DNA from: a virus
Direction: 5' to 3' (one strand)
Length of the DNA: 41,871 nt
Virus record (IMG/VR): IMGVR_UViG_3300048587_001107
Span: 1-41,871 of that record
Below the pieces are notes generated by a model. It saw only the letters and a list, made by a program, of their open reading frames with translations. It made no database searches and was not told the origin of the DNA. The position numbers and the translations under genes are program-made. Positions 1-41,871 of the stretch are shown here, piece after piece; within the stretch, counting starts at the first letter, position 1; each line of letters begins with the position of its first letter.

Positions 1-333
1 TTACCGCGGTGAAGCGGATTCGTCACGATCCACGTGGGCAGAATGATACGGCACCATTCGATTCAGCCACTCGCGTCGCCGCTCGCACCCGCAGGATTCC
101 CGCCCCAGCAGCCGCGCCGCAGCATGAGCTAGCCGGTCGAGCCGCAGGATGGCCGTGACCCTAGCGATCGTGTCGCCCAATCCGCGAGGGCCCTGCTGGC
201 GCTCGGCAGGCGCGAACACCGGGTGCGTGGTCTCGAACCACGCCCCGTCGGCCGTCCGCTCCACCAGCGCCTGCCACAGTTTCGACGATGGCGGCACCTT
301 GGCGAGCTGCTGGTTGGTCAGGAACTGCTTCAT
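1..333 (-). CDS. small phage protein with Cys/Arg-rich C-terminal motif
   Basis: A 110-residue protein at the distal end of the tail operon. The start chosen is the ATG that overlaps the stop of the upstream gene as ATGA (330-333); a longer frame extends upstream but lies inside that gene. The C-terminal third carries CGCERRREWLNRMVPY, a CxC-RR-WLN pattern that I associate with short proteins encoded near tail genes in related phages; I know of no assigned function. There is no signal peptide or membrane segment. Being last in the tail gene series, it may be a baseplate or fibre-associated accessory, but that is position-based inference only. Confidence 0.6.
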   Translation of the reverse strand: MKQFLTNQQLAKVPPSSKLWQALVERTADGAWFETTHPVFAPAERQQGPRGLGDTIARVTAILRLDRLAHAAARLLGRESCGCERRREWLNRMVPYHSAHVDRDESASPR

Positions 334-1223
334 AAGGGGGCCGGGTTGACGGTGATGGTGGCCGTGCCGCCGTAGCCGTAGGCGGCATACTCGCCGAAGG
401 TGAGCAGGCCCTCGTGGTAGGTGATCTCGTTGGTCACGACGGTCGGCGCGTTCTGGGTGCAGGAGAAGCCCGGGAAGTACCCGCGGAAGAACACGAAGTT
501 CGTGGGGTTGCCCACCGGGTAGAAGCACCCGTCCGGTGGCGTCCAGGTCGAGTCGTTCCCGAACGAGGCCACGATGGTGTATCCGCCGGTGGTGATCGGT
601 CGGACGTAGATGGCCATGTCGGTTACGTACCGCCGCGCGGGGATTTCACAGGTCACAGGCGGCTGGTTTGGGCAACCCGGCTCATCCAGGTAAATGATGC
701 CGTAGGCTTCCTGCTGGAACTCGAACCGCGTGCAGGGGTGCAGCGGCACGGGCGTCAGCGTGAACGACTGGTTGAGGTTGATGCTGGTGAACGCTCCGGT
801 GGGCAGCGCCGAGGCCGGGAAGCCGCCGACGACGGGCCAGTCGGGCAACTCGGTGCAGCCGGTCATCTTGGTGACGCCAGCGAACGTGACGGTGATGGAC
901 GCCGGCGGCTTGCCCGGGTGGGTGGAGCCGCAGCACTGGGTGGTGGTAGAGAACTGGTTCTTGGCCAGGACGATGGACTGGGCGTCCAGCGGTGAGATCG
1001 GCCCGACCGTGTAGCACCAGCCGTTGTAGTAGAGCGTGGCCGTGGGGCTGACGTCGCCGGTCAGGACGTAATAGTCCGACAGCTGGCCATTGCAGAGCAG
1101 TCGCAGACGGTAGAAGCGGCGGCACTCGCAGCAGCGGAAGAAGAACCCGCCCTCGTGGTGCAGGCGGTACGCCCACCCCCGGGTGCGGCCGCGATTAGTC
1201 TTCCGAGGGTTCAGGCGGGGCAT
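330..1223 (-). CDS. cysteine-rich phage tail-region protein, unknown function
   Basis: About 297 residues starting at the ATG that reads MPRLNPRKTNRGR; a longer frame exists, but this start overlaps the upstream stop by only 13 bases, in keeping with the tight operon. The protein has about 14 cysteines, including a CCEC cluster near the N-terminus and a CC pair mid-protein, in an otherwise Thr/Ser/aromatic-rich beta-type sequence. No family recognised. Its place after the tape measure and distal tail genes suggests a baseplate, tail-tip or fibre component; the many Cys could bind metal or form disulfides on an exposed particle. Confidence 0.6.
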   Translation of the reverse strand: MPRLNPRKTNRGRTRGWAYRLHHEGGFFFRCCECRRFYRLRLLCNGQLSDYYVLTGDVSPTATLYYNGWCYTVGPISPLDAQSIVLAKNQFSTTTQCCGSTHPGKPPASITVTFAGVTKMTGCTELPDWPVVGGFPASALPTGAFTSINLNQSFTLTPVPLHPCTRFEFQQEAYGIIYLDEPGCPNQPPVTCEIPARRYVTDMAIYVRPITTGGYTIVASFGNDSTWTPPDGCFYPVGNPTNFVFFRGYFPGFSCTQNAPTVVTNEITYHEGLLTFGEYAAYGYGGTATITVNPAPL

Positions 1224-2128
1224 CGTCCGGTGACTCCGTTGGGCATGCCGACGATCCACCACTCGTTGATCGCGCCGACGGGCACCTCTTTACAGCTCAC
1301 GAGGGTGCCGACGGGGATCTGGCGGATGGCGTAGGTGCCGGGCTGCTGGGTCCCCACCGGCTGATTGGCGGCGTTGAGGTCGCTCTGATTGACGCCGTTG
1401 CCGTAGGTGCCGCTGGTGCCGTTGCTGTTCTCAGCCTCGTTGAACAGCGTGTGGGTGGTGGCATCCAGATCGGCCCAGCCGCCGTAGCCTGGGGTGGCCT
1501 TGGCCTGCATGATGCCGGTGTAGACCCAGCGCCAGTTGAGGCCCTGGCGGGTCGCGCTGGAAATGCGGAACGTCGCCAGCGCGGTGCCGCCTCCCCCGGA
1601 ACCGCCGAAGCGAATCACGGCCAAATTCGAGAGCCCCACGGCGTCATGCCACAGCAGTTCAACTGGGCCTGACGTCGCCGCCTCCAGCTTGATCACGCCG
1701 TTGCCATCGTTGGCCAGGGCGGCGTGGGTCGGCGATGGGAGTTGGGCCGTGTTGTTGACCGTGGCGACGGTGATGCCGGCGATGGCCAGGCGGCCAATCG
1801 CACCTGCGGCGATGGGCTCCACCGCGATGGCGAACCGGCTGGCATGGGCGAGGGTGGGTGTCTGCAGCGTGAACACGATCGGCGATCCGAACGTGTTGCC
1901 CTGGTCGGCGGGCAGGAAGACCAGGCTGCCAATGCCGGCGACGGACCAACGGGCTAGGTCAGCACCGCTGTCGTTGCGGCCGTAGACGAAGTGGTCATCG
2001 ACCCTGACCCGCGAGCCTTGGGCGTTGAGCCGTTCCTGCTGATACGCCTGTGCCATCTCGCGCACGGCATTCCACTCGGCCGCGCGGAAGGCCAGGCGAT
2101 CACCGGGTTGGACACGGCGGAAGGTCAT
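1211..2128 (-). CDS. phage distal tail / minor structural protein
   Basis: A 305-residue protein with a short charged helical N-terminus (about residues 15-40, AEWNAVREMAQAYQQ) followed by beta-rich, Gly/Ala/Thr sequence. A glycine run (residues ~195-200, GGSGGGG) separates two parts, typical of virion proteins with an anchoring N-terminal piece and an exposed C-terminal domain. The SD-like GGAAG 8 bases upstream of the ATG lies inside a recurring CCCCCCGGAAG motif. The gene overlaps the next downstream gene by 13 bases. Function is inferred from position in the tail module only. Confidence 0.6.
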   Translation of the reverse strand: MTFRRVQPGDRLAFRAAEWNAVREMAQAYQQERLNAQGSRVRVDDHFVYGRNDSGADLARWSVAGIGSLVFLPADQGNTFGSPIVFTLQTPTLAHASRFAIAVEPIAAGAIGRLAIAGITVATVNNTAQLPSPTHAALANDGNGVIKLEAATSGPVELLWHDAVGLSNLAVIRFGGSGGGGTALATFRISSATRQGLNWRWVYTGIMQAKATPGYGGWADLDATTHTLFNEAENSNGTSGTYGNGVNQSDLNAANQPVGTQQPGTYAIRQIPVGTLVSCKEVPVGAINEWWIVGMPNGVTGRCPA

Positions 2129-2144
2129 GGGAGCTTCCGGGGGG

Positions 2145-2969
2145 TCAGAGGTCCAGCAGGGTCCAGTTGCCGTAGCGGTAGACGCGCTCGACGTAGACCG
2201 CGATCGGCCGCACGATGAGCCGTTTGGCCACGGCGTCCTCAGCCTTGGCGTAGTACGCCCACAGGTACTCCCACCCGGCTTTGGCGATGTCTTCGATGGT
2301 GCCGATCGACAGGCCGGTCACGTTGGGCGACGCGGCGAATGCGTGCGTGATCTCCCAGGGTTGGCCACTGCGCTTGGTGCCGGCGGCTCCGAGATACAGC
2401 CCTTCGCCGGCGGCAAGCGTGATACTGGCGTCATCGTCCGTGGCGAAAGTCACCGGCGCGCTGTTCACCGTGGCCGTCAGCCCGTACAGGTTGCCGATGT
2501 AGGTCTGGTCCACTGTCTGGCGGATGTCCACGATGTTGAACGAGAAGACCGGGACGTTGATGTCCACGCCCTGCGGCCCGTTCTCGTCCACGTTGATGGC
2601 CCCGCCGAAGTTCGGTGGCGCGAAGCTGGCGCTGGCCGCGGGGTAGGTGGCCACGGTCTGCAGCGACTGCGTGATGTGCTGGGTGCCGCCGCGGGTCTCG
2701 AAGCTGAAGGAGGTCGCCTCCTCGACCGCGCCGCTGCGCTCGCGGGGCGCGTAGATGGCGCGGCAGTGCCACAGGCCGTTGGAGGTTTCCTCGACTTCGC
2801 AGGAACTGCGGTAGAGCTTCAGGGGTCCGATGTCGATGGAGGACGGGCTTTCGTCCTCGACCACCTGGCGTGCTTCGACGGGACTGTCGGTGTCGAAGAC
2901 GGTGTAGAGCCGCTCGGCACCCTTGTCCGAGAGCGACCAGCCGAACCGGTCCTGGATCGTGGCGGGCAT
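2145..2969 (-). CDS. phage tail protein downstream of tape measure (distal-tail-like)
   Basis: A 274-residue protein immediately downstream of the tape measure gene (14-base gap), the usual place for distal tail (Dit) or tail-tip proteins in siphoviruses. It has alternating hydrophobic beta-type sequence with a conserved-looking centre around VFSFNIVDIRQT and ends in NWTLLDL. No signal peptide, membrane segment or enzymatic motif is seen. I recognise it as a recurrent protein of similar tail operons but cannot assign a family name; Dit-like is an inference from gene order. Confidence 0.65.
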   Translation of the reverse strand: MPATIQDRFGWSLSDKGAERLYTVFDTDSPVEARQVVEDESPSSIDIGPLKLYRSSCEVEETSNGLWHCRAIYAPRERSGAVEEATSFSFETRGGTQHITQSLQTVATYPAASASFAPPNFGGAINVDENGPQGVDINVPVFSFNIVDIRQTVDQTYIGNLYGLTATVNSAPVTFATDDDASITLAAGEGLYLGAAGTKRSGQPWEITHAFAASPNVTGLSIGTIEDIAKAGWEYLWAYYAKAEDAVAKRLIVRPIAVYVERVYRYGNWTLLDL

Positions 2970-2983
2970 TTTTCAGTGCTCCA

Positions 2984-4981
2984 TCATTCGAAGGCGAGAC
3001 CACCGGATCGTGCGGCGTCTGCCAGGCGCTTGGTGTGATTGGCGGTCTGCTCGGTGGCGGCGGCGATGCGGTCCTGCGTGCGCGTGCCCATGAGGCTTTG
3101 AATGGCGGCCGCGTTGAACGTGCCGCGCACCTCGGTGCGATCGCCCACGGCCTCCAAGGTGTCGCCCAGGCCGGCGAGGCGATTCAGCAGGTCGTCGAAG
3201 CCACCGGATGCTGCCGTGGGCGCGGCGGATTCCGCGTCACGGCGTTTCTGCGCTGCCTCGTCCAGGGCGCTGCGGTACTCCATCCGTGCCGCCTCGAGTG
3301 CCGACATCGACTCGTCGATCTGCTGCTGATACTGCTGACGACGCTGGTCCTGCGCCGCTTGGGCGGCCTGGTCCAGCGCCTGCTTCTGAGCTTCGTACTC
3401 GCTGCCGATCTGGCCCAGGTCCTGCTGGCGCTGCTGCTCGCTCTGGTCGAGTGACGACTTGCGCTGCTGCTCGATGTTGCCCTGGTCCGCCTGCTCATTC
3501 GTGCGGGCGATATTGACCGCCATGTTCACGTCGTAGGACTCATCGAAGTACCCGCGCAGGCGGTGCAGGCCTTCCTCGACCTTGAGCTGCGCCGCCCGGA
3601 AGGTGGACTGAAGCCCAGCCGTGAACTGGGTCCAACCCTTGGCCAGGAAGCTTAGGGTCTGCACCCACACCACGCGCAGACCATGCCATGCGGCGGCCAG
3701 CGCCTTCACCGCCCCGTAGAACGCGTCCGTGGCGATGTTGAGGAAAAAATCCTTGAACCCCAGCCACAGGCCCTGGATGTAGTGGATGCCGCGCTGCCAC
3801 TCGACCTTCAAGGCGAGCCACAGCACGCGCGCCGCCAGGGCGATGTCGCCAGCCGCGAGTGCATCCGCGATGCCCTGGTACGCCACCAGCGCCCTGTCCT
3901 TCAGCGACTGGAATTGTTCCGTCAGCCAAGCCAGGGCCTGCCCTGCGACGCCGGTCGAGTGCGCGATGTACGCGCCCAGCGCCACGGCTCCGGCAATGAC
4001 CAAGCCCACCGGCGACAGCAGCGCCGCCAGCGCCGTGCCCAGAAAGCCAAGGGCGGCACCCGCCCCCGTGATCACGGCGGCCACACCGCCGAACGCGGCA
4101 GCCAGGCCCTGGATCGCGTAGCCGATGGCCACCAGGGCTACGCCCGTGGCCAAGCCGGCGACGGCCAGTTTGGTCACGCTCACGATGAGGTTGCGGTTGC
4201 GATCGATCCACTGCACGGCCTGGACCACCACCCGCGTGATGGTCTCGGCCAGGCGCGTCAGGGTCGGTGCCAGCGCCTGGCCCACCGCGAAGGCGGCACG
4301 CTTGATCACCTTCCACATGACGTCCAACGTGTCGCCGAAGCGCTCGGCATCCCGCGCCGCCTGCGTGCTGAGCGTCAGCCCCAGGGCCCGGGCCTGGTCC
4401 TGCAGGGCCTCGATCCCTTTGGCCCCGTCCTTCATTAAAGGAAGCAACTCCGCACCGCCGCGGCCGAAGATCTCCATGGCGGTTGCCGCGCGCTGGGCAG
4501 GATCAGGGATCTGCGACAGCCGGTCGGCGATCACCTTGAACATCTGATCCGGGGTCAGCCCCTGGAGTTCGTTGACCGTGAGCCCCAGCGTGGAGAGCGC
4601 GTCCACCGCCGTCTGCGTGCCGTTGGCCGCTTCGACCACCGTGCGCTGCATGCGCCTGACCCCGTTCTCGAACGACTCGATGTTGGCCCCGCTCATCTCG
4701 GCGGCGAAGGTCAGCTCCGACAGGGTCTCCACGGCGATGCCGGTGCGATCGCTGGCCTTGGCCATGGCATCGCCCATGCCGATGAAGACTTTCGAGGTGG
4801 CCAGCAAGGGCGCAGCCACGGCGGCACTGGCGGCGGTGAGCTTGCGGCCGATACCGACCACGCCCTCGCCGAAACCTTTCAGCTTGGCCTGCGCCGCCTT
4901 CAGCCCGCGCACAAGCCGGTTGTCCGAGACCAACAGTTCGACGTAAGCCGCGCCTGCCTTGATGCCGCGTGCGGAAACCAT
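2984..4981 (-). CDS. phage tail tape measure protein
   Basis: A 665-residue protein that sets tail length and is threaded through the tail tube. The N-terminal ~240 residues match the TP901-type tape measure pattern (KLTAASAAVAAPLLATSKVF, then long amphipathic helices with MSGANIESFENGVRRMQ). A hydrophobic stretch at about residues 265-350 would give membrane-seeking segments; residues ~490-600 are Gln/Arg/Glu-rich coiled coil. The length predicts a tail near 100 nm by the usual ~0.15 nm per residue. It follows the tail chaperone genes and precedes the distal tail genes, the standard order. Start ATG/GTG at 4981 follows the 4985 stop within four bases. Confidence 0.93.
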   Translation of the reverse strand: MVSARGIKAGAAYVELLVSDNRLVRGLKAAQAKLKGFGEGVVGIGRKLTAASAAVAAPLLATSKVFIGMGDAMAKASDRTGIAVETLSELTFAAEMSGANIESFENGVRRMQRTVVEAANGTQTAVDALSTLGLTVNELQGLTPDQMFKVIADRLSQIPDPAQRAATAMEIFGRGGAELLPLMKDGAKGIEALQDQARALGLTLSTQAARDAERFGDTLDVMWKVIKRAAFAVGQALAPTLTRLAETITRVVVQAVQWIDRNRNLIVSVTKLAVAGLATGVALVAIGYAIQGLAAAFGGVAAVITGAGAALGFLGTALAALLSPVGLVIAGAVALGAYIAHSTGVAGQALAWLTEQFQSLKDRALVAYQGIADALAAGDIALAARVLWLALKVEWQRGIHYIQGLWLGFKDFFLNIATDAFYGAVKALAAAWHGLRVVWVQTLSFLAKGWTQFTAGLQSTFRAAQLKVEEGLHRLRGYFDESYDVNMAVNIARTNEQADQGNIEQQRKSSLDQSEQQRQQDLGQIGSEYEAQKQALDQAAQAAQDQRRQQYQQQIDESMSALEAARMEYRSALDEAAQKRRDAESAAPTAASGGFDDLLNRLAGLGDTLEAVGDRTEVRGTFNAAAIQSLMGTRTQDRIAAATEQTANHTKRLADAARSGGLAFE

Positions 4982-4984
4982 CGA

Positions 4985-5338
4985 TCAGATCTCCTGCCCC
5001 CGGAGGTAGCGTCGGAACCGGGCCAGCGGCACCCGCGTCTCGTGGCGGAGTTGCCCACGCGGGTCGAATCGCTCGAACACGGCGTACTCAAAACCCTCGG
5101 CCGCCAGGCACAGCGCCATGGCCCACCAGTCCGCCGGCTCGATCCCCGCCCGGCTGGATCTGTCGTGCGGCAGGTGGTAGCCGGCGATCTCGGCCACGTC
5201 TCCCTCGCGGCGGAACACGGTGCAGGACCGGTCGAACGGTAGATGGAGCGTGTGGTCGTAATCGCCGGCACCGATGCGCAGGCAGCCGCAGTCGCGACTG
5301 GCGTTCCATTGAATGGTGGCGCGGCGGTTGAGGGGCAT
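4985..5338 (-). CDS. hypothetical phage tail-module protein
   Basis: A 117-residue soluble protein between the tail chaperone group and the tape measure gene. It starts MPLNRRATIQWNASRD and ends in a basic VPLARFRRYLRGQEI. It contains two WW/His-rich patches but no motif that I can name. An SD-like GGAAG lies 17 bases upstream, with the motif TTCCGGGG. In siphoviruses this slot usually holds a short tail protein; function unknown. Confidence 0.55.
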   Translation of the reverse strand: MPLNRRATIQWNASRDCGCLRIGAGDYDHTLHLPFDRSCTVFRREGDVAEIAGYHLPHDRSSRAGIEPADWWAMALCLAAEGFEYAVFERFDPRGQLRHETRVPLARFRRYLRGQEI

Positions 5339-5413
5339 GGGGAGGTACTCGTGGCTTCCGGGGAGGGGGAATGCTCCGGCCGAGGTTTCCCTCGACCGGA
5401 GCGAGTTGGGTTG

Positions 5414-5497
5414 TCAGAACAGTCGGATCAGTTCGTGCACTAGCCACCAGCAGAACCCGGTCCCGAGGATGGCCAGCAGCACGAACGCGATCCGCAC
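5414..5497 (-). CDS. possible 27-residue membrane peptide
   Basis: A short frame from a GTG codon reading MRIAFVLLAILGTGFCWWLV followed by HELIRLF. It is one hydrophobic helix with an aromatic end, between two tail genes and just downstream of the preceding stop. Only the single-helix character and tight spacing support it; no good ribosome site is visible. It could be a tiny inner-membrane peptide or chance translation. Confidence 0.3.
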   Translation of the reverse strand: MRIAFVLLAILGTGFCWWLVHELIRLF

Positions 5498-5504
5498 CAG
5501 CCGC

Positions 5505-5810
5505 TCAACGGCGAAAGAACTCGGCCACCTTCTGCGCGTGCGGGGCGACGGTCGCCTTGTCGCCGATGGCGTTGGCCACCGCGGCGTGGCGGGCGATGCG
5601 CTGCCAGGCGGCGAAGAGCTGCACCTGCAGGTCGGCGTAGCCGATCCAGTCGTGCACATCGATGGCCTGGTCGTGCTCGCCGACACTGACGGTGGCGATC
5701 AGGCTGCCGGGGGCGGGACGGTTCGCCACGATCGGCTTGGTCGCCTCCACGGCCTTGGTCAGCTCGGCCAGGATGAGGGCTTCGCCCTCGGCGCTGCCGG
5801 CGTCGGTCAG
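5505..5810 (-). CDS. hypothetical phage tail-module protein, non-ATG start
   Basis: Open frame ending in HAQKVAEFFRR. The first GTG lies at 5750, but the codons upstream of it read like real protein (GEALILAELTKAVEATKP) back to an in-frame stop at 5829, so the gene probably starts earlier. The only coupling-type start is a CTG at 5810 that overlaps the stop of the frameshifted chaperone as CTGA. That gives about 101 residues. Alternatively initiation is at the GTG and the upstream similarity to protein is chance. No family recognised. Confidence 0.5.
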   Translation of the reverse strand: MTDAGSAEGEALILAELTKAVEATKPIVANRPAPGSLIATVSVGEHDQAIDVHDWIGYADLQVQLFAAWQRIARHAAVANAIGDKATVAPHAQKVAEFFRR

Positions 5811-6531
5811 ATCGGTGTGCTGGGTGGCTTAAAGGTCTTCGTGGAACTGGAACTGGACTTGCCGCCCAGGGCCCGGGCGACGTTGGCGATCATGGCCAGC
5901 AGCGACGAGGTCCGGCCCCACGCTTCGCGCTGGCGGGCTTCGGCCATCCAGACCAATTCCCGCAGCGTCAGCGGACCAGGGTCAACCGCGGCGATCCCGG
6001 CGAGCTCGGCGATGAATCGGGCGGCGTCGATCCTGGAAGTTCTGCCCCTGCTTCCGGGGGGTCGAGGTCGGCCATGGCTTGTTCCATCGCCCGATCGATC
6101 TGCGGGCTGTCCAGGCGGCGCTCCGCCAGGTCGATCACCCGGGCCTCCAGCGACCGCAGTTTGCGAAGCGCCTTGTCGAGCACGCGGCGCTTCGCCTGGG
6201 GGAAAAAATCCACCAACTCCTCCAGCAGCGCCGTGGTGCCCGCGTCGATCGCGTCGCCGGCCATCGACCTGCCGAAATCCTCATCACTCACGTTGCGGGT
6301 GTCCGCTTCCGGCTTGCACGCCGCGTACAGGATGTCGCAGAGCAGGATGGGGTCGCTGCTCAAGCGCCCGAGCAAACCGCCATCGCGCCCGCCCCCGGAA
6401 GCTGTGTCGGCACTGTCGCCATTCACCACGTCCAGCAGGTTGACGCCCGTAAGGCCCTTGACCCGCTTGATGGCGTTGACGTTGATGGCCACGGTCCAGG
6501 TGCGGCCAGCGTTGTCATGGAACGTCTTCAT
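5807..6531 (-). CDS. tail assembly chaperone, -1 frameshift product (G-T analogue)
   Basis: The -1 frame entered at the C-run 6056-6061 stays open for about 82 codons past the slip site and reads IDAARFIAELAGIAAVDPG, then LTLRELVWMAEARQREAWG, a classic T-part of siphovirus tail chaperones that contacts the tape measure. It has no ATG or plausible SD at its head, so production by ribosomal slippage from the upstream frame is the simplest reading. It sits between the tail tube gene and the tape measure gene as in lambda G/GT. The stop is TGA at 5807-5809. Confidence 0.7.
5968..6531 (-). CDS. tail assembly chaperone, zero-frame product (G analogue)
   Basis: A 187-residue acidic helical protein directly downstream of the tail tube gene, starting MKTFHDNAGRTWTVAINVNA, an N-terminus I recognise from tail assembly chaperones of this phage type. 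The ATG overlaps the tail tube stop as TGATG. It would bind the tape measure and tube subunits during tail assembly and is not expected in the virion. The last ~30 residues after the slip site (Pro/Ser-rich, ending LTLVR) look like the non-conserved tail expected when a ribosome fails to shift. Confidence 0.8.
   Translation of the reverse strand: MKTFHDNAGRTWTVAINVNAIKRVKGLTGVNLLDVVNGDSADTASGGGRDGGLLGRLSSDPILLCDILYAACKPEADTRNVSDEDFGRSMAGDAIDAGTTALLEELVDFFPQAKRRVLDKALRKLRSLEARVIDLAERRLDSPQIDRAMEQAMADLDPPEAGAELPGSTPPDSSPSSPGSPRLTLVR
6055..6061 (-). other. probable -1 ribosomal frameshift site
   Basis: On the coding strand the sequence is GAC CCC CCG GAA, giving the heptamer C CCC CCG, which has the X XXY YYZ form. 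Both tRNAs can re-pair one base back (CCC to CCC, CCG to CCC). The new frame reads the conserved T-part of the tail chaperone. Confidence 0.65.
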
Positions 6532-6959
6532 CAGGGAGTACCTCCTTCAATCCACGCCGGGGCGCGGGTCGAGTACGTGGGCTTGACCGTCACGCTGACC
6601 GTCACCGCCTCCTCCAGCGGCTCGCTGCGGCTGAAGTTGGTCACGCTGAAATCCGCGTCCAACCCTTCTCCGTCTTCGCCGTCGAGGATGGCCAGGGCGA
6701 TCGGCGTGTTGTTGAAGTAGGCGTTCTTCAGGGCCGTGAAGCCGGCGTCATCCGTATCCCAGACCATCTCGAACTCGACCGTGCCGCTCTTGAGCGTGGC
6801 CACAATGGCGCGCCAGCCTTGGTTGGCGCGGGTGGTGACGTCCGCCTCGCCCTTTTCCAGGTTGAGCGTCAGGTCCCTGACGTTGCCCATCACGGTGTCG
6901 GCGGTCGTGCCCGCCGGACCGTGGTAGAGCTTGCATTCCGAGCCGAGCTTGATGCCCAT
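6531..6959 (-). CDS. phage major tail tube protein
   Basis: A 142-residue protein starting MGIKLGSECKLYHG and ending in an aromatic/Pro segment. The compact beta-rich pattern (VRDLTLNLEKGEADVTTRAN, then a Trp-rich strand and VTVSVTVKPT) is that of tail tube proteins of siphoviruses that polymerise into the non-contractile tail. It lies directly upstream of the tail chaperone, the fixed order in these phages, and is followed by it with a one-base TGATG overlap. Confidence 0.85.
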   Translation of the reverse strand: MGIKLGSECKLYHGPAGTTADTVMGNVRDLTLNLEKGEADVTTRANQGWRAIVATLKSGTVEFEMVWDTDDAGFTALKNAYFNNTPIALAILDGEDGEGLDADFSVTNFSRSEPLEEAVTVSVTVKPTYSTRAPAWIEGGTP

Positions 6960-6973
6960 GACGATTCACTCCT

Positions 6974-7378
6974 TTAGCGCACCGATCCGGCCCAGAACCT
7001 GGGCAGTCGGTCGAGGTTCTTCTCCAGTGCCGGTCCCATCAGCGGGCGCTTGGGGTACTGCTCGCCCCGGAATCGTCCGCCGAACTCGTGGGCCATCGCC
7101 GACGGCCCGACCAACTCGTGCGTGGGCCCGATGACGACCTTCTGCTTGCTCTTCTCCACTGCGTATACGACCGCACGCTTGAGTTGCCCCTGCCTCGTGT
7201 GCGGTGCCGATCCGGGAGTCGAGGGCTTCTTGCTCTTGCGGATGCTGCGCTTGGCGGTCAGTCGGATCGCAGCGCCCGCATGGCCGAGGTTTTTGAAGGT
7301 GCTGCGATCGACTGGGCGCTTCACGCGCTTGATGTCGATGCCCTCACGCGGCTTGAGCTTGACCTTCATCTCGACCAT
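6974..7378 (-). CDS. HK97 gp10-like head-tail / minor tail protein
   Basis: A 134-residue basic protein. The N-terminal half is Lys/Arg-rich and helical (KVKLKPREGIDIKRVKRPVD), and the central TPGSAPHTRQGQLKRAVVY followed by a histidine-bearing MAHEFGGRFRGEQYPKRP matches the HK97 gp10-like family of head-tail or tail-completion proteins. A good SD (GGAAG) lies 8 bases upstream of the ATG. A second ATG three codons in is possible. It lies just before the tail tube gene in transcription order, as expected. Confidence 0.75.
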   Translation of the reverse strand: MVEMKVKLKPREGIDIKRVKRPVDRSTFKNLGHAGAAIRLTAKRSIRKSKKPSTPGSAPHTRQGQLKRAVVYAVEKSKQKVVIGPTHELVGPSAMAHEFGGRFRGEQYPKRPLMGPALEKNLDRLPRFWAGSVR

Positions 7379-7394
7379 GGCTCACTTCCGGGGG

Positions 7395-8975
7395 CTACGC
7401 GGGGATCGAGCCGCCCAGGTGCGCCGCCACCTGCGTGGCCAGGCGATCGATGGCGTCCTTCAAGGTGCCGGGGGCGCTGGTCGCCCAGGCGCTGCCCGAA
7501 GCACCGTCGCTGGAGCCGTCCACGTACGGCTTGAGCGCCACGAGGCCCGATCCGTTGATCTCGATCGTGGTGTCATCAACCGCGACGCTCCAGGTCGAGC
7601 CGTCGGCGGTCAGGCCAGCGCCGGCGATCACTTCGAACGCCGGCATTGCCGCGATCTGGCCCTTGAGCTCATCAATCGCCGCCTGCACATCCGTAGCGGT
7701 CAGGCCGGAAGTCGTGTTGTCAAAGCTGACGCTGTCGGCAGCCAGGGCGCTGAGGTCGGCCGCCAACTCGTCGATGGCCGCCTGAGCGGTGACGGCGGTG
7801 AGTCCCGAGGTTGTGTTCACGTACCCCACCTGGGCCGAAGGCACGACGCGCCCGAGCAGGGCCGAACTCGCCACGGTGACCGGCACCGGCGACCCGTCGG
7901 CCTTGGTCACCACGCCCAGGAGAACCGTCGCACCCGCCGCGGCGTCGATGCCACCCGTGCCGCCCCCCGGAAGTTGCCCGGTGTTGACGTCACGCAGGCT
8001 GATCACGCCCGTACCGCTGTGGGTGACGATGTGACCATTGCCGCGCGGGTTGGCGTACACCGTGTTCAGGTGCAGACCCGCCGTACCCGCCAGCGTGACC
8101 AGGTTCGTGTCGGTGCCGCCGGCGACGGTGAGCTCACCACTCCACAGCGTGATGGACGCGCTGCCCGAGAGGTTGATGGCCGCCGCCGAGCCGCCCCAGA
8201 CGTTGGCACCGCGGAGGTTCATCCACCCGCGCTCCATGCGGATGGCGTGGCCGGTCCCGGACGAGTGCACGACGAAGTTGGTGTGGCCCACACCGTACAG
8301 GCCGAACGAACCGCCGCCCACCGCGTCCACGTAGAAGGCGTCGGTGGCCTTGCTGTTCGTGTGGAACTGCATGTCGCTGAGGTACATTCGGATCTGGCCG
8401 GTGAAGCTGGCGTGGCCCTGCACGTGCAGCACCTGGGCCGCGCCGCCGGTGACGCCGGCGAAGCACAGGCCGCGCATGGCGATGAAGTTCACCGAGCCGT
8501 TGCCGGGCGCGTCGATGCGCAGCGGTGGCAGGATGATGGTGTTGGACGCGCTGACCGAGTCGCCCACGATGGCCAGGCGACGCGCGGCCGAGGCGTCGGT
8601 CGGCAGCGTCATGACCAGTTGGCTGGTCTCGGTGACGTAGGCCCGAGACGGCGCGAGCCGCAGCACGCCGTTGACTTCGCTGCTGACGGCGGTCAGCGCC
8701 ATGAGAGCATCGAGGCCCGCCTGGGCGGTCTTGTACGGCAGGCTGATGGAACCGTCGGCGGTGTAGGTGTCGGTGCGATCCGGATCGACGTGGATGGTGC
8801 GGGTGGCCGGAATGGCCCCACCCCCGGAGCCGCCCTCCGCAGGGATTTCCGTCAGCAGCGCGAGTACGCGGCCCTCGGGGTCGGCCAGCCGGTCACTGCC
8901 GGGGGTCCACTGGTCCTGCTCGTGCAGAACAACGCCGTCCAGAACTTCGCCAATGAGCGCCTTGCGATCTGCCAT
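7395..8975 (-). CDS. phage fibre-like protein with beta-helix-type repeats
   Basis: A 526-residue protein. The N-terminal ~55 residues are a virion-anchor-like segment, then a long Gly/Ser/Asn-rich region with repeated short beta strands suggestive of a parallel beta helix (residues ~80-330), then two copies of a fibre repeat NTTSGLTA..QAAIDEL at about residues 390 and 420. The last ~25 residues (DAIDRLATQVAAHLGGSIPA) are related to the end of the next protein downstream. SD GGAG lies 10 bases before the ATG. Its place among connector genes, not at the tail end, is unusual for a receptor-binding fibre; it could be a capsid or neck appendage. Confidence 0.7.
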   Translation of the reverse strand: MADRKALIGEVLDGVVLHEQDQWTPGSDRLADPEGRVLALLTEIPAEGGSGGGAIPATRTIHVDPDRTDTYTADGSISLPYKTAQAGLDALMALTAVSSEVNGVLRLAPSRAYVTETSQLVMTLPTDASAARRLAIVGDSVSASNTIILPPLRIDAPGNGSVNFIAMRGLCFAGVTGGAAQVLHVQGHASFTGQIRMYLSDMQFHTNSKATDAFYVDAVGGGSFGLYGVGHTNFVVHSSGTGHAIRMERGWMNLRGANVWGGSAAAINLSGSASITLWSGELTVAGGTDTNLVTLAGTAGLHLNTVYANPRGNGHIVTHSGTGVISLRDVNTGQLPGGGTGGIDAAAGATVLLGVVTKADGSPVPVTVASSALLGRVVPSAQVGYVNTTSGLTAVTAQAAIDELAADLSALAADSVSFDNTTSGLTATDVQAAIDELKGQIAAMPAFEVIAGAGLTADGSTWSVAVDDTTIEINGSGLVALKPYVDGSSDGASGSAWATSAPGTLKDAIDRLATQVAAHLGGSIPA

Positions 8976-8993
8976 GACTTTTCACTCCGTTCG

Positions 8994-9242
8994 TTACTCG
9001 GGGATCTGCGTTCCGAGGTGTTGCTTCAGTAGCCGGGCGATGCGGGCGATCGCCTCATCCGTGGTGGTCGGCACCGTGCTGGACCAGGTGTCTGCCTCGC
9101 CTGCGGCGAAGCGCCCGATGGCCTGCCGCTCAACTTCGGTGATGACCTGCCCGCTTCCGGCGCTGGTCAATTGGTCCAGCACACCCTTGTTCGGATGGGT
9201 GTGGCCGTCGCCGCTCGAGCTTCCGGGGGCGTAGTAGCCCAT
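8994..9242 (-). CDS. small fibre-related phage protein
   Basis: An 82-residue protein with the phage fibre signature DGHTHPNKGVLDQLTSAGSG near its N-terminus, a pattern seen in fibre and appendage proteins. Its C-terminus (DEAIARIARLLKQHLGTQIPE) resembles that of the 526-residue protein encoded next, suggesting a shared assembly or attachment helix. It probably trimerises or docks with that protein. Upstream gene stop is three bases away. Confidence 0.65.
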   Translation of the reverse strand: MGYYAPGSSSGDGHTHPNKGVLDQLTSAGSGQVITEVERQAIGRFAAGEADTWSSTVPTTTDEAIARIARLLKQHLGTQIPE

Positions 9243-9245
9243 GGT

Positions 9246-9506
9246 TCACCAGGTTCCACCCGTAAGCGTGACCAGATCGTTCGCCGCGCCCTTGACCTCG
9301 ATGTTCGCCAGGTTGATCCGCTGAAAGTCGTGCCATTCGCCGGGCACCCACGGCACCTCGTGCGCCGGCTCCGCCTTGGTGCGGAACAGCACGGTGGCCG
9401 CATTGGTCGGCGGTGTGCTGATGGTCACCGAGGCCACCAGCTTGCTCGCCGACAGCGGCTGCCACGCCGTGGTCACCACGATCTTGCGAAGGATCACGTT
9501 GTTCAT
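9246..9506 (-). CDS. hypothetical phage structural protein
   Basis: An 86-residue beta-rich protein from the ATG reading MNNVILRKIVVTTAWQPLSA; this start overlaps the stop of the upstream gene as ATGA and a longer frame would run inside that gene. The Val/Thr alternation and TNAATVLFRTKAEPA segment suggest a small jelly-roll-like virion protein. No family named. Position between connector and fibre genes suggests a neck or decoration role. Confidence 0.6.
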   Translation of the reverse strand: MNNVILRKIVVTTAWQPLSASKLVASVTISTPPTNAATVLFRTKAEPAHEVPWVPGEWHDFQRINLANIEVKGAANDLVTLTGGTW

Positions 9507-9937
9507 CGCGAGACCCTGAACGTGAAGGTGACGACGCTCGTGAAGGTCCGGAACTGCTCCAAATGCTCGGCCGAGTAGATGGGCTTGTTCTCGGTCCTGG
9601 TCCACACGGCGGGCACATTGCTCAGCCGCCGGCGCGAGAAGAACTGCCCGATCTGCTCGACTAGGGTCATCAACGCATCCAGGCTTGCCTGATCCGTGTC
9701 GTTGACCTTCTGCTGCACCGCCACGTCGATCTGCACGTCGTGCTGGTTGCCGGCCCGATTGGCTGGCGTGATGGTTACTCCACGCGGCACGACCGTGACC
9801 TTCAGGTCCGCCAGCTCGCGCAGGTCCACCACCGGGCGGTAGTGGCGCTCGGCCACGAAGCCGCCGGGGATCAGCGTGGGGGCGGCGACATTCAGTTCCG
9901 CCACCACGGCGTCGGCGATGTCAGTGATGACGCTCAC
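9503..9937 (-). CDS. tail terminator / head-tail connector protein
   Basis: About 144 residues from a GTG that overlaps the upstream stop as GTGA; an ATG 12 codons earlier is an alternative. The sequence begins VSVITDIADAVVAELN, has a FVAERHYRPVVDL strand, and a VQIDVAVQQKVN segment, a pattern I associate with tail terminator-type connectors of siphoviruses. It sits downstream of the head completion gene, the correct place for a tail terminator. Confidence 0.65.
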   Translation of the reverse strand: MSVITDIADAVVAELNVAAPTLIPGGFVAERHYRPVVDLRELADLKVTVVPRGVTITPANRAGNQHDVQIDVAVQQKVNDTDQASLDALMTLVEQIGQFFSRRRLSNVPAVWTRTENKPIYSAEHLEQFRTFTSVVTFTFRVSR

Positions 9938-10185
9938 GGGTTGCTCCGGCTGGGCAGGTTGTTGCGAATCCACCGCACGTCGGCGGCGATCTCGGACGTC
10001 TGCTTCTCGATGGCGCGGAGCCGGGCCTCGTGGTCATCGACCCGGGCCACGGTGGCGTCGACCTGCCGCACCAGGCTGGTGCGATCAGCCGAGGCCGCCC
10101 ACACCGCGCCGACGATCGTCGCCGACCAGGTCAGCAGCAGACCCACCAGGGCCACGCTCCAGCGTTTGCGTTCGTCCTCGCTCAT
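9934..10185 (-). CDS. small membrane protein with coiled coil
   Basis: An 83-residue protein with one membrane helix at about residues 10-30 (SVALVGLLLTWSATIVGAVW) followed by a heptad-like coiled coil (DATVARVDDHEARLRAIEKQ) and a basic C-terminus. This layout resembles XhlA/holin-accessory or spanin-like small phage proteins, but the location among connector genes leaves its role open. Start codon overlaps the upstream stop as ATGA. Confidence 0.6.
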   Translation of the reverse strand: MSEDERKRWSVALVGLLLTWSATIVGAVWAASADRTSLVRQVDATVARVDDHEARLRAIEKQTSEIAADVRWIRNNLPSRSNP

Positions 10186-10562
10186 GTCCCTGGGATCTCC
10201 TTGGTGTGAATCCGCAGCGTCAATCGCTGCGCGTCGCTGAAACGCCAGTCCGGCTCACCGCCGCCAGGCCCCATCACCTCGTGCGTGACACCAATCGATT
10301 CCACGATCTGATCGCCGCGCTCTGGCAGCGTCTGCTCGCCGTTGAGCACCAGGTCCACGGCACGGATCAGGTAGTCACGACTGACGTACCGGGTCGTGAC
10401 CCCAAATCCATCGCTGGGTGAATCGAGCCGGAAGATGGTGCGCCCGATCGTGGCCTGCACCTGGACACTCTGTTCGCCGCGGCGGTAGGTCACCGTCGTG
10501 GTGAGGTAGCGATGTCGCTGGTCCTCGAGCCAGGCAGAACCTTGTGCCAGCAGGTCGGCCAC
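10182..10562 (-). CDS. phage head completion / head-tail joining protein
   Basis: A 126-residue protein starting MADLLAQGSAWLEDQRHRYL, with a TVTYRRGEQSVQVQATIG beta segment and a typical RDYLIRAVDLVLNGE followed by PERGDQI. This is the pattern of small head-tail joining proteins (gpFII/gp6-like) that seal the portal. It lies between the cement protein and the tail terminator, as expected. Confidence rests on pattern and gene order. Confidence 0.7.
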   Translation of the reverse strand: MADLLAQGSAWLEDQRHRYLTTTVTYRRGEQSVQVQATIGRTIFRLDSPSDGFGVTTRYVSRDYLIRAVDLVLNGEQTLPERGDQIVESIGVTHEVMGPGGGEPDWRFSDAQRLTLRIHTKEIPGT

Positions 10563-10589
10563 GATCGGGGCTCCGCGATGGTGGGGCGG

Positions 10590-10922
10590 CTACTGGGACA
10601 GGCGGGCGCGAACGGTGGTGTCGGCATCCACCGCGGCACGAACGGTCTTGCCGATCAGCTTGCCGCCGGCGGCCGTGGTGTTGGCCTGCTTGACGTCGCT
10701 GTGCCAATAGACGTTGACGCCCGCGGCGATGGCACTTCCGGGGGCCGTGGCCTTGGGGAAGTCGAACACGCCGGTCACCGCCAGGGCCCCCAGCGTGCCG
10801 GCGGCGATGTCCAACTTCGCCACGCCCACCAGGTCGCCCTGCACCACCACGTCGCCTGCAGCGACATTGCTTCCGGGGGTGTGGTCGATGCTGTTGCCGT
10901 CATGAATGAATCGAGTCGCCAT
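10590..10922 (-). CDS. DUF2190 family capsid decoration protein
   Basis: A 110-residue Gly/Ala/Val-rich protein with the DUF2190 pattern: an N-terminal FIHDGNSIDHTPGSNVAAGD, then VVVQGDLVGVAKLDIAAG, and a C-terminal VRAAVDADTTVRARLSQ. Members are small cement or decoration proteins encoded next to Mu-type capsid genes, and here it directly follows the capsid gene. Two PGS codon triplets coincide with the recurring CCCCCGGAAG motif. Confidence 0.85.
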   Translation of the reverse strand: MATRFIHDGNSIDHTPGSNVAAGDVVVQGDLVGVAKLDIAAGTLGALAVTGVFDFPKATAPGSAIAAGVNVYWHSDVKQANTTAAGGKLIGKTVRAAVDADTTVRARLSQ

Positions 10923-10985
10923 GGAGGAATGCTCCTTGTGAGTCTTGGAGATGGAGAACGGATCGAGCCGAAAACGAGGGCTGGA

Positions 10986-13163
10986 TTACGCCTCGCCCTT
11001 CATCTTCAGCGCGCCGCGGAAGTCCTGTTCTCGGACGCCGACGTCAATAAATCCGCGGAATTGCACTCCCAGCGTGGAGAAATCTGCGTCCGTCTTTTCG
11101 ACCGTCGGACGATCCACGCCGTTGAGGAACGCGATCTCAATCGCGGGCAGTCGGTTCGGGTCGGTGAGCAGGTACCAGGCCTTGCTCGAGGCACCGGTGA
11201 AGCTGGTGTTGGAGAGGTAGGTCGAGCTGACCACCTCGTACTTGCCCACGTGCGGGTTGCTGGCCGGCTTGGGCTTGTTGGCCGTGGTGGTCTCGTTGAC
11301 CTGCGGGCTGGTCATGAGCAACTGGGCCGGCACCTTCAGCGCCGTGGGCACCAGCAGCAGCGTGGGCTGGATGCCCAGCGGCCGGCCGTTGGGCTTGACC
11401 TGCTCGCCGAAGAGGACTTCGGCGGCGGTGACGCCGTCGATGGTGAGCGCGGTATCCACGCCCTCGACGTAGTTCTTGTGGTTGACCGAGAAGAACGCAT
11501 GGCCGTCGTCCTGGACGGGGTTCTTCAGCCACAGGCCCCAGACCGCATCGGCGATCGACTCGCCGGCACCCATGCCGATCTGGCGCGGGATGTCCGTGAA
11601 CGCGCCCATGTCATCGTTGATGATCATCTGGCGCGTCAGGGCGAACATGATGCCGTGCGTGTCGGCCTTCTGCCCGAACTTCTGCTCGTCGAGCTTGCCG
11701 TGCTTGAGCTCGCCGTCCGGGCCCACCTGCTCGAACCGGAAGCTGCCGGTCATGCGGTAGCGGGTGTGCTCCTTGAAGTCGTTCACGCTGGCGATCTTGG
11801 CAATGCGACGCCAGGTGTCCTCGACGTAGTTGTAGCCCTCCAGCAGCATCTTGTTGGCGATGTTGGAGAGGATGCCCGGCAGGCTGGTGGTGCTGAAGGC
11901 AGCCTGGAGCCAGCCGCTGGCGTCACGGCGGTAGCGCGGCAGCTGCGCCCCGCAGGCCAGCTCGCAGAACTCCTGGATGCCCACGCCGCGCAGCTTGTCG
12001 GCGGCCTCGAGGATCGGCTCGTCGTACATGGCCTCGATCCGCGAGTTGGGCAGGCCCGACGCCATCAGGGCGACAGCTTCAAACACCTGCGGCGTGCAGT
12101 TGCGCAGCCGGCCGGGACCACCACCCATCGCACCCGGGGCACTGGTCACCTGCGGCCGCGAGGCGCGCAGGATGTGCAGCTCGGTGCGGCTCTCGTCCCA
12201 ACCTTCCTCGATGGCCTGGGCCTCGACCGCCGGGAACTTGCCCGCACAGATCTTGCGGATGGCCTCGACACGGCGCATCTCGGCCGCCATCTGGCGACGC
12301 ATCTGCTGGACGGGTTCGTTCGCCCCGGAAACCCCGGAAGCCCCGGAACCAGTCGCGGCCGCCTGGATCGTGGCCGTGGTGGCCACGGTGCTGGCGTCGG
12401 TGTCCTGGGCCGCGGCCTGCACATCCGCGCCTCCGGGGCCGGGGGCGGGGGCGGTGGTGGCAGCGCCGGCCTGAGCCGCATCGCTGCCGTCGTGCGTGTC
12501 GGTGCTCTGGCCCCGGTCGGTCACATGGTCGGTGCTGTCATTGATCGCAGCCATGGAATCGGACTCCTTCTGAGTGCTGGTTTGGGCGGCGATCTGGGCC
12601 GAGGTGGCCGGGTCAGCGCCGCTGTCCACGAACGAGATTTCCTTGAGAACGGCCCTGCGAACCACGTGCACGGGCCCGTTGAACGTCTTGCCGTTGACCG
12701 TCACCTGCTGGCCGTTGGGGATGAACTCGGCGTCCACCACCGCGGCCCCGATGCTGGCCTGCCAGGGGAAGCCATTCACTCCGCTCTTGGCCACATCACG
12801 GGCCCATGAGGTGTCGCGACTGATCAGACCCTCGGCAATCACCTGTCCGCCGCCCACGCCGGACGATCGCTCGATCACCACCCGCTGCGTGTGGCCCACA
12901 CCCTGGCGCGGGTTGTGATCGAGCCGGACGGGGATGTCCTGCCGGTCGATGGCCAGGCCCTCCAGGTCGACCACCACCGGATGCGGGAACCCGGCGATCC
13001 GCATCACGCCGCCGGTGTAGGCCACCATGCGGAACCGCGGCGTGGCGTGATCGCGCTTGCCGGCTACGTCCGGTGCGTCCGCCGCTTGCACGGTCAGCGG
13101 GCAGCGGAACGTCAGGAACTCAGGCGGCGCGTTTGAAGGTGTGGACACGTCCAGTGATGGCAT
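10986..13163 (-). CDS. prohead protease - major capsid protein fusion
   Basis: A 725-residue fusion. Residues 1-190 are a prohead protease with a histidine in VRLDHNPRQGVGHTQRV and a serine in FPWQASIGA, the His/Ser arrangement of phage maturation proteases. Residues ~195-290 are an Ala/Pro/Gln linker, possibly the scaffold or delta domain that is cut out. The remainder is a Mu-like major capsid protein (GPDGELKHGKLDEQKFGQKA, VNHKNYVEG). It starts at the ATG 44 bases inside the portal gene, with GGAG upstream; the longer frame is portal antisense. The fusion would couple capsid assembly to self-cleavage. Confidence 0.88.
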   Translation of the reverse strand: MPSLDVSTPSNAPPEFLTFRCPLTVQAADAPDVAGKRDHATPRFRMVAYTGGVMRIAGFPHPVVVDLEGLAIDRQDIPVRLDHNPRQGVGHTQRVVIERSSGVGGGQVIAEGLISRDTSWARDVAKSGVNGFPWQASIGAAVVDAEFIPNGQQVTVNGKTFNGPVHVVRRAVLKEISFVDSGADPATSAQIAAQTSTQKESDSMAAINDSTDHVTDRGQSTDTHDGSDAAQAGAATTAPAPGPGGADVQAAAQDTDASTVATTATIQAAATGSGASGVSGANEPVQQMRRQMAAEMRRVEAIRKICAGKFPAVEAQAIEEGWDESRTELHILRASRPQVTSAPGAMGGGPGRLRNCTPQVFEAVALMASGLPNSRIEAMYDEPILEAADKLRGVGIQEFCELACGAQLPRYRRDASGWLQAAFSTTSLPGILSNIANKMLLEGYNYVEDTWRRIAKIASVNDFKEHTRYRMTGSFRFEQVGPDGELKHGKLDEQKFGQKADTHGIMFALTRQMIINDDMGAFTDIPRQIGMGAGESIADAVWGLWLKNPVQDDGHAFFSVNHKNYVEGVDTALTIDGVTAAEVLFGEQVKPNGRPLGIQPTLLLVPTALKVPAQLLMTSPQVNETTTANKPKPASNPHVGKYEVVSSTYLSNTSFTGASSKAWYLLTDPNRLPAIEIAFLNGVDRPTVEKTDADFSTLGVQFRGFIDVGVREQDFRGALKMKGEA

Positions 13164-14613
13164 GAGCCTCGATCTCCTCTTCGTCGTCGGTCTGTTGCTC
13201 GTCCCCGGGGGCCGGGGGCGTCGGCGTGAGGGACAGGCCCAGCTCACGCATGAGCGCCACTTCCCGGGCCCGCTGACGCAGTTCGACTTCCCAGTCCTTA
13301 CCGGCCCGGGCGTACTCGGCGGCCAGGGTGGTGGTGTTGCTGCTGAGGCGGGTGGCCTGGGCGCTGGCTTCCTTGGCTGGGTCCACGTGCTCGGTCCCGT
13401 CAAAAAACCATTGATGGGGCACGCTGCCAACGGTGCGCAACACCGCCAGATCGGAGGTGAGCATGGCCTCGTTGACCCAAGCGGTGAAGATGCGGTCGAG
13501 CACGGCTTCGGCCAGGTGCGCCTGCTCGACGCGGATGGCCTTGTAGTAGGTCTGATGGTCGAGGCGACCGGAGGCGTAGTTGTAGCCCGAGGAATTGCAG
13601 GCGGCGATGTTGTAGGGCAGGTTCAGGCAGCGGGCGATCTCGTTGAGAATCTCACGCTTGAACTCGGCATAGCTGGTCGTGGGCTGCTGCGCTTCGATCT
13701 GGCCCAAGCGCCAGCCGTCGGGCAGCACCGTGGCCATGCGCTTCTCGAGCTCGACCACGTCCATCGGCTCCAGGGCCTGGGCTTCGCCGTTGGCCGGCGA
13801 GTCGGTGAACAGCACGGCGGCGAAGTCGGCGGCGGTCTCAGCGGCCGCAATGACTGCCAGCGTGTAGCGCCGCAACTGCGCGAACAGCGGCAGCGCCGGG
13901 GTCAGCTCCGGAATGCCGCGATGCTGACCGGGCCGATCGGAGCGGTACCAGTGAACCACGGCATGGGCCGGCACCAGGTCCGCCTGCGTCTGCCAGCCCG
14001 TGGCGCTGCCCAAATCGCCGGGGTGCTGACGCAGGATCGAGTAGGTCTCGGGATTGTCGAACGGGTCGAGCACGATGCCGTCGATGTCGGTGTAGGCACT
14101 CGCCACGCTGACGCCCGAAAGCAGCGGCGAGGTCACGCGCTCGGCCTCAATCAGCTTCAGGTCGAGCATGACCGGCGAATCGATCCGCGGGTTGTCGGTC
14201 AGCACCGCAAAGGCTTCACCGTCCGTGCATTTGGCCAACCGCATGGTGCGGAGCTTTTCCGCCAGGTTGACCGCCCGGGCCCACTGGGCGAACGCGGTCT
14301 CGACCTGGTTGCTGATGGCGCTGTCGGGCGTGAGCAACTGCAGACGCGGGCCGGTGCCGATGCAGTCGTTGGCCAGCGTGAGCACGATGCCCTTGGCGTA
14401 GCTGTTGTTGGCGACCTCGTAGCGGGCACGTTCACGCAGGCGCTTGCGAACCTCGGGTGCGGCGGCGCTGTCAGCCGACAACGCATCGGCCATGGCCCAG
14501 TGCCGGGCGTTCTCACTGGTGGTCTGGGCCGCGTCGTAGCGAGCATGCAGCGTCACCGGGAGGGACCGTTGGGCCTTCGTGGTTCTCCGGGGGCGGGGGC
14601 GGAATGGCCACAT
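13120..14613 (-). CDS. lambda-type phage portal protein (copy A, full length)
   Basis: A 497-residue protein of the lambda gpB portal family: N-terminal RARYEVANNSYAKGIVLTLA, the GTGPRLQLLT segment, VVHWYRSDRPGQHRGIPELT and ALPLFAQLRRYTLAVIAAAE are hallmark stretches. It forms the dodecameric DNA gate at the capsid vertex. The ATG overlaps the stop of the small upstream gene as TGATG and the 3' end overlaps the protease-capsid gene. A diverged, truncated homologue lies at 26513-27430. Confidence 0.93.
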   Translation of the reverse strand: MWPFRPRPRRTTKAQRSLPVTLHARYDAAQTTSENARHWAMADALSADSAAAPEVRKRLRERARYEVANNSYAKGIVLTLANDCIGTGPRLQLLTPDSAISNQVETAFAQWARAVNLAEKLRTMRLAKCTDGEAFAVLTDNPRIDSPVMLDLKLIEAERVTSPLLSGVSVASAYTDIDGIVLDPFDNPETYSILRQHPGDLGSATGWQTQADLVPAHAVVHWYRSDRPGQHRGIPELTPALPLFAQLRRYTLAVIAAAETAADFAAVLFTDSPANGEAQALEPMDVVELEKRMATVLPDGWRLGQIEAQQPTTSYAEFKREILNEIARCLNLPYNIAACNSSGYNYASGRLDHQTYYKAIRVEQAHLAEAVLDRIFTAWVNEAMLTSDLAVLRTVGSVPHQWFFDGTEHVDPAKEASAQATRLSSNTTTLAAEYARAGKDWEVELRQRAREVALMRELGLSLTPTPPAPGDEQQTDDEEEIEAHAITGRVHTFKRAA

Positions 14614-14828
14614 CAGACGGTCCCTCCCGGCGAGATGCGGGCGAGCTTGATGCCCAGCCCCTTGGCACGACTGGCCTTCTTGGACTCGAGGTACTTGTCC
14701 GCGGCGATCTGGTCGGGCAGCGAGTGCTGCTCCATCTCGGCGCTATCGCCCTTGGCCCGCTTGGGGCTGGCGGCGTTGTCGCGGATGGTCTGGTCAAGAT
14801 CCTCGGCCACGGAAGTGCTCCGGCACAC
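14613..14828 (-). CDS. small phage head-region protein (copy A)
   Basis: A 71-residue charged protein between terminase and portal genes. Its C-terminal half (EQHSLPDQIAADKYLESKKA) is clearly related to the copy at 27433-27630, which shows that both are real genes. The GTG start at 14828 has a good SD (AGAGGGG). An internal GTG (14810) would match the shorter homologue better. This slot in lambda-like phages holds the head-tail protein gpW, but the sequence is not recognisably gpW. The function is unknown. Confidence 0.7.
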   Translation of the reverse strand: MCRSTSVAEDLDQTIRDNAASPKRAKGDSAEMEQHSLPDQIAADKYLESKKASRAKGLGIKLARISPGGTV

Positions 14829-14832
14829 GGTC

Positions 14833-14935
14833 CCCTCTTTGGTTACCTATGCCGGGCTGGATGACCGACCCCGCGAGATGACTGAGTTGTCTGGAATCTC
14901 TGCAGAAAACCTGCAGAATGTTCCACCGGTAGAAC
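14833..14935. repeat. left copy of a ~100-bp direct repeat (22-bp core plus palindrome)
   Basis: The first 22 bases CCCTCTTTGGTTACCTATGCCG match 21703-21724 with one mismatch. Then, at exactly the same 87-base offset, both copies carry GTTCCAC followed by a near-palindrome (here GTTCCACCGGTAGAAC at 14920-14935). The bases between are similar but diverged. The copy forms the leader of the small head gene and SD overlaps its edge. Candidate recombination or attachment site of the serine recombinase, or a shared regulatory leader. Confidence 0.6.
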
Positions 14936-15026
14936 CTGACGACACGCGGTGACGGTGGAGTGGTGGGTTGTCGATCAGATCGGCAGAATGTCGGGACGGT
15001 TGATTTATCCTGAAGGCGAGCGACCC

Positions 15027-15557
15027 ATGTTGACCCTGCGCTGCACTCAGAGACTGATCAAGCATCTGAAGGTTCAGGTTGCGCCAGCAGTGCCAGAGCC
15101 GAGTAACACTCTGGGTGATTGGCACGCCGGGCTCTTGTCGTACGACGACGCTGACATCGCACTCTGCCTCAATGACCGGACTCGTTATGTGATTCCGATC
15201 TTGCTGCACGACGCGCAGGACGACCACTCGCTCTACATGAACCTGACGTGGCGCATTGCCGAGGCAGTCGAACGTCTGGGGTTCAGCAAATTAATCGCAG
15301 ACCAAATCTTCAAGGAGTACCAGGGCGGCATGCGGATCGCCGCAACCAATAGCCGCAGCCTCCTTGGAACCATCAATGATCTGGCCCGCCTGATGGAGTA
15401 CGAGATCGAGGAGATCTGTGAGGCGGGTAAGCCGATGGACTGGCGCGATATGTGGCGTCACGTTGAAGACAAATTGAACCAGACGCCACTCATGCCCATG
15501 GATGGTGACAGTGGCGCGATGCGACTTAGGTCGCTGCTTCGAGACCAGAGACCGTGA
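15027..15557 (+). CDS. DUF6933 family protein
   Basis: A 176-residue protein starting MLTLRCTQRLIKHLKVQVAP, the diagnostic N-terminus of DUF6933, with the family's DWHAGLLSYDDADIALCLND and VIPILLHDAQDDHSLYMNL core. The function of the family is unknown; members are scattered in mobile elements and chromosomes. The ATG is preceded by a GAAGGCGAG purine stretch. It is antisense to the phage late operon and sits between the zinc protein and the small head gene, where the second phage module has only 33 bases, so it is an insertion (moron-like cargo). Confidence 0.75.
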   Translation: MLTLRCTQRLIKHLKVQVAPAVPEPSNTLGDWHAGLLSYDDADIALCLNDRTRYVIPILLHDAQDDHSLYMNLTWRIAEAVERLGFSKLIADQIFKEYQGGMRIAATNSRSLLGTINDLARLMEYEIEEICEAGKPMDWRDMWRHVEDKLNQTPLMPMDGDSGAMRLRSLLRDQRP

Positions 15558-15572
15558 AACTGCAGCGTCGTC

Positions 15573-15764
15573 TCATGGGGCTTGGCCGACCCTTTGCTCG
15601 TAGGTGCTGATGCGCCGTCCGCAGTGCCGGCATTCGCGCCGGCGCAGCACGCGGTTGCCCCAGGCTCCACGCGTGTAGATCACCTTGAAGTGACCGCACC
15701 CGCAATTGGGGCACTGCAAGCCGCGTCGATCCGAAAGCTGGAGACGATCGGTGGTGACTGGCAT
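15573..15764 (-). CDS. zinc-ribbon phage protein (copy A)
   Basis: A 63-residue protein with two CxxC pairs (CPNCGCGHF and CRHCGRR) 26 residues apart, a zinc ribbon that probably binds nucleic acid. The ATG overlaps the terminase stop as TAATG. Its homologue at 27664-27876 has the same spacing and place after terminase. The C-terminus here is shorter than in copy B, and its lost end may survive beyond the DUF6933 insertion, where the minus strand still reads VLPVEHSAG, similar to VPPVEQSS of copy B. Confidence 0.75.
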   Translation of the reverse strand: MPVTTDRLQLSDRRGLQCPNCGCGHFKVIYTRGAWGNRVLRRRECRHCGRRISTYEQRVGQAP

Positions 15765-17116
15765 TACCGCTTGCTCCGTTGCAGGGCGGACAGTCGCATC
15801 GGTGCCCGTGCTTGTCCCACCTTGGCGTCCGTGCCCGGCAGGACCGCACCTTGGATCGAGGCCGCGACGGCACAGCCGACCAGGCAGTCGAACCAGTGAT
15901 TGTCGGGCGCGTTGGCACGCAGCTTCCACTCGTCCACGACGCGGCCACGCGCCTCGGTGTGCACGCGATATTCGGCGGTGAGATGCTCGGCCAGCAGCTG
16001 ATGCTCGCCGGGCTTGCGCCCGAACAGCGACAGGCTGCCGGGGTCGCCCATGGCCACAGCGAAGCGGGCGTACACGAAACTCTTCCAGTAGTTGGTGTCA
16101 ATCAGGGCGTGGCGCACCTGCCGACGGCCCTGCACGTTGGGGATGCGCCAGTGGTGCCCGACACGCTCGCCTTGCTTGCGCTTGTACTCGCTGAACGGGA
16201 TGCTGGAGGCTCCCACATAGCGGCCGTGGCTGGGCATAACGACGGTGGCGTGGGCACTCTGGCGGCAGAACTGGTAGACGACGTCGGTGGACTGGCCCCA
16301 GTTGGCGTCGATCAAGCACCGCTCGATGTGCATCTCCGCGCCGTCGTCACGTCGCAACCGTTGCGCCAGCAGCGTCTGGGTGAGCTTTTCCAGGCCAGAG
16401 TAGATGGAGCCTTCCAGGCCCGCACCCGGCGCAGCCCTGCTCAGCGTCTTCTGCACGTCGCGCAGGGTGAAGCAACTGCCTGGCGGCCGCTGCTGGTCGG
16501 GATAGGTGCCATAGTCCACAACATACCCCGTAAAGTCATCCTGCCAGGCGACGACGGCGTAGAACAGCAGCTTCGCCTGCACGTCCACGAACATGGTCAG
16601 GCGCGTCGCCCCAATGGGGATGACGTTGCGGGGGTGCCCGTTGGTCTTGGCGGCGATGGCCTCGGCGCTGAGCTGCTCGCCATCACCTTCGTCCTGTGGC
16701 AGCGGCTCGTTCTGATACTCGGCCCAGAACGCCCGTTCGTCCTGCAGACGCAGGTTCATGGCGTGTTGGATGGCGGATAGTTCGTCCTGGTTGTGGCGCT
16801 GCGGCCAGGCGATCACCGCGCCGGCATCCATTTGGTTCCGGTGGCGGCGGTAGAACTCGGTGGCTTCGTGGCCGTCGCCATCGTTGCGGAAGCTGTCAGC
16901 CCGGATCTGGGCGTACTGGTCCCACAGCTTCGTGTTCGTGGGGAAGGCGTACACCAGCTTGGTGCGCTCGCCTTGCCAGGCTGGATGCTTGTCGCGATCG
17001 AGGATCTGATCGGCCAGGTCACCGGGCCGGATCACCGTGCAGGGCATGATGCCGGAGATCTTCTCGCCCGGGCCGGCGAGATTGAGGATTGCGCCGTTGA
17101 GGGTTCCCGCGTGCCG
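15764..17116 (-). pseudogene. large terminase subunit (copy A), ATPase half missing
   Basis: The frame reads as the C-terminal two thirds of a gpA/TerL-like terminase and aligns along its length with copy B (27873-29975): NGAILNLAGPGEKISGIMPC against NGAIYGLAGPGRRTAIIIPC, QGERTKLVYAFPT, AFWAEYQNEPL, and the C-terminal DNHWFDCLVGCAVAAS. About the first 245 residues of the family, with the PRGSGKTT Walker A and GDD Walker B, are absent; homology stops near 17116 where an unrelated plus-strand frame begins. The RNase H-type nuclease part remains (FVDVQAKLLFYAVVAW, LIDANWG). An ATG at 17047 could express a nuclease-only protein but packaging ATPase activity is lost. Confidence 0.8.
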
Positions 17117-17130
17117 GCTCAGGGGCCGAG

Positions 17131-18965
17131 CGGGTCTTTCCCATCCTGAGCAACGCGTCAGATCAGGCTGTTCACGATCTGCTGGTCGCCGTCATTGATC
17201 GGGTAGCAGTCGAGTCGCACCTCAACACGACCTTGCGGAAGATGGGGAACGGCTTGAAATGCTCCCTGCGTTTCTTTCCTGATGGGCGTGTTCTCCGGCC
17301 GACGGGCATGCTTGTCCGGGCGGGTTACAGCGGGGATCGGCTCGGCAATGTCATGGGCATCCTTGCCGATCTCGGCATGATCGATCACGAATCGAATGCC
17401 CTCTCGACGCGTGGCCGGCAGCTGCTCGACATGCTCGGGGGGACGGTCGCCTCCTTGCCAGTCAGGACGTCCAGTCAATCGATGGTGTCCTCAAGGTGCA
17501 CAGCATCGGCGTCGTTAACCGTGTGCAACTGGCCGTGACACTCAACGGGAAGCGTCATGTCTCGGCGGAGCACTGGGTCGACCACGAGTTCATGTTGAAT
17601 GCGACCAACCGCCAACGGCAGATGGCTCAGGCCATTGGCGACCATGTTGCACCTGGCCAATGGAGTTTCCAGGGCTGGACCGAAGTGCTCCGCCTCCTGG
17701 GGGACCACCTCACGCACACGCCGGCGGGGTCCGCCGGTCACGAGCAGAAGTCGCGCGACGAGAAGGTACGGCCGAATTCCGTGGCGGCGTCCGAGTTCTT
17801 CACCGAGGATTACCGTCTACCTGGACATCGGCACGAGGCTACCCGCCTGGATGAAGCCGCTCGTGTCCTCGGACTGCGCGGGCTGCTCCTGGACTATTTC
17901 GGCATCTCGAACGATGACCAGGCCGGGCCAACTATTGCAGAGGACGATGCTGACGACGACACCGTTGACAAGCCTGAAGCAGCGAAGACCAAGGAACGGG
18001 CCAAACCTCTCGTAAAGGCCAAGCGCGATCTCACCGACGCGGAACGACGTCGAGGGCAGCGTATTGCCAAGCAGATCGTCGATGTCTGCACGTCAAAAAA
18101 GTTTGCCGAAGATCGCCCGGCCACGATGTTGACCTCCGATCTCGCCATCGTCGCCGTACTGCTTGTTTCCGGGCATGCAGAGGGATGGCTTACCAGCGAC
18201 GATTTCCTGGACCTCACGTACCGCGTGTGGTCATTCCTGTTCTTCGATGACGGGACGGACGAGAACGGGCGGGAACGCAGCGTGGGGGCATTCACGCGTC
18301 GTCATGACACATCTCCATCGCCACGCCAGTTCGAGGAATCGATCCGGTCTGTCAGGCTCGCTGCGGCTTTGGCCACCTGGTGTTTCTGTTGTCCCCAAGG
18401 CATCGCACATGCTGAGGCGACTAGGTTTGAGGTGGCCACGAGGCTTGCCGTCGCGCGACTTCCGTGGCTGTGGTACTTGGAAGCACGAGATCAAGTCGAG
18501 CAGGAGTTGTTCGAGATCGCGCGCCGGACGGAGTGGCTCGGACCGGATGTTGCGAGCCAGTGGGGCCAGGTGGTCTCGCGCTGGGACAGTTTGTTCGCCG
18601 AGGGCCGAGCCATTGCGATACTGGAGCACACGCTCCTGCAGATGGAACTGTCAGATCTCCGAGATCGCATCACGGACAATGAGGTGCCAGCGGGAACGCT
18701 ACTCTGGCAGGGGCCGAAACTTGGCTTCTGCTCGCTGGCTCAGACGGCTTGGCGTCAGTCGCAACTTGCCCATTCCGTTCCGGTGCTGACACTTCGATCG
18801 CAGAATCGCGACACCAAGCTGTCCCCGCCATACCTGCTCCCGTTCCGCAGCCTGTTGCGTCTAGCAGCCGAAAGCGCGCCGACGCAGTTCACAAACTCCC
18901 ACATTCAAACGCTCGAGGTCTTTGCAGCAAGGATTGAATCGATGTGGGCGTCACGTCGGCGATGA
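17131..18965 (+). pseudogene. unknown large protein gene, 5'-truncated and frameshifted
   Basis: Two plus-strand frames together look like one protein. The first (about 17131-17441) reads RVFPILSNASDQAVHDLLVA, then LRPTGMLVRAGYSGDRLGNV and ALSTRGRQLLDMLGG, winged-helix-like. At a run of six G (17437-17442) a -1 shift leads into DGRLLASQDVQSIDGVLKVH and the long frame to 18965 (a GTG at 17496 would give 489 residues). The remainder has a charged linker (about 17930-18060) and Trp-rich helical C-terminus. No family recognised. The 5' end runs into terminase sequence with no start codon, so the gene is cut there. It could be a remnant of a defence or island gene; that is inference. Confidence 0.6.
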
Positions 18966-19364
18966 AGAGCTTTCAGATGCCAATGTCCCTCGCCAAACAC
19001 GGCGCTGCGTCCGCCAGTCCCACATGCGCGTGACCGACCGTAAATCGCGTTCGGTGATTGGATCGTTGCCTTCATCGATTGCTGGTAGGTGCAGCAGTTC
19101 CTCCTGGATGTCCGGTGCCAGATGCAGCAGGTTCATGATCTGCGTCATCCGCGGCTGGGTGACGTGAGCGAGGCGTGCGAGGTCAGACTGGTTCGCCACG
19201 ACGCCATCATGCAGCAACTGATCGAATCGGATCGCCAGGGCCATCAGCTTGGACACCCGCGGAATGCGGCCAGCGGGCGCTACCGGCTCCGGTGGCGGGC
19301 CAGGTCGTGCGATTTTCCGTCGTGCCTTGACCTCAAAGTGGATCTGCCGGGTGATCGTGGTCAT
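18951..19364 (-). CDS. HTH (KorB/ParB-type) protein of recombinase operon
   Basis: A 137-residue protein starting MTTITRQIHFEVKARRKIAR, with a helix-turn-helix-like core NQSDLARLAHVTQPRMTQIM and NLLHLAPDIQEELLHLP, as in KorB/ParB HTH segments. I recognise this as the protein that regularly accompanies recombinase/DUF2924 operons. Its ATG overlaps the recombinase stop as ATGA-type coupling (19361-19364). It probably binds DNA, either to control the operon or to assist recombination. Its 3' end overlaps the convergent unknown gene by 15 bases. Confidence 0.75.
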   Translation of the reverse strand: MTTITRQIHFEVKARRKIARPGPPPEPVAPAGRIPRVSKLMALAIRFDQLLHDGVVANQSDLARLAHVTQPRMTQIMNLLHLAPDIQEELLHLPAIDEGNDPITERDLRSVTRMWDWRTQRRVWRGTLASESSSSPT

Positions 19365-20941
19365 GCTGCCTCCTCACCTTTTCCAGTCGCCAGGCCCCGG
19401 ATTCCCGAGGGGCGGAACGTCACGGACACGGTGCCGGCTTCGCCGTCGAACTGAACGGTTGAAATGAGCAGCCGAAGCAGGCGAGCCTGCTCGCGGGGGA
19501 TCAGGCTTTGCCAGAGCCGGTCGAAATCGGCGAACACTGCTCTGGCTTCCTCGTCCGTAATGACTTGCTGTTCGAGCCCCATGATCTGCGTTTTGAGCGC
19601 GAGCAGGCGCTGATCACCATCCCGAAGGCGATCTTGGAGTTCCGCAGCCCGGCGAGTCGTTTCGGGTGCAGTCGTGCCGCCCTTGGCGATCTGTTGAAGC
19701 TCCTGGTCGTGGCGACGCCGCTCGGCTTTCAATGCGTCGTACTCGCGCCGTGTGGCCACCAGGTCGCCCTCAACGCCCGCACGGGCGTCCTTGAGCACTT
19801 GGGCGAGCAACGCCTCGTCCTTGGCCAGGGCACGCACCTCGGCCACCACGACGCGTTCGATCTCGCCGGCGGGCAGCGAGCCGTTGGGGCAGGTGTCGTG
19901 GCCGTTCTTGATCGCGCCGGTGCAGCGGTAGTAGCGGTTGACGTTTCGACCTTGGCTGCTGGTGAAGGTGTGCGTCATGGCCTTGTCACAACTCTTGCAG
20001 CGGAGAATGCCGCGCAGCAGCGCCCCGTACTTGTTGCGCACCTCGGCACCCCCGGTCCTGCCGTTGAACTTGAGCTGGTGCTGGACCTTGTCGTATAGGT
20101 CCTGGTCGATGATCGCCTCGTGCTCGCCCGGGTAGAGCTCGTCCTTGAAGCGGGTCTTGCCAGTGTAGGTCGGGTTCGTCAGCAACTGGTGCAGCGTCGA
20201 CTTGTCGAAAGGCCTGCCGCCAAGCTCGCAACCCTTCTTGGTCACACGCCGTTTGTTGACCCAGCCGCGACGCGCCAGTGCCTTGACCACCGGCAGCAGT
20301 GAGGCCTCGTGCAGGTACATCTGGAACATTTCCCGGACGCGGGCCGCCTCCTTGGCGTTCACGACGAGCTTGGGGCTCGGGCCCGAGCGATCCACGTCGT
20401 AGCCCAGGAGCGGCGCTCCGCCGGTCCATTTGCCCTTGCGAGCCTGGGCAGCCAGCTTGTCGCGGATGCGCTCGCCGATGATCTCACGCTCGAACTGGGC
20501 GAACGACAGCAGAATGTTGAGCGTAAGCCGGCCCATCGAGTGGGTCGTGTTGAAGTGCTGCGTCACCGACACGAACGACACGTGGTGCCGCTCGAAGGTC
20601 TCCATGATCTTGGCGAAGTCCATGAGCGAGCGGCTCAGGCGATCAACCTTGTAGACCACCACGCAGTCGATCTTGCCGGCGTCGATGTCGCGCAGCAGGC
20701 GGTCCAGGGCTGGGCGTTCCATGGACCCGCCGGAGTAGCCGCCGTCGTCGTATCGGTCGGGCAGCATCGTCCAGCCCTCGGCCCGTTGGCTCGCGATGTA
20801 GGCCTCGGCAGCCTCGCGCTGGGCGTCCAGCGAGTTGAACTCCTGATCCAGACCTTCCTCGCTGCTCTTGCGGGTGTAGATAGCGCAGCGGGTAACCGGC
20901 TTGGTGGCCTTGACCACGCCATTGGCTCGACTCTTCCTCAT
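19361..20941 (-). CDS. large serine recombinase (site-specific integrase type)
   Basis: A 526-residue large serine recombinase. The N-terminal resolvase domain has YTRKSSEEG (catalytic Ser about residue 26), VVVYKVDRLSRSLMDF and FAQFEREIIGERIRDKL. The recombinase domain follows (~residues 185-290), then a zinc ribbon with CKSC and paired Cys (RYYRCTG, DTCPNG) and a C-terminal coiled coil. The ATG at 20941 overlaps the DUF2924 stop as ATGA; the longer frame lies inside that gene. It catalyses cut-and-rejoin between attachment sites; the 22-bp direct repeats at 14833 and 21703 are candidate sites. All key residues appear intact. Confidence 0.93.
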   Translation of the reverse strand: MRKSRANGVVKATKPVTRCAIYTRKSSEEGLDQEFNSLDAQREAAEAYIASQRAEGWTMLPDRYDDGGYSGGSMERPALDRLLRDIDAGKIDCVVVYKVDRLSRSLMDFAKIMETFERHHVSFVSVTQHFNTTHSMGRLTLNILLSFAQFEREIIGERIRDKLAAQARKGKWTGGAPLLGYDVDRSGPSPKLVVNAKEAARVREMFQMYLHEASLLPVVKALARRGWVNKRRVTKKGCELGGRPFDKSTLHQLLTNPTYTGKTRFKDELYPGEHEAIIDQDLYDKVQHQLKFNGRTGGAEVRNKYGALLRGILRCKSCDKAMTHTFTSSQGRNVNRYYRCTGAIKNGHDTCPNGSLPAGEIERVVVAEVRALAKDEALLAQVLKDARAGVEGDLVATRREYDALKAERRRHDQELQQIAKGGTTAPETTRRAAELQDRLRDGDQRLLALKTQIMGLEQQVITDEEARAVFADFDRLWQSLIPREQARLLRLLISTVQFDGEAGTVSVTFRPSGIRGLATGKGEEAA

Positions 20942-21447
20942 CGTTGCACTCCAAGGCGGAAGAAGCGGTAGCCGTTCATATGGCTGCCCGTGATCTTCTT
21001 GGTCAGGGCTGTCAGCGTGCGGAACCGCTCGCCGTCGCACTCGAAACCCTTGCCGTCATCGAGCACGACGGCCCGGATGGTCCGCCCCTTGTACTTGCGA
21101 ACGATCGCGGTGCCTGGCGGCGGGATGCGCGGGTCGTTCAGGCGATCGAGCCCGGAGGGCGCTGGCCGGGTGACGGTGACACTGGGACCGACCTGCGGCG
21201 GACACAGCAGCGTCTTGGGTGCCATGACCCGCACCTCAGCATCGTTGGCCAGTTCAGCCGCTCGCTTCAGGGCGCGCTCGGACAGCCCGCCCTCGGCGAT
21301 GGCCTGGATTCGCCAGGCGATCTTGCGGACGAGGTAGGCCTTGTGCCTGGTGCGGCAGGCCTGGCCGTGCAGCTCGGCGTAGAGGGCGGCCAGGTCGCCG
21401 GTGGACATGTGGTCAAGCCTGGCCAGTTCGGTGGCGACTTCCTGCAT
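20938..21447 (-). CDS. DUF2924 family protein
   Basis: A 169-residue basic protein. The N-terminal half is helical (TELARLDHMSTGDLAALYAE, HKAYLVRKIAWRIQAIAEGG), and the C-terminal half holds GTAIVRKYKGRTIRAVVLDD and LTALTKKITGSHMNGYRFF, the DUF2924 signature. The family is almost always encoded directly upstream of large serine recombinases and is presumed to help them, for example as a directionality or DNA-binding factor; this is inference from association. Translationally coupled to the recombinase. Confidence 0.9.
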   Translation of the reverse strand: MQEVATELARLDHMSTGDLAALYAELHGQACRTRHKAYLVRKIAWRIQAIAEGGLSERALKRAAELANDAEVRVMAPKTLLCPPQVGPSVTVTRPAPSGLDRLNDPRIPPPGTAIVRKYKGRTIRAVVLDDGKGFECDGERFRTLTALTKKITGSHMNGYRFFRLGVQR

Positions 21448-21487
21448 CGTGCGGCTCCTTCGTCATGCGGTCGCGAGCCGGAGCCCG

Positions 21488-21676
21488 CTAACCACGGGGT
21501 CGTTGAGCCACACTGAGCCTCGATTTGGCCAGAAGATCAAGGCGATTCTGCAGTTGTGGGGAAGATGAGCCGGGGCGGGTGCGGAGGCATCGCAGCAGGC
21601 CAGCAGCCAGGATGCCGACGACCTCGAGCTGGCGATCGGCGGGAGTCATCGTGTCTGGGTCGCGGGTCAGGTCCAT
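21488..21676 (-). CDS. first small protein of the recombinase operon
   Basis: A 62-residue protein starting MDLTRDPDTMTPADRQLEVV, with a helical LEVVGILAAGLLRCLRTRP and basic C-terminus. Small proteins of this kind head recombinase/DUF2924 operons elsewhere. The SD GGAG lies 9 bases before the ATG. The 40-base gap to DUF2924 supports one operon of four genes read leftward from 21.7 kb. Confidence 0.65.
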   Translation of the reverse strand: MDLTRDPDTMTPADRQLEVVGILAAGLLRCLRTRPGSSSPQLQNRLDLLAKSRLSVAQRPRG

Positions 21677-21702
21677 GGCGGGCTCCAGAGGGGTGGGAAG
21701 GG

Positions 21703-21806
21703 CCCTCTCTGGTTACCTATGCCGTCCGGTGTGGGTGCGCCCGCAGGAACTGAGACTTTGTGTGAAAGATTGAAGCATTGCGCATTGATGTTCCACGGTG
21801 GGACAA
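21703..21806. repeat. right copy of the ~100-bp direct repeat
   Basis: CCCTCTCTGGTTACCTATGCCG (21703-21724) matches 14833-14854 with one mismatch. GTTCCACGGTGGGAC follows at 21790, again 87 bases from the repeat start. It lies directly upstream of the recombinase operon and downstream of the divergent GTPase promoter, the usual place of an integrase attachment site. It could alternatively be a shared promoter/operator leader. Confidence 0.6.
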
Positions 21807-21813
21807 ATTCATC

Positions 21814-21843
21814 TTGACATGCACGGGGTCTGCACACTAAGAT
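21814..21843 (+). promoter_or_regulatory. sigma70-type promoter of the GTPase gene
   Basis: TTGACA at 21814-21819, an 18-base spacer and TAAGAT at 21838-21843, 33 bases before the GTPase ATG. The spacer contains TGCA-N7-TGCA, a possible operator. The region is distinctly AT-richer than the flanks. Confidence 0.65.
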
Positions 21844-21875
21844 TGCCACACCATGGAACATCGAAAGGGCGCGAA

Positions 21876-24173
21876 ATGGACAACGCACGAATCGCTCGTC
21901 TCGGGCAAAATACAGACCGGAAGGGCTACTTTGTCGAGTTCCGTCACCCCAAGCGGCTCGACGGCAGAGGAAAATTCGGGAAGAAGATACGGCGGGGAGT
22001 AGGCGTCGACCGCGGGGGTGCGGAAGCAGTCCTGCACGATCTACAGGCGATCCTCAACGATGAGTACTGGTGGTCGTTCGAACGCAAGACCGAGGCTGAG
22101 GCGAAGTTTCCCGAACGACTGGCCGTAACCATCTTCTACGAGGGTATGGAGCCTACGCCACCCGACTACATCGGGACCCGCGACAAAATAATCCGACTGC
22201 CAGACCGGCACGGGCCGAAACCCCACGCCTATATTCTGCCCCTTGGCCCAGCAGGTGCGGGCAAGAGCACCGTGGATCGCCATCTGCTGGGGACGGACCC
22301 CGAGAGACACCGCTTCCCAGCAACGGCGACCGTGAAGACAACGACGTATGAGACGGAAATCATCATTGAGGATGGCGAGTACGAGGCCGTCGCGACCTTT
22401 CTGCCGCGAGATCAGGTGCGCGACCTCATAGAGGATTGTGTCCTCGCCGCCGCTCGCGCCCGGATTGAATCCTCGGACGCGCACGAACCCGTCAGGAAAC
22501 TGCTCGAGCACACGGAGGAGCGTTTTCGCCTGCGATACATCTTGGGTGACTTTCCCGCGAAGAAGGACGGAGAGCCGGCCGGCGAGTTTGACGATCCAGT
22601 AAGCGATGTTGAGGACGATGGGTCGGTCCTTGATGAAGAACGAAAGCGGTGGGCCGACCAGTTGGCAGGGCACATCTCGGCCATTGATTCCCTCGCGACC
22701 GAAACGTGGTCGAAGATGCCGAAGGTGCGCGAAGCGTCCTTGGAGGCGGAGCGAGAACAGTGGGACAATGCGATGGAGGCATTCGAAGATGCTCTGCGCA
22801 ACGATGATCGCCTCCTCGATATCGTGGATGGGATTGAACACGACATCGAGAAGCGGTTTGCTCCGTACCTCGAGCAGATGCAATGTACGCGAGATCGCTG
22901 GCCTGTCCTGTGGCACTTCAAGCACATCGGTCGGGATGAGTTTATCAGCGCCTTAAAAACCTTCACTAGTGTGAGCTCTGTGCGATGGGGAAAGCTGCTC
23001 ACGCCAGTCGTTTCTGGTCTGCGAATACGGGGCCCGTTCAGGCCTGAGTGGTATGACGGGAAAAGCTTGCCCCGTTGGGTAATCCTCGACACTGAAGGGC
23101 TGGGCCATGACCCAGCAACTGCTACTGCCGTGCCGACATCTATCACCAGTAAATATGAAATGGTGGATGCGATTCTACTTGTGGACAGCGCCAAGCAGGC
23201 GATGACGCACGCGGCGACATCGGCGGCACTTCGGAACATCGCAGCCAGTGGCCACGCGGCCAAGTTGATGATCTGCTTCACCCACTTCGACCTCATGGAC
23301 GCCAACAATCTGCGCACCGTCGACGCCCGCAAGGATCGTCTGCTGACCTCCGTTGACAACGTGATCGCGAACATCGGCAAGTCTCCCGCAGGGCGCACAG
23401 CAGAATTGGCCTTGCGTCGCGCACTCCCAAAGCGAGTCTTCTTCTTAGGGCATCTTGATAAGCGGTTGGACTGCAAGAGCGACGCATCCAAGACGGGTGT
23501 AGGACGGCTCGCCATCTCCGAGTTCCGACGCCTTTCACAGACGCTTGATGAGCAACTTCAGCCCAAGCCGAAGCCGGTGATCCATCCTGTCTACCATGGC
23601 AAGCACCTCGGCTTCGCCGTTCAGGGAGCTGCTCAGGACTTCCATCAGCGATGGTTGGCGTTGCTCGGATTCGAATCACATTCCATCTATCACAAGGCAA
23701 AGTGGCAGACTGTAAAGGCGCTGACCCGAAGACTTGCCGAGCGATGGGCTGATCAGTTCGGGGGCCTCATGCCCGTCGCAGACTTGATCGAGTGTCTCCA
23801 GGAGCGCCTTCAGGCGTTCCTTAGTCACCCCATTGGCTGGGTCGGCGACGACAAGAAGAATGTGCCACGGGAAGAGGTCACTGAGGAGGCTAAAGAAAAG
23901 GCTATTGAGTCGGTGGTGACGACCGTCCATGCACGCCTGCATGCTATTGCACCGCAACGCCTGTTGGCGGCGAGACTCTCCGAGTGGGCCGCTGCCTACG
24001 GTCACTCAGGAGCAGGATCAACGGTTGTACGCGCACGTGACATGCGATCTATCTACGAGCACGCTGTACCAATTCCATCTGACACGGCGAGCGAGGATGC
24101 CATGCGGTTCCTCGACGATGTTGCTGAACTTGTTGAGAAGGTGATCGATGAAAACGGTGGACTCATGGTCTAG
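21876..24173 (+). CDS. large dynamin/GBP-like GTPase with integrase-arm-like N-terminus
   Basis: A 765-residue protein from the ATG reading MDNARIARLGQNTDRKG (AAAGGG upstream). Residues ~15-65 (GYFVEFRHPKRLDG, KKIRRGVGV, AEAVLHDLQAILND) look like the arm-type DNA-binding domain of tyrosine integrases. The GTPase motifs are G1 GPAGAGKST (124-132), a threonine-rich G2 (ATVKTTTYET, ~151-160), G3 DTEGLGHD (405-412) and G4 THFD (469-472). The large G1-G3 gap holds a long charged helical insertion (~200-345), as in dynamin-like or GBP/IRG-type large GTPases. A helical C-terminal stalk follows. No membrane helix. It is plus-strand, monocistronic, between recombinase operon and tRNA scar: likely cargo, perhaps defence. 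The function is unknown. Confidence 0.8.
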   Translation: MDNARIARLGQNTDRKGYFVEFRHPKRLDGRGKFGKKIRRGVGVDRGGAEAVLHDLQAILNDEYWWSFERKTEAEAKFPERLAVTIFYEGMEPTPPDYIGTRDKIIRLPDRHGPKPHAYILPLGPAGAGKSTVDRHLLGTDPERHRFPATATVKTTTYETEIIIEDGEYEAVATFLPRDQVRDLIEDCVLAAARARIESSDAHEPVRKLLEHTEERFRLRYILGDFPAKKDGEPAGEFDDPVSDVEDDGSVLDEERKRWADQLAGHISAIDSLATETWSKMPKVREASLEAEREQWDNAMEAFEDALRNDDRLLDIVDGIEHDIEKRFAPYLEQMQCTRDRWPVLWHFKHIGRDEFISALKTFTSVSSVRWGKLLTPVVSGLRIRGPFRPEWYDGKSLPRWVILDTEGLGHDPATATAVPTSITSKYEMVDAILLVDSAKQAMTHAATSAALRNIAASGHAAKLMICFTHFDLMDANNLRTVDARKDRLLTSVDNVIANIGKSPAGRTAELALRRALPKRVFFLGHLDKRLDCKSDASKTGVGRLAISEFRRLSQTLDEQLQPKPKPVIHPVYHGKHLGFAVQGAAQDFHQRWLALLGFESHSIYHKAKWQTVKALTRRLAERWADQFGGLMPVADLIECLQERLQAFLSHPIGWVGDDKKNVPREEVTEEAKEKAIESVVTTVHARLHAIAPQRLLAARLSEWAAAYGHSGAGSTVVRARDMRSIYEHAVPIPSDTASEDAMRFLDDVAELVEKVIDENGGLMV

Positions 24174-24485
24174 TGCACTCATCGGGGACGGTTGCGGCCG
24201 TGATCGGAGCGCGCAAGCAGATGGTCGCTCTTTGCTGGCTGCACTCGCCTACCGCCCATAGGCTGACCGCTGCAAACGGCGCTTGTGGTTGCGCTCGCAC
24301 CACCGGAGACAACCCCCTCATAACCCGCGACCCTGAGTCTCTGCCCGGTTGAGAGACTTTTGGCCAAAACGGGTCGTCCGACCGCCGACGGGAGATGTTC
24401 CGGTTATGACCACCGCTCAACCAGAGACCACCGCCCGCACTGACCCCAGTCGCAACCCCTTGCCACAACTCGCCTAGAAAACGAA
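24174..24485. other. intergenic stretch without a recognisable gene
   Basis: The 312 bases after the GTPase stop hold no supported gene. A weak terminator-like hairpin is at 24336-24362. A 23-codon frame (24406-24477, MTTAQPETTARTDPSRNPLPQLA) ends just before the tRNA terminator and has no support beyond being open. CTCATAACCCG (about 24318) is an inverted copy of part of the tRNA anticodon arm nearby, possibly a decayed att-related piece. Confidence 0.4.
24336..24362 (+). terminator. weak terminator-like hairpin after GTPase gene
   Basis: AGTCTC (24336-24341) pairs with GAGACT (24353-24358) around an 11-base loop, followed by TTTT. The stem is short and 160 bases past the stop codon. Confidence 0.35.
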
Positions 24486-24513
24486 AACGCCGCCGAGGTC
24501 TCTCGGCGGCGTT
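24475..24513 (-). terminator. rho-independent terminator of the tRNA-Met locus
   Basis: Perfect 12-bp stem: AACGCCGCCGAG (24486-24497) and CTCGGCGGCGTT (24502-24513) with a 4-base loop. On the minus strand it is followed by TTTTCGTTTTC. It lies 45 bases downstream of the tRNA 3' end and is the natural terminator of that gene, so this side of the scar is probably the original host sequence. Confidence 0.75.
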
Positions 24514-24558
24514 CTGCGTGAACCGTGGGGCCGGCCACGTTCGTAGCCGGCCAATAAG

Positions 24559-24602
24559 TAGCGGGGGCAGGATTCGAACCTGCGACCTCCGGGTTATGAG
24601 CC
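24559..24602 (-). tRNA. 3' half of initiator-type tRNA-Met(CAT), attachment-site remnant
   Basis: The minus strand reads GGCTCATAACCCGGAGGTCG followed by CAGGTTCGAATCCTGCCCCCGC: anticodon loop with CAT, the 3' strand of the anticodon stem, variable loop, T arm (GCAGG-TTCGAAT-CCTGC) and the 3' acceptor strand. The sequence is that of fMet-type tRNA. The 5' half is not there; bases before GGCTCAT do not pair with the stem. A tRNA cut at the anticodon loop is the standard scar left by tyrosine-integrase insertion. The native terminator follows. Confidence 0.8.
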
Positions 24603-24933
24603 ATGGCCGGACAGCTCGTACCGCGTTTTTTGGCCCAAAAACCGCGATTTCTGTCACTACTATTGCACGAATTTAGGCCTCTGTCAAGCCATTGCGCGGA
24701 GCGCTCCGCGCAAATACGAAGGTGCCATTTCAGGCAACTGAATCTCGTCAACCGCCGCCAGCGTCAAGCAATATGGAAGAAGAGGGCAAAGATAGCTATG
24801 GCCATTTACACAGCTACAATCCCATTCTACTTCGTACGAAGCGATCAATGTTTTTGTCCATAAAGTAGACAACCATCCTTTGAAGCGATCTGCAGGTAGA
24901 CGGATTGCAAGAATTCTGAAACAGATCAGAAAG
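24603..24933. other. non-coding, AT-richer stretch beside the tRNA scar
   Basis: No supported gene. It begins with an imperfect hairpin CGCGTTTTTTGGCCCAAAAACCGCG (about 24622-24646) and holds a perfect 22-bp palindrome. The base composition is clearly lower in GC than the phage modules. This is the foreign side of the tRNA junction and would be the arm region of an att site. Confidence 0.4.
24692..24713. repeat. perfect 22-bp palindrome
   Basis: TTGCGCGGAGC followed directly by GCTCCGCGCAA, no spacer, in the gap between the tRNA remnant and the HTH gene. It could be a protein-binding site or, as RNA, a stem; no T-run follows on either strand. Confidence 0.5.
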
Positions 24934-25383
24934 CTACTCGCTTGCTGCCATCGCGCGCGATGGTTCATTTTCGACTTTGCTTCTGAGTCGAACATGCAAT
25001 GCGTCAAGGATCTTTACCGCACGTTCAACCGTAATGCCAAAATACTCGTTTCGTTCATCGCGTGACACCTGCGACTCGTGAACGCCCAGCTTCTTCGCCA
25101 GATCGCGCTGCGACATTCCTTGGGCGATTCGAAGTGAAATGAGCAAATGGCCGAAGCCACGTAAATTGTCGAGCTCCTCAAACTCACCTCGCTTGAGGCG
25201 TTCGTAGCTTTCCACTTCCTCCTGCAGTTGCAGGTGAAAGGATTCCATTGGATCGATGACCCGCTTGATCTCTGCCTCGGAAAGCCCCGCCTCTTTCAGG
25301 CGTGCCCGATGTTGCGTGAGCCTGTTGCGTTCATCAGAGAGGCGCGCTACTGCCTCCTTGTATTCTGCTTCATTGCGAATCAC
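24934..25383 (-). CDS. XRE-family HTH protein, probable antitoxin of DUF6932 pair
   Basis: A 149-residue protein. The N-terminal half is a coiled-coil-like helix bundle (EAVARLSDERNRLTQHRARL, MESFHLQLQEEVESYERL). The C-terminal half is an XRE helix-turn-helix: LLISLRIAQGMSQRDLAKKL and GVHESQVSRDERNEYFGITV. This combination is typical of HTH proteins encoded next to DUF6932. Its start overlaps the DUF6932 stop as ATGA. It probably neutralises the neighbour and represses the shared promoter at the palindrome 25993-26010. The gene is lower in GC than the phage genes. Confidence 0.75.
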   Translation of the reverse strand: MIRNEAEYKEAVARLSDERNRLTQHRARLKEAGLSEAEIKRVIDPMESFHLQLQEEVESYERLKRGEFEELDNLRGFGHLLISLRIAQGMSQRDLAKKLGVHESQVSRDERNEYFGITVERAVKILDALHVRLRSKVENEPSRAMAASE

Positions 25384-25955
25384 TTCACACCTCCATAACG
25401 AAGCTTCACGATTCCTCTTGGTCTGCCGTCACGACGAGATTGGCGAAACGCAGAAGGAAACTCCAGTTCATGACCGTGCTTATCAACGATTCCACAACCG
25501 ATGCCCAAGCCCGGCACGTGCGGGTATAGCTCGACGCGATATTTATGCCACATGGGCAACTGCTTCTTCGGGTAACCCTGGTACGGGGTTCGCGAGGTCG
25601 GGTCCCACGTCCAGACCTTGTAGGGATCAAGAAGATTCAGGCTGCGCGAGAGATCGCCGCTGCTCAAAGGTGCCAGGTCGCAGACGAAGTACCCGTCAAT
25701 GTCGTTTGGATGATCCTTGTCTTCGGCGAACGACCCATCCACGAAGACCTCCTTCACCCCCACCTGCCAGAGCTGACGCGTCAAGATCTCCAGGTTATTC
25801 ACCAGCCGTTCTCGCCAGGGACCGTCCCAACAGGGACATTCCTTGGGCTCGCCCGGACCCAAGACCAACACGGACTGCCGGAGTTCCTCGAACGAGACCT
25901 CGTAGTCGCCGGGTGGCAACAGGCCGTCACGAGCAAACGCGGGAATCTTATGCAT
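25380..25955 (-). CDS. DUF6932 nucleotidyltransferase-like protein, probable toxin
   Basis: A 191-residue protein opening with the DUF6932 signature IPAFARDGLLPPGDYEVSFE. The nucleotidyltransferase-fold motif is GSFAEDKDHPNDIDGYF: a GS followed by D-x-D with DIDG, as in MNT/MenT-type enzymes. C-terminal PMWHKYRVELYPHVPGLG is shared by the family. The pairing with an XRE protein suggests a toxin-antitoxin unit in which this protein would nucleotidylate a tRNA or protein; that activity is inferred. Start ATG at 25955 lies ~20 bases after the predicted transcription start. Confidence 0.72.
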   Translation of the reverse strand: MHKIPAFARDGLLPPGDYEVSFEELRQSVLVLGPGEPKECPCWDGPWRERLVNNLEILTRQLWQVGVKEVFVDGSFAEDKDHPNDIDGYFVCDLAPLSSGDLSRSLNLLDPYKVWTWDPTSRTPYQGYPKKQLPMWHKYRVELYPHVPGLGIGCGIVDKHGHELEFPSAFRQSRRDGRPRGIVKLRYGGVK

Positions 25956-25980
25956 GCTTCATCGTCTCGTTCTGCTTGAC

Positions 25981-26022
25981 ATTTTAGTGGTGCTTGACAT
26001 AAACGTCAAGTGCGGCTAGGCT
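25981..26022. promoter_or_regulatory. divergent overlapping promoters with central palindrome
   Basis: Minus strand: TTGACG (26009-26004), 17 bases, TAAAAT (25986-25981), driving DUF6932-HTH. Plus strand: TTGACA (25994-25999), 17 bases, TAGGCT (26017-26022), driving the patatin gene. CTTGACATAAACGTCAAG (25993-26010) is an inverted repeat covering both -35 boxes, well placed as the operator of the HTH protein; it would silence both directions. Confidence 0.65.
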
Positions 26023-26088
26023 ACGCAAGGTTTACGGCTAGATCTTGGGGACGGCACTTGCCGAACCACCATTAGTGGGAGCCAAGTC

Positions 26089-26571
26089 ATGGCATGTTTT
26101 CAGATTCTTTCGCTCGATGGTGGAGGCGTTCGCGGCCTCTACTCCGCTGCCGTGCTGGCGAAACTGGAGGAAAAGTACGGCGTCCGGATCGTGGATCATT
26201 TCGACCTCATCACTGGAACTTCCACGGGGGGCATTATCGCCATTGGGCTTGGTTTGGGGATGCTCCCGCGTGAGATCGTCCGGTTCTACGTCGAATCCGG
26301 CAGCCGCATATTTCGCAACCGCTTCGGGTGGCGCAACTGGGCACATTGGCTCTACCGGAAGTACGCGGCCGATCCCCTGCGGACAGCGTTGAACCACAAC
26401 GGTGCCTTTGGGGAGCGCCGACTCGGCGACAGTAAGTCGAGGCTGGTGATTCCGGCGTTCAATCTCGCCCACAACAAAGTCCGCGTCTTCAAGACGCCCC
26501 ACCATGAACGCCTCAGGACTGATTGGCAGATTCCCAACCCTCCGGCGCGAAGACCGCCATGTTGGGCGTGA
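26089..26571 (+). pseudogene. CapV-like patatin phospholipase, 3'-truncated
   Basis: The start MACFQILSLDGGGVRGLYSA has the oxyanion-hole DGGGVRG (10-16), then GTSTG (43-47) with nucleophile Ser45, and the CBASS-effector-like GLGLGMLPREIVRFYVE and KTPHHERLRTDW. Authentic sequence stops near 26530, where the frame runs into portal antisense and ends at 26571. About half of the domain, including the catalytic DGG/A aspartate, is missing, so it should be inactive. SD GGGAG is 8 bases upstream. No CD-NTase, Cap2 or Cap3 gene is present. In CBASS such patatins degrade membrane lipids on cyclic nucleotide binding. Confidence 0.78.
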
Positions 26572-27430
26572 ACTCCATCTCGGTCATGGGATCCACGTCC
26601 GCCGCGGAGCCGCTGGCCGGCACGGTGGTCTTCATGAGGATGGCGATATTGGCCGCACTTTCAGCGGCGGCGATCACCGCCAGCGTGTAGCGGCGCAGCT
26701 GGGCGAACAGGGGCAGTGCCGGCAGGATGTCGGGTAAGCCGCGGTATTGGCCGGGTCGGTCGGCCCGGAACCAGTGAAGCATTGCCCGGGCAGGGATGCG
26801 GTCGTAGCCCGTCAAGATCCCGCTGCCGGCCGAGCCGGGGTGCTGCTTGAGCAGGTGGTACTCGACGGCGTTGCCGTAGCGATCGAACACGATGCCATCG
26901 ATCTGCTGATGACTCCCCGCGCCAGTTCCGGGGCTTCCGGGGGCGGTGGCCGGTGTGGTGACCTGGTCGGCCTCGATGATCCGTACATCAAGTTTCACAT
27001 CGGTGGGCAGTTCGGGATTGCTGAACAGCATGGCGAAGGTTTCGCCATCCTGGGCCCGGGCCATGCGCATGGTGCGGAGCTTGGCCGCGAGGTCCACATC
27101 ATCCGCCCACTGCGCGAAGGCACGTTCGATCGCGCGGTTGGCAGCCGCATCCCCGGTCAGCATCTGCAGACGCGGGCCCGTTCCGACCACGTCGTTGGCC
27201 AGGGTGAGCACAATGCCGCGGGCGTAGGAGTTGTTGGCCACTTCGTAGCGGGCCCGACTGCGCAGGATGGCCCGCACGGATGGATTGGCCGCGGCGTTGG
27301 GGTCCATGCGGTCCGCATTGGCCCAGTGGCGGCGGTTGTCCGGCGTGGTCTGCGCGGCATCGAACTTCGCCCGCACCCGCAGGGTGGCAGTCGATCGAAG
27401 CTGCGCGAACTTTCGGAAGGGCCACCACAT
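26513..27430 (-). pseudogene. phage portal protein (copy B), C-terminally truncated
   Basis: 305 residues from the ATG reading MWWPFRKFAQLRSTATLRV. It is homologous to portal A over its whole N-terminal part: RARYEVANNSYARGIVLTLA, GTGPRLQMLTG, MLHWFRADRPGQYRGLPDIL and ALPLFAQLRRYTLAVIAAAE. After APEGWE (near 26535) the portal sequence stops and the frame ends within patatin antisense; about 190 residues, including the wing/crown part, are missing. A portal lacking this part should not assemble. The copies are clearly diverged, not a recent duplication. Confidence 0.82.
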
Positions 27431-27432
27431 GG

Positions 27433-27630
27433 TCAGACGGTTCCCGGAGGCACGATCTTGACGCGTGAGAACGCCAGAGCCGGCTTGGTACGAGCAGACT
27501 TGGACGCCAGGTACTTGTCCGCCTCGATCTGGTCCTTGAGCGAATGCTGCGTCACCGTCTGTCCGTCGATGCTGACGGACTGGGGCGACGCGGCGTTCTG
27601 CTGGAGGGGGATCTCGCCGGACTCTGCCAT
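27433..27630 (-). CDS. small phage head-region protein (copy B)
   Basis: A 65-residue protein starting MAESGEIPLQQNAASPQSVS. The C-terminal half (QHSLKDQIEADKYLASKSA) corresponds to copy A at 14613. It sits between the zinc-ribbon gene and portal, three bases before the portal ATG. Function unknown; the conservation of position in both modules suggests a structural or assembly role at the head. Confidence 0.65.
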   Translation of the reverse strand: MAESGEIPLQQNAASPQSVSIDGQTVTQHSLKDQIEADKYLASKSARTKPALAFSRVKIVPPGTV

Positions 27631-27663
27631 GCCGCCGAATATCGTCGGGGCGCGCGCAGAATG

Positions 27664-27876
27664 TCAGAGATTGGGCAGCTTCAAGCTCGATTGTTCCACG
27701 GGTGGAACTGGCGGGTCGCTGAGTGCTCCGACCATCTCGGTGGTGGTGAACATGTGACCGCAGTGCCGGCACTCGCGCCGGCGCCGCGTGAATTTGCCGA
27801 CGCGGCGCGTGTAGTAGACGGGCACGTGACCGCAGCCGCAGCGAGGACAACTGACGCCTGGGTTGGACCGGCTCAT
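27664..27876 (-). CDS. zinc-ribbon phage protein (copy B)
   Basis: A 70-residue protein with CPRCGCGH and CRHCGHMF, two CxxC pairs forming a zinc ribbon, separated by a basic YTRRVGKFTRRRRE. The ATG overlaps the terminase stop as ATGA. The C-terminus PPVPPVEQSSLKLPNL is encoded over the palindrome GTTCCAC-GG-GTGGAAC (27693-27708), whose relatives occur at 14920 and 21790. Probably binds nucleic acid or assists packaging. Confidence 0.75.
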   Translation of the reverse strand: MSRSNPGVSCPRCGCGHVPVYYTRRVGKFTRRRRECRHCGHMFTTTEMVGALSDPPVPPVEQSSLKLPNL

Positions 27877-29975
27877 TGAACTCTCCTGCGCAGATCGTCC
27901 TGGGTGTACCGCTTGCGTGCGGGCTGACTGTCGAGCGGTTCCACACCGAGCCGGATACCGCACATCGACGCGGCCACCGCACAGCCCACCAGGCAGTCGA
28001 ACCAGTGGTTGTCGGGTTTGGCTGGCAGCAGCGACCACTCCTGCACCGTGCGGCCATGGCCCGTGGTCAGGACGCAGGTCTCACTGCCGGCGAGGTGCTC
28101 GGCAAAGAGGCGGTGATCACTGGCGCCCGGCCGGCCGAACATTGTCAGCGAGCCCGGATCACCGGCGGCGGTAGCCAACCGCGCATGCACGAAGCTCTTC
28201 CAATGGTTGGTGTCGATCAGCACATGTCGGAACTCGCGCGTCCGGGAAACGTTGGGCACGTACCAGTGATGACCGTGGATCTCACCGGCCCGGCGGCGGT
28301 AGCTGCTCATAGGGCGGTTGGCGGCGCGCAGGCCCACACCTTTGCTGGGCATGAGCGTGTTGCCGACCGCCAGCTTGTGGCACGCGTTGGCCACGCCGCC
28401 GGGCAGGTAGCCGGAGTCGATCAGGATCCGATCCAGCTTGGCCGAACCTTCGCCGCGTGGCCAATCGCGATGGAGCAGTTCCTGGACCAACTGCTCGAGA
28501 CCGGCTTGAACGGACGCTTCAACGCCCATGCCCGGGAACGTCTGGGCCAGTGTGCCCGGCGCGTCGCGCAGGGTAAAACTCCGCCGCGGCTGGCGCGGGA
28601 AGGTGCCGTAGTCAATGACATAGCCGGTGAACGTCGGCTCCCAGGCACAGACACAGTAGAAGAGCATGCGGTCGTGCACATCGATGAAGGCGGTGAGCAC
28701 GGTGGCGCTCACCGGGGCCTGTCGTCGGGGTCGGCCGTTGGTTCTTTCAGCGATCTGCTGCGGGGTCAGGCGGGCATCTTCGGCCTGCCCGGTGAGCGGC
28801 TGGTTCTGGTACTCGGCCCAGAACGCGGCTTCGTCGCGCAGCTTGAGGTTCATCGCGTGCTGCACGGCGGAGACTTCGTCGGGATCGTGCCGCGCCGGCC
28901 AGGCAACGCGCACACCTTCGTCCATGGCCGCCTGGTGCTCGCGATAGAACTCAGTGGCCTCGTGGCCCTGGTCGCCGCGGCGCAGGCTGTCGGCGCGGAT
29001 GCTGGCGTACTGCGACCAGAGCTTCTCGCACACACTGCCGGGGGTCGGGAAGGCGTAGACGAGCTTGGTGCGTTCGCCTTGCCAGAGGGGATTTTTGTCG
29101 CGGTCCAGGAGCTGGTCGGCCACGTCGCCAGCTCGGATAACGGTGCAGGGAATGATGATGGCCGTACGCCGCCCCGGACCGGCCAGGCCGTAGATGGCGC
29201 CGTTGATGATGCTCAGTCGCTCGGCCACCTGGGTCAGCGAGCGAGCCGACTGGTCGGTCTGCAGATCGTCTCCGACCACCAGCGTCGGTCGGATCGAGGT
29301 GCCGTCGGGCCTGATGTGCACGGCGCCGCGAATGTGACCGGTGATGCCGGCCACGCGCACCAGGGCGCCGCTGCAGCGTGAGCCCGGAATCGTCGGCAGC
29401 ACGATCTGGTCGCTGGTCCAGCCGATGTGCGTGAGTCGGCCATAGTAGCGCTGGCCAAGGCAGCGGCGCGATTCGCCGTCCAGGCAGCGGATCGGAAAGA
29501 CCGCCTCGGGGTAGTCGGCCAGGAGCAACTCATTGCCCATCAGGTGCTGCTTGAGATTGTCGAGCAGCGCCAGGGCGGACTCGGCCGTGCTGGCGATCAG
29601 GAACACGAACGGGTGCCGTCCCGTGAGCAGGGCCCACAGCACGGCGATCAGGCAGAGCGTGGTCTTGCCCGACCCGCGCGGCATGGCCACGGCCAGTGTC
29701 TCATGGTCGATCACCACCTGCTCGATCTTGCGGATGACCAGCAGGTGATCGTCGGACCAGGGCAGCGTGAAGACCCTGGGGAAGTAGCAGTCGCAGAAGG
29801 CACGGAACGACTCGTCGGCCAGGGCCCGGCGCGCGGGATCGCCCACGGGCGGGATGGGCCCGATGTCCTGGCCGGCCAGAACCTGCGCCGCCGAGCGTGC
29901 CTTAGCCCTGGCTTTGGTGCGGCGGTAAGCCTGTGTGGCCTTGCTTGCGGAGGATGTCTGCGGCGAGCCGGGCAT
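27873..29975 (-). CDS. phage terminase large subunit (copy B, intact)
   Basis: A 700-residue packaging motor from the ATG reading MPGSPQTSSASKATQAYRR, with GGAAG 5 bases upstream; an earlier start 10 codons upstream is possible. The ATPase has PRGSGKTT (99-106) and VVGDDLQTD Walker B (~233-241); FLIAST is a typical motif III area. The nuclease part includes FIDVHDRMLFYCVCAWEP and LIDSGYLPGG. It cuts concatemers and pumps DNA through the portal. The gene overlaps the small terminase by 74 bases. It is full length, unlike copy A. Confidence 0.92.
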   Translation of the reverse strand: MPGSPQTSSASKATQAYRRTKARAKARSAAQVLAGQDIGPIPPVGDPARRALADESFRAFCDCYFPRVFTLPWSDDHLLVIRKIEQVVIDHETLAVAMPRGSGKTTLCLIAVLWALLTGRHPFVFLIASTAESALALLDNLKQHLMGNELLLADYPEAVFPIRCLDGESRRCLGQRYYGRLTHIGWTSDQIVLPTIPGSRCSGALVRVAGITGHIRGAVHIRPDGTSIRPTLVVGDDLQTDQSARSLTQVAERLSIINGAIYGLAGPGRRTAIIIPCTVIRAGDVADQLLDRDKNPLWQGERTKLVYAFPTPGSVCEKLWSQYASIRADSLRRGDQGHEATEFYREHQAAMDEGVRVAWPARHDPDEVSAVQHAMNLKLRDEAAFWAEYQNQPLTGQAEDARLTPQQIAERTNGRPRRQAPVSATVLTAFIDVHDRMLFYCVCAWEPTFTGYVIDYGTFPRQPRRSFTLRDAPGTLAQTFPGMGVEASVQAGLEQLVQELLHRDWPRGEGSAKLDRILIDSGYLPGGVANACHKLAVGNTLMPSKGVGLRAANRPMSSYRRRAGEIHGHHWYVPNVSRTREFRHVLIDTNHWKSFVHARLATAAGDPGSLTMFGRPGASDHRLFAEHLAGSETCVLTTGHGRTVQEWSLLPAKPDNHWFDCLVGCAVAASMCGIRLGVEPLDSQPARKRYTQDDLRRRVQ

Positions 29976-30432
29976 GTTCTTCCACGGGGTAGTGATCAGA
30001 CGCAAGGTTCAGCGGGAGCAGATACGCCGCGATCAGGTCGAGTTGGCGTCGCAAGGCTGTGGCGTCTTCCACGCCTTCACTTTCCAGGTCATCGCGTTTG
30101 GGCGCGTAGAGGGACAGTAGGCGGTTCAGTTCGCGCTGGGCCTGCAGAGCCGTGCGGGTGTCCTGGCCGGCGATGCTCTTGGCATAGAGGTCATCCAGGC
30201 GCATGACGGCCCGGCCGATCTGCTCGTCGCGTGTGAAGTCCGCCGCGACGGTGATGCGGTTGCGTGCTTCGCGGACGATCTGCTGGGCCTGGTCCGGCGC
30301 CACGTTCTGCTGCAGGCAGTACGTCTGGGCCGCTTCGGGCGACATGCCGTTGATCAGCAGCAGGACCACGCGATCGCGCAGGGTGTTGAGGGAGCCGGGG
30401 GAGCCGGGAATTCCGGGGGCGGGAGAGGTCAT
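29902..30432 (-). CDS. phage small terminase-like protein
   Basis: About 176 residues from the ATG reading MTSPAPGIPGSPGSLNT; a TTG 13 codons upstream is less likely. The N-terminal helix-turn-helix-like region (LRDRVVLLLINGMSPEAAQ, NVAPDQAQQIVREARNRITV) and helical oligomerisation region (AQRELNRLLSLYAPKRDD) fit a small terminase, and it lies directly upstream of TerL. It would recognise the packaging site. The name rests on position and fold-like pattern. Confidence 0.65.
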   Translation of the reverse strand: MTSPAPGIPGSPGSLNTLRDRVVLLLINGMSPEAAQTYCLQQNVAPDQAQQIVREARNRITVAADFTRDEQIGRAVMRLDDLYAKSIAGQDTRTALQAQRELNRLLSLYAPKRDDLESEGVEDATALRRQLDLIAAYLLPLNLASDHYPVEEHARLAADILRKQGHTGLPPHQSQG

Positions 30433-30472
30433 GCGTCCGTGCCTTTGAGAACCTTCAGACCATCCAGTCAAA

Positions 30473-30503
30473 GCGGGGGTCCCATGGGTTGGGTGGCCCC
30501 CGC
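30473..30503 (-). terminator. hairpin between early and late minus-strand blocks
   Basis: GCGGGGG (30473-30479) pairs with CCCCCGC (30497-30503), followed on the minus strand by CTTTGACT. It separates the RarA-C-like gene from the terminase genes and may end the early transcript; the T-run is weak. Confidence 0.4.
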
Positions 30504-30524
30504 GGTTCGCTTGGTCGTGCCTTC

Positions 30525-31133
30525 CTAGGGCCTTGTCGGCCCAGGTGAATCCCGTCCGGGGTTGCTTCCGGGGCCGGGGGCGGGGGGTTCGATGTCGCCA
30601 TCGAACAGGCCGGGCTTGCGTGGGTTCAGCGCCGCGTGTTCGTCGCGGAAGAAGTCCGCCTTGGTCTTGCCGGACTTCTTGCCCCGGCTGGTGTGACAGT
30701 CGAAGGCATAGTCCGGGATCGCCTCGGTGGTCTGGCGGGCTTTCTCGAGGTCGGCCTCGAGCTGGGCGTCGTCGATGGCCCGGGGGTCATAGACGAGGTT
30801 GGTCAGGTGATCGGCGTCGCGCGACTTGGCGGCCAGGCAGAGCAGGATCACCGCCTTGCTGGCGAAGATCCGCCCGCCACCGGGCTTCTGCTTGTGGATC
30901 AGTTCCCAGCCGCGATACAGGGCCTCGACCTCGTGCGTGATCACACCCCAGCAGTCCTCGGCACTGATGGTGAGCAGTCGCCGCCACAGGTAGGCCTGGT
31001 ACTTGGACTCGAAAAGCTCGATGGCCCAGTAGCCGGCGAGTCGGGCATCGCCGCGGCGGATGGCTTTCTGGAGCGCGGAGGCGACGTCGAGTAGCGCGTA
31101 GCCGCGAACCGTCGTGAGTTGGTATCTGCTCAT
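30525..31133 (-). CDS. RarA/MgsA C-terminal-like protein
   Basis: A 202-residue protein whose first ~130 residues (ALQKAIRRGDARLAGYWAIE, YLWRRLLTISAEDCWGVI, ASKAVILLCLAAKSRDADH) resemble the C-terminal domain of RarA/MgsA clamp-loader-like ATPases, without any ATPase domain. It could bind ssDNA-binding protein or stalled forks as a free-standing module. The C-terminus is a Pro/Gly-rich tail. It follows the DUF6573 gene by three bases within a four-gene cluster. The domain call is by recognised pattern; function is inference. Confidence 0.6.
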   Translation of the reverse strand: MSRYQLTTVRGYALLDVASALQKAIRRGDARLAGYWAIELFESKYQAYLWRRLLTISAEDCWGVITHEVEALYRGWELIHKQKPGGGRIFASKAVILLCLAAKSRDADHLTNLVYDPRAIDDAQLEADLEKARQTTEAIPDYAFDCHTSRGKKSGKTKADFFRDEHAALNPRKPGLFDGDIEPPAPGPGSNPGRDSPGPTRP

Positions 31134-31136
31134 GGC

Positions 31137-31634
31137 TCAGTCCTCCCCCTCGAGCATGAGGGTCAGCACCGGCTCACCCTGGTCCCCGGGCCCGACCGAT
31201 GCCCACATGGCGATGGCTTGGCCGGAAGCGCCTTCCGGTGGGACCTTGAACTGAACCGCCGATACATCGCGCTGTCGGATCGCGACCTTGCAGAACGACG
31301 CCAGCATCACCAGCGTGCGGCCGATGACCTGGTCGGCGTGTTCTTTGTCGACGGGGCAACCCAGCACGGCGGCGAACGCGGTCGCGGTCACGGCGGTGTG
31401 GATCTGAATCCCGCAGATCCGCAGCAGACGGCGGAACCCCGGTTGCGTCAGGTCGACCAGGACGCCGTCCTCAATCGCCTGCCGGCGCGTGTAGGCGAAG
31501 AGGATCGGGCCGAACGGCTGGTCGGCATAAAGCTGCTCGTCGGTGTAGCCGGCGGCCTTGAGGGCATCCCACGTGTCCTGATCGAGGAACTTGCCGGCCG
31601 AGCTGGGCTTGGGATGGGGATCATGCGTTGACAT
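31137..31634 (-). CDS. DUF6573 family protein
   Basis: A 165-residue protein with the DUF6573 pattern: LDALKAAG-type helix, PFGPILFAYTRRQAIEDGVL and VDLTQPGFRRLLRICGIQ near the middle, then CKVAIRQRDVSAVQFKV and a C-terminal MWASVGPGDQGEPVLTLML. Members occur on plasmids and phages; the function is unknown. It overlaps the upstream zinc protein gene by 14 bases, so it is translated with the AAA/zinc-protein group. Confidence 0.75.
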   Translation of the reverse strand: MSTHDPHPKPSSAGKFLDQDTWDALKAAGYTDEQLYADQPFGPILFAYTRRQAIEDGVLVDLTQPGFRRLLRICGIQIHTAVTATAFAAVLGCPVDKEHADQVIGRTLVMLASFCKVAIRQRDVSAVQFKVPPEGASGQAIAMWASVGPGDQGEPVLTLMLEGED

Positions 31635-32745
31635 GGTTCACCTCCCGGTTGATTTGCGTGCGCAGCCAATCGGCCGCGGCGTCCCGGCTCTTGACGTCAA
31701 GGTCGATCAGGTAATCGATGCCCTGGCGGTCGGAGGCGGGCAGAGCTGACGGCGTGCCCCATCCCGTTCGCAGCGCCCCCGTCCAGTGACGGGCGGCCCC
31801 GCAGATGACGACGTTGCGGGTGAAGGCGATCTCGCACAGCGAGAAGGCCAGATCGCCCAGGCTCAGCGGCATCATGGGGTCCTTGAGCTGGCACTTGATC
31901 ACACCCAGCCCGACTTGAGGGGTGGGGTCCGAGACGGCTTTGAACAGCACGATCTCGACGTTCAATCCTCGGGTGGTGAGGGCATCGGCCAGGGCCAGGG
32001 TGGCGGCGCCCCGGTAGAGCAGCTCCTCGGGCTTCTGTCTGCAATGGACACAGACATTGCAGCCGATGGTCACGGTGCGGCGAGGCTGGGGCTCCCGGAC
32101 ACTGCGCTCCCACGCGTTGGGTTCGCGCTGCAGGTAACGGTCGGAGTCGAGCTCGTCACCGTAGTCCAGTCCGCGACGGATCCGGCGCCGCGGCGTGGTC
32201 GGCGGCAGAACCTCGCCGACCAGTTCCTGTCGCAGCGACTCGATGGCCTCGAGCAGGTTCACATCGGGATCGTGCAACTGGTTGAGCAGCCGGTCGCGGG
32301 TGAAGTAGTTGCCCCACGCGTCGCTGCCGGAGAGCGCCTGGCTCTGCATCTCGCGGATCCGCTCGCGGTTCGTGTCGTTCTGGGCGTAGTCGTCCAGGGC
32401 GTCCAGGACCATTTCGCCGACGGAGCTGAACTGGTAGCGGTGGACGCCGTCCAGATCGCATTGGGCCCGCTTCGCCGCCGACTCGTCCCCCGGAAGCGTC
32501 CCGCCGGGCGGCGTGGGTTCGGTGTGCCGCCGATCCGCGCGATCGGGGCGGCCGAATCTCTTGTTGGCGCGGCGGGAAGGCAGTGGCTGATCGTCAACCG
32601 TGTGAGGCCCGCAGCTCTGGCAGCGGACTCCGAAGTGCTTGGCGAAGTAGACCGGCGTGCCCGGCTCCACCACACATCCGCAGGTGCGGCACTTGCCCTT
32701 GAAGCGGGCGGCGATCAGGCGGGGTTTGGCAGTGCGAGTGGTCAC
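31621..32745 (-). CDS. zinc-ribbon / VWA-like partner of the AAA ATPase
   Basis: A 374-residue protein. Residues ~15-45 are a zinc ribbon (CRTCGCVVEPG and CQSCG). A central region (~90-210) is helical and charged, with repeated Arg. The C-terminal ~170 residues (LLYRGAATLALADALTTRG, LNVEIVLFKAVSDPTPQ, FSLCEIAFTRNVVICGAA) read like a Rossmann/VWA-type domain, resembling DUF7192-type phage proteins. The start overlaps the AAA ATPase stop as ATGA. The AAA-plus-VWA pairing recalls MoxR/CobS-CobT systems. The VWA call is by pattern, and a MIDAS motif is not obvious. Confidence 0.55.
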   Translation of the reverse strand: MTTRTAKPRLIAARFKGKCRTCGCVVEPGTPVYFAKHFGVRCQSCGPHTVDDQPLPSRRANKRFGRPDRADRRHTEPTPPGGTLPGDESAAKRAQCDLDGVHRYQFSSVGEMVLDALDDYAQNDTNRERIREMQSQALSGSDAWGNYFTRDRLLNQLHDPDVNLLEAIESLRQELVGEVLPPTTPRRRIRRGLDYGDELDSDRYLQREPNAWERSVREPQPRRTVTIGCNVCVHCRQKPEELLYRGAATLALADALTTRGLNVEIVLFKAVSDPTPQVGLGVIKCQLKDPMMPLSLGDLAFSLCEIAFTRNVVICGAARHWTGALRTGWGTPSALPASDRQGIDYLIDLDVKSRDAAADWLRTQINREVNHVNA

Positions 32746-33698
32746 AGTGACACCTTCGCCTTCTCGTCGGCGGACCAGTCCTGGAAGAACCGGGCCTTGA
32801 CGTCGCTGAGGGTGCGGCCGGCCTTGAGGGCGGCGATGCTGTTGACCACCAGTCGGGTGCTGGCGATCCGACGCAGCTTCGAGCGGGTGATCGTGGCGCG
32901 GAGCTCACTGATCCAGAACAGCAGGTCCTGGGCCTCCTCGGCCGGCAGTGATCCGGTGACCAGGTCGCGCTCGAGGTCCACGTCGTAATCGACGTGCATG
33001 GTCGAGAGCACGAAGCGATCGAGCGTGGCCGCGTCGAGCTGGTTGCGACCGACATACTGATGGTCGCCGCCCCGGCCCCACGTGTTCGCGGCGCCCAGGA
33101 TGTAGGTCTGCGGGTGGCGGACATGCAGTCGGCCGTTGGGGTTGGCCAGAACTCCGTTGGCCAGGGCGGCGTTGATGGCCACCATGACGTTGGCGTCGGC
33201 GGCATCCAGTTCGTCCAGCAGGAAGACCCCGCCGTGCTCGTAGATGTCCACGAAGCGGCTGGGCTGGTACTGCCAGGAGCCGTCAGGCTGGGGCAGCACC
33301 CGTCCGAACAGGTGGGTTTCGGTCACGCCGACGGACAGGCTGATGAATCCGAACTCGAGGCCCAGGGCCTTGGACAGGCTCTTGGCCAGCGTGGTCTTGC
33401 CCGACCCGGCCGGTCCCACCATCAGGATGTTCTGGTGCCCCTCGTTGACCAATTGAATCAGCTGGTCGAACTGGCCATGGGTCCGCTCGTCGAGCGTGCG
33501 CGGAGCCTGATCCGGCATGCGGATCTCGATCCGCCGGGGCAGCGTCGAGGCCGCGATCCGCTCGTCGATCAGGGCCCGGACGGTCTCTTCGTCGACCGAG
33601 GAGCGGACATGGATGTGCTCCTCGATCGACTGGGCCAGCAGCCGAAACACTTCGGCTTGGGCTGACCCGTTCACAGGGCTGCTACACTGACTTTGCAT
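32742..33698 (-). CDS. MoxR/CobS-type AAA+ ATPase
   Basis: A 318-residue AAA+ ATPase from the ATG reading MQSQCSSPVNGSAQAEVF, which has an excellent AAGGAG site 8 bases upstream. The Walker A is GPAGSGKTT (~94-102), Walker B VFLLDELDAAD (~157-167), sensor ILGAANTWG, and arginine finger region LDAATLDRFVLSTM. This is the CobS/MoxR layout. It probably remodels a partner, the zinc/VWA-like protein encoded next. First gene of a four-gene cluster with overlapping starts. Confidence 0.85.
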   Translation of the reverse strand: MQSQCSSPVNGSAQAEVFRLLAQSIEEHIHVRSSVDEETVRALIDERIAASTLPRRIEIRMPDQAPRTLDERTHGQFDQLIQLVNEGHQNILMVGPAGSGKTTLAKSLSKALGLEFGFISLSVGVTETHLFGRVLPQPDGSWQYQPSRFVDIYEHGGVFLLDELDAADANVMVAINAALANGVLANPNGRLHVRHPQTYILGAANTWGRGGDHQYVGRNQLDAATLDRFVLSTMHVDYDVDLERDLVTGSLPAEEAQDLLFWISELRATITRSKLRRIASTRLVVNSIAALKAGRTLSDVKARFFQDWSADEKAKVSL

Positions 33699-33711
33699 CT
33701 GAGGTACTCCT

Positions 33712-33906
33712 TCAGGTGCCTGGCCGGCGGGTGTTCTGAGCACCGCGTCGGCCGCTTTGTTGATTCGAGTGATCAGGGTCGATCCGGGCGGCCATTCCGT
33801 CCCGGGTTCCGATGGCTCGAATCCGCCCTGAGAAGAAGCAAGTCCACTGCCCGCGGTCGGTGGCAGCCCGTCGCTCGTGCCTGAGACTGAAGACTTGAGT
33901 GGTCAT
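33712..33906 (-). CDS. possible small basic protein
   Basis: A 64-residue frame upstream of the AAA ATPase, starting MTTQVFSLRHERRAATDRGQ, with GAAAGG 6 bases before the ATG. Arg/Gly-rich with no motif. The only supports are the SD and location in the operon gap (33699-34022); the rest of that gap (33907-34022) shows nothing. Confidence 0.35.
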   Translation of the reverse strand: MTTQVFSLRHERRAATDRGQWTCFFSGRIRAIGTRDGMAARIDPDHSNQQSGRRGAQNTRRPGT

Positions 33907-34022
33907 GCCTTTCGACTCCTGCTCCCCCGGAAGACCTCTTCGAACGACCTGTGAAACTCATGACCGATCGGCAGCGGCCGCACCGATTGGCGGCAGCGGT
34001 GGCAGAACCTGTGGCAGCGGGC

Positions 34023-34730
34023 TCAGCGTTTCACGCGCACCACCAGTCGCGTGGTGCCCTTGGCCTGCACGGCATCCAGATACGGACCCCACTTGCGGCG
34101 CAGGTAGGCGATCTCGCGTTCGTGCCGGGCACTGGAGCGCTGACCGGCGTTGCCGCCGGCGCCGCCGAAGCGCGTGTGGATGAAGCTGTACCGTCCGTCC
34201 ACCAGCACGAACCGGTCGTGCATCAGCGACTGCAGGCAGAAGTCGATGTCGGCCCGCAACAGGAGCGACGTGTCGTAACGCAATTCACGACCGACGATCC
34301 CGACCAGGCCGCCCACCCAGGTGTTCAGGGAGAACGGCCGGAAGTTGGCGTAGGTGAGTGGCCGGGCCGCCTGCTGGAATCCGAAGACGCGGACGCCGGC
34401 GTCCTGGGCCAGGACCGCCAGACGCTCCACGATGGCCCGGGCCGTGTCGGCGTCCTCGATCCGCCGCTTGTGGAAGCCGACCTGCGAGTAAACGTGGGTG
34501 ACGTCGTCGTCGACCATCACCACGCAGCGGTCCTCCACGTGGTCCAGCACCCACTGCCGCAGCGGGCCGATGCCCAGGACATTCACGGGATGCACCAGCA
34601 GGTTGGAGCTGAGCTTCGCATAGCTCTCGATCTCGTCTTCGCCGATGCACAACGTGGCGTCCGGAAAGAGCCGCAGGGCCTTGTCGCCGATGACCGAGGC
34701 GCGACCCTTGGTGGGAATGACGATCTTCAT
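34023..34730 (-). CDS. TET-associated-type glycosyltransferase (TAGT/GREB1-like)
   Basis: A 235-residue GT-A-like protein starting MKIVIPTKGRASVIGDKALR. The conserved IPTKGR opening, VMVDDDVTHVYSQ (D-x-D site for metal and nucleotide sugar), and DIDFCLQSLMHDRFVLVDGR match the TAGT/GREB1-like glycosyltransferase group known from phages, in which the enzymes are proposed to glycosylate oxidised bases in DNA. The ATG overlaps the ParB-like gene stop as ATGA. No TET/JBP oxygenase or methylase is in the window, so the substrate is uncertain: DNA base or a virion protein. Confidence 0.72.
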   Translation of the reverse strand: MKIVIPTKGRASVIGDKALRLFPDATLCIGEDEIESYAKLSSNLLVHPVNVLGIGPLRQWVLDHVEDRCVVMVDDDVTHVYSQVGFHKRRIEDADTARAIVERLAVLAQDAGVRVFGFQQAARPLTYANFRPFSLNTWVGGLVGIVGRELRYDTSLLLRADIDFCLQSLMHDRFVLVDGRYSFIHTRFGGAGGNAGQRSSARHEREIAYLRRKWGPYLDAVQAKGTTRLVVRVKR

Positions 34731-35395
34731 GCCGCGCCTCCGATCGTCGGCTGGCCGGCCAGTCGCAGGATTGCCTGGGCGCCGTCGATGACGCGGCCCA
34801 GCCCGATCTTGGTGCGCCCGCCGGGATAGGTGATCTGCACGCGCTGAATGCCGAGCTTCTCGCAGGCCTGCTGGAAGTCCTGCTCGTGGCGGAACACGAG
34901 CATCACATAGTCGTAATGCTCGAACGGCTGGCACTCCATGGCCGGCAGCACGGCGCTGGGCTCCTCGTCCGCGGCGCCGTCTTCCTCGTCGGCACTGTTG
35001 AGTCCCGCTTGGGTCTGGTGAATGAGATCACGGACCCACAGGCTCTCGGCGGTGATGGTCTCGACCAGCTGCTGGTAGGCCGCGGCGTCGCCCTGGGCGA
35101 GCATGCCCACGGGATCGAGGGTGGCCAGGATCTTGCGCTCGGCTTCTTCGCTCCAGCTGCCCACCAGCACGGGCACCAGGGTCGAAGGCTCCACCACGTT
35201 GCGGCGGGCGTGGCCGTCGATCAGGCGCTGGGTGCGCTCGTTGAACAGACACGCGCCGGCCCACCCGACGTCAGGATCCTGCAAGAGGTCTTTCAGAGAC
35301 TGCAACTGCTCGGGCGGATGACGCCGCCAGTTCATCGGGTTCTCGGTGAGTGATCCGGCTTCGATCCATTCAAGGCGCAACGGTTGTGCATGCAT
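34727..35395 (-). CDS. ParB/Srx-domain protein
   Basis: A 222-residue protein from the ATG reading MHAQPLRLEWIEAGSLTENP, with AGGAG 7 bases upstream. The N-terminal ParB/Srx fold has ENPMNWRRHPPEQLQSLKDL and GHARRN (the conserved G-H/E-R-R motif), and VPVLVGSWSEEAERKILATL is shared by ParB domains linked to DNA modification genes. A C-terminal domain (HYDYVMLVFRHEQDFQQACE, IQRVQITYPGGRTKIGLGR) may bind nucleotide. In phages such ParB proteins accompany hypermodification enzymes; here it is translationally coupled to the glycosyltransferase. Confidence 0.72.
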   Translation of the reverse strand: MHAQPLRLEWIEAGSLTENPMNWRRHPPEQLQSLKDLLQDPDVGWAGACLFNERTQRLIDGHARRNVVEPSTLVPVLVGSWSEEAERKILATLDPVGMLAQGDAAAYQQLVETITAESLWVRDLIHQTQAGLNSADEEDGAADEEPSAVLPAMECQPFEHYDYVMLVFRHEQDFQQACEKLGIQRVQITYPGGRTKIGLGRVIDGAQAILRLAGQPTIGGAA

Positions 35396-35689
35396 GCGAC
35401 AGCTCCTGACCACGATGGCTCCGGTGGGGACAAGAACGCGGCACGAAAACACGGGACAAGCACGAGGGGTGAAACCGAAAAGAAAGAAAAGCAAAGTTCC
35501 CGATGGTTCCCCCCGAGATCGGAAACGGTGTTCGCACGGGGAGGACCCATGACCGACAACGACGAACGGCAACGGCAGCCGCGGCAGCGGCCCACAGCGG
35601 CTCTGCGGCCACGGACGAGCCCGAGGCCCAACCTGGCTCGCGCGACGCGTCCGAAAGCCACGGCGCCCGGTTTGCGAATGAATGGGAGG
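35396..35689. other. gap with no supported gene
   Basis: 294 bases upstream of the ParB-like gene. An A/G-rich patch (about 35478-35495) and frames in both strands are open but none has an ATG with a ribosome site or recognisable content. A minus-strand GTG at 35693 overlapping the previous stop could open a 107-codon frame that runs through the ParB start; I do not support it. Confidence 0.35.
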
Positions 35690-35920
35690 TCACGGCTTGG
35701 TCTCCCTTCGCTCCGACTCCAGTCGGACCACCAGGTGGTCGCTGAGCGTCTTAATCCGCTGCGTCCTGACCACGACGTCCGGGTCATGGCACACCAGCTC
35801 GATGGCGATGGCACAGCCGCGGATGGCGCGGAGCAGCGACACCAGGTCGGTCGTGTCCAGCCCCTTCGCCGGATCCCGAGTGGTCGAAGCCAGTCCGCCA
35901 TATCGAGCCCGGCTGCTCAT
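35690..35920 (-). CDS. small hypothetical phage protein
   Basis: A 76-residue protein from the ATG reading MSSRARYGGLASTTRDPAKG, with GGAGG 9 bases upstream. The helical body LVSLLRAIRGCAIAIELVCH and IKTLSDHLVVRLESERR suggests a small soluble all-alpha protein. It follows the polypurine repeat region and precedes the ParB/glycosyltransferase pair. No family recognised. Confidence 0.55.
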   Translation of the reverse strand: MSSRARYGGLASTTRDPAKGLDTTDLVSLLRAIRGCAIAIELVCHDPDVVVRTQRIKTLSDHLVVRLESERRETKP

Positions 35921-36032
35921 GGCCGTGCCTCCACCAGCGGTGTCCCGCGTGATGCCGTGATCCGGTTCGCCAATTGCCTGGGTTGGAATCGTGGCAGCGA
36001 CATCGTGACGTCCGTGTCCGCTACGGCCTTTT

Positions 36033-36202
36033 GAACTTCTCACTTCAACCCGGCCGCTTCTGACTTCTGACTTTTCACTTCAGACTTCAAGCTGTTCTCT
36101 TCTGAGCTTTTCTCTTCTGAGCTTTCTTCCTCTGAGCTTCTGACTTCTGACTTCTCACTTCTCACTGAATACTTCTGTCTTGGTAATTACTTCTTCTCTT
36201 CT
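36033..36202. repeat. degenerate 7-bp tandem repeat, strand-biased pyrimidine/purine tract
   Basis: The plus strand is built from variants of CTTCTGA/CTTCTCA and TTCTGAGCTTTTC over ~170 bases, nearly free of G outside the TGA steps; the transcribed strand is A/G-rich (AGAAGTC, AGAAGTG). It lies between the replication organizer and the next small gene. No CRISPR-like unit or spacing. Such tracts can form triplex or act as protein-binding arrays. Confidence 0.75.
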
Positions 36203-36238
36203 CTTATCTGGTAGCGCTGCGCGTCACGCAGAAGCGTT

Positions 36239-36262
36239 ACGCAGCCGTAACGGTGGCTGCGT
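36239..36262 (-). terminator. stem-loop at end of the replication operon
   Basis: ACGCAGCC (36239-36246) pairs with GGCTGCGT (36255-36262) around an 8-base loop, at the stop codon of the replication organizer gene. No T-run follows, so it is weak as a terminator; it may be an origin-like or mRNA-end structure. Confidence 0.3.
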
Positions 36263-36639
36263 TACATCGAGTCGCGCGCGGGCGTGACGTTGGGTGTTGA
36301 CCGGGCGCGATGCCGGGCCACTCGGAGTGCGTTCATGGCTCGCGCCTTGGCGCTCTTGCCCATGTGTCGGTCGAAGTTCGGAATGACCAGGCCCTCGGGA
36401 GTCTGCCGCAGCCACTCGACGCGCAGGAGCTCGGCGGCGAAACCCGCTCGGCCCACTTCGTCGTCAATCATGGCCGGCGAGGCGAACCGGAGCCGGCCGT
36501 CGCCCGTCTCGGCATCGACCCAGGTCCAGAAGGCCACGAGCAAGCCGACCACCTCGGCGCGGGAGACGCCCAAACGCTCGGCCATCAGCCGCACCTGCGG
36601 CTTGCGCGACAGACCGTGCTCGACCTTGATCCAGCTCAT
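36262..36639 (-). CDS. phage replication organizer-like winged-helix protein
   Basis: A 125-residue protein starting MSWIKVEHGLSRKPQVRLMA, followed by LGVSRAEVVGLLVAFWTWVD and EGLVIPNFDRHMGKSAKARA. This is the N-terminal DNA-binding pattern of phage replication initiators/organizers (O/DnaT-like winged helix), here without a C-terminal helicase-loading domain. The ATG overlaps the primase stop as ATGA. It probably binds the phage origin; the hairpin and polypurine tract just downstream could be that origin (inference). Confidence 0.68.
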   Translation of the reverse strand: MSWIKVEHGLSRKPQVRLMAERLGVSRAEVVGLLVAFWTWVDAETGDGRLRFASPAMIDDEVGRAGFAAELLRVEWLRQTPEGLVIPNFDRHMGKSAKARAMNALRVARHRARSTPNVTPARDSM

Positions 36640-37535
36640 GGGGACTCCCCGGCGATCCGGCGCTCGAGGGCCGCGCGCATGTCGGGCTCGGCATGCAGCC
36701 ACTGCCGCAGGTCTTTGTGAGGCGCGGTATCGATGACACGCAGCGAACCGCAGTGAGCCACGATACGTTCGGCCAAGTCCCGGGCGCCAGCTTTTCCCGG
36801 TGGATCGTGGTCGGACACAATGACCACCGCGCGTCGGCGCCCGGCTTTGAGCAGGTCGACCAGGATTTCGGCGCCACCGGAACACGACGGTCGCCCGATC
36901 GCCGCGTAGCCCAGGCTCAGGGCCGCGGCCGTATCGGTCGCCCCTTCACAAATTAGCAGCGTCGAGCGGCTGTCCAGCCCGCTGGGAATGAAGCAACCCG
37001 AGTGCGAGCCCCGTACCGACCACTTGCGGCCGTCTTGGGTCCGCAGGCGGATCCCGATCACCCGGCGCCGGTCGTCGTGCATGGGGAACGCCCACGCCCC
37101 GTAATGCCGCGACCAGGTGCAGTCCAGTCGGATCAGGCTGTTCACCTGCACGCTCAGGCTCGCGGCACAGGCCTGCAGCAGCGAGACCTCCGTGTCCTGT
37201 CGCCACCGAGCCAGGATGGCCCCGCAGTCGAGGGCCATTTGCGGGATCGACGAGACCATCGGGACTGGCGACGCCGGCCTGACGCCAGCGCCCAGTTCAT
37301 GCACGTGTCCGATTCCGTGCGGCATATCCACCGCGCGGACGGCCCCCTCGCTCATCCGCATGCAGAGCGCTGCGGTCGTGTCCTCGGACACGCTGCACCA
37401 GTCGGGCTTGCCGCAGATTGGGCAAGGCGCCGCCCGGGTCACGCGACGCCAGGTCCGCGGCTCGCGGCGAACAGGTTCCTGGGCGGCGGCTTGGGTCCAG
37501 CGGTACACCACACAACTCCCACAGCCGGTCAGCAT
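36636..37535 (-). CDS. zinc-finger Toprim DNA primase-like protein
   Basis: A 299-residue protein. The N-terminal zinc-binding site is CPICGKPDWCSV followed by further Cys (AALCMRM), as in phage primases. The Toprim domain (~200-275) has LLICEGATDTAAALSLGY (Glu motif) and VVIVSDHDPPGKAGARDLAE (DxD). A catalytic core between them (ILARWRQ, RLDCTWSRHYGAWAFPMHD, IGIRLRT) matches TraC/gp4-type primases. It makes RNA primers for phage replication. It is located between helicase and replication organizer. Confidence 0.82.
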   Translation of the reverse strand: MLTGCGSCVVYRWTQAAAQEPVRREPRTWRRVTRAAPCPICGKPDWCSVSEDTTAALCMRMSEGAVRAVDMPHGIGHVHELGAGVRPASPVPMVSSIPQMALDCGAILARWRQDTEVSLLQACAASLSVQVNSLIRLDCTWSRHYGAWAFPMHDDRRRVIGIRLRTQDGRKWSVRGSHSGCFIPSGLDSRSTLLICEGATDTAAALSLGYAAIGRPSCSGGAEILVDLLKAGRRRAVVIVSDHDPPGKAGARDLAERIVAHCGSLRVIDTAPHKDLRQWLHAEPDMRAALERRIAGESP

Positions 37536-37538
37536 GGC

Positions 37539-38612
37539 TCAGTAACGGCCATCGGCAACGACCGCCGCGTTCCCGGCCACATCGGACCGCTCTCGCGCCG
37601 GCCAACCTTCGCGCCGGGCAATCTGGTCGATCAACGACTTGGCTTCGCCGTAGCTCACATCCGTCGATAGGCCGCGCGCCGCCAGGATGCGGGCCTGGCG
37701 ATAGCTGCACTTGTCCTGGTCCCAGCGGCTGGTGATCTCGGTGATGAGCTGGCGGGCCTGGGAGAACGTCAGTCCGTCCGCCTTGACGCCCTGGCGCTCG
37801 AGCAGGGCCCGCATCTTGTCGGTCAGAGGCCGACCCTTGTCCCAGCCTCGTTCCCGCGCCGGCTGAAGCCCGAAGGCCATGAACGGGTCCACCCGCGAGA
37901 CCGTGTAGCGGGCGCCGGCCACGATGTGCTTGCGCACCGCGGCGTCCTCTTGGCGACGGCGCTCCTGCTCCTCGCGCTGCCGCCGCAGCGATTCGGCCTC
38001 TTCGTCCAGAGCCCGGACCACGTCCTTGCTGCCCTCACGCTCGATGCGGGCTTTGGCCCCGGTGACCACGTCGTCGGAATGGTTCCCGCCCAGGATGTCC
38101 ACGCAGGAGACCAGGCGGTGCCGGCCGGCGTTGCCCACAAAGTCCACCACCTCAACGTGCGGCTTGGCGGATTCCAGAATGGCCTGGCGCCGAAAGAGGT
38201 CGACGCTGTGCATGTGCCGGCCGTCGTCGATCACGCCCGGTAGCGGACGGGTGCCGCGGCCGATCATCTGGGCGTAGAGCGACCGCGACTTGGTCGGACG
38301 GGCCATGACCACCACCTCGATGCCCGGGTCATCGAAACCCTCGGTGGCCACGCCCACGTTCACCAGGATCTGGAACCTGCCCCGTGCATAGTCGCTGAAC
38401 AACTGTCGCCTCTCTTCACGCGGCGTGGTGCCGCAGACCCAGCGGGCACAGCCCTCGCGGTGCCGGCTGAAGATCTCGGCCAGGCGCTCGGCGTGGGCCA
38501 CCGACGCGGCGAAGACCAGGCACTTGCGAGTACCCGCGATCTCCAGCGTGGGCGCCGCGATCTCGTGCAGCGTTTGCTCGTACTCCATCACGCGGGCCAG
38601 ACCGCGCGCCAT
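37539..38612 (-). pseudogene. SF2 helicase, C-terminal half only
   Basis: 357 residues from an internal ATG (MARGLARVMEYEQTL). The helicase C domain is complete: CLVFAASVAHAERLAEIFSR (motif IV area), VGVATEGFDDPGIEVVVMAR (motif V) and MIGRGTRPLPG (motif VI), followed by a coiled coil (EEAESLRRQREEQERRRQED) and a C-terminal helical domain. The whole N-terminal RecA domain with Walker A and DEAD/H box is missing: the frame upstream meets a stop at 38631-38633 after a few codons. The cut is near 38620. Without the ATP-binding domain it cannot unwind DNA. Confidence 0.82.
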
Positions 38613-38617
38613 TCGTT

Positions 38618-38689
38618 TGTCCCAAGTACATCAAAGACGCCATCGACTGGACCTGCGTGTTTGATCCGGCGAGGACTCAGCATGCCTGA
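38618..38689 (+). pseudogene. C-terminal remnant of a lost gene coupled to the UvrD gene
   Basis: The plus frame reads CPKYIKDAIDWTCVFDPART and ends HA then TGA at 38687-38689, overlapping the UvrD ATG by 8 bases. This looks like the tail of a protein translated ahead of UvrD, as OLD-family nucleases are in Gabija-type operons (GajA-GajB). The rest of the gene is missing at the junction. Identity of the partner is inferred. Confidence 0.5.
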
Positions 38690-40472
38690 GAAACTGGAGA
38701 TTGATTCCGGCACGCTCCTCACCGACATCGAACGCCATTTCCGCGTAGTCGCCGGGCCGGGGGCTGGTAAGACGCACTGGCTCGTGAAGCACATCAAACA
38801 TGTGGTTGCCAGTTCGAAGCGGCTCTCTCCGGTGTCCCGGGTTGCATGCATCTCGTACACGAACGTCGCTGTGAATGAAATTGTCACTCGGCTAGGTTCG
38901 TCCGCCACCCAGGTGGAAGTCTCCACGATTCACAGCTTTCTCTACCGCAACGTTGTTCGGCCGTACCTCCACCTGCTGCGGGACGGTAACGGCCAGCCCC
39001 TCGTCGCATTCGCATCCGTCGACGGTCACGATGAACACCGCCCGTCCTACACCATTGTCGACGAGTGGCTGAGAAGCATTGGGCAGGCCAAGATTCTACA
39101 GCAGGCGTTTAAGGGGCAGCGGGATATCCTCAAGGACAAGCTTTGTCAGTTGGTGTGGCAACCTTCGGGGGGTGGCGGCTGGACGCTTGGGCCACGGAAG
39201 CGCGATCGTATGGGAAAGATGCTCACCACCATCTGTTCCAGCGCAAACCTCTTCGACTACAAACGCCGATACTGGGACCTAGGAATCGTCGATCACGAGG
39301 ACATCCTCTACTTCGCGCACCGCATCCTCGAAGAGCACCCATTTGTGTGTCAGTGCTTGAGTGCCCGCTACTGCTACCTGTTCATCGACGAATTCCAGGA
39401 CACTCTGCCCATGCAGACCAATGTTGTACAGTGGCTTGCCAGCGCAGGTACGGTGGTCGGCGTTATTGGTGATGCTGAACAATCCATCTACGGCTTCCTC
39501 GGGGCGCAGCCGCAGCATTTCCAGTCTTTCTCGCTGCCCGATTACTTCGACGTAACCATGCGCGACAACCGCCGCAGCACCCGCCGCATCATCTCGATTC
39601 TCGACCACGTGAGGTCAGACGGCATGCGGCAGCATTGCTTCCGTGAACTTGACGGGGAACAGGTAACTGTTTGCATCGGCGACGTTGACCGCAGTCTCGC
39701 GGCTATTCGTGCCAACCTCTCGCCGGATGCCGTTCTCCACGTGCTCACGCGGAAGAACAAGGATGCCAAACGCTTGCGATCGGCACTGGCTCCGGGAACT
39801 GTGGAGCCCTGGGAGTCTTTCTATGATGTTGATGCAAAGCGTGCCCGCTTCATGGAGCACATTATTGCGGCGACGGAACTCGCGAAGCGCGGCCAGTACG
39901 CGCTCGCCCACCGCGATGTGGTTCGGATCATCGGTCGGAAAGGTCGGGTGAAAGAACCCCTCAAGAGTGACACGGACCTGAGCGAGGTCCACCGGAAGGG
40001 CATCGGCGTCACCGTCCTACAGGAGTTCCTGACGAACAGCGCCACCATCTCAGCCGGTACGTTGCTTGAGGCCTACGTTCGCTGCGGAACCTGCGTCACA
40101 ACCGCGTATCCGGCAGTGACCCTGATGGCTGCAAAGGCTGGGAAATTTAAGAAGTTCGCAGATTCCACCCCATACTCACACCTCTCAGGATCGGTTCGTT
40201 TGCAGGAAGAAGTGCGCCCTGTGCGGACCATTCACCAAGCGAAAGGCACTGAAGGGGACAACATCGCCGTGTACTTCGAGGATGCCGACCGTGTCCGGCA
40301 TATCACGCATCCCACGACCGCCCAGGCAGATGAGGAGAAACGTCTCACCTATGTTGCCTTAAGCCGCGCTCGCGACCGTCTCTTCTTGTGCATTCCGCCA
40401 AGTATTCATGTCAACGCCGACGAACTCAAGGCGCTCGGAATTCACCTCATGGACTTGCGGGAGACCCCGTAG
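38682..40472 (+). CDS. UvrD/Rep-type SF1 helicase (GajB-like)
   Basis: A 596-residue protein starting MPEKLEIDSGTLLTDIERHF. Motif I is AGPGAGKTH (24-32), Ia CISYTNVAVNEIV, motif II LFIDEFQDT (~232), III VIGDAEQSIYGF (~263), IV MRDNRRSTRR, and VI TYVALSRARDRLF (~556). This is a compact SF1A helicase of UvrD fold without extra nuclease domain, about the size of Gabija GajB or somewhat longer. The gene is plus-strand among minus-strand phage genes, next to integrase, a common site for defence cargo. All helicase motifs look intact; its presumed partner is lost. Confidence 0.85.
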   Translation: MPEKLEIDSGTLLTDIERHFRVVAGPGAGKTHWLVKHIKHVVASSKRLSPVSRVACISYTNVAVNEIVTRLGSSATQVEVSTIHSFLYRNVVRPYLHLLRDGNGQPLVAFASVDGHDEHRPSYTIVDEWLRSIGQAKILQQAFKGQRDILKDKLCQLVWQPSGGGGWTLGPRKRDRMGKMLTTICSSANLFDYKRRYWDLGIVDHEDILYFAHRILEEHPFVCQCLSARYCYLFIDEFQDTLPMQTNVVQWLASAGTVVGVIGDAEQSIYGFLGAQPQHFQSFSLPDYFDVTMRDNRRSTRRIISILDHVRSDGMRQHCFRELDGEQVTVCIGDVDRSLAAIRANLSPDAVLHVLTRKNKDAKRLRSALAPGTVEPWESFYDVDAKRARFMEHIIAATELAKRGQYALAHRDVVRIIGRKGRVKEPLKSDTDLSEVHRKGIGVTVLQEFLTNSATISAGTLLEAYVRCGTCVTTAYPAVTLMAAKAGKFKKFADSTPYSHLSGSVRLQEEVRPVRTIHQAKGTEGDNIAVYFEDADRVRHITHPTTAQADEEKRLTYVALSRARDRLFLCIPPSIHVNADELKALGIHLMDLRETP

Positions 40473-40650
40473 CCGCCGCCACAGCTACCAACAACGGTCT
40501 GGAGATCAGCACTGCTTCGAAGGGGGGCATTTCGACAGATGGGGCTCCCGAACATCGGCCGATGAGGAATTTGAACATTTAATCTCGCATCCACATTAGT
40601 CGCGGTCTCAAACAGTCAGTGGCGTGGCCGGCTGGACCTGCCTGGGGCCT
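40473..40650. other. convergent intergenic gap
   Basis: 178 bases between the plus-strand helicase stop and the minus-strand integrase stop. It holds an AT-rich patch with CATCGGCCGATG (a 12-bp palindrome, about 40553) but no clear terminator or gene. Confidence 0.35.
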
Positions 40651-41871
40651 TCATCCGGTCTGGCGGGCGATCTCCACAGCCTTGGCGGCATCGCGCTCGG
40701 CGTAGACCTCGGTGACGATGGCGGAGCTGTGGCCCAGCAGGATCTGGGCGGCCTCGATGCCGAAGCGGCGGCGGATCTCGGTGGCGTAGTTGTGCCGCAG
40801 CTGGTGGGGGTGCCAGGAAGGCACGCCGGCCTTCTGGCAGCCCCGGGCGATCGCCCGGCGGTAAGAGTCCCGGTCGTATTGGTCCCTGACTCGACTGCGT
40901 GGCGCCGCGCGCCGCAGGGCGTCGCGCGTGCGGTTGGTGGTGGGATGAGCCGTGCGGTGGGCCCGCATCTGCAGGTGGCGCTCGTGTTCGCTTTCGGCCG
41001 GCGAGAACAGGTAGGCGTCCAGCGGTGAGGTGAGGAACTGGGCGATGATCTCCTGGGCCCGCGGCCCCAGGTAGATGGTCCTGCTCTTGCCCAGGTGCTG
41101 GGTCTTGTGCTCGATGGGCGTGTAGAGCCAGACCGGTCCGGAGCGGTCGATGTCGATGGCCCGCATCACGCAGAGCTCGCCCGGCCGCATTCCGGTGAGC
41201 ACCTGCAGGTCGATCATGGCCCGGACGTGGCGGCCGACGTGAGGGCGCACCGCGTCGATGTGTGCCTGGGGCACGGGCAGCACCTTTCCGGCCTCGCGGG
41301 CGGTGGTCCGTCCCCGCCGCAGCGGCTCGACGGTGGCCAGGGACTGAGCCACCGACACCGGCAGCAGTTCGTGACTGACGCCCCAGCGGAACAGGGCCTT
41401 CACCCGGTGCATCTGCTTGTTGATGTAGGGCCGCGACCAGGGGGCCCGCGGCGGGTTGGCCTGCGGGTCGCCGTCGACCATGGCCTGGCGGACCAATCTC
41501 AAGGCGTTGGGGCCGAAGGCGTCCGCCGGGCTGCTGCCGTAGAGCGCCCGCAGCACGCGCAGGGCCAGCTGGATGCTGCCGGTCTCGCCGGAGGAATAGG
41601 CCCCGCGGACGTGGCGGAACCAGTAGTGGTGAATGAGATGGCTGACGGTGAGCCGGGGTGATCGGCGCCGCTGCGGCTCGGTCATGGGCTCGAGGCGATG
41701 GCCGGCGGCCGTCCAGGCGGTGATCTCGCGGGCATAGGCCTCGCGGCTCTGGGGGGTGCCGTAGGCTCCCAGCCAGACATCTCGGCGTTGGCCGGTAGAG
41801 GCATCGCGCAGGGTGACGACGGCGATGTCGCGACCGCGGATCCGACGTTTGCGATAGGCGGGGGGTTTCAC
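40651..41871 (-). CDS. tyrosine recombinase / phage integrase
   Basis: A 406-residue integrase; the first codon (GTG, MKPPAYRKRRIRGRDIAVV) is at the window edge, so the true start may lie outside. The N-terminal ~55 residues are an arm-binding domain; residues ~75-185 the core-binding SAM-like domain. The catalytic residues are Arg in TGMRPGE, the HxLRH box (WHPHQLRHNYAT), His in LLGHSSAIV and Tyr in VTEVYAER. It would integrate an element at an attachment site; the tRNA-Met scar at 24.56 kb is the obvious candidate. It is complete apart from the uncertain start. Confidence 0.9.
   Translation of the reverse strand: MKPPAYRKRRIRGRDIAVVTLRDASTGQRRDVWLGAYGTPQSREAYAREITAWTAAGHRLEPMTEPQRRRSPRLTVSHLIHHYWFRHVRGAYSSGETGSIQLALRVLRALYGSSPADAFGPNALRLVRQAMVDGDPQANPPRAPWSRPYINKQMHRVKALFRWGVSHELLPVSVAQSLATVEPLRRGRTTAREAGKVLPVPQAHIDAVRPHVGRHVRAMIDLQVLTGMRPGELCVMRAIDIDRSGPVWLYTPIEHKTQHLGKSRTIYLGPRAQEIIAQFLTSPLDAYLFSPAESEHERHLQMRAHRTAHPTTNRTRDALRRAAPRSRVRDQYDRDSYRRAIARGCQKAGVPSWHPHQLRHNYATEIRRRFGIEAAQILLGHSSAIVTEVYAERDAAKAVEIARQTG

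Follow-up and report, generated by a model that had tools for sequence, protein, structure and literature searches.

A divergent dynamin-like GTPase family from bacterial defence neighbourhoods with an integrase-arm-like N-terminus and a putative operator at its own promoter

We analysed a stretch of 41,871 nucleotides taken from an IMG/VR virus record (the window, whose position numbers are used throughout) and found in it the gene for a 765-residue protein, P0001, which belongs to a family that is widespread in bacteria and previously unnamed. The computed features of this family were its fold class, an N-terminus resembling an integrase arm domain, a conserved operator-like site restricted to its own gene and a neighbourhood of defence genes. 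The explanation that we favour, with moderate confidence in it as a whole, is that P0001 is a stand-alone cytosolic dynamin GTPase with an arm-derived, sequence-specific DNA-binding domain, which would repress its own gene and allow a burst of synthesis upon infection.

The P0001 frame could be extended upstream as far as a GTG codon at 21798. We preferred the ATG at 21876 (Table 1) because the GTG lies inside the operator and promoter region and the starts of the relatives align with the ATG. The gene is placed between an operon that we regard as context outside the system and a 3' fragment of a Met-type tRNA, with phage packaging modules on both sides. The recombinase operon and the tRNA scar had both been proposed in an earlier reading of the sequence (the first-pass annotation), and both were recovered; the tRNA fragment is probably the scar of an attachment site, and no whole tRNA was found in the window. 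The two packaging modules are related but distinct (terminases 55% and portals 53% identical), and the terminase of the first module is without its N-terminal ATPase half. A truncated gene for a patatin-like phospholipase, a family that serves as CBASS effectors, runs into the second portal gene and is adjoined by a DUF6932 gene.

Table 1. Positions of P0001, its predicted domains and motifs, the putative operator and neighbouring features in the window
Feature	Position	Strand	Basis or detail
Dynamin-like GTPase gene P0001, 765 aa	21876..24173	+	ATG start, open frame of 765 codons
N-terminal integrase-arm-like domain, residues 1-65	21876..22070	+	AlphaFold; DUF6538 and integrase profile matches
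G1/Walker A GPAGAGKST, residues 124-132	22245..22271	+	sequence, alignment
G2, T-rich ATATVKTTT, residues 149-157	22320..22346	+	sequence, alignment
Helical insert in G domain between G2 and G3, residues 178-334	22407..22877	+	AlphaFold model
G3 DTEGLGHD, residues 405-412	23088..23111	+	sequence, alignment
G4 THFD, residues 469-472	23280..23291	+	sequence, alignment
C-terminal helical region, residues 541-760	23496..24155	+	AlphaFold model
Left arm of putative operator: half-site GATGTTCC (21787-21794) and degenerate half-site GGTGGGAC (21797-21804)	21787..21806	.	family-wide motif
Sigma-70-like promoter between both arms: TTGACA (21814-21819), 18 nt, TAAGAT (21838-21843)	21814..21843	+	consensus match
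Right arm of putative operator: degenerate half-site GCCACACC (21845-21852) and GGAACATC (21855-21862)	21843..21862	.	repeat search
Flanking operon (context)	18951..21447	-	three genes, next three rows
137-aa protein	18951-19364	-	flanking operon
Large serine recombinase	19361-21040	-	flanking operon
DUF2924 protein	20938-21447	-	flanking operon
46-nt 3' fragment, Met-type tRNA	24557-24602	-	read from sequence
First packaging module	13120-17047	-	
Second packaging module	26513-30005	-	
DUF6932 gene	25380-25955	-	
Truncated patatin-like phospholipase	26089-26571	+	Pfam Patatin, E 3e-19

The first-pass annotation had described the product as a dynamin-like GTPase with G1, a threonine-rich G2, G3 and G4. 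All four motifs were present, at columns invariant or nearly invariant in an alignment of 87 relatives (~35% identical to P0001), and thus they are not chance matches. An AlphaFold2 model built from the 87-row alignment had a pLDDT of 90.6, with the G domain beginning at residue 118. Comparison of the model with the PDB using Foldseek gave SynDLP (E 1e-6), a Campylobacter DLP (9.5e-6) and IniA (1.1e-5) as top matches; BDLP and mitofusins ranked after SynDLP, Campylobacter DLP1/DLP2 and IniA, and all 13 matches at E<=1e-3 belonged to the dynamin superfamily or to its EHD, Mx or mitofusin-like branches. Global TM values to dynamins were low, given domain motion and inserts. No match above cut-off was obtained for P0001 with Pfam, NCBIfam (nothing at all) or PADLOC; the Pfam Dynamin_N model scored 14.3 bits, short of its cut-off (27 bits), and P0001 is therefore a divergent relative outside that Pfam family. 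The earlier description had gone further than the three databases, and the Foldseek matches supported its fold assignment. Judged on the predicted structure, P0001 is almost certainly a dynamin-type GTPase from a divergent branch of the superfamily. Two minor database matches were rejected: a PHROG 'terminase' match (E 6e-4, 56 residues) covered the P-loop only and reflects a shared Walker A, and a PADLOC 'Effector' match (E 0.005) spanned 77 residues within the helical insert and reflects helical similarity.

P0001 might be an ordinary membrane-remodelling dynamin of the DynA kind that delays lysis or mends membranes, with the N-terminus and operator setting the expression level only. Its nearest solved folds are indeed membrane dynamins, and DynA of B. 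subtilis, a membrane fusion dynamin, protects populations from phage via delayed lysis (PMC8844932). However, no hydrophobic membrane segment was detected (maximum 19-residue Kyte-Doolittle mean 1.15, and 0.96 in P0001), the body of the protein is acidic (net charge -25, compared with ~+4 for the N-terminal domain) and the gene stands alone, unlike the majority of bacterial DLP genes, which one study describes as operon pairs (PMC6104087). We consider a purely membrane-remodelling role rather unlikely; peripheral membrane binding by the GTPase is possible.

Relatives of P0001 were found by tblastn in 11 plasmid records (31-36% identity; Caballeronia, Bradyrhizobium, Rhizobium, Agrobacterium, Azospirillum and Rhodococcus) and in none of the phage records, and a profile-based scan found at least 177 in GTDB species genomes, whose sequences were taken as the best 80 of the 177, together with 16 viral contigs. 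Their record titles place them in Pseudomonadota, Acidobacteria, Planctomycetota, Bacillota, Actinomycetota, cyanobacteria, Chloroflexi, Nitrospirales, Verrucomicrobia and further groups; MAGs are numerous among them, and the isolates include Burkholderia ambifaria, Calothrix, Sporosarcina, Actinoplanes and Bacillus. Many copies are chromosomal, and others lie on conjugative plasmids and in prophages. Complete relatives are ~740-780 residues long, nearly all with the same N-terminus. In a maximum-likelihood phylogeny built from the GTPase portion the phyla were intermixed, in line with horizontal transfer, and P0001 occupied a long branch. A Rhodococcus plasmid clade, whose members start ~100 residues later and have no such N-terminus, was nested inside the N-terminus-bearing members, and thus the domain was lost in this clade. 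One Vicinamibacterales genome (G009) carries two copies, the second being L152, and an actinomycete copy (G399) is split over two frames, L384 and L387, and is possibly a decaying gene.

The first ~65 residues form a conserved separate domain according to the family alignment and the model, with predicted strands at residues 8-11, 18-28 and 34-41 followed by a helix at 46-61. The likeness of this segment to the arm-type domain of tyrosine integrases, put forward in the first-pass annotation, held at the level of sequence profiles. Of 60 members, 23 gave a match to DUF6538 (best E 9.5e-5) and 2 to the family next in rank, although the similarity to integrase N-termini was under the Pfam cut-off for most members, and DUF6538 proteins from genomes also carrying the GTPase family include a Phage_integrase domain. 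When a family N-terminal HMM was run against the six-frame ORFs of the loci, the first two non-family matches were the N-terminus of a tyrosine integrase (L078) and that of a DUF6538 protein. With hhalign the domain aligned to the L078 integrase at p 1.8e-5 and to a DUF6538 set at p 1.1e-4, compared with a best p of 0.0046 in a calibration on 280 unrelated proteins, where the first and fourth in rank are integrases by sequence. P4-type integrase N-termini aligned poorly (p 0.19), and an arm-domain set drawn from the PF14657 and PF00589 families contained too few arm-bearing integrases. In the structure search the small isolated domain had no match with E<0.1 in the PDB or BFVD (Foldseek). A search of 20 whole genomes for the N-terminus gave mostly chance matches below the family itself, and the relationship with integrases is therefore remote. 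P0001 has no Phage_integrase catalytic domain in a Pfam search and is thus no integrase. Taken together, derivation of the N-terminus from a tyrosine-integrase arm-type domain is supported by the profile comparisons. Integrase arm domains bind short repeated DNA sites. The N-terminus of P0001, predicted as a basic strand-strand-strand-helix fold in keeping with the earlier DNA-binding reading, very probably binds DNA as well.

Upstream of the family genes, a perfect inverted repeat of at least 9 nt was present in 64% of 87 regions of 120 nt, compared with 2% of shuffles. The repeat unit was GGAACAAC, with variants GGWACAWC, and nearly all N-terminus-bearing members had copies of it or of a variant 10-11 bp apart that bracketed their own promoter, usually as two inverted copies near -92/-81 from the start codon, the promoter, and two direct copies near -28/-17. 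At least two GAACAAC copies were found in 69 of 95 upstream regions versus 1 of 9293 control windows. Where the exact unit was missing, most members had a coherent variant instead: GGAACATC in the window and in L004 and L089, GGTACAAC in L051, L060 and L061, and GGAACAAT in L045. The arrangement of the window, at 21787-21862, follows the family layout; its inner half-sites are degenerate, and the right arm is 85% complementary to the left over 20 nt. The sigma-70 promoter that had been assigned to the gene earlier was close to chance as a bare consensus match (2 found versus 1.0 expected), but it sits exactly between the conserved inverted repeats. An RNA hairpin formed by the repeats was ruled out, as most loci have one of the arms placed upstream of the -35 element.

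The tandem pattern occurred 18 times in 20 whole genomes, each time within ~100 nt upstream of the GTPase gene and in 14 of the 20 genomes, compared with a single occurrence of a reversed control pattern in the same genomes. No partner gene was conserved, the largest neighbour cluster comprising 13 of ~105 loci. With GGWACAWC allowed, a site was found in 81 of 91 N-terminus-bearing members versus 0 of 4 members lacking the domain (Fisher p 3e-4, one clade), and the latter, from Rhodococcus, had no repeat copies; four N-terminus-bearing members (L006, L059, L074 and L103) had no clear site. Loss of the N-terminus is confined to that clade, and this co-loss of domain and operator therefore counts as one event, since no further members without the N-terminus were found among 395 Actinomycetes. 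A separate, widespread regulator might instead bind the repeats, leaving dimerisation or the binding of RNA or protein to the N-terminus, and indeed the structure search linked the isolated domain to no solved arm domain at a significant level. Such a regulator is improbable in our view, as the motif is restricted to the GTPase gene across many phyla, is accompanied by no conserved partner gene and is gone where the N-terminus is lost. For the same reasons self-binding is the best explanation: the protein is likely to bind its own putative operator, and it is somewhat likely that the arms act mainly as repressor sites. The repeats are probably best read as autoregulation by the N-terminal domain.

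Arrays of GGAACAAC were also seen elsewhere. In three kinds of viral contig (L264; L267/L271/L211/L223/L275; L225) they adjoin tyrosine integrase genes, at ~1430-1600 in L264, ~1700-1850 in L267, ~1180-1460 in L271 and ~1780-1850 in L225, where the array lies beside a tRNA 3' end. These are probably integrase arm-type sites of the GTPase operator sequence. Dense GGAACAAC/GTTGTTCC arrays in L216 (~1190-1400) and L234 (~870-960), close to phage replication genes (primase or helicase-like), are possible replication-origin iterons. An alternative function for the N-terminal arm would be to recognise the integrase arm-type sites or iterons of invaders, with the self sites as decoy or set-point and binding as the trigger of GTP-driven assembly. 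This would fit the integrase ancestry of the arm domain itself and the presence of an integrase within 500 nt of 7 of 79 motif loci compared with 1 of 56 reversed-pattern loci. However, a single integrase type accounts for five of these seven loci, low-complexity coding DNA gives rise to half-site arrays as well (at least three copies of the reversed pattern in 14 of 56 loci), and the tandem pair was found solely at the GTPase gene in the 20 host genomes. A general viral enrichment of the arrays was only partly convincing, the reversed pattern forming them too in such DNA. We find recognition of invader sites by the arm doubtful, and equally so its extension to an immune dynamin that spots mobile elements by these sites, with foreign copies titrating the operator and so triggering synthesis and assembly. 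The only strongly supported DNA target of the GTPase is its own promoter, and thus the DNA-binding arm appears to be an autoregulatory module in the first place, with sensing as a further possibility.

To describe the neighbourhood, ~7 genes at each of 20 GTPase loci, and as many in each of 20 stretches drawn at random from the same genomes, were scanned with PADLOC. Among the matches listed, those next to the GTPase were SspB, SspC, SspE, BrxA, BrxB, BrxC, DrmD, type IV restriction and type I/III methylases, whereas those in the control stretches were nothing beyond resemblances to housekeeping proteins, for example UvrD-type helicases and kinases. The neighbouring systems were thus BREX, Ssp, DISARM and restriction, and the annotated neighbours on plasmids included restriction, BREX, Abi, and patatin plus nucleotidyltransferase genes. 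The GTPase gene lies reversed inside the structural operon, like cargo, in prophages of the Rhodobacter type and in several viral contigs. In L053, L056, L067, L071 and L079 the GTPase gene is directly followed by one for a 490-residue protein with a SEC-C motif, which overlaps the GTPase stop codon or adjoins it and whose product is a possible partner in this Burkholderiales/Thiobacillus-type subgroup. The first-pass annotation had placed the gene in mobile cargo and thought a defence role plausible, and the survey agreed, with homologues on plasmids, in prophages and beside defence systems and not mainly in housekeeping contexts. The copies carried by conjugative plasmids or embedded in the structural operons of prophages would also suit a maintenance or regulatory factor of mobile elements, acting in plasmid or prophage stability or blocking rival integrases, but many copies are chromosomal and have defence systems as neighbours, unlike the control stretches of the same genomes, and we give this possibility little weight. 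Judged by the association with defence genes, an anti-phage or anti-plasmid function is likely, and we hold a defence role of the family with reasonable confidence.

In the mechanism that we propose, two half-sites separated by one turn of the helix would be occupied by two N-terminal domains of a dimer or oligomer; these half-sites are of the GGAACAAC family in general and GGAACATC in the window. Occupation of the half-site pairs on each side of the promoter would bridge the arms over ~64 bp and repress transcription. Infection, engagement of an invader or a changed GTP or assembly state would then release the protein from the promoter, and the resulting burst of GTPase synthesis would act on the invading phage or plasmid, through either DynA-like membrane protection or GTP-driven assembly on DNA. 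Here binding, repression, looping, the trigger and the final antiviral act are what we infer.

Dynamins are usually regarded as membrane machines, and one PADLOC defence system, Eleos, is dynamin-based. If our reading is true, a defence-island dynamin found across phyla with a DNA-binding domain and a self operator links GTPase assembly to DNA recognition and gives a directly testable switch, and the defined site together with the family profile offers a way to find, and then to test, hundreds of unannotated defence candidates. In the literature searched, largely without subscription papers and without preprints, we found no description of such an operator or of a dynamin whose domains include one for sequence-specific DNA binding, and no assay of any family member. 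The genomic neighbourhood is like that of PADLOC systems, although P0001 has no convincing PADLOC family match. With SynDLP, Campylobacter DLP1/DLP2, IniA and BDLP the family shares the G motifs and the large GTPase/helical fold (Foldseek E 1e-6 to 1e-3), but at ~10% identity and low global TM; unlike them, it has a helical insert of ~155 residues between G2 and G3, a DNA-binding-like N-terminus and a stand-alone gene, and no hydrophobic membrane segment. DynA is likewise an anti-phage protein of the dynamin superfamily (PMC8844932), but no DNA-binding arm has been described for it, whereas the present family occurs in defence islands with its own putative operator. E. coli CrfC, a chromosome-partition factor that binds the beta clamp (PMC6374313), is also a dynamin-like GTPase that acts on complexes bound to DNA and has no typical membrane motif, and by analogy it may serve as a precedent for a dynamin-like protein on DNA-bound machinery; its DNA contact is through the clamp, with no integrase-arm domain or self operator described. 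The arm domains of tyrosine integrases (DUF6538 and related) share with the family the strand-strand-strand-helix order, profile similarity and, near some integrases, GGAACAAC arrays, whereas the family has no recombinase catalytic domain, is fused to a dynamin GTPase and has a longer hairpin with an invariant HP. Dynamin-superfamily GTPases in defence islands are known; what would be new, as far as the literature searched shows, is the DNA-binding and autoregulatory layer.
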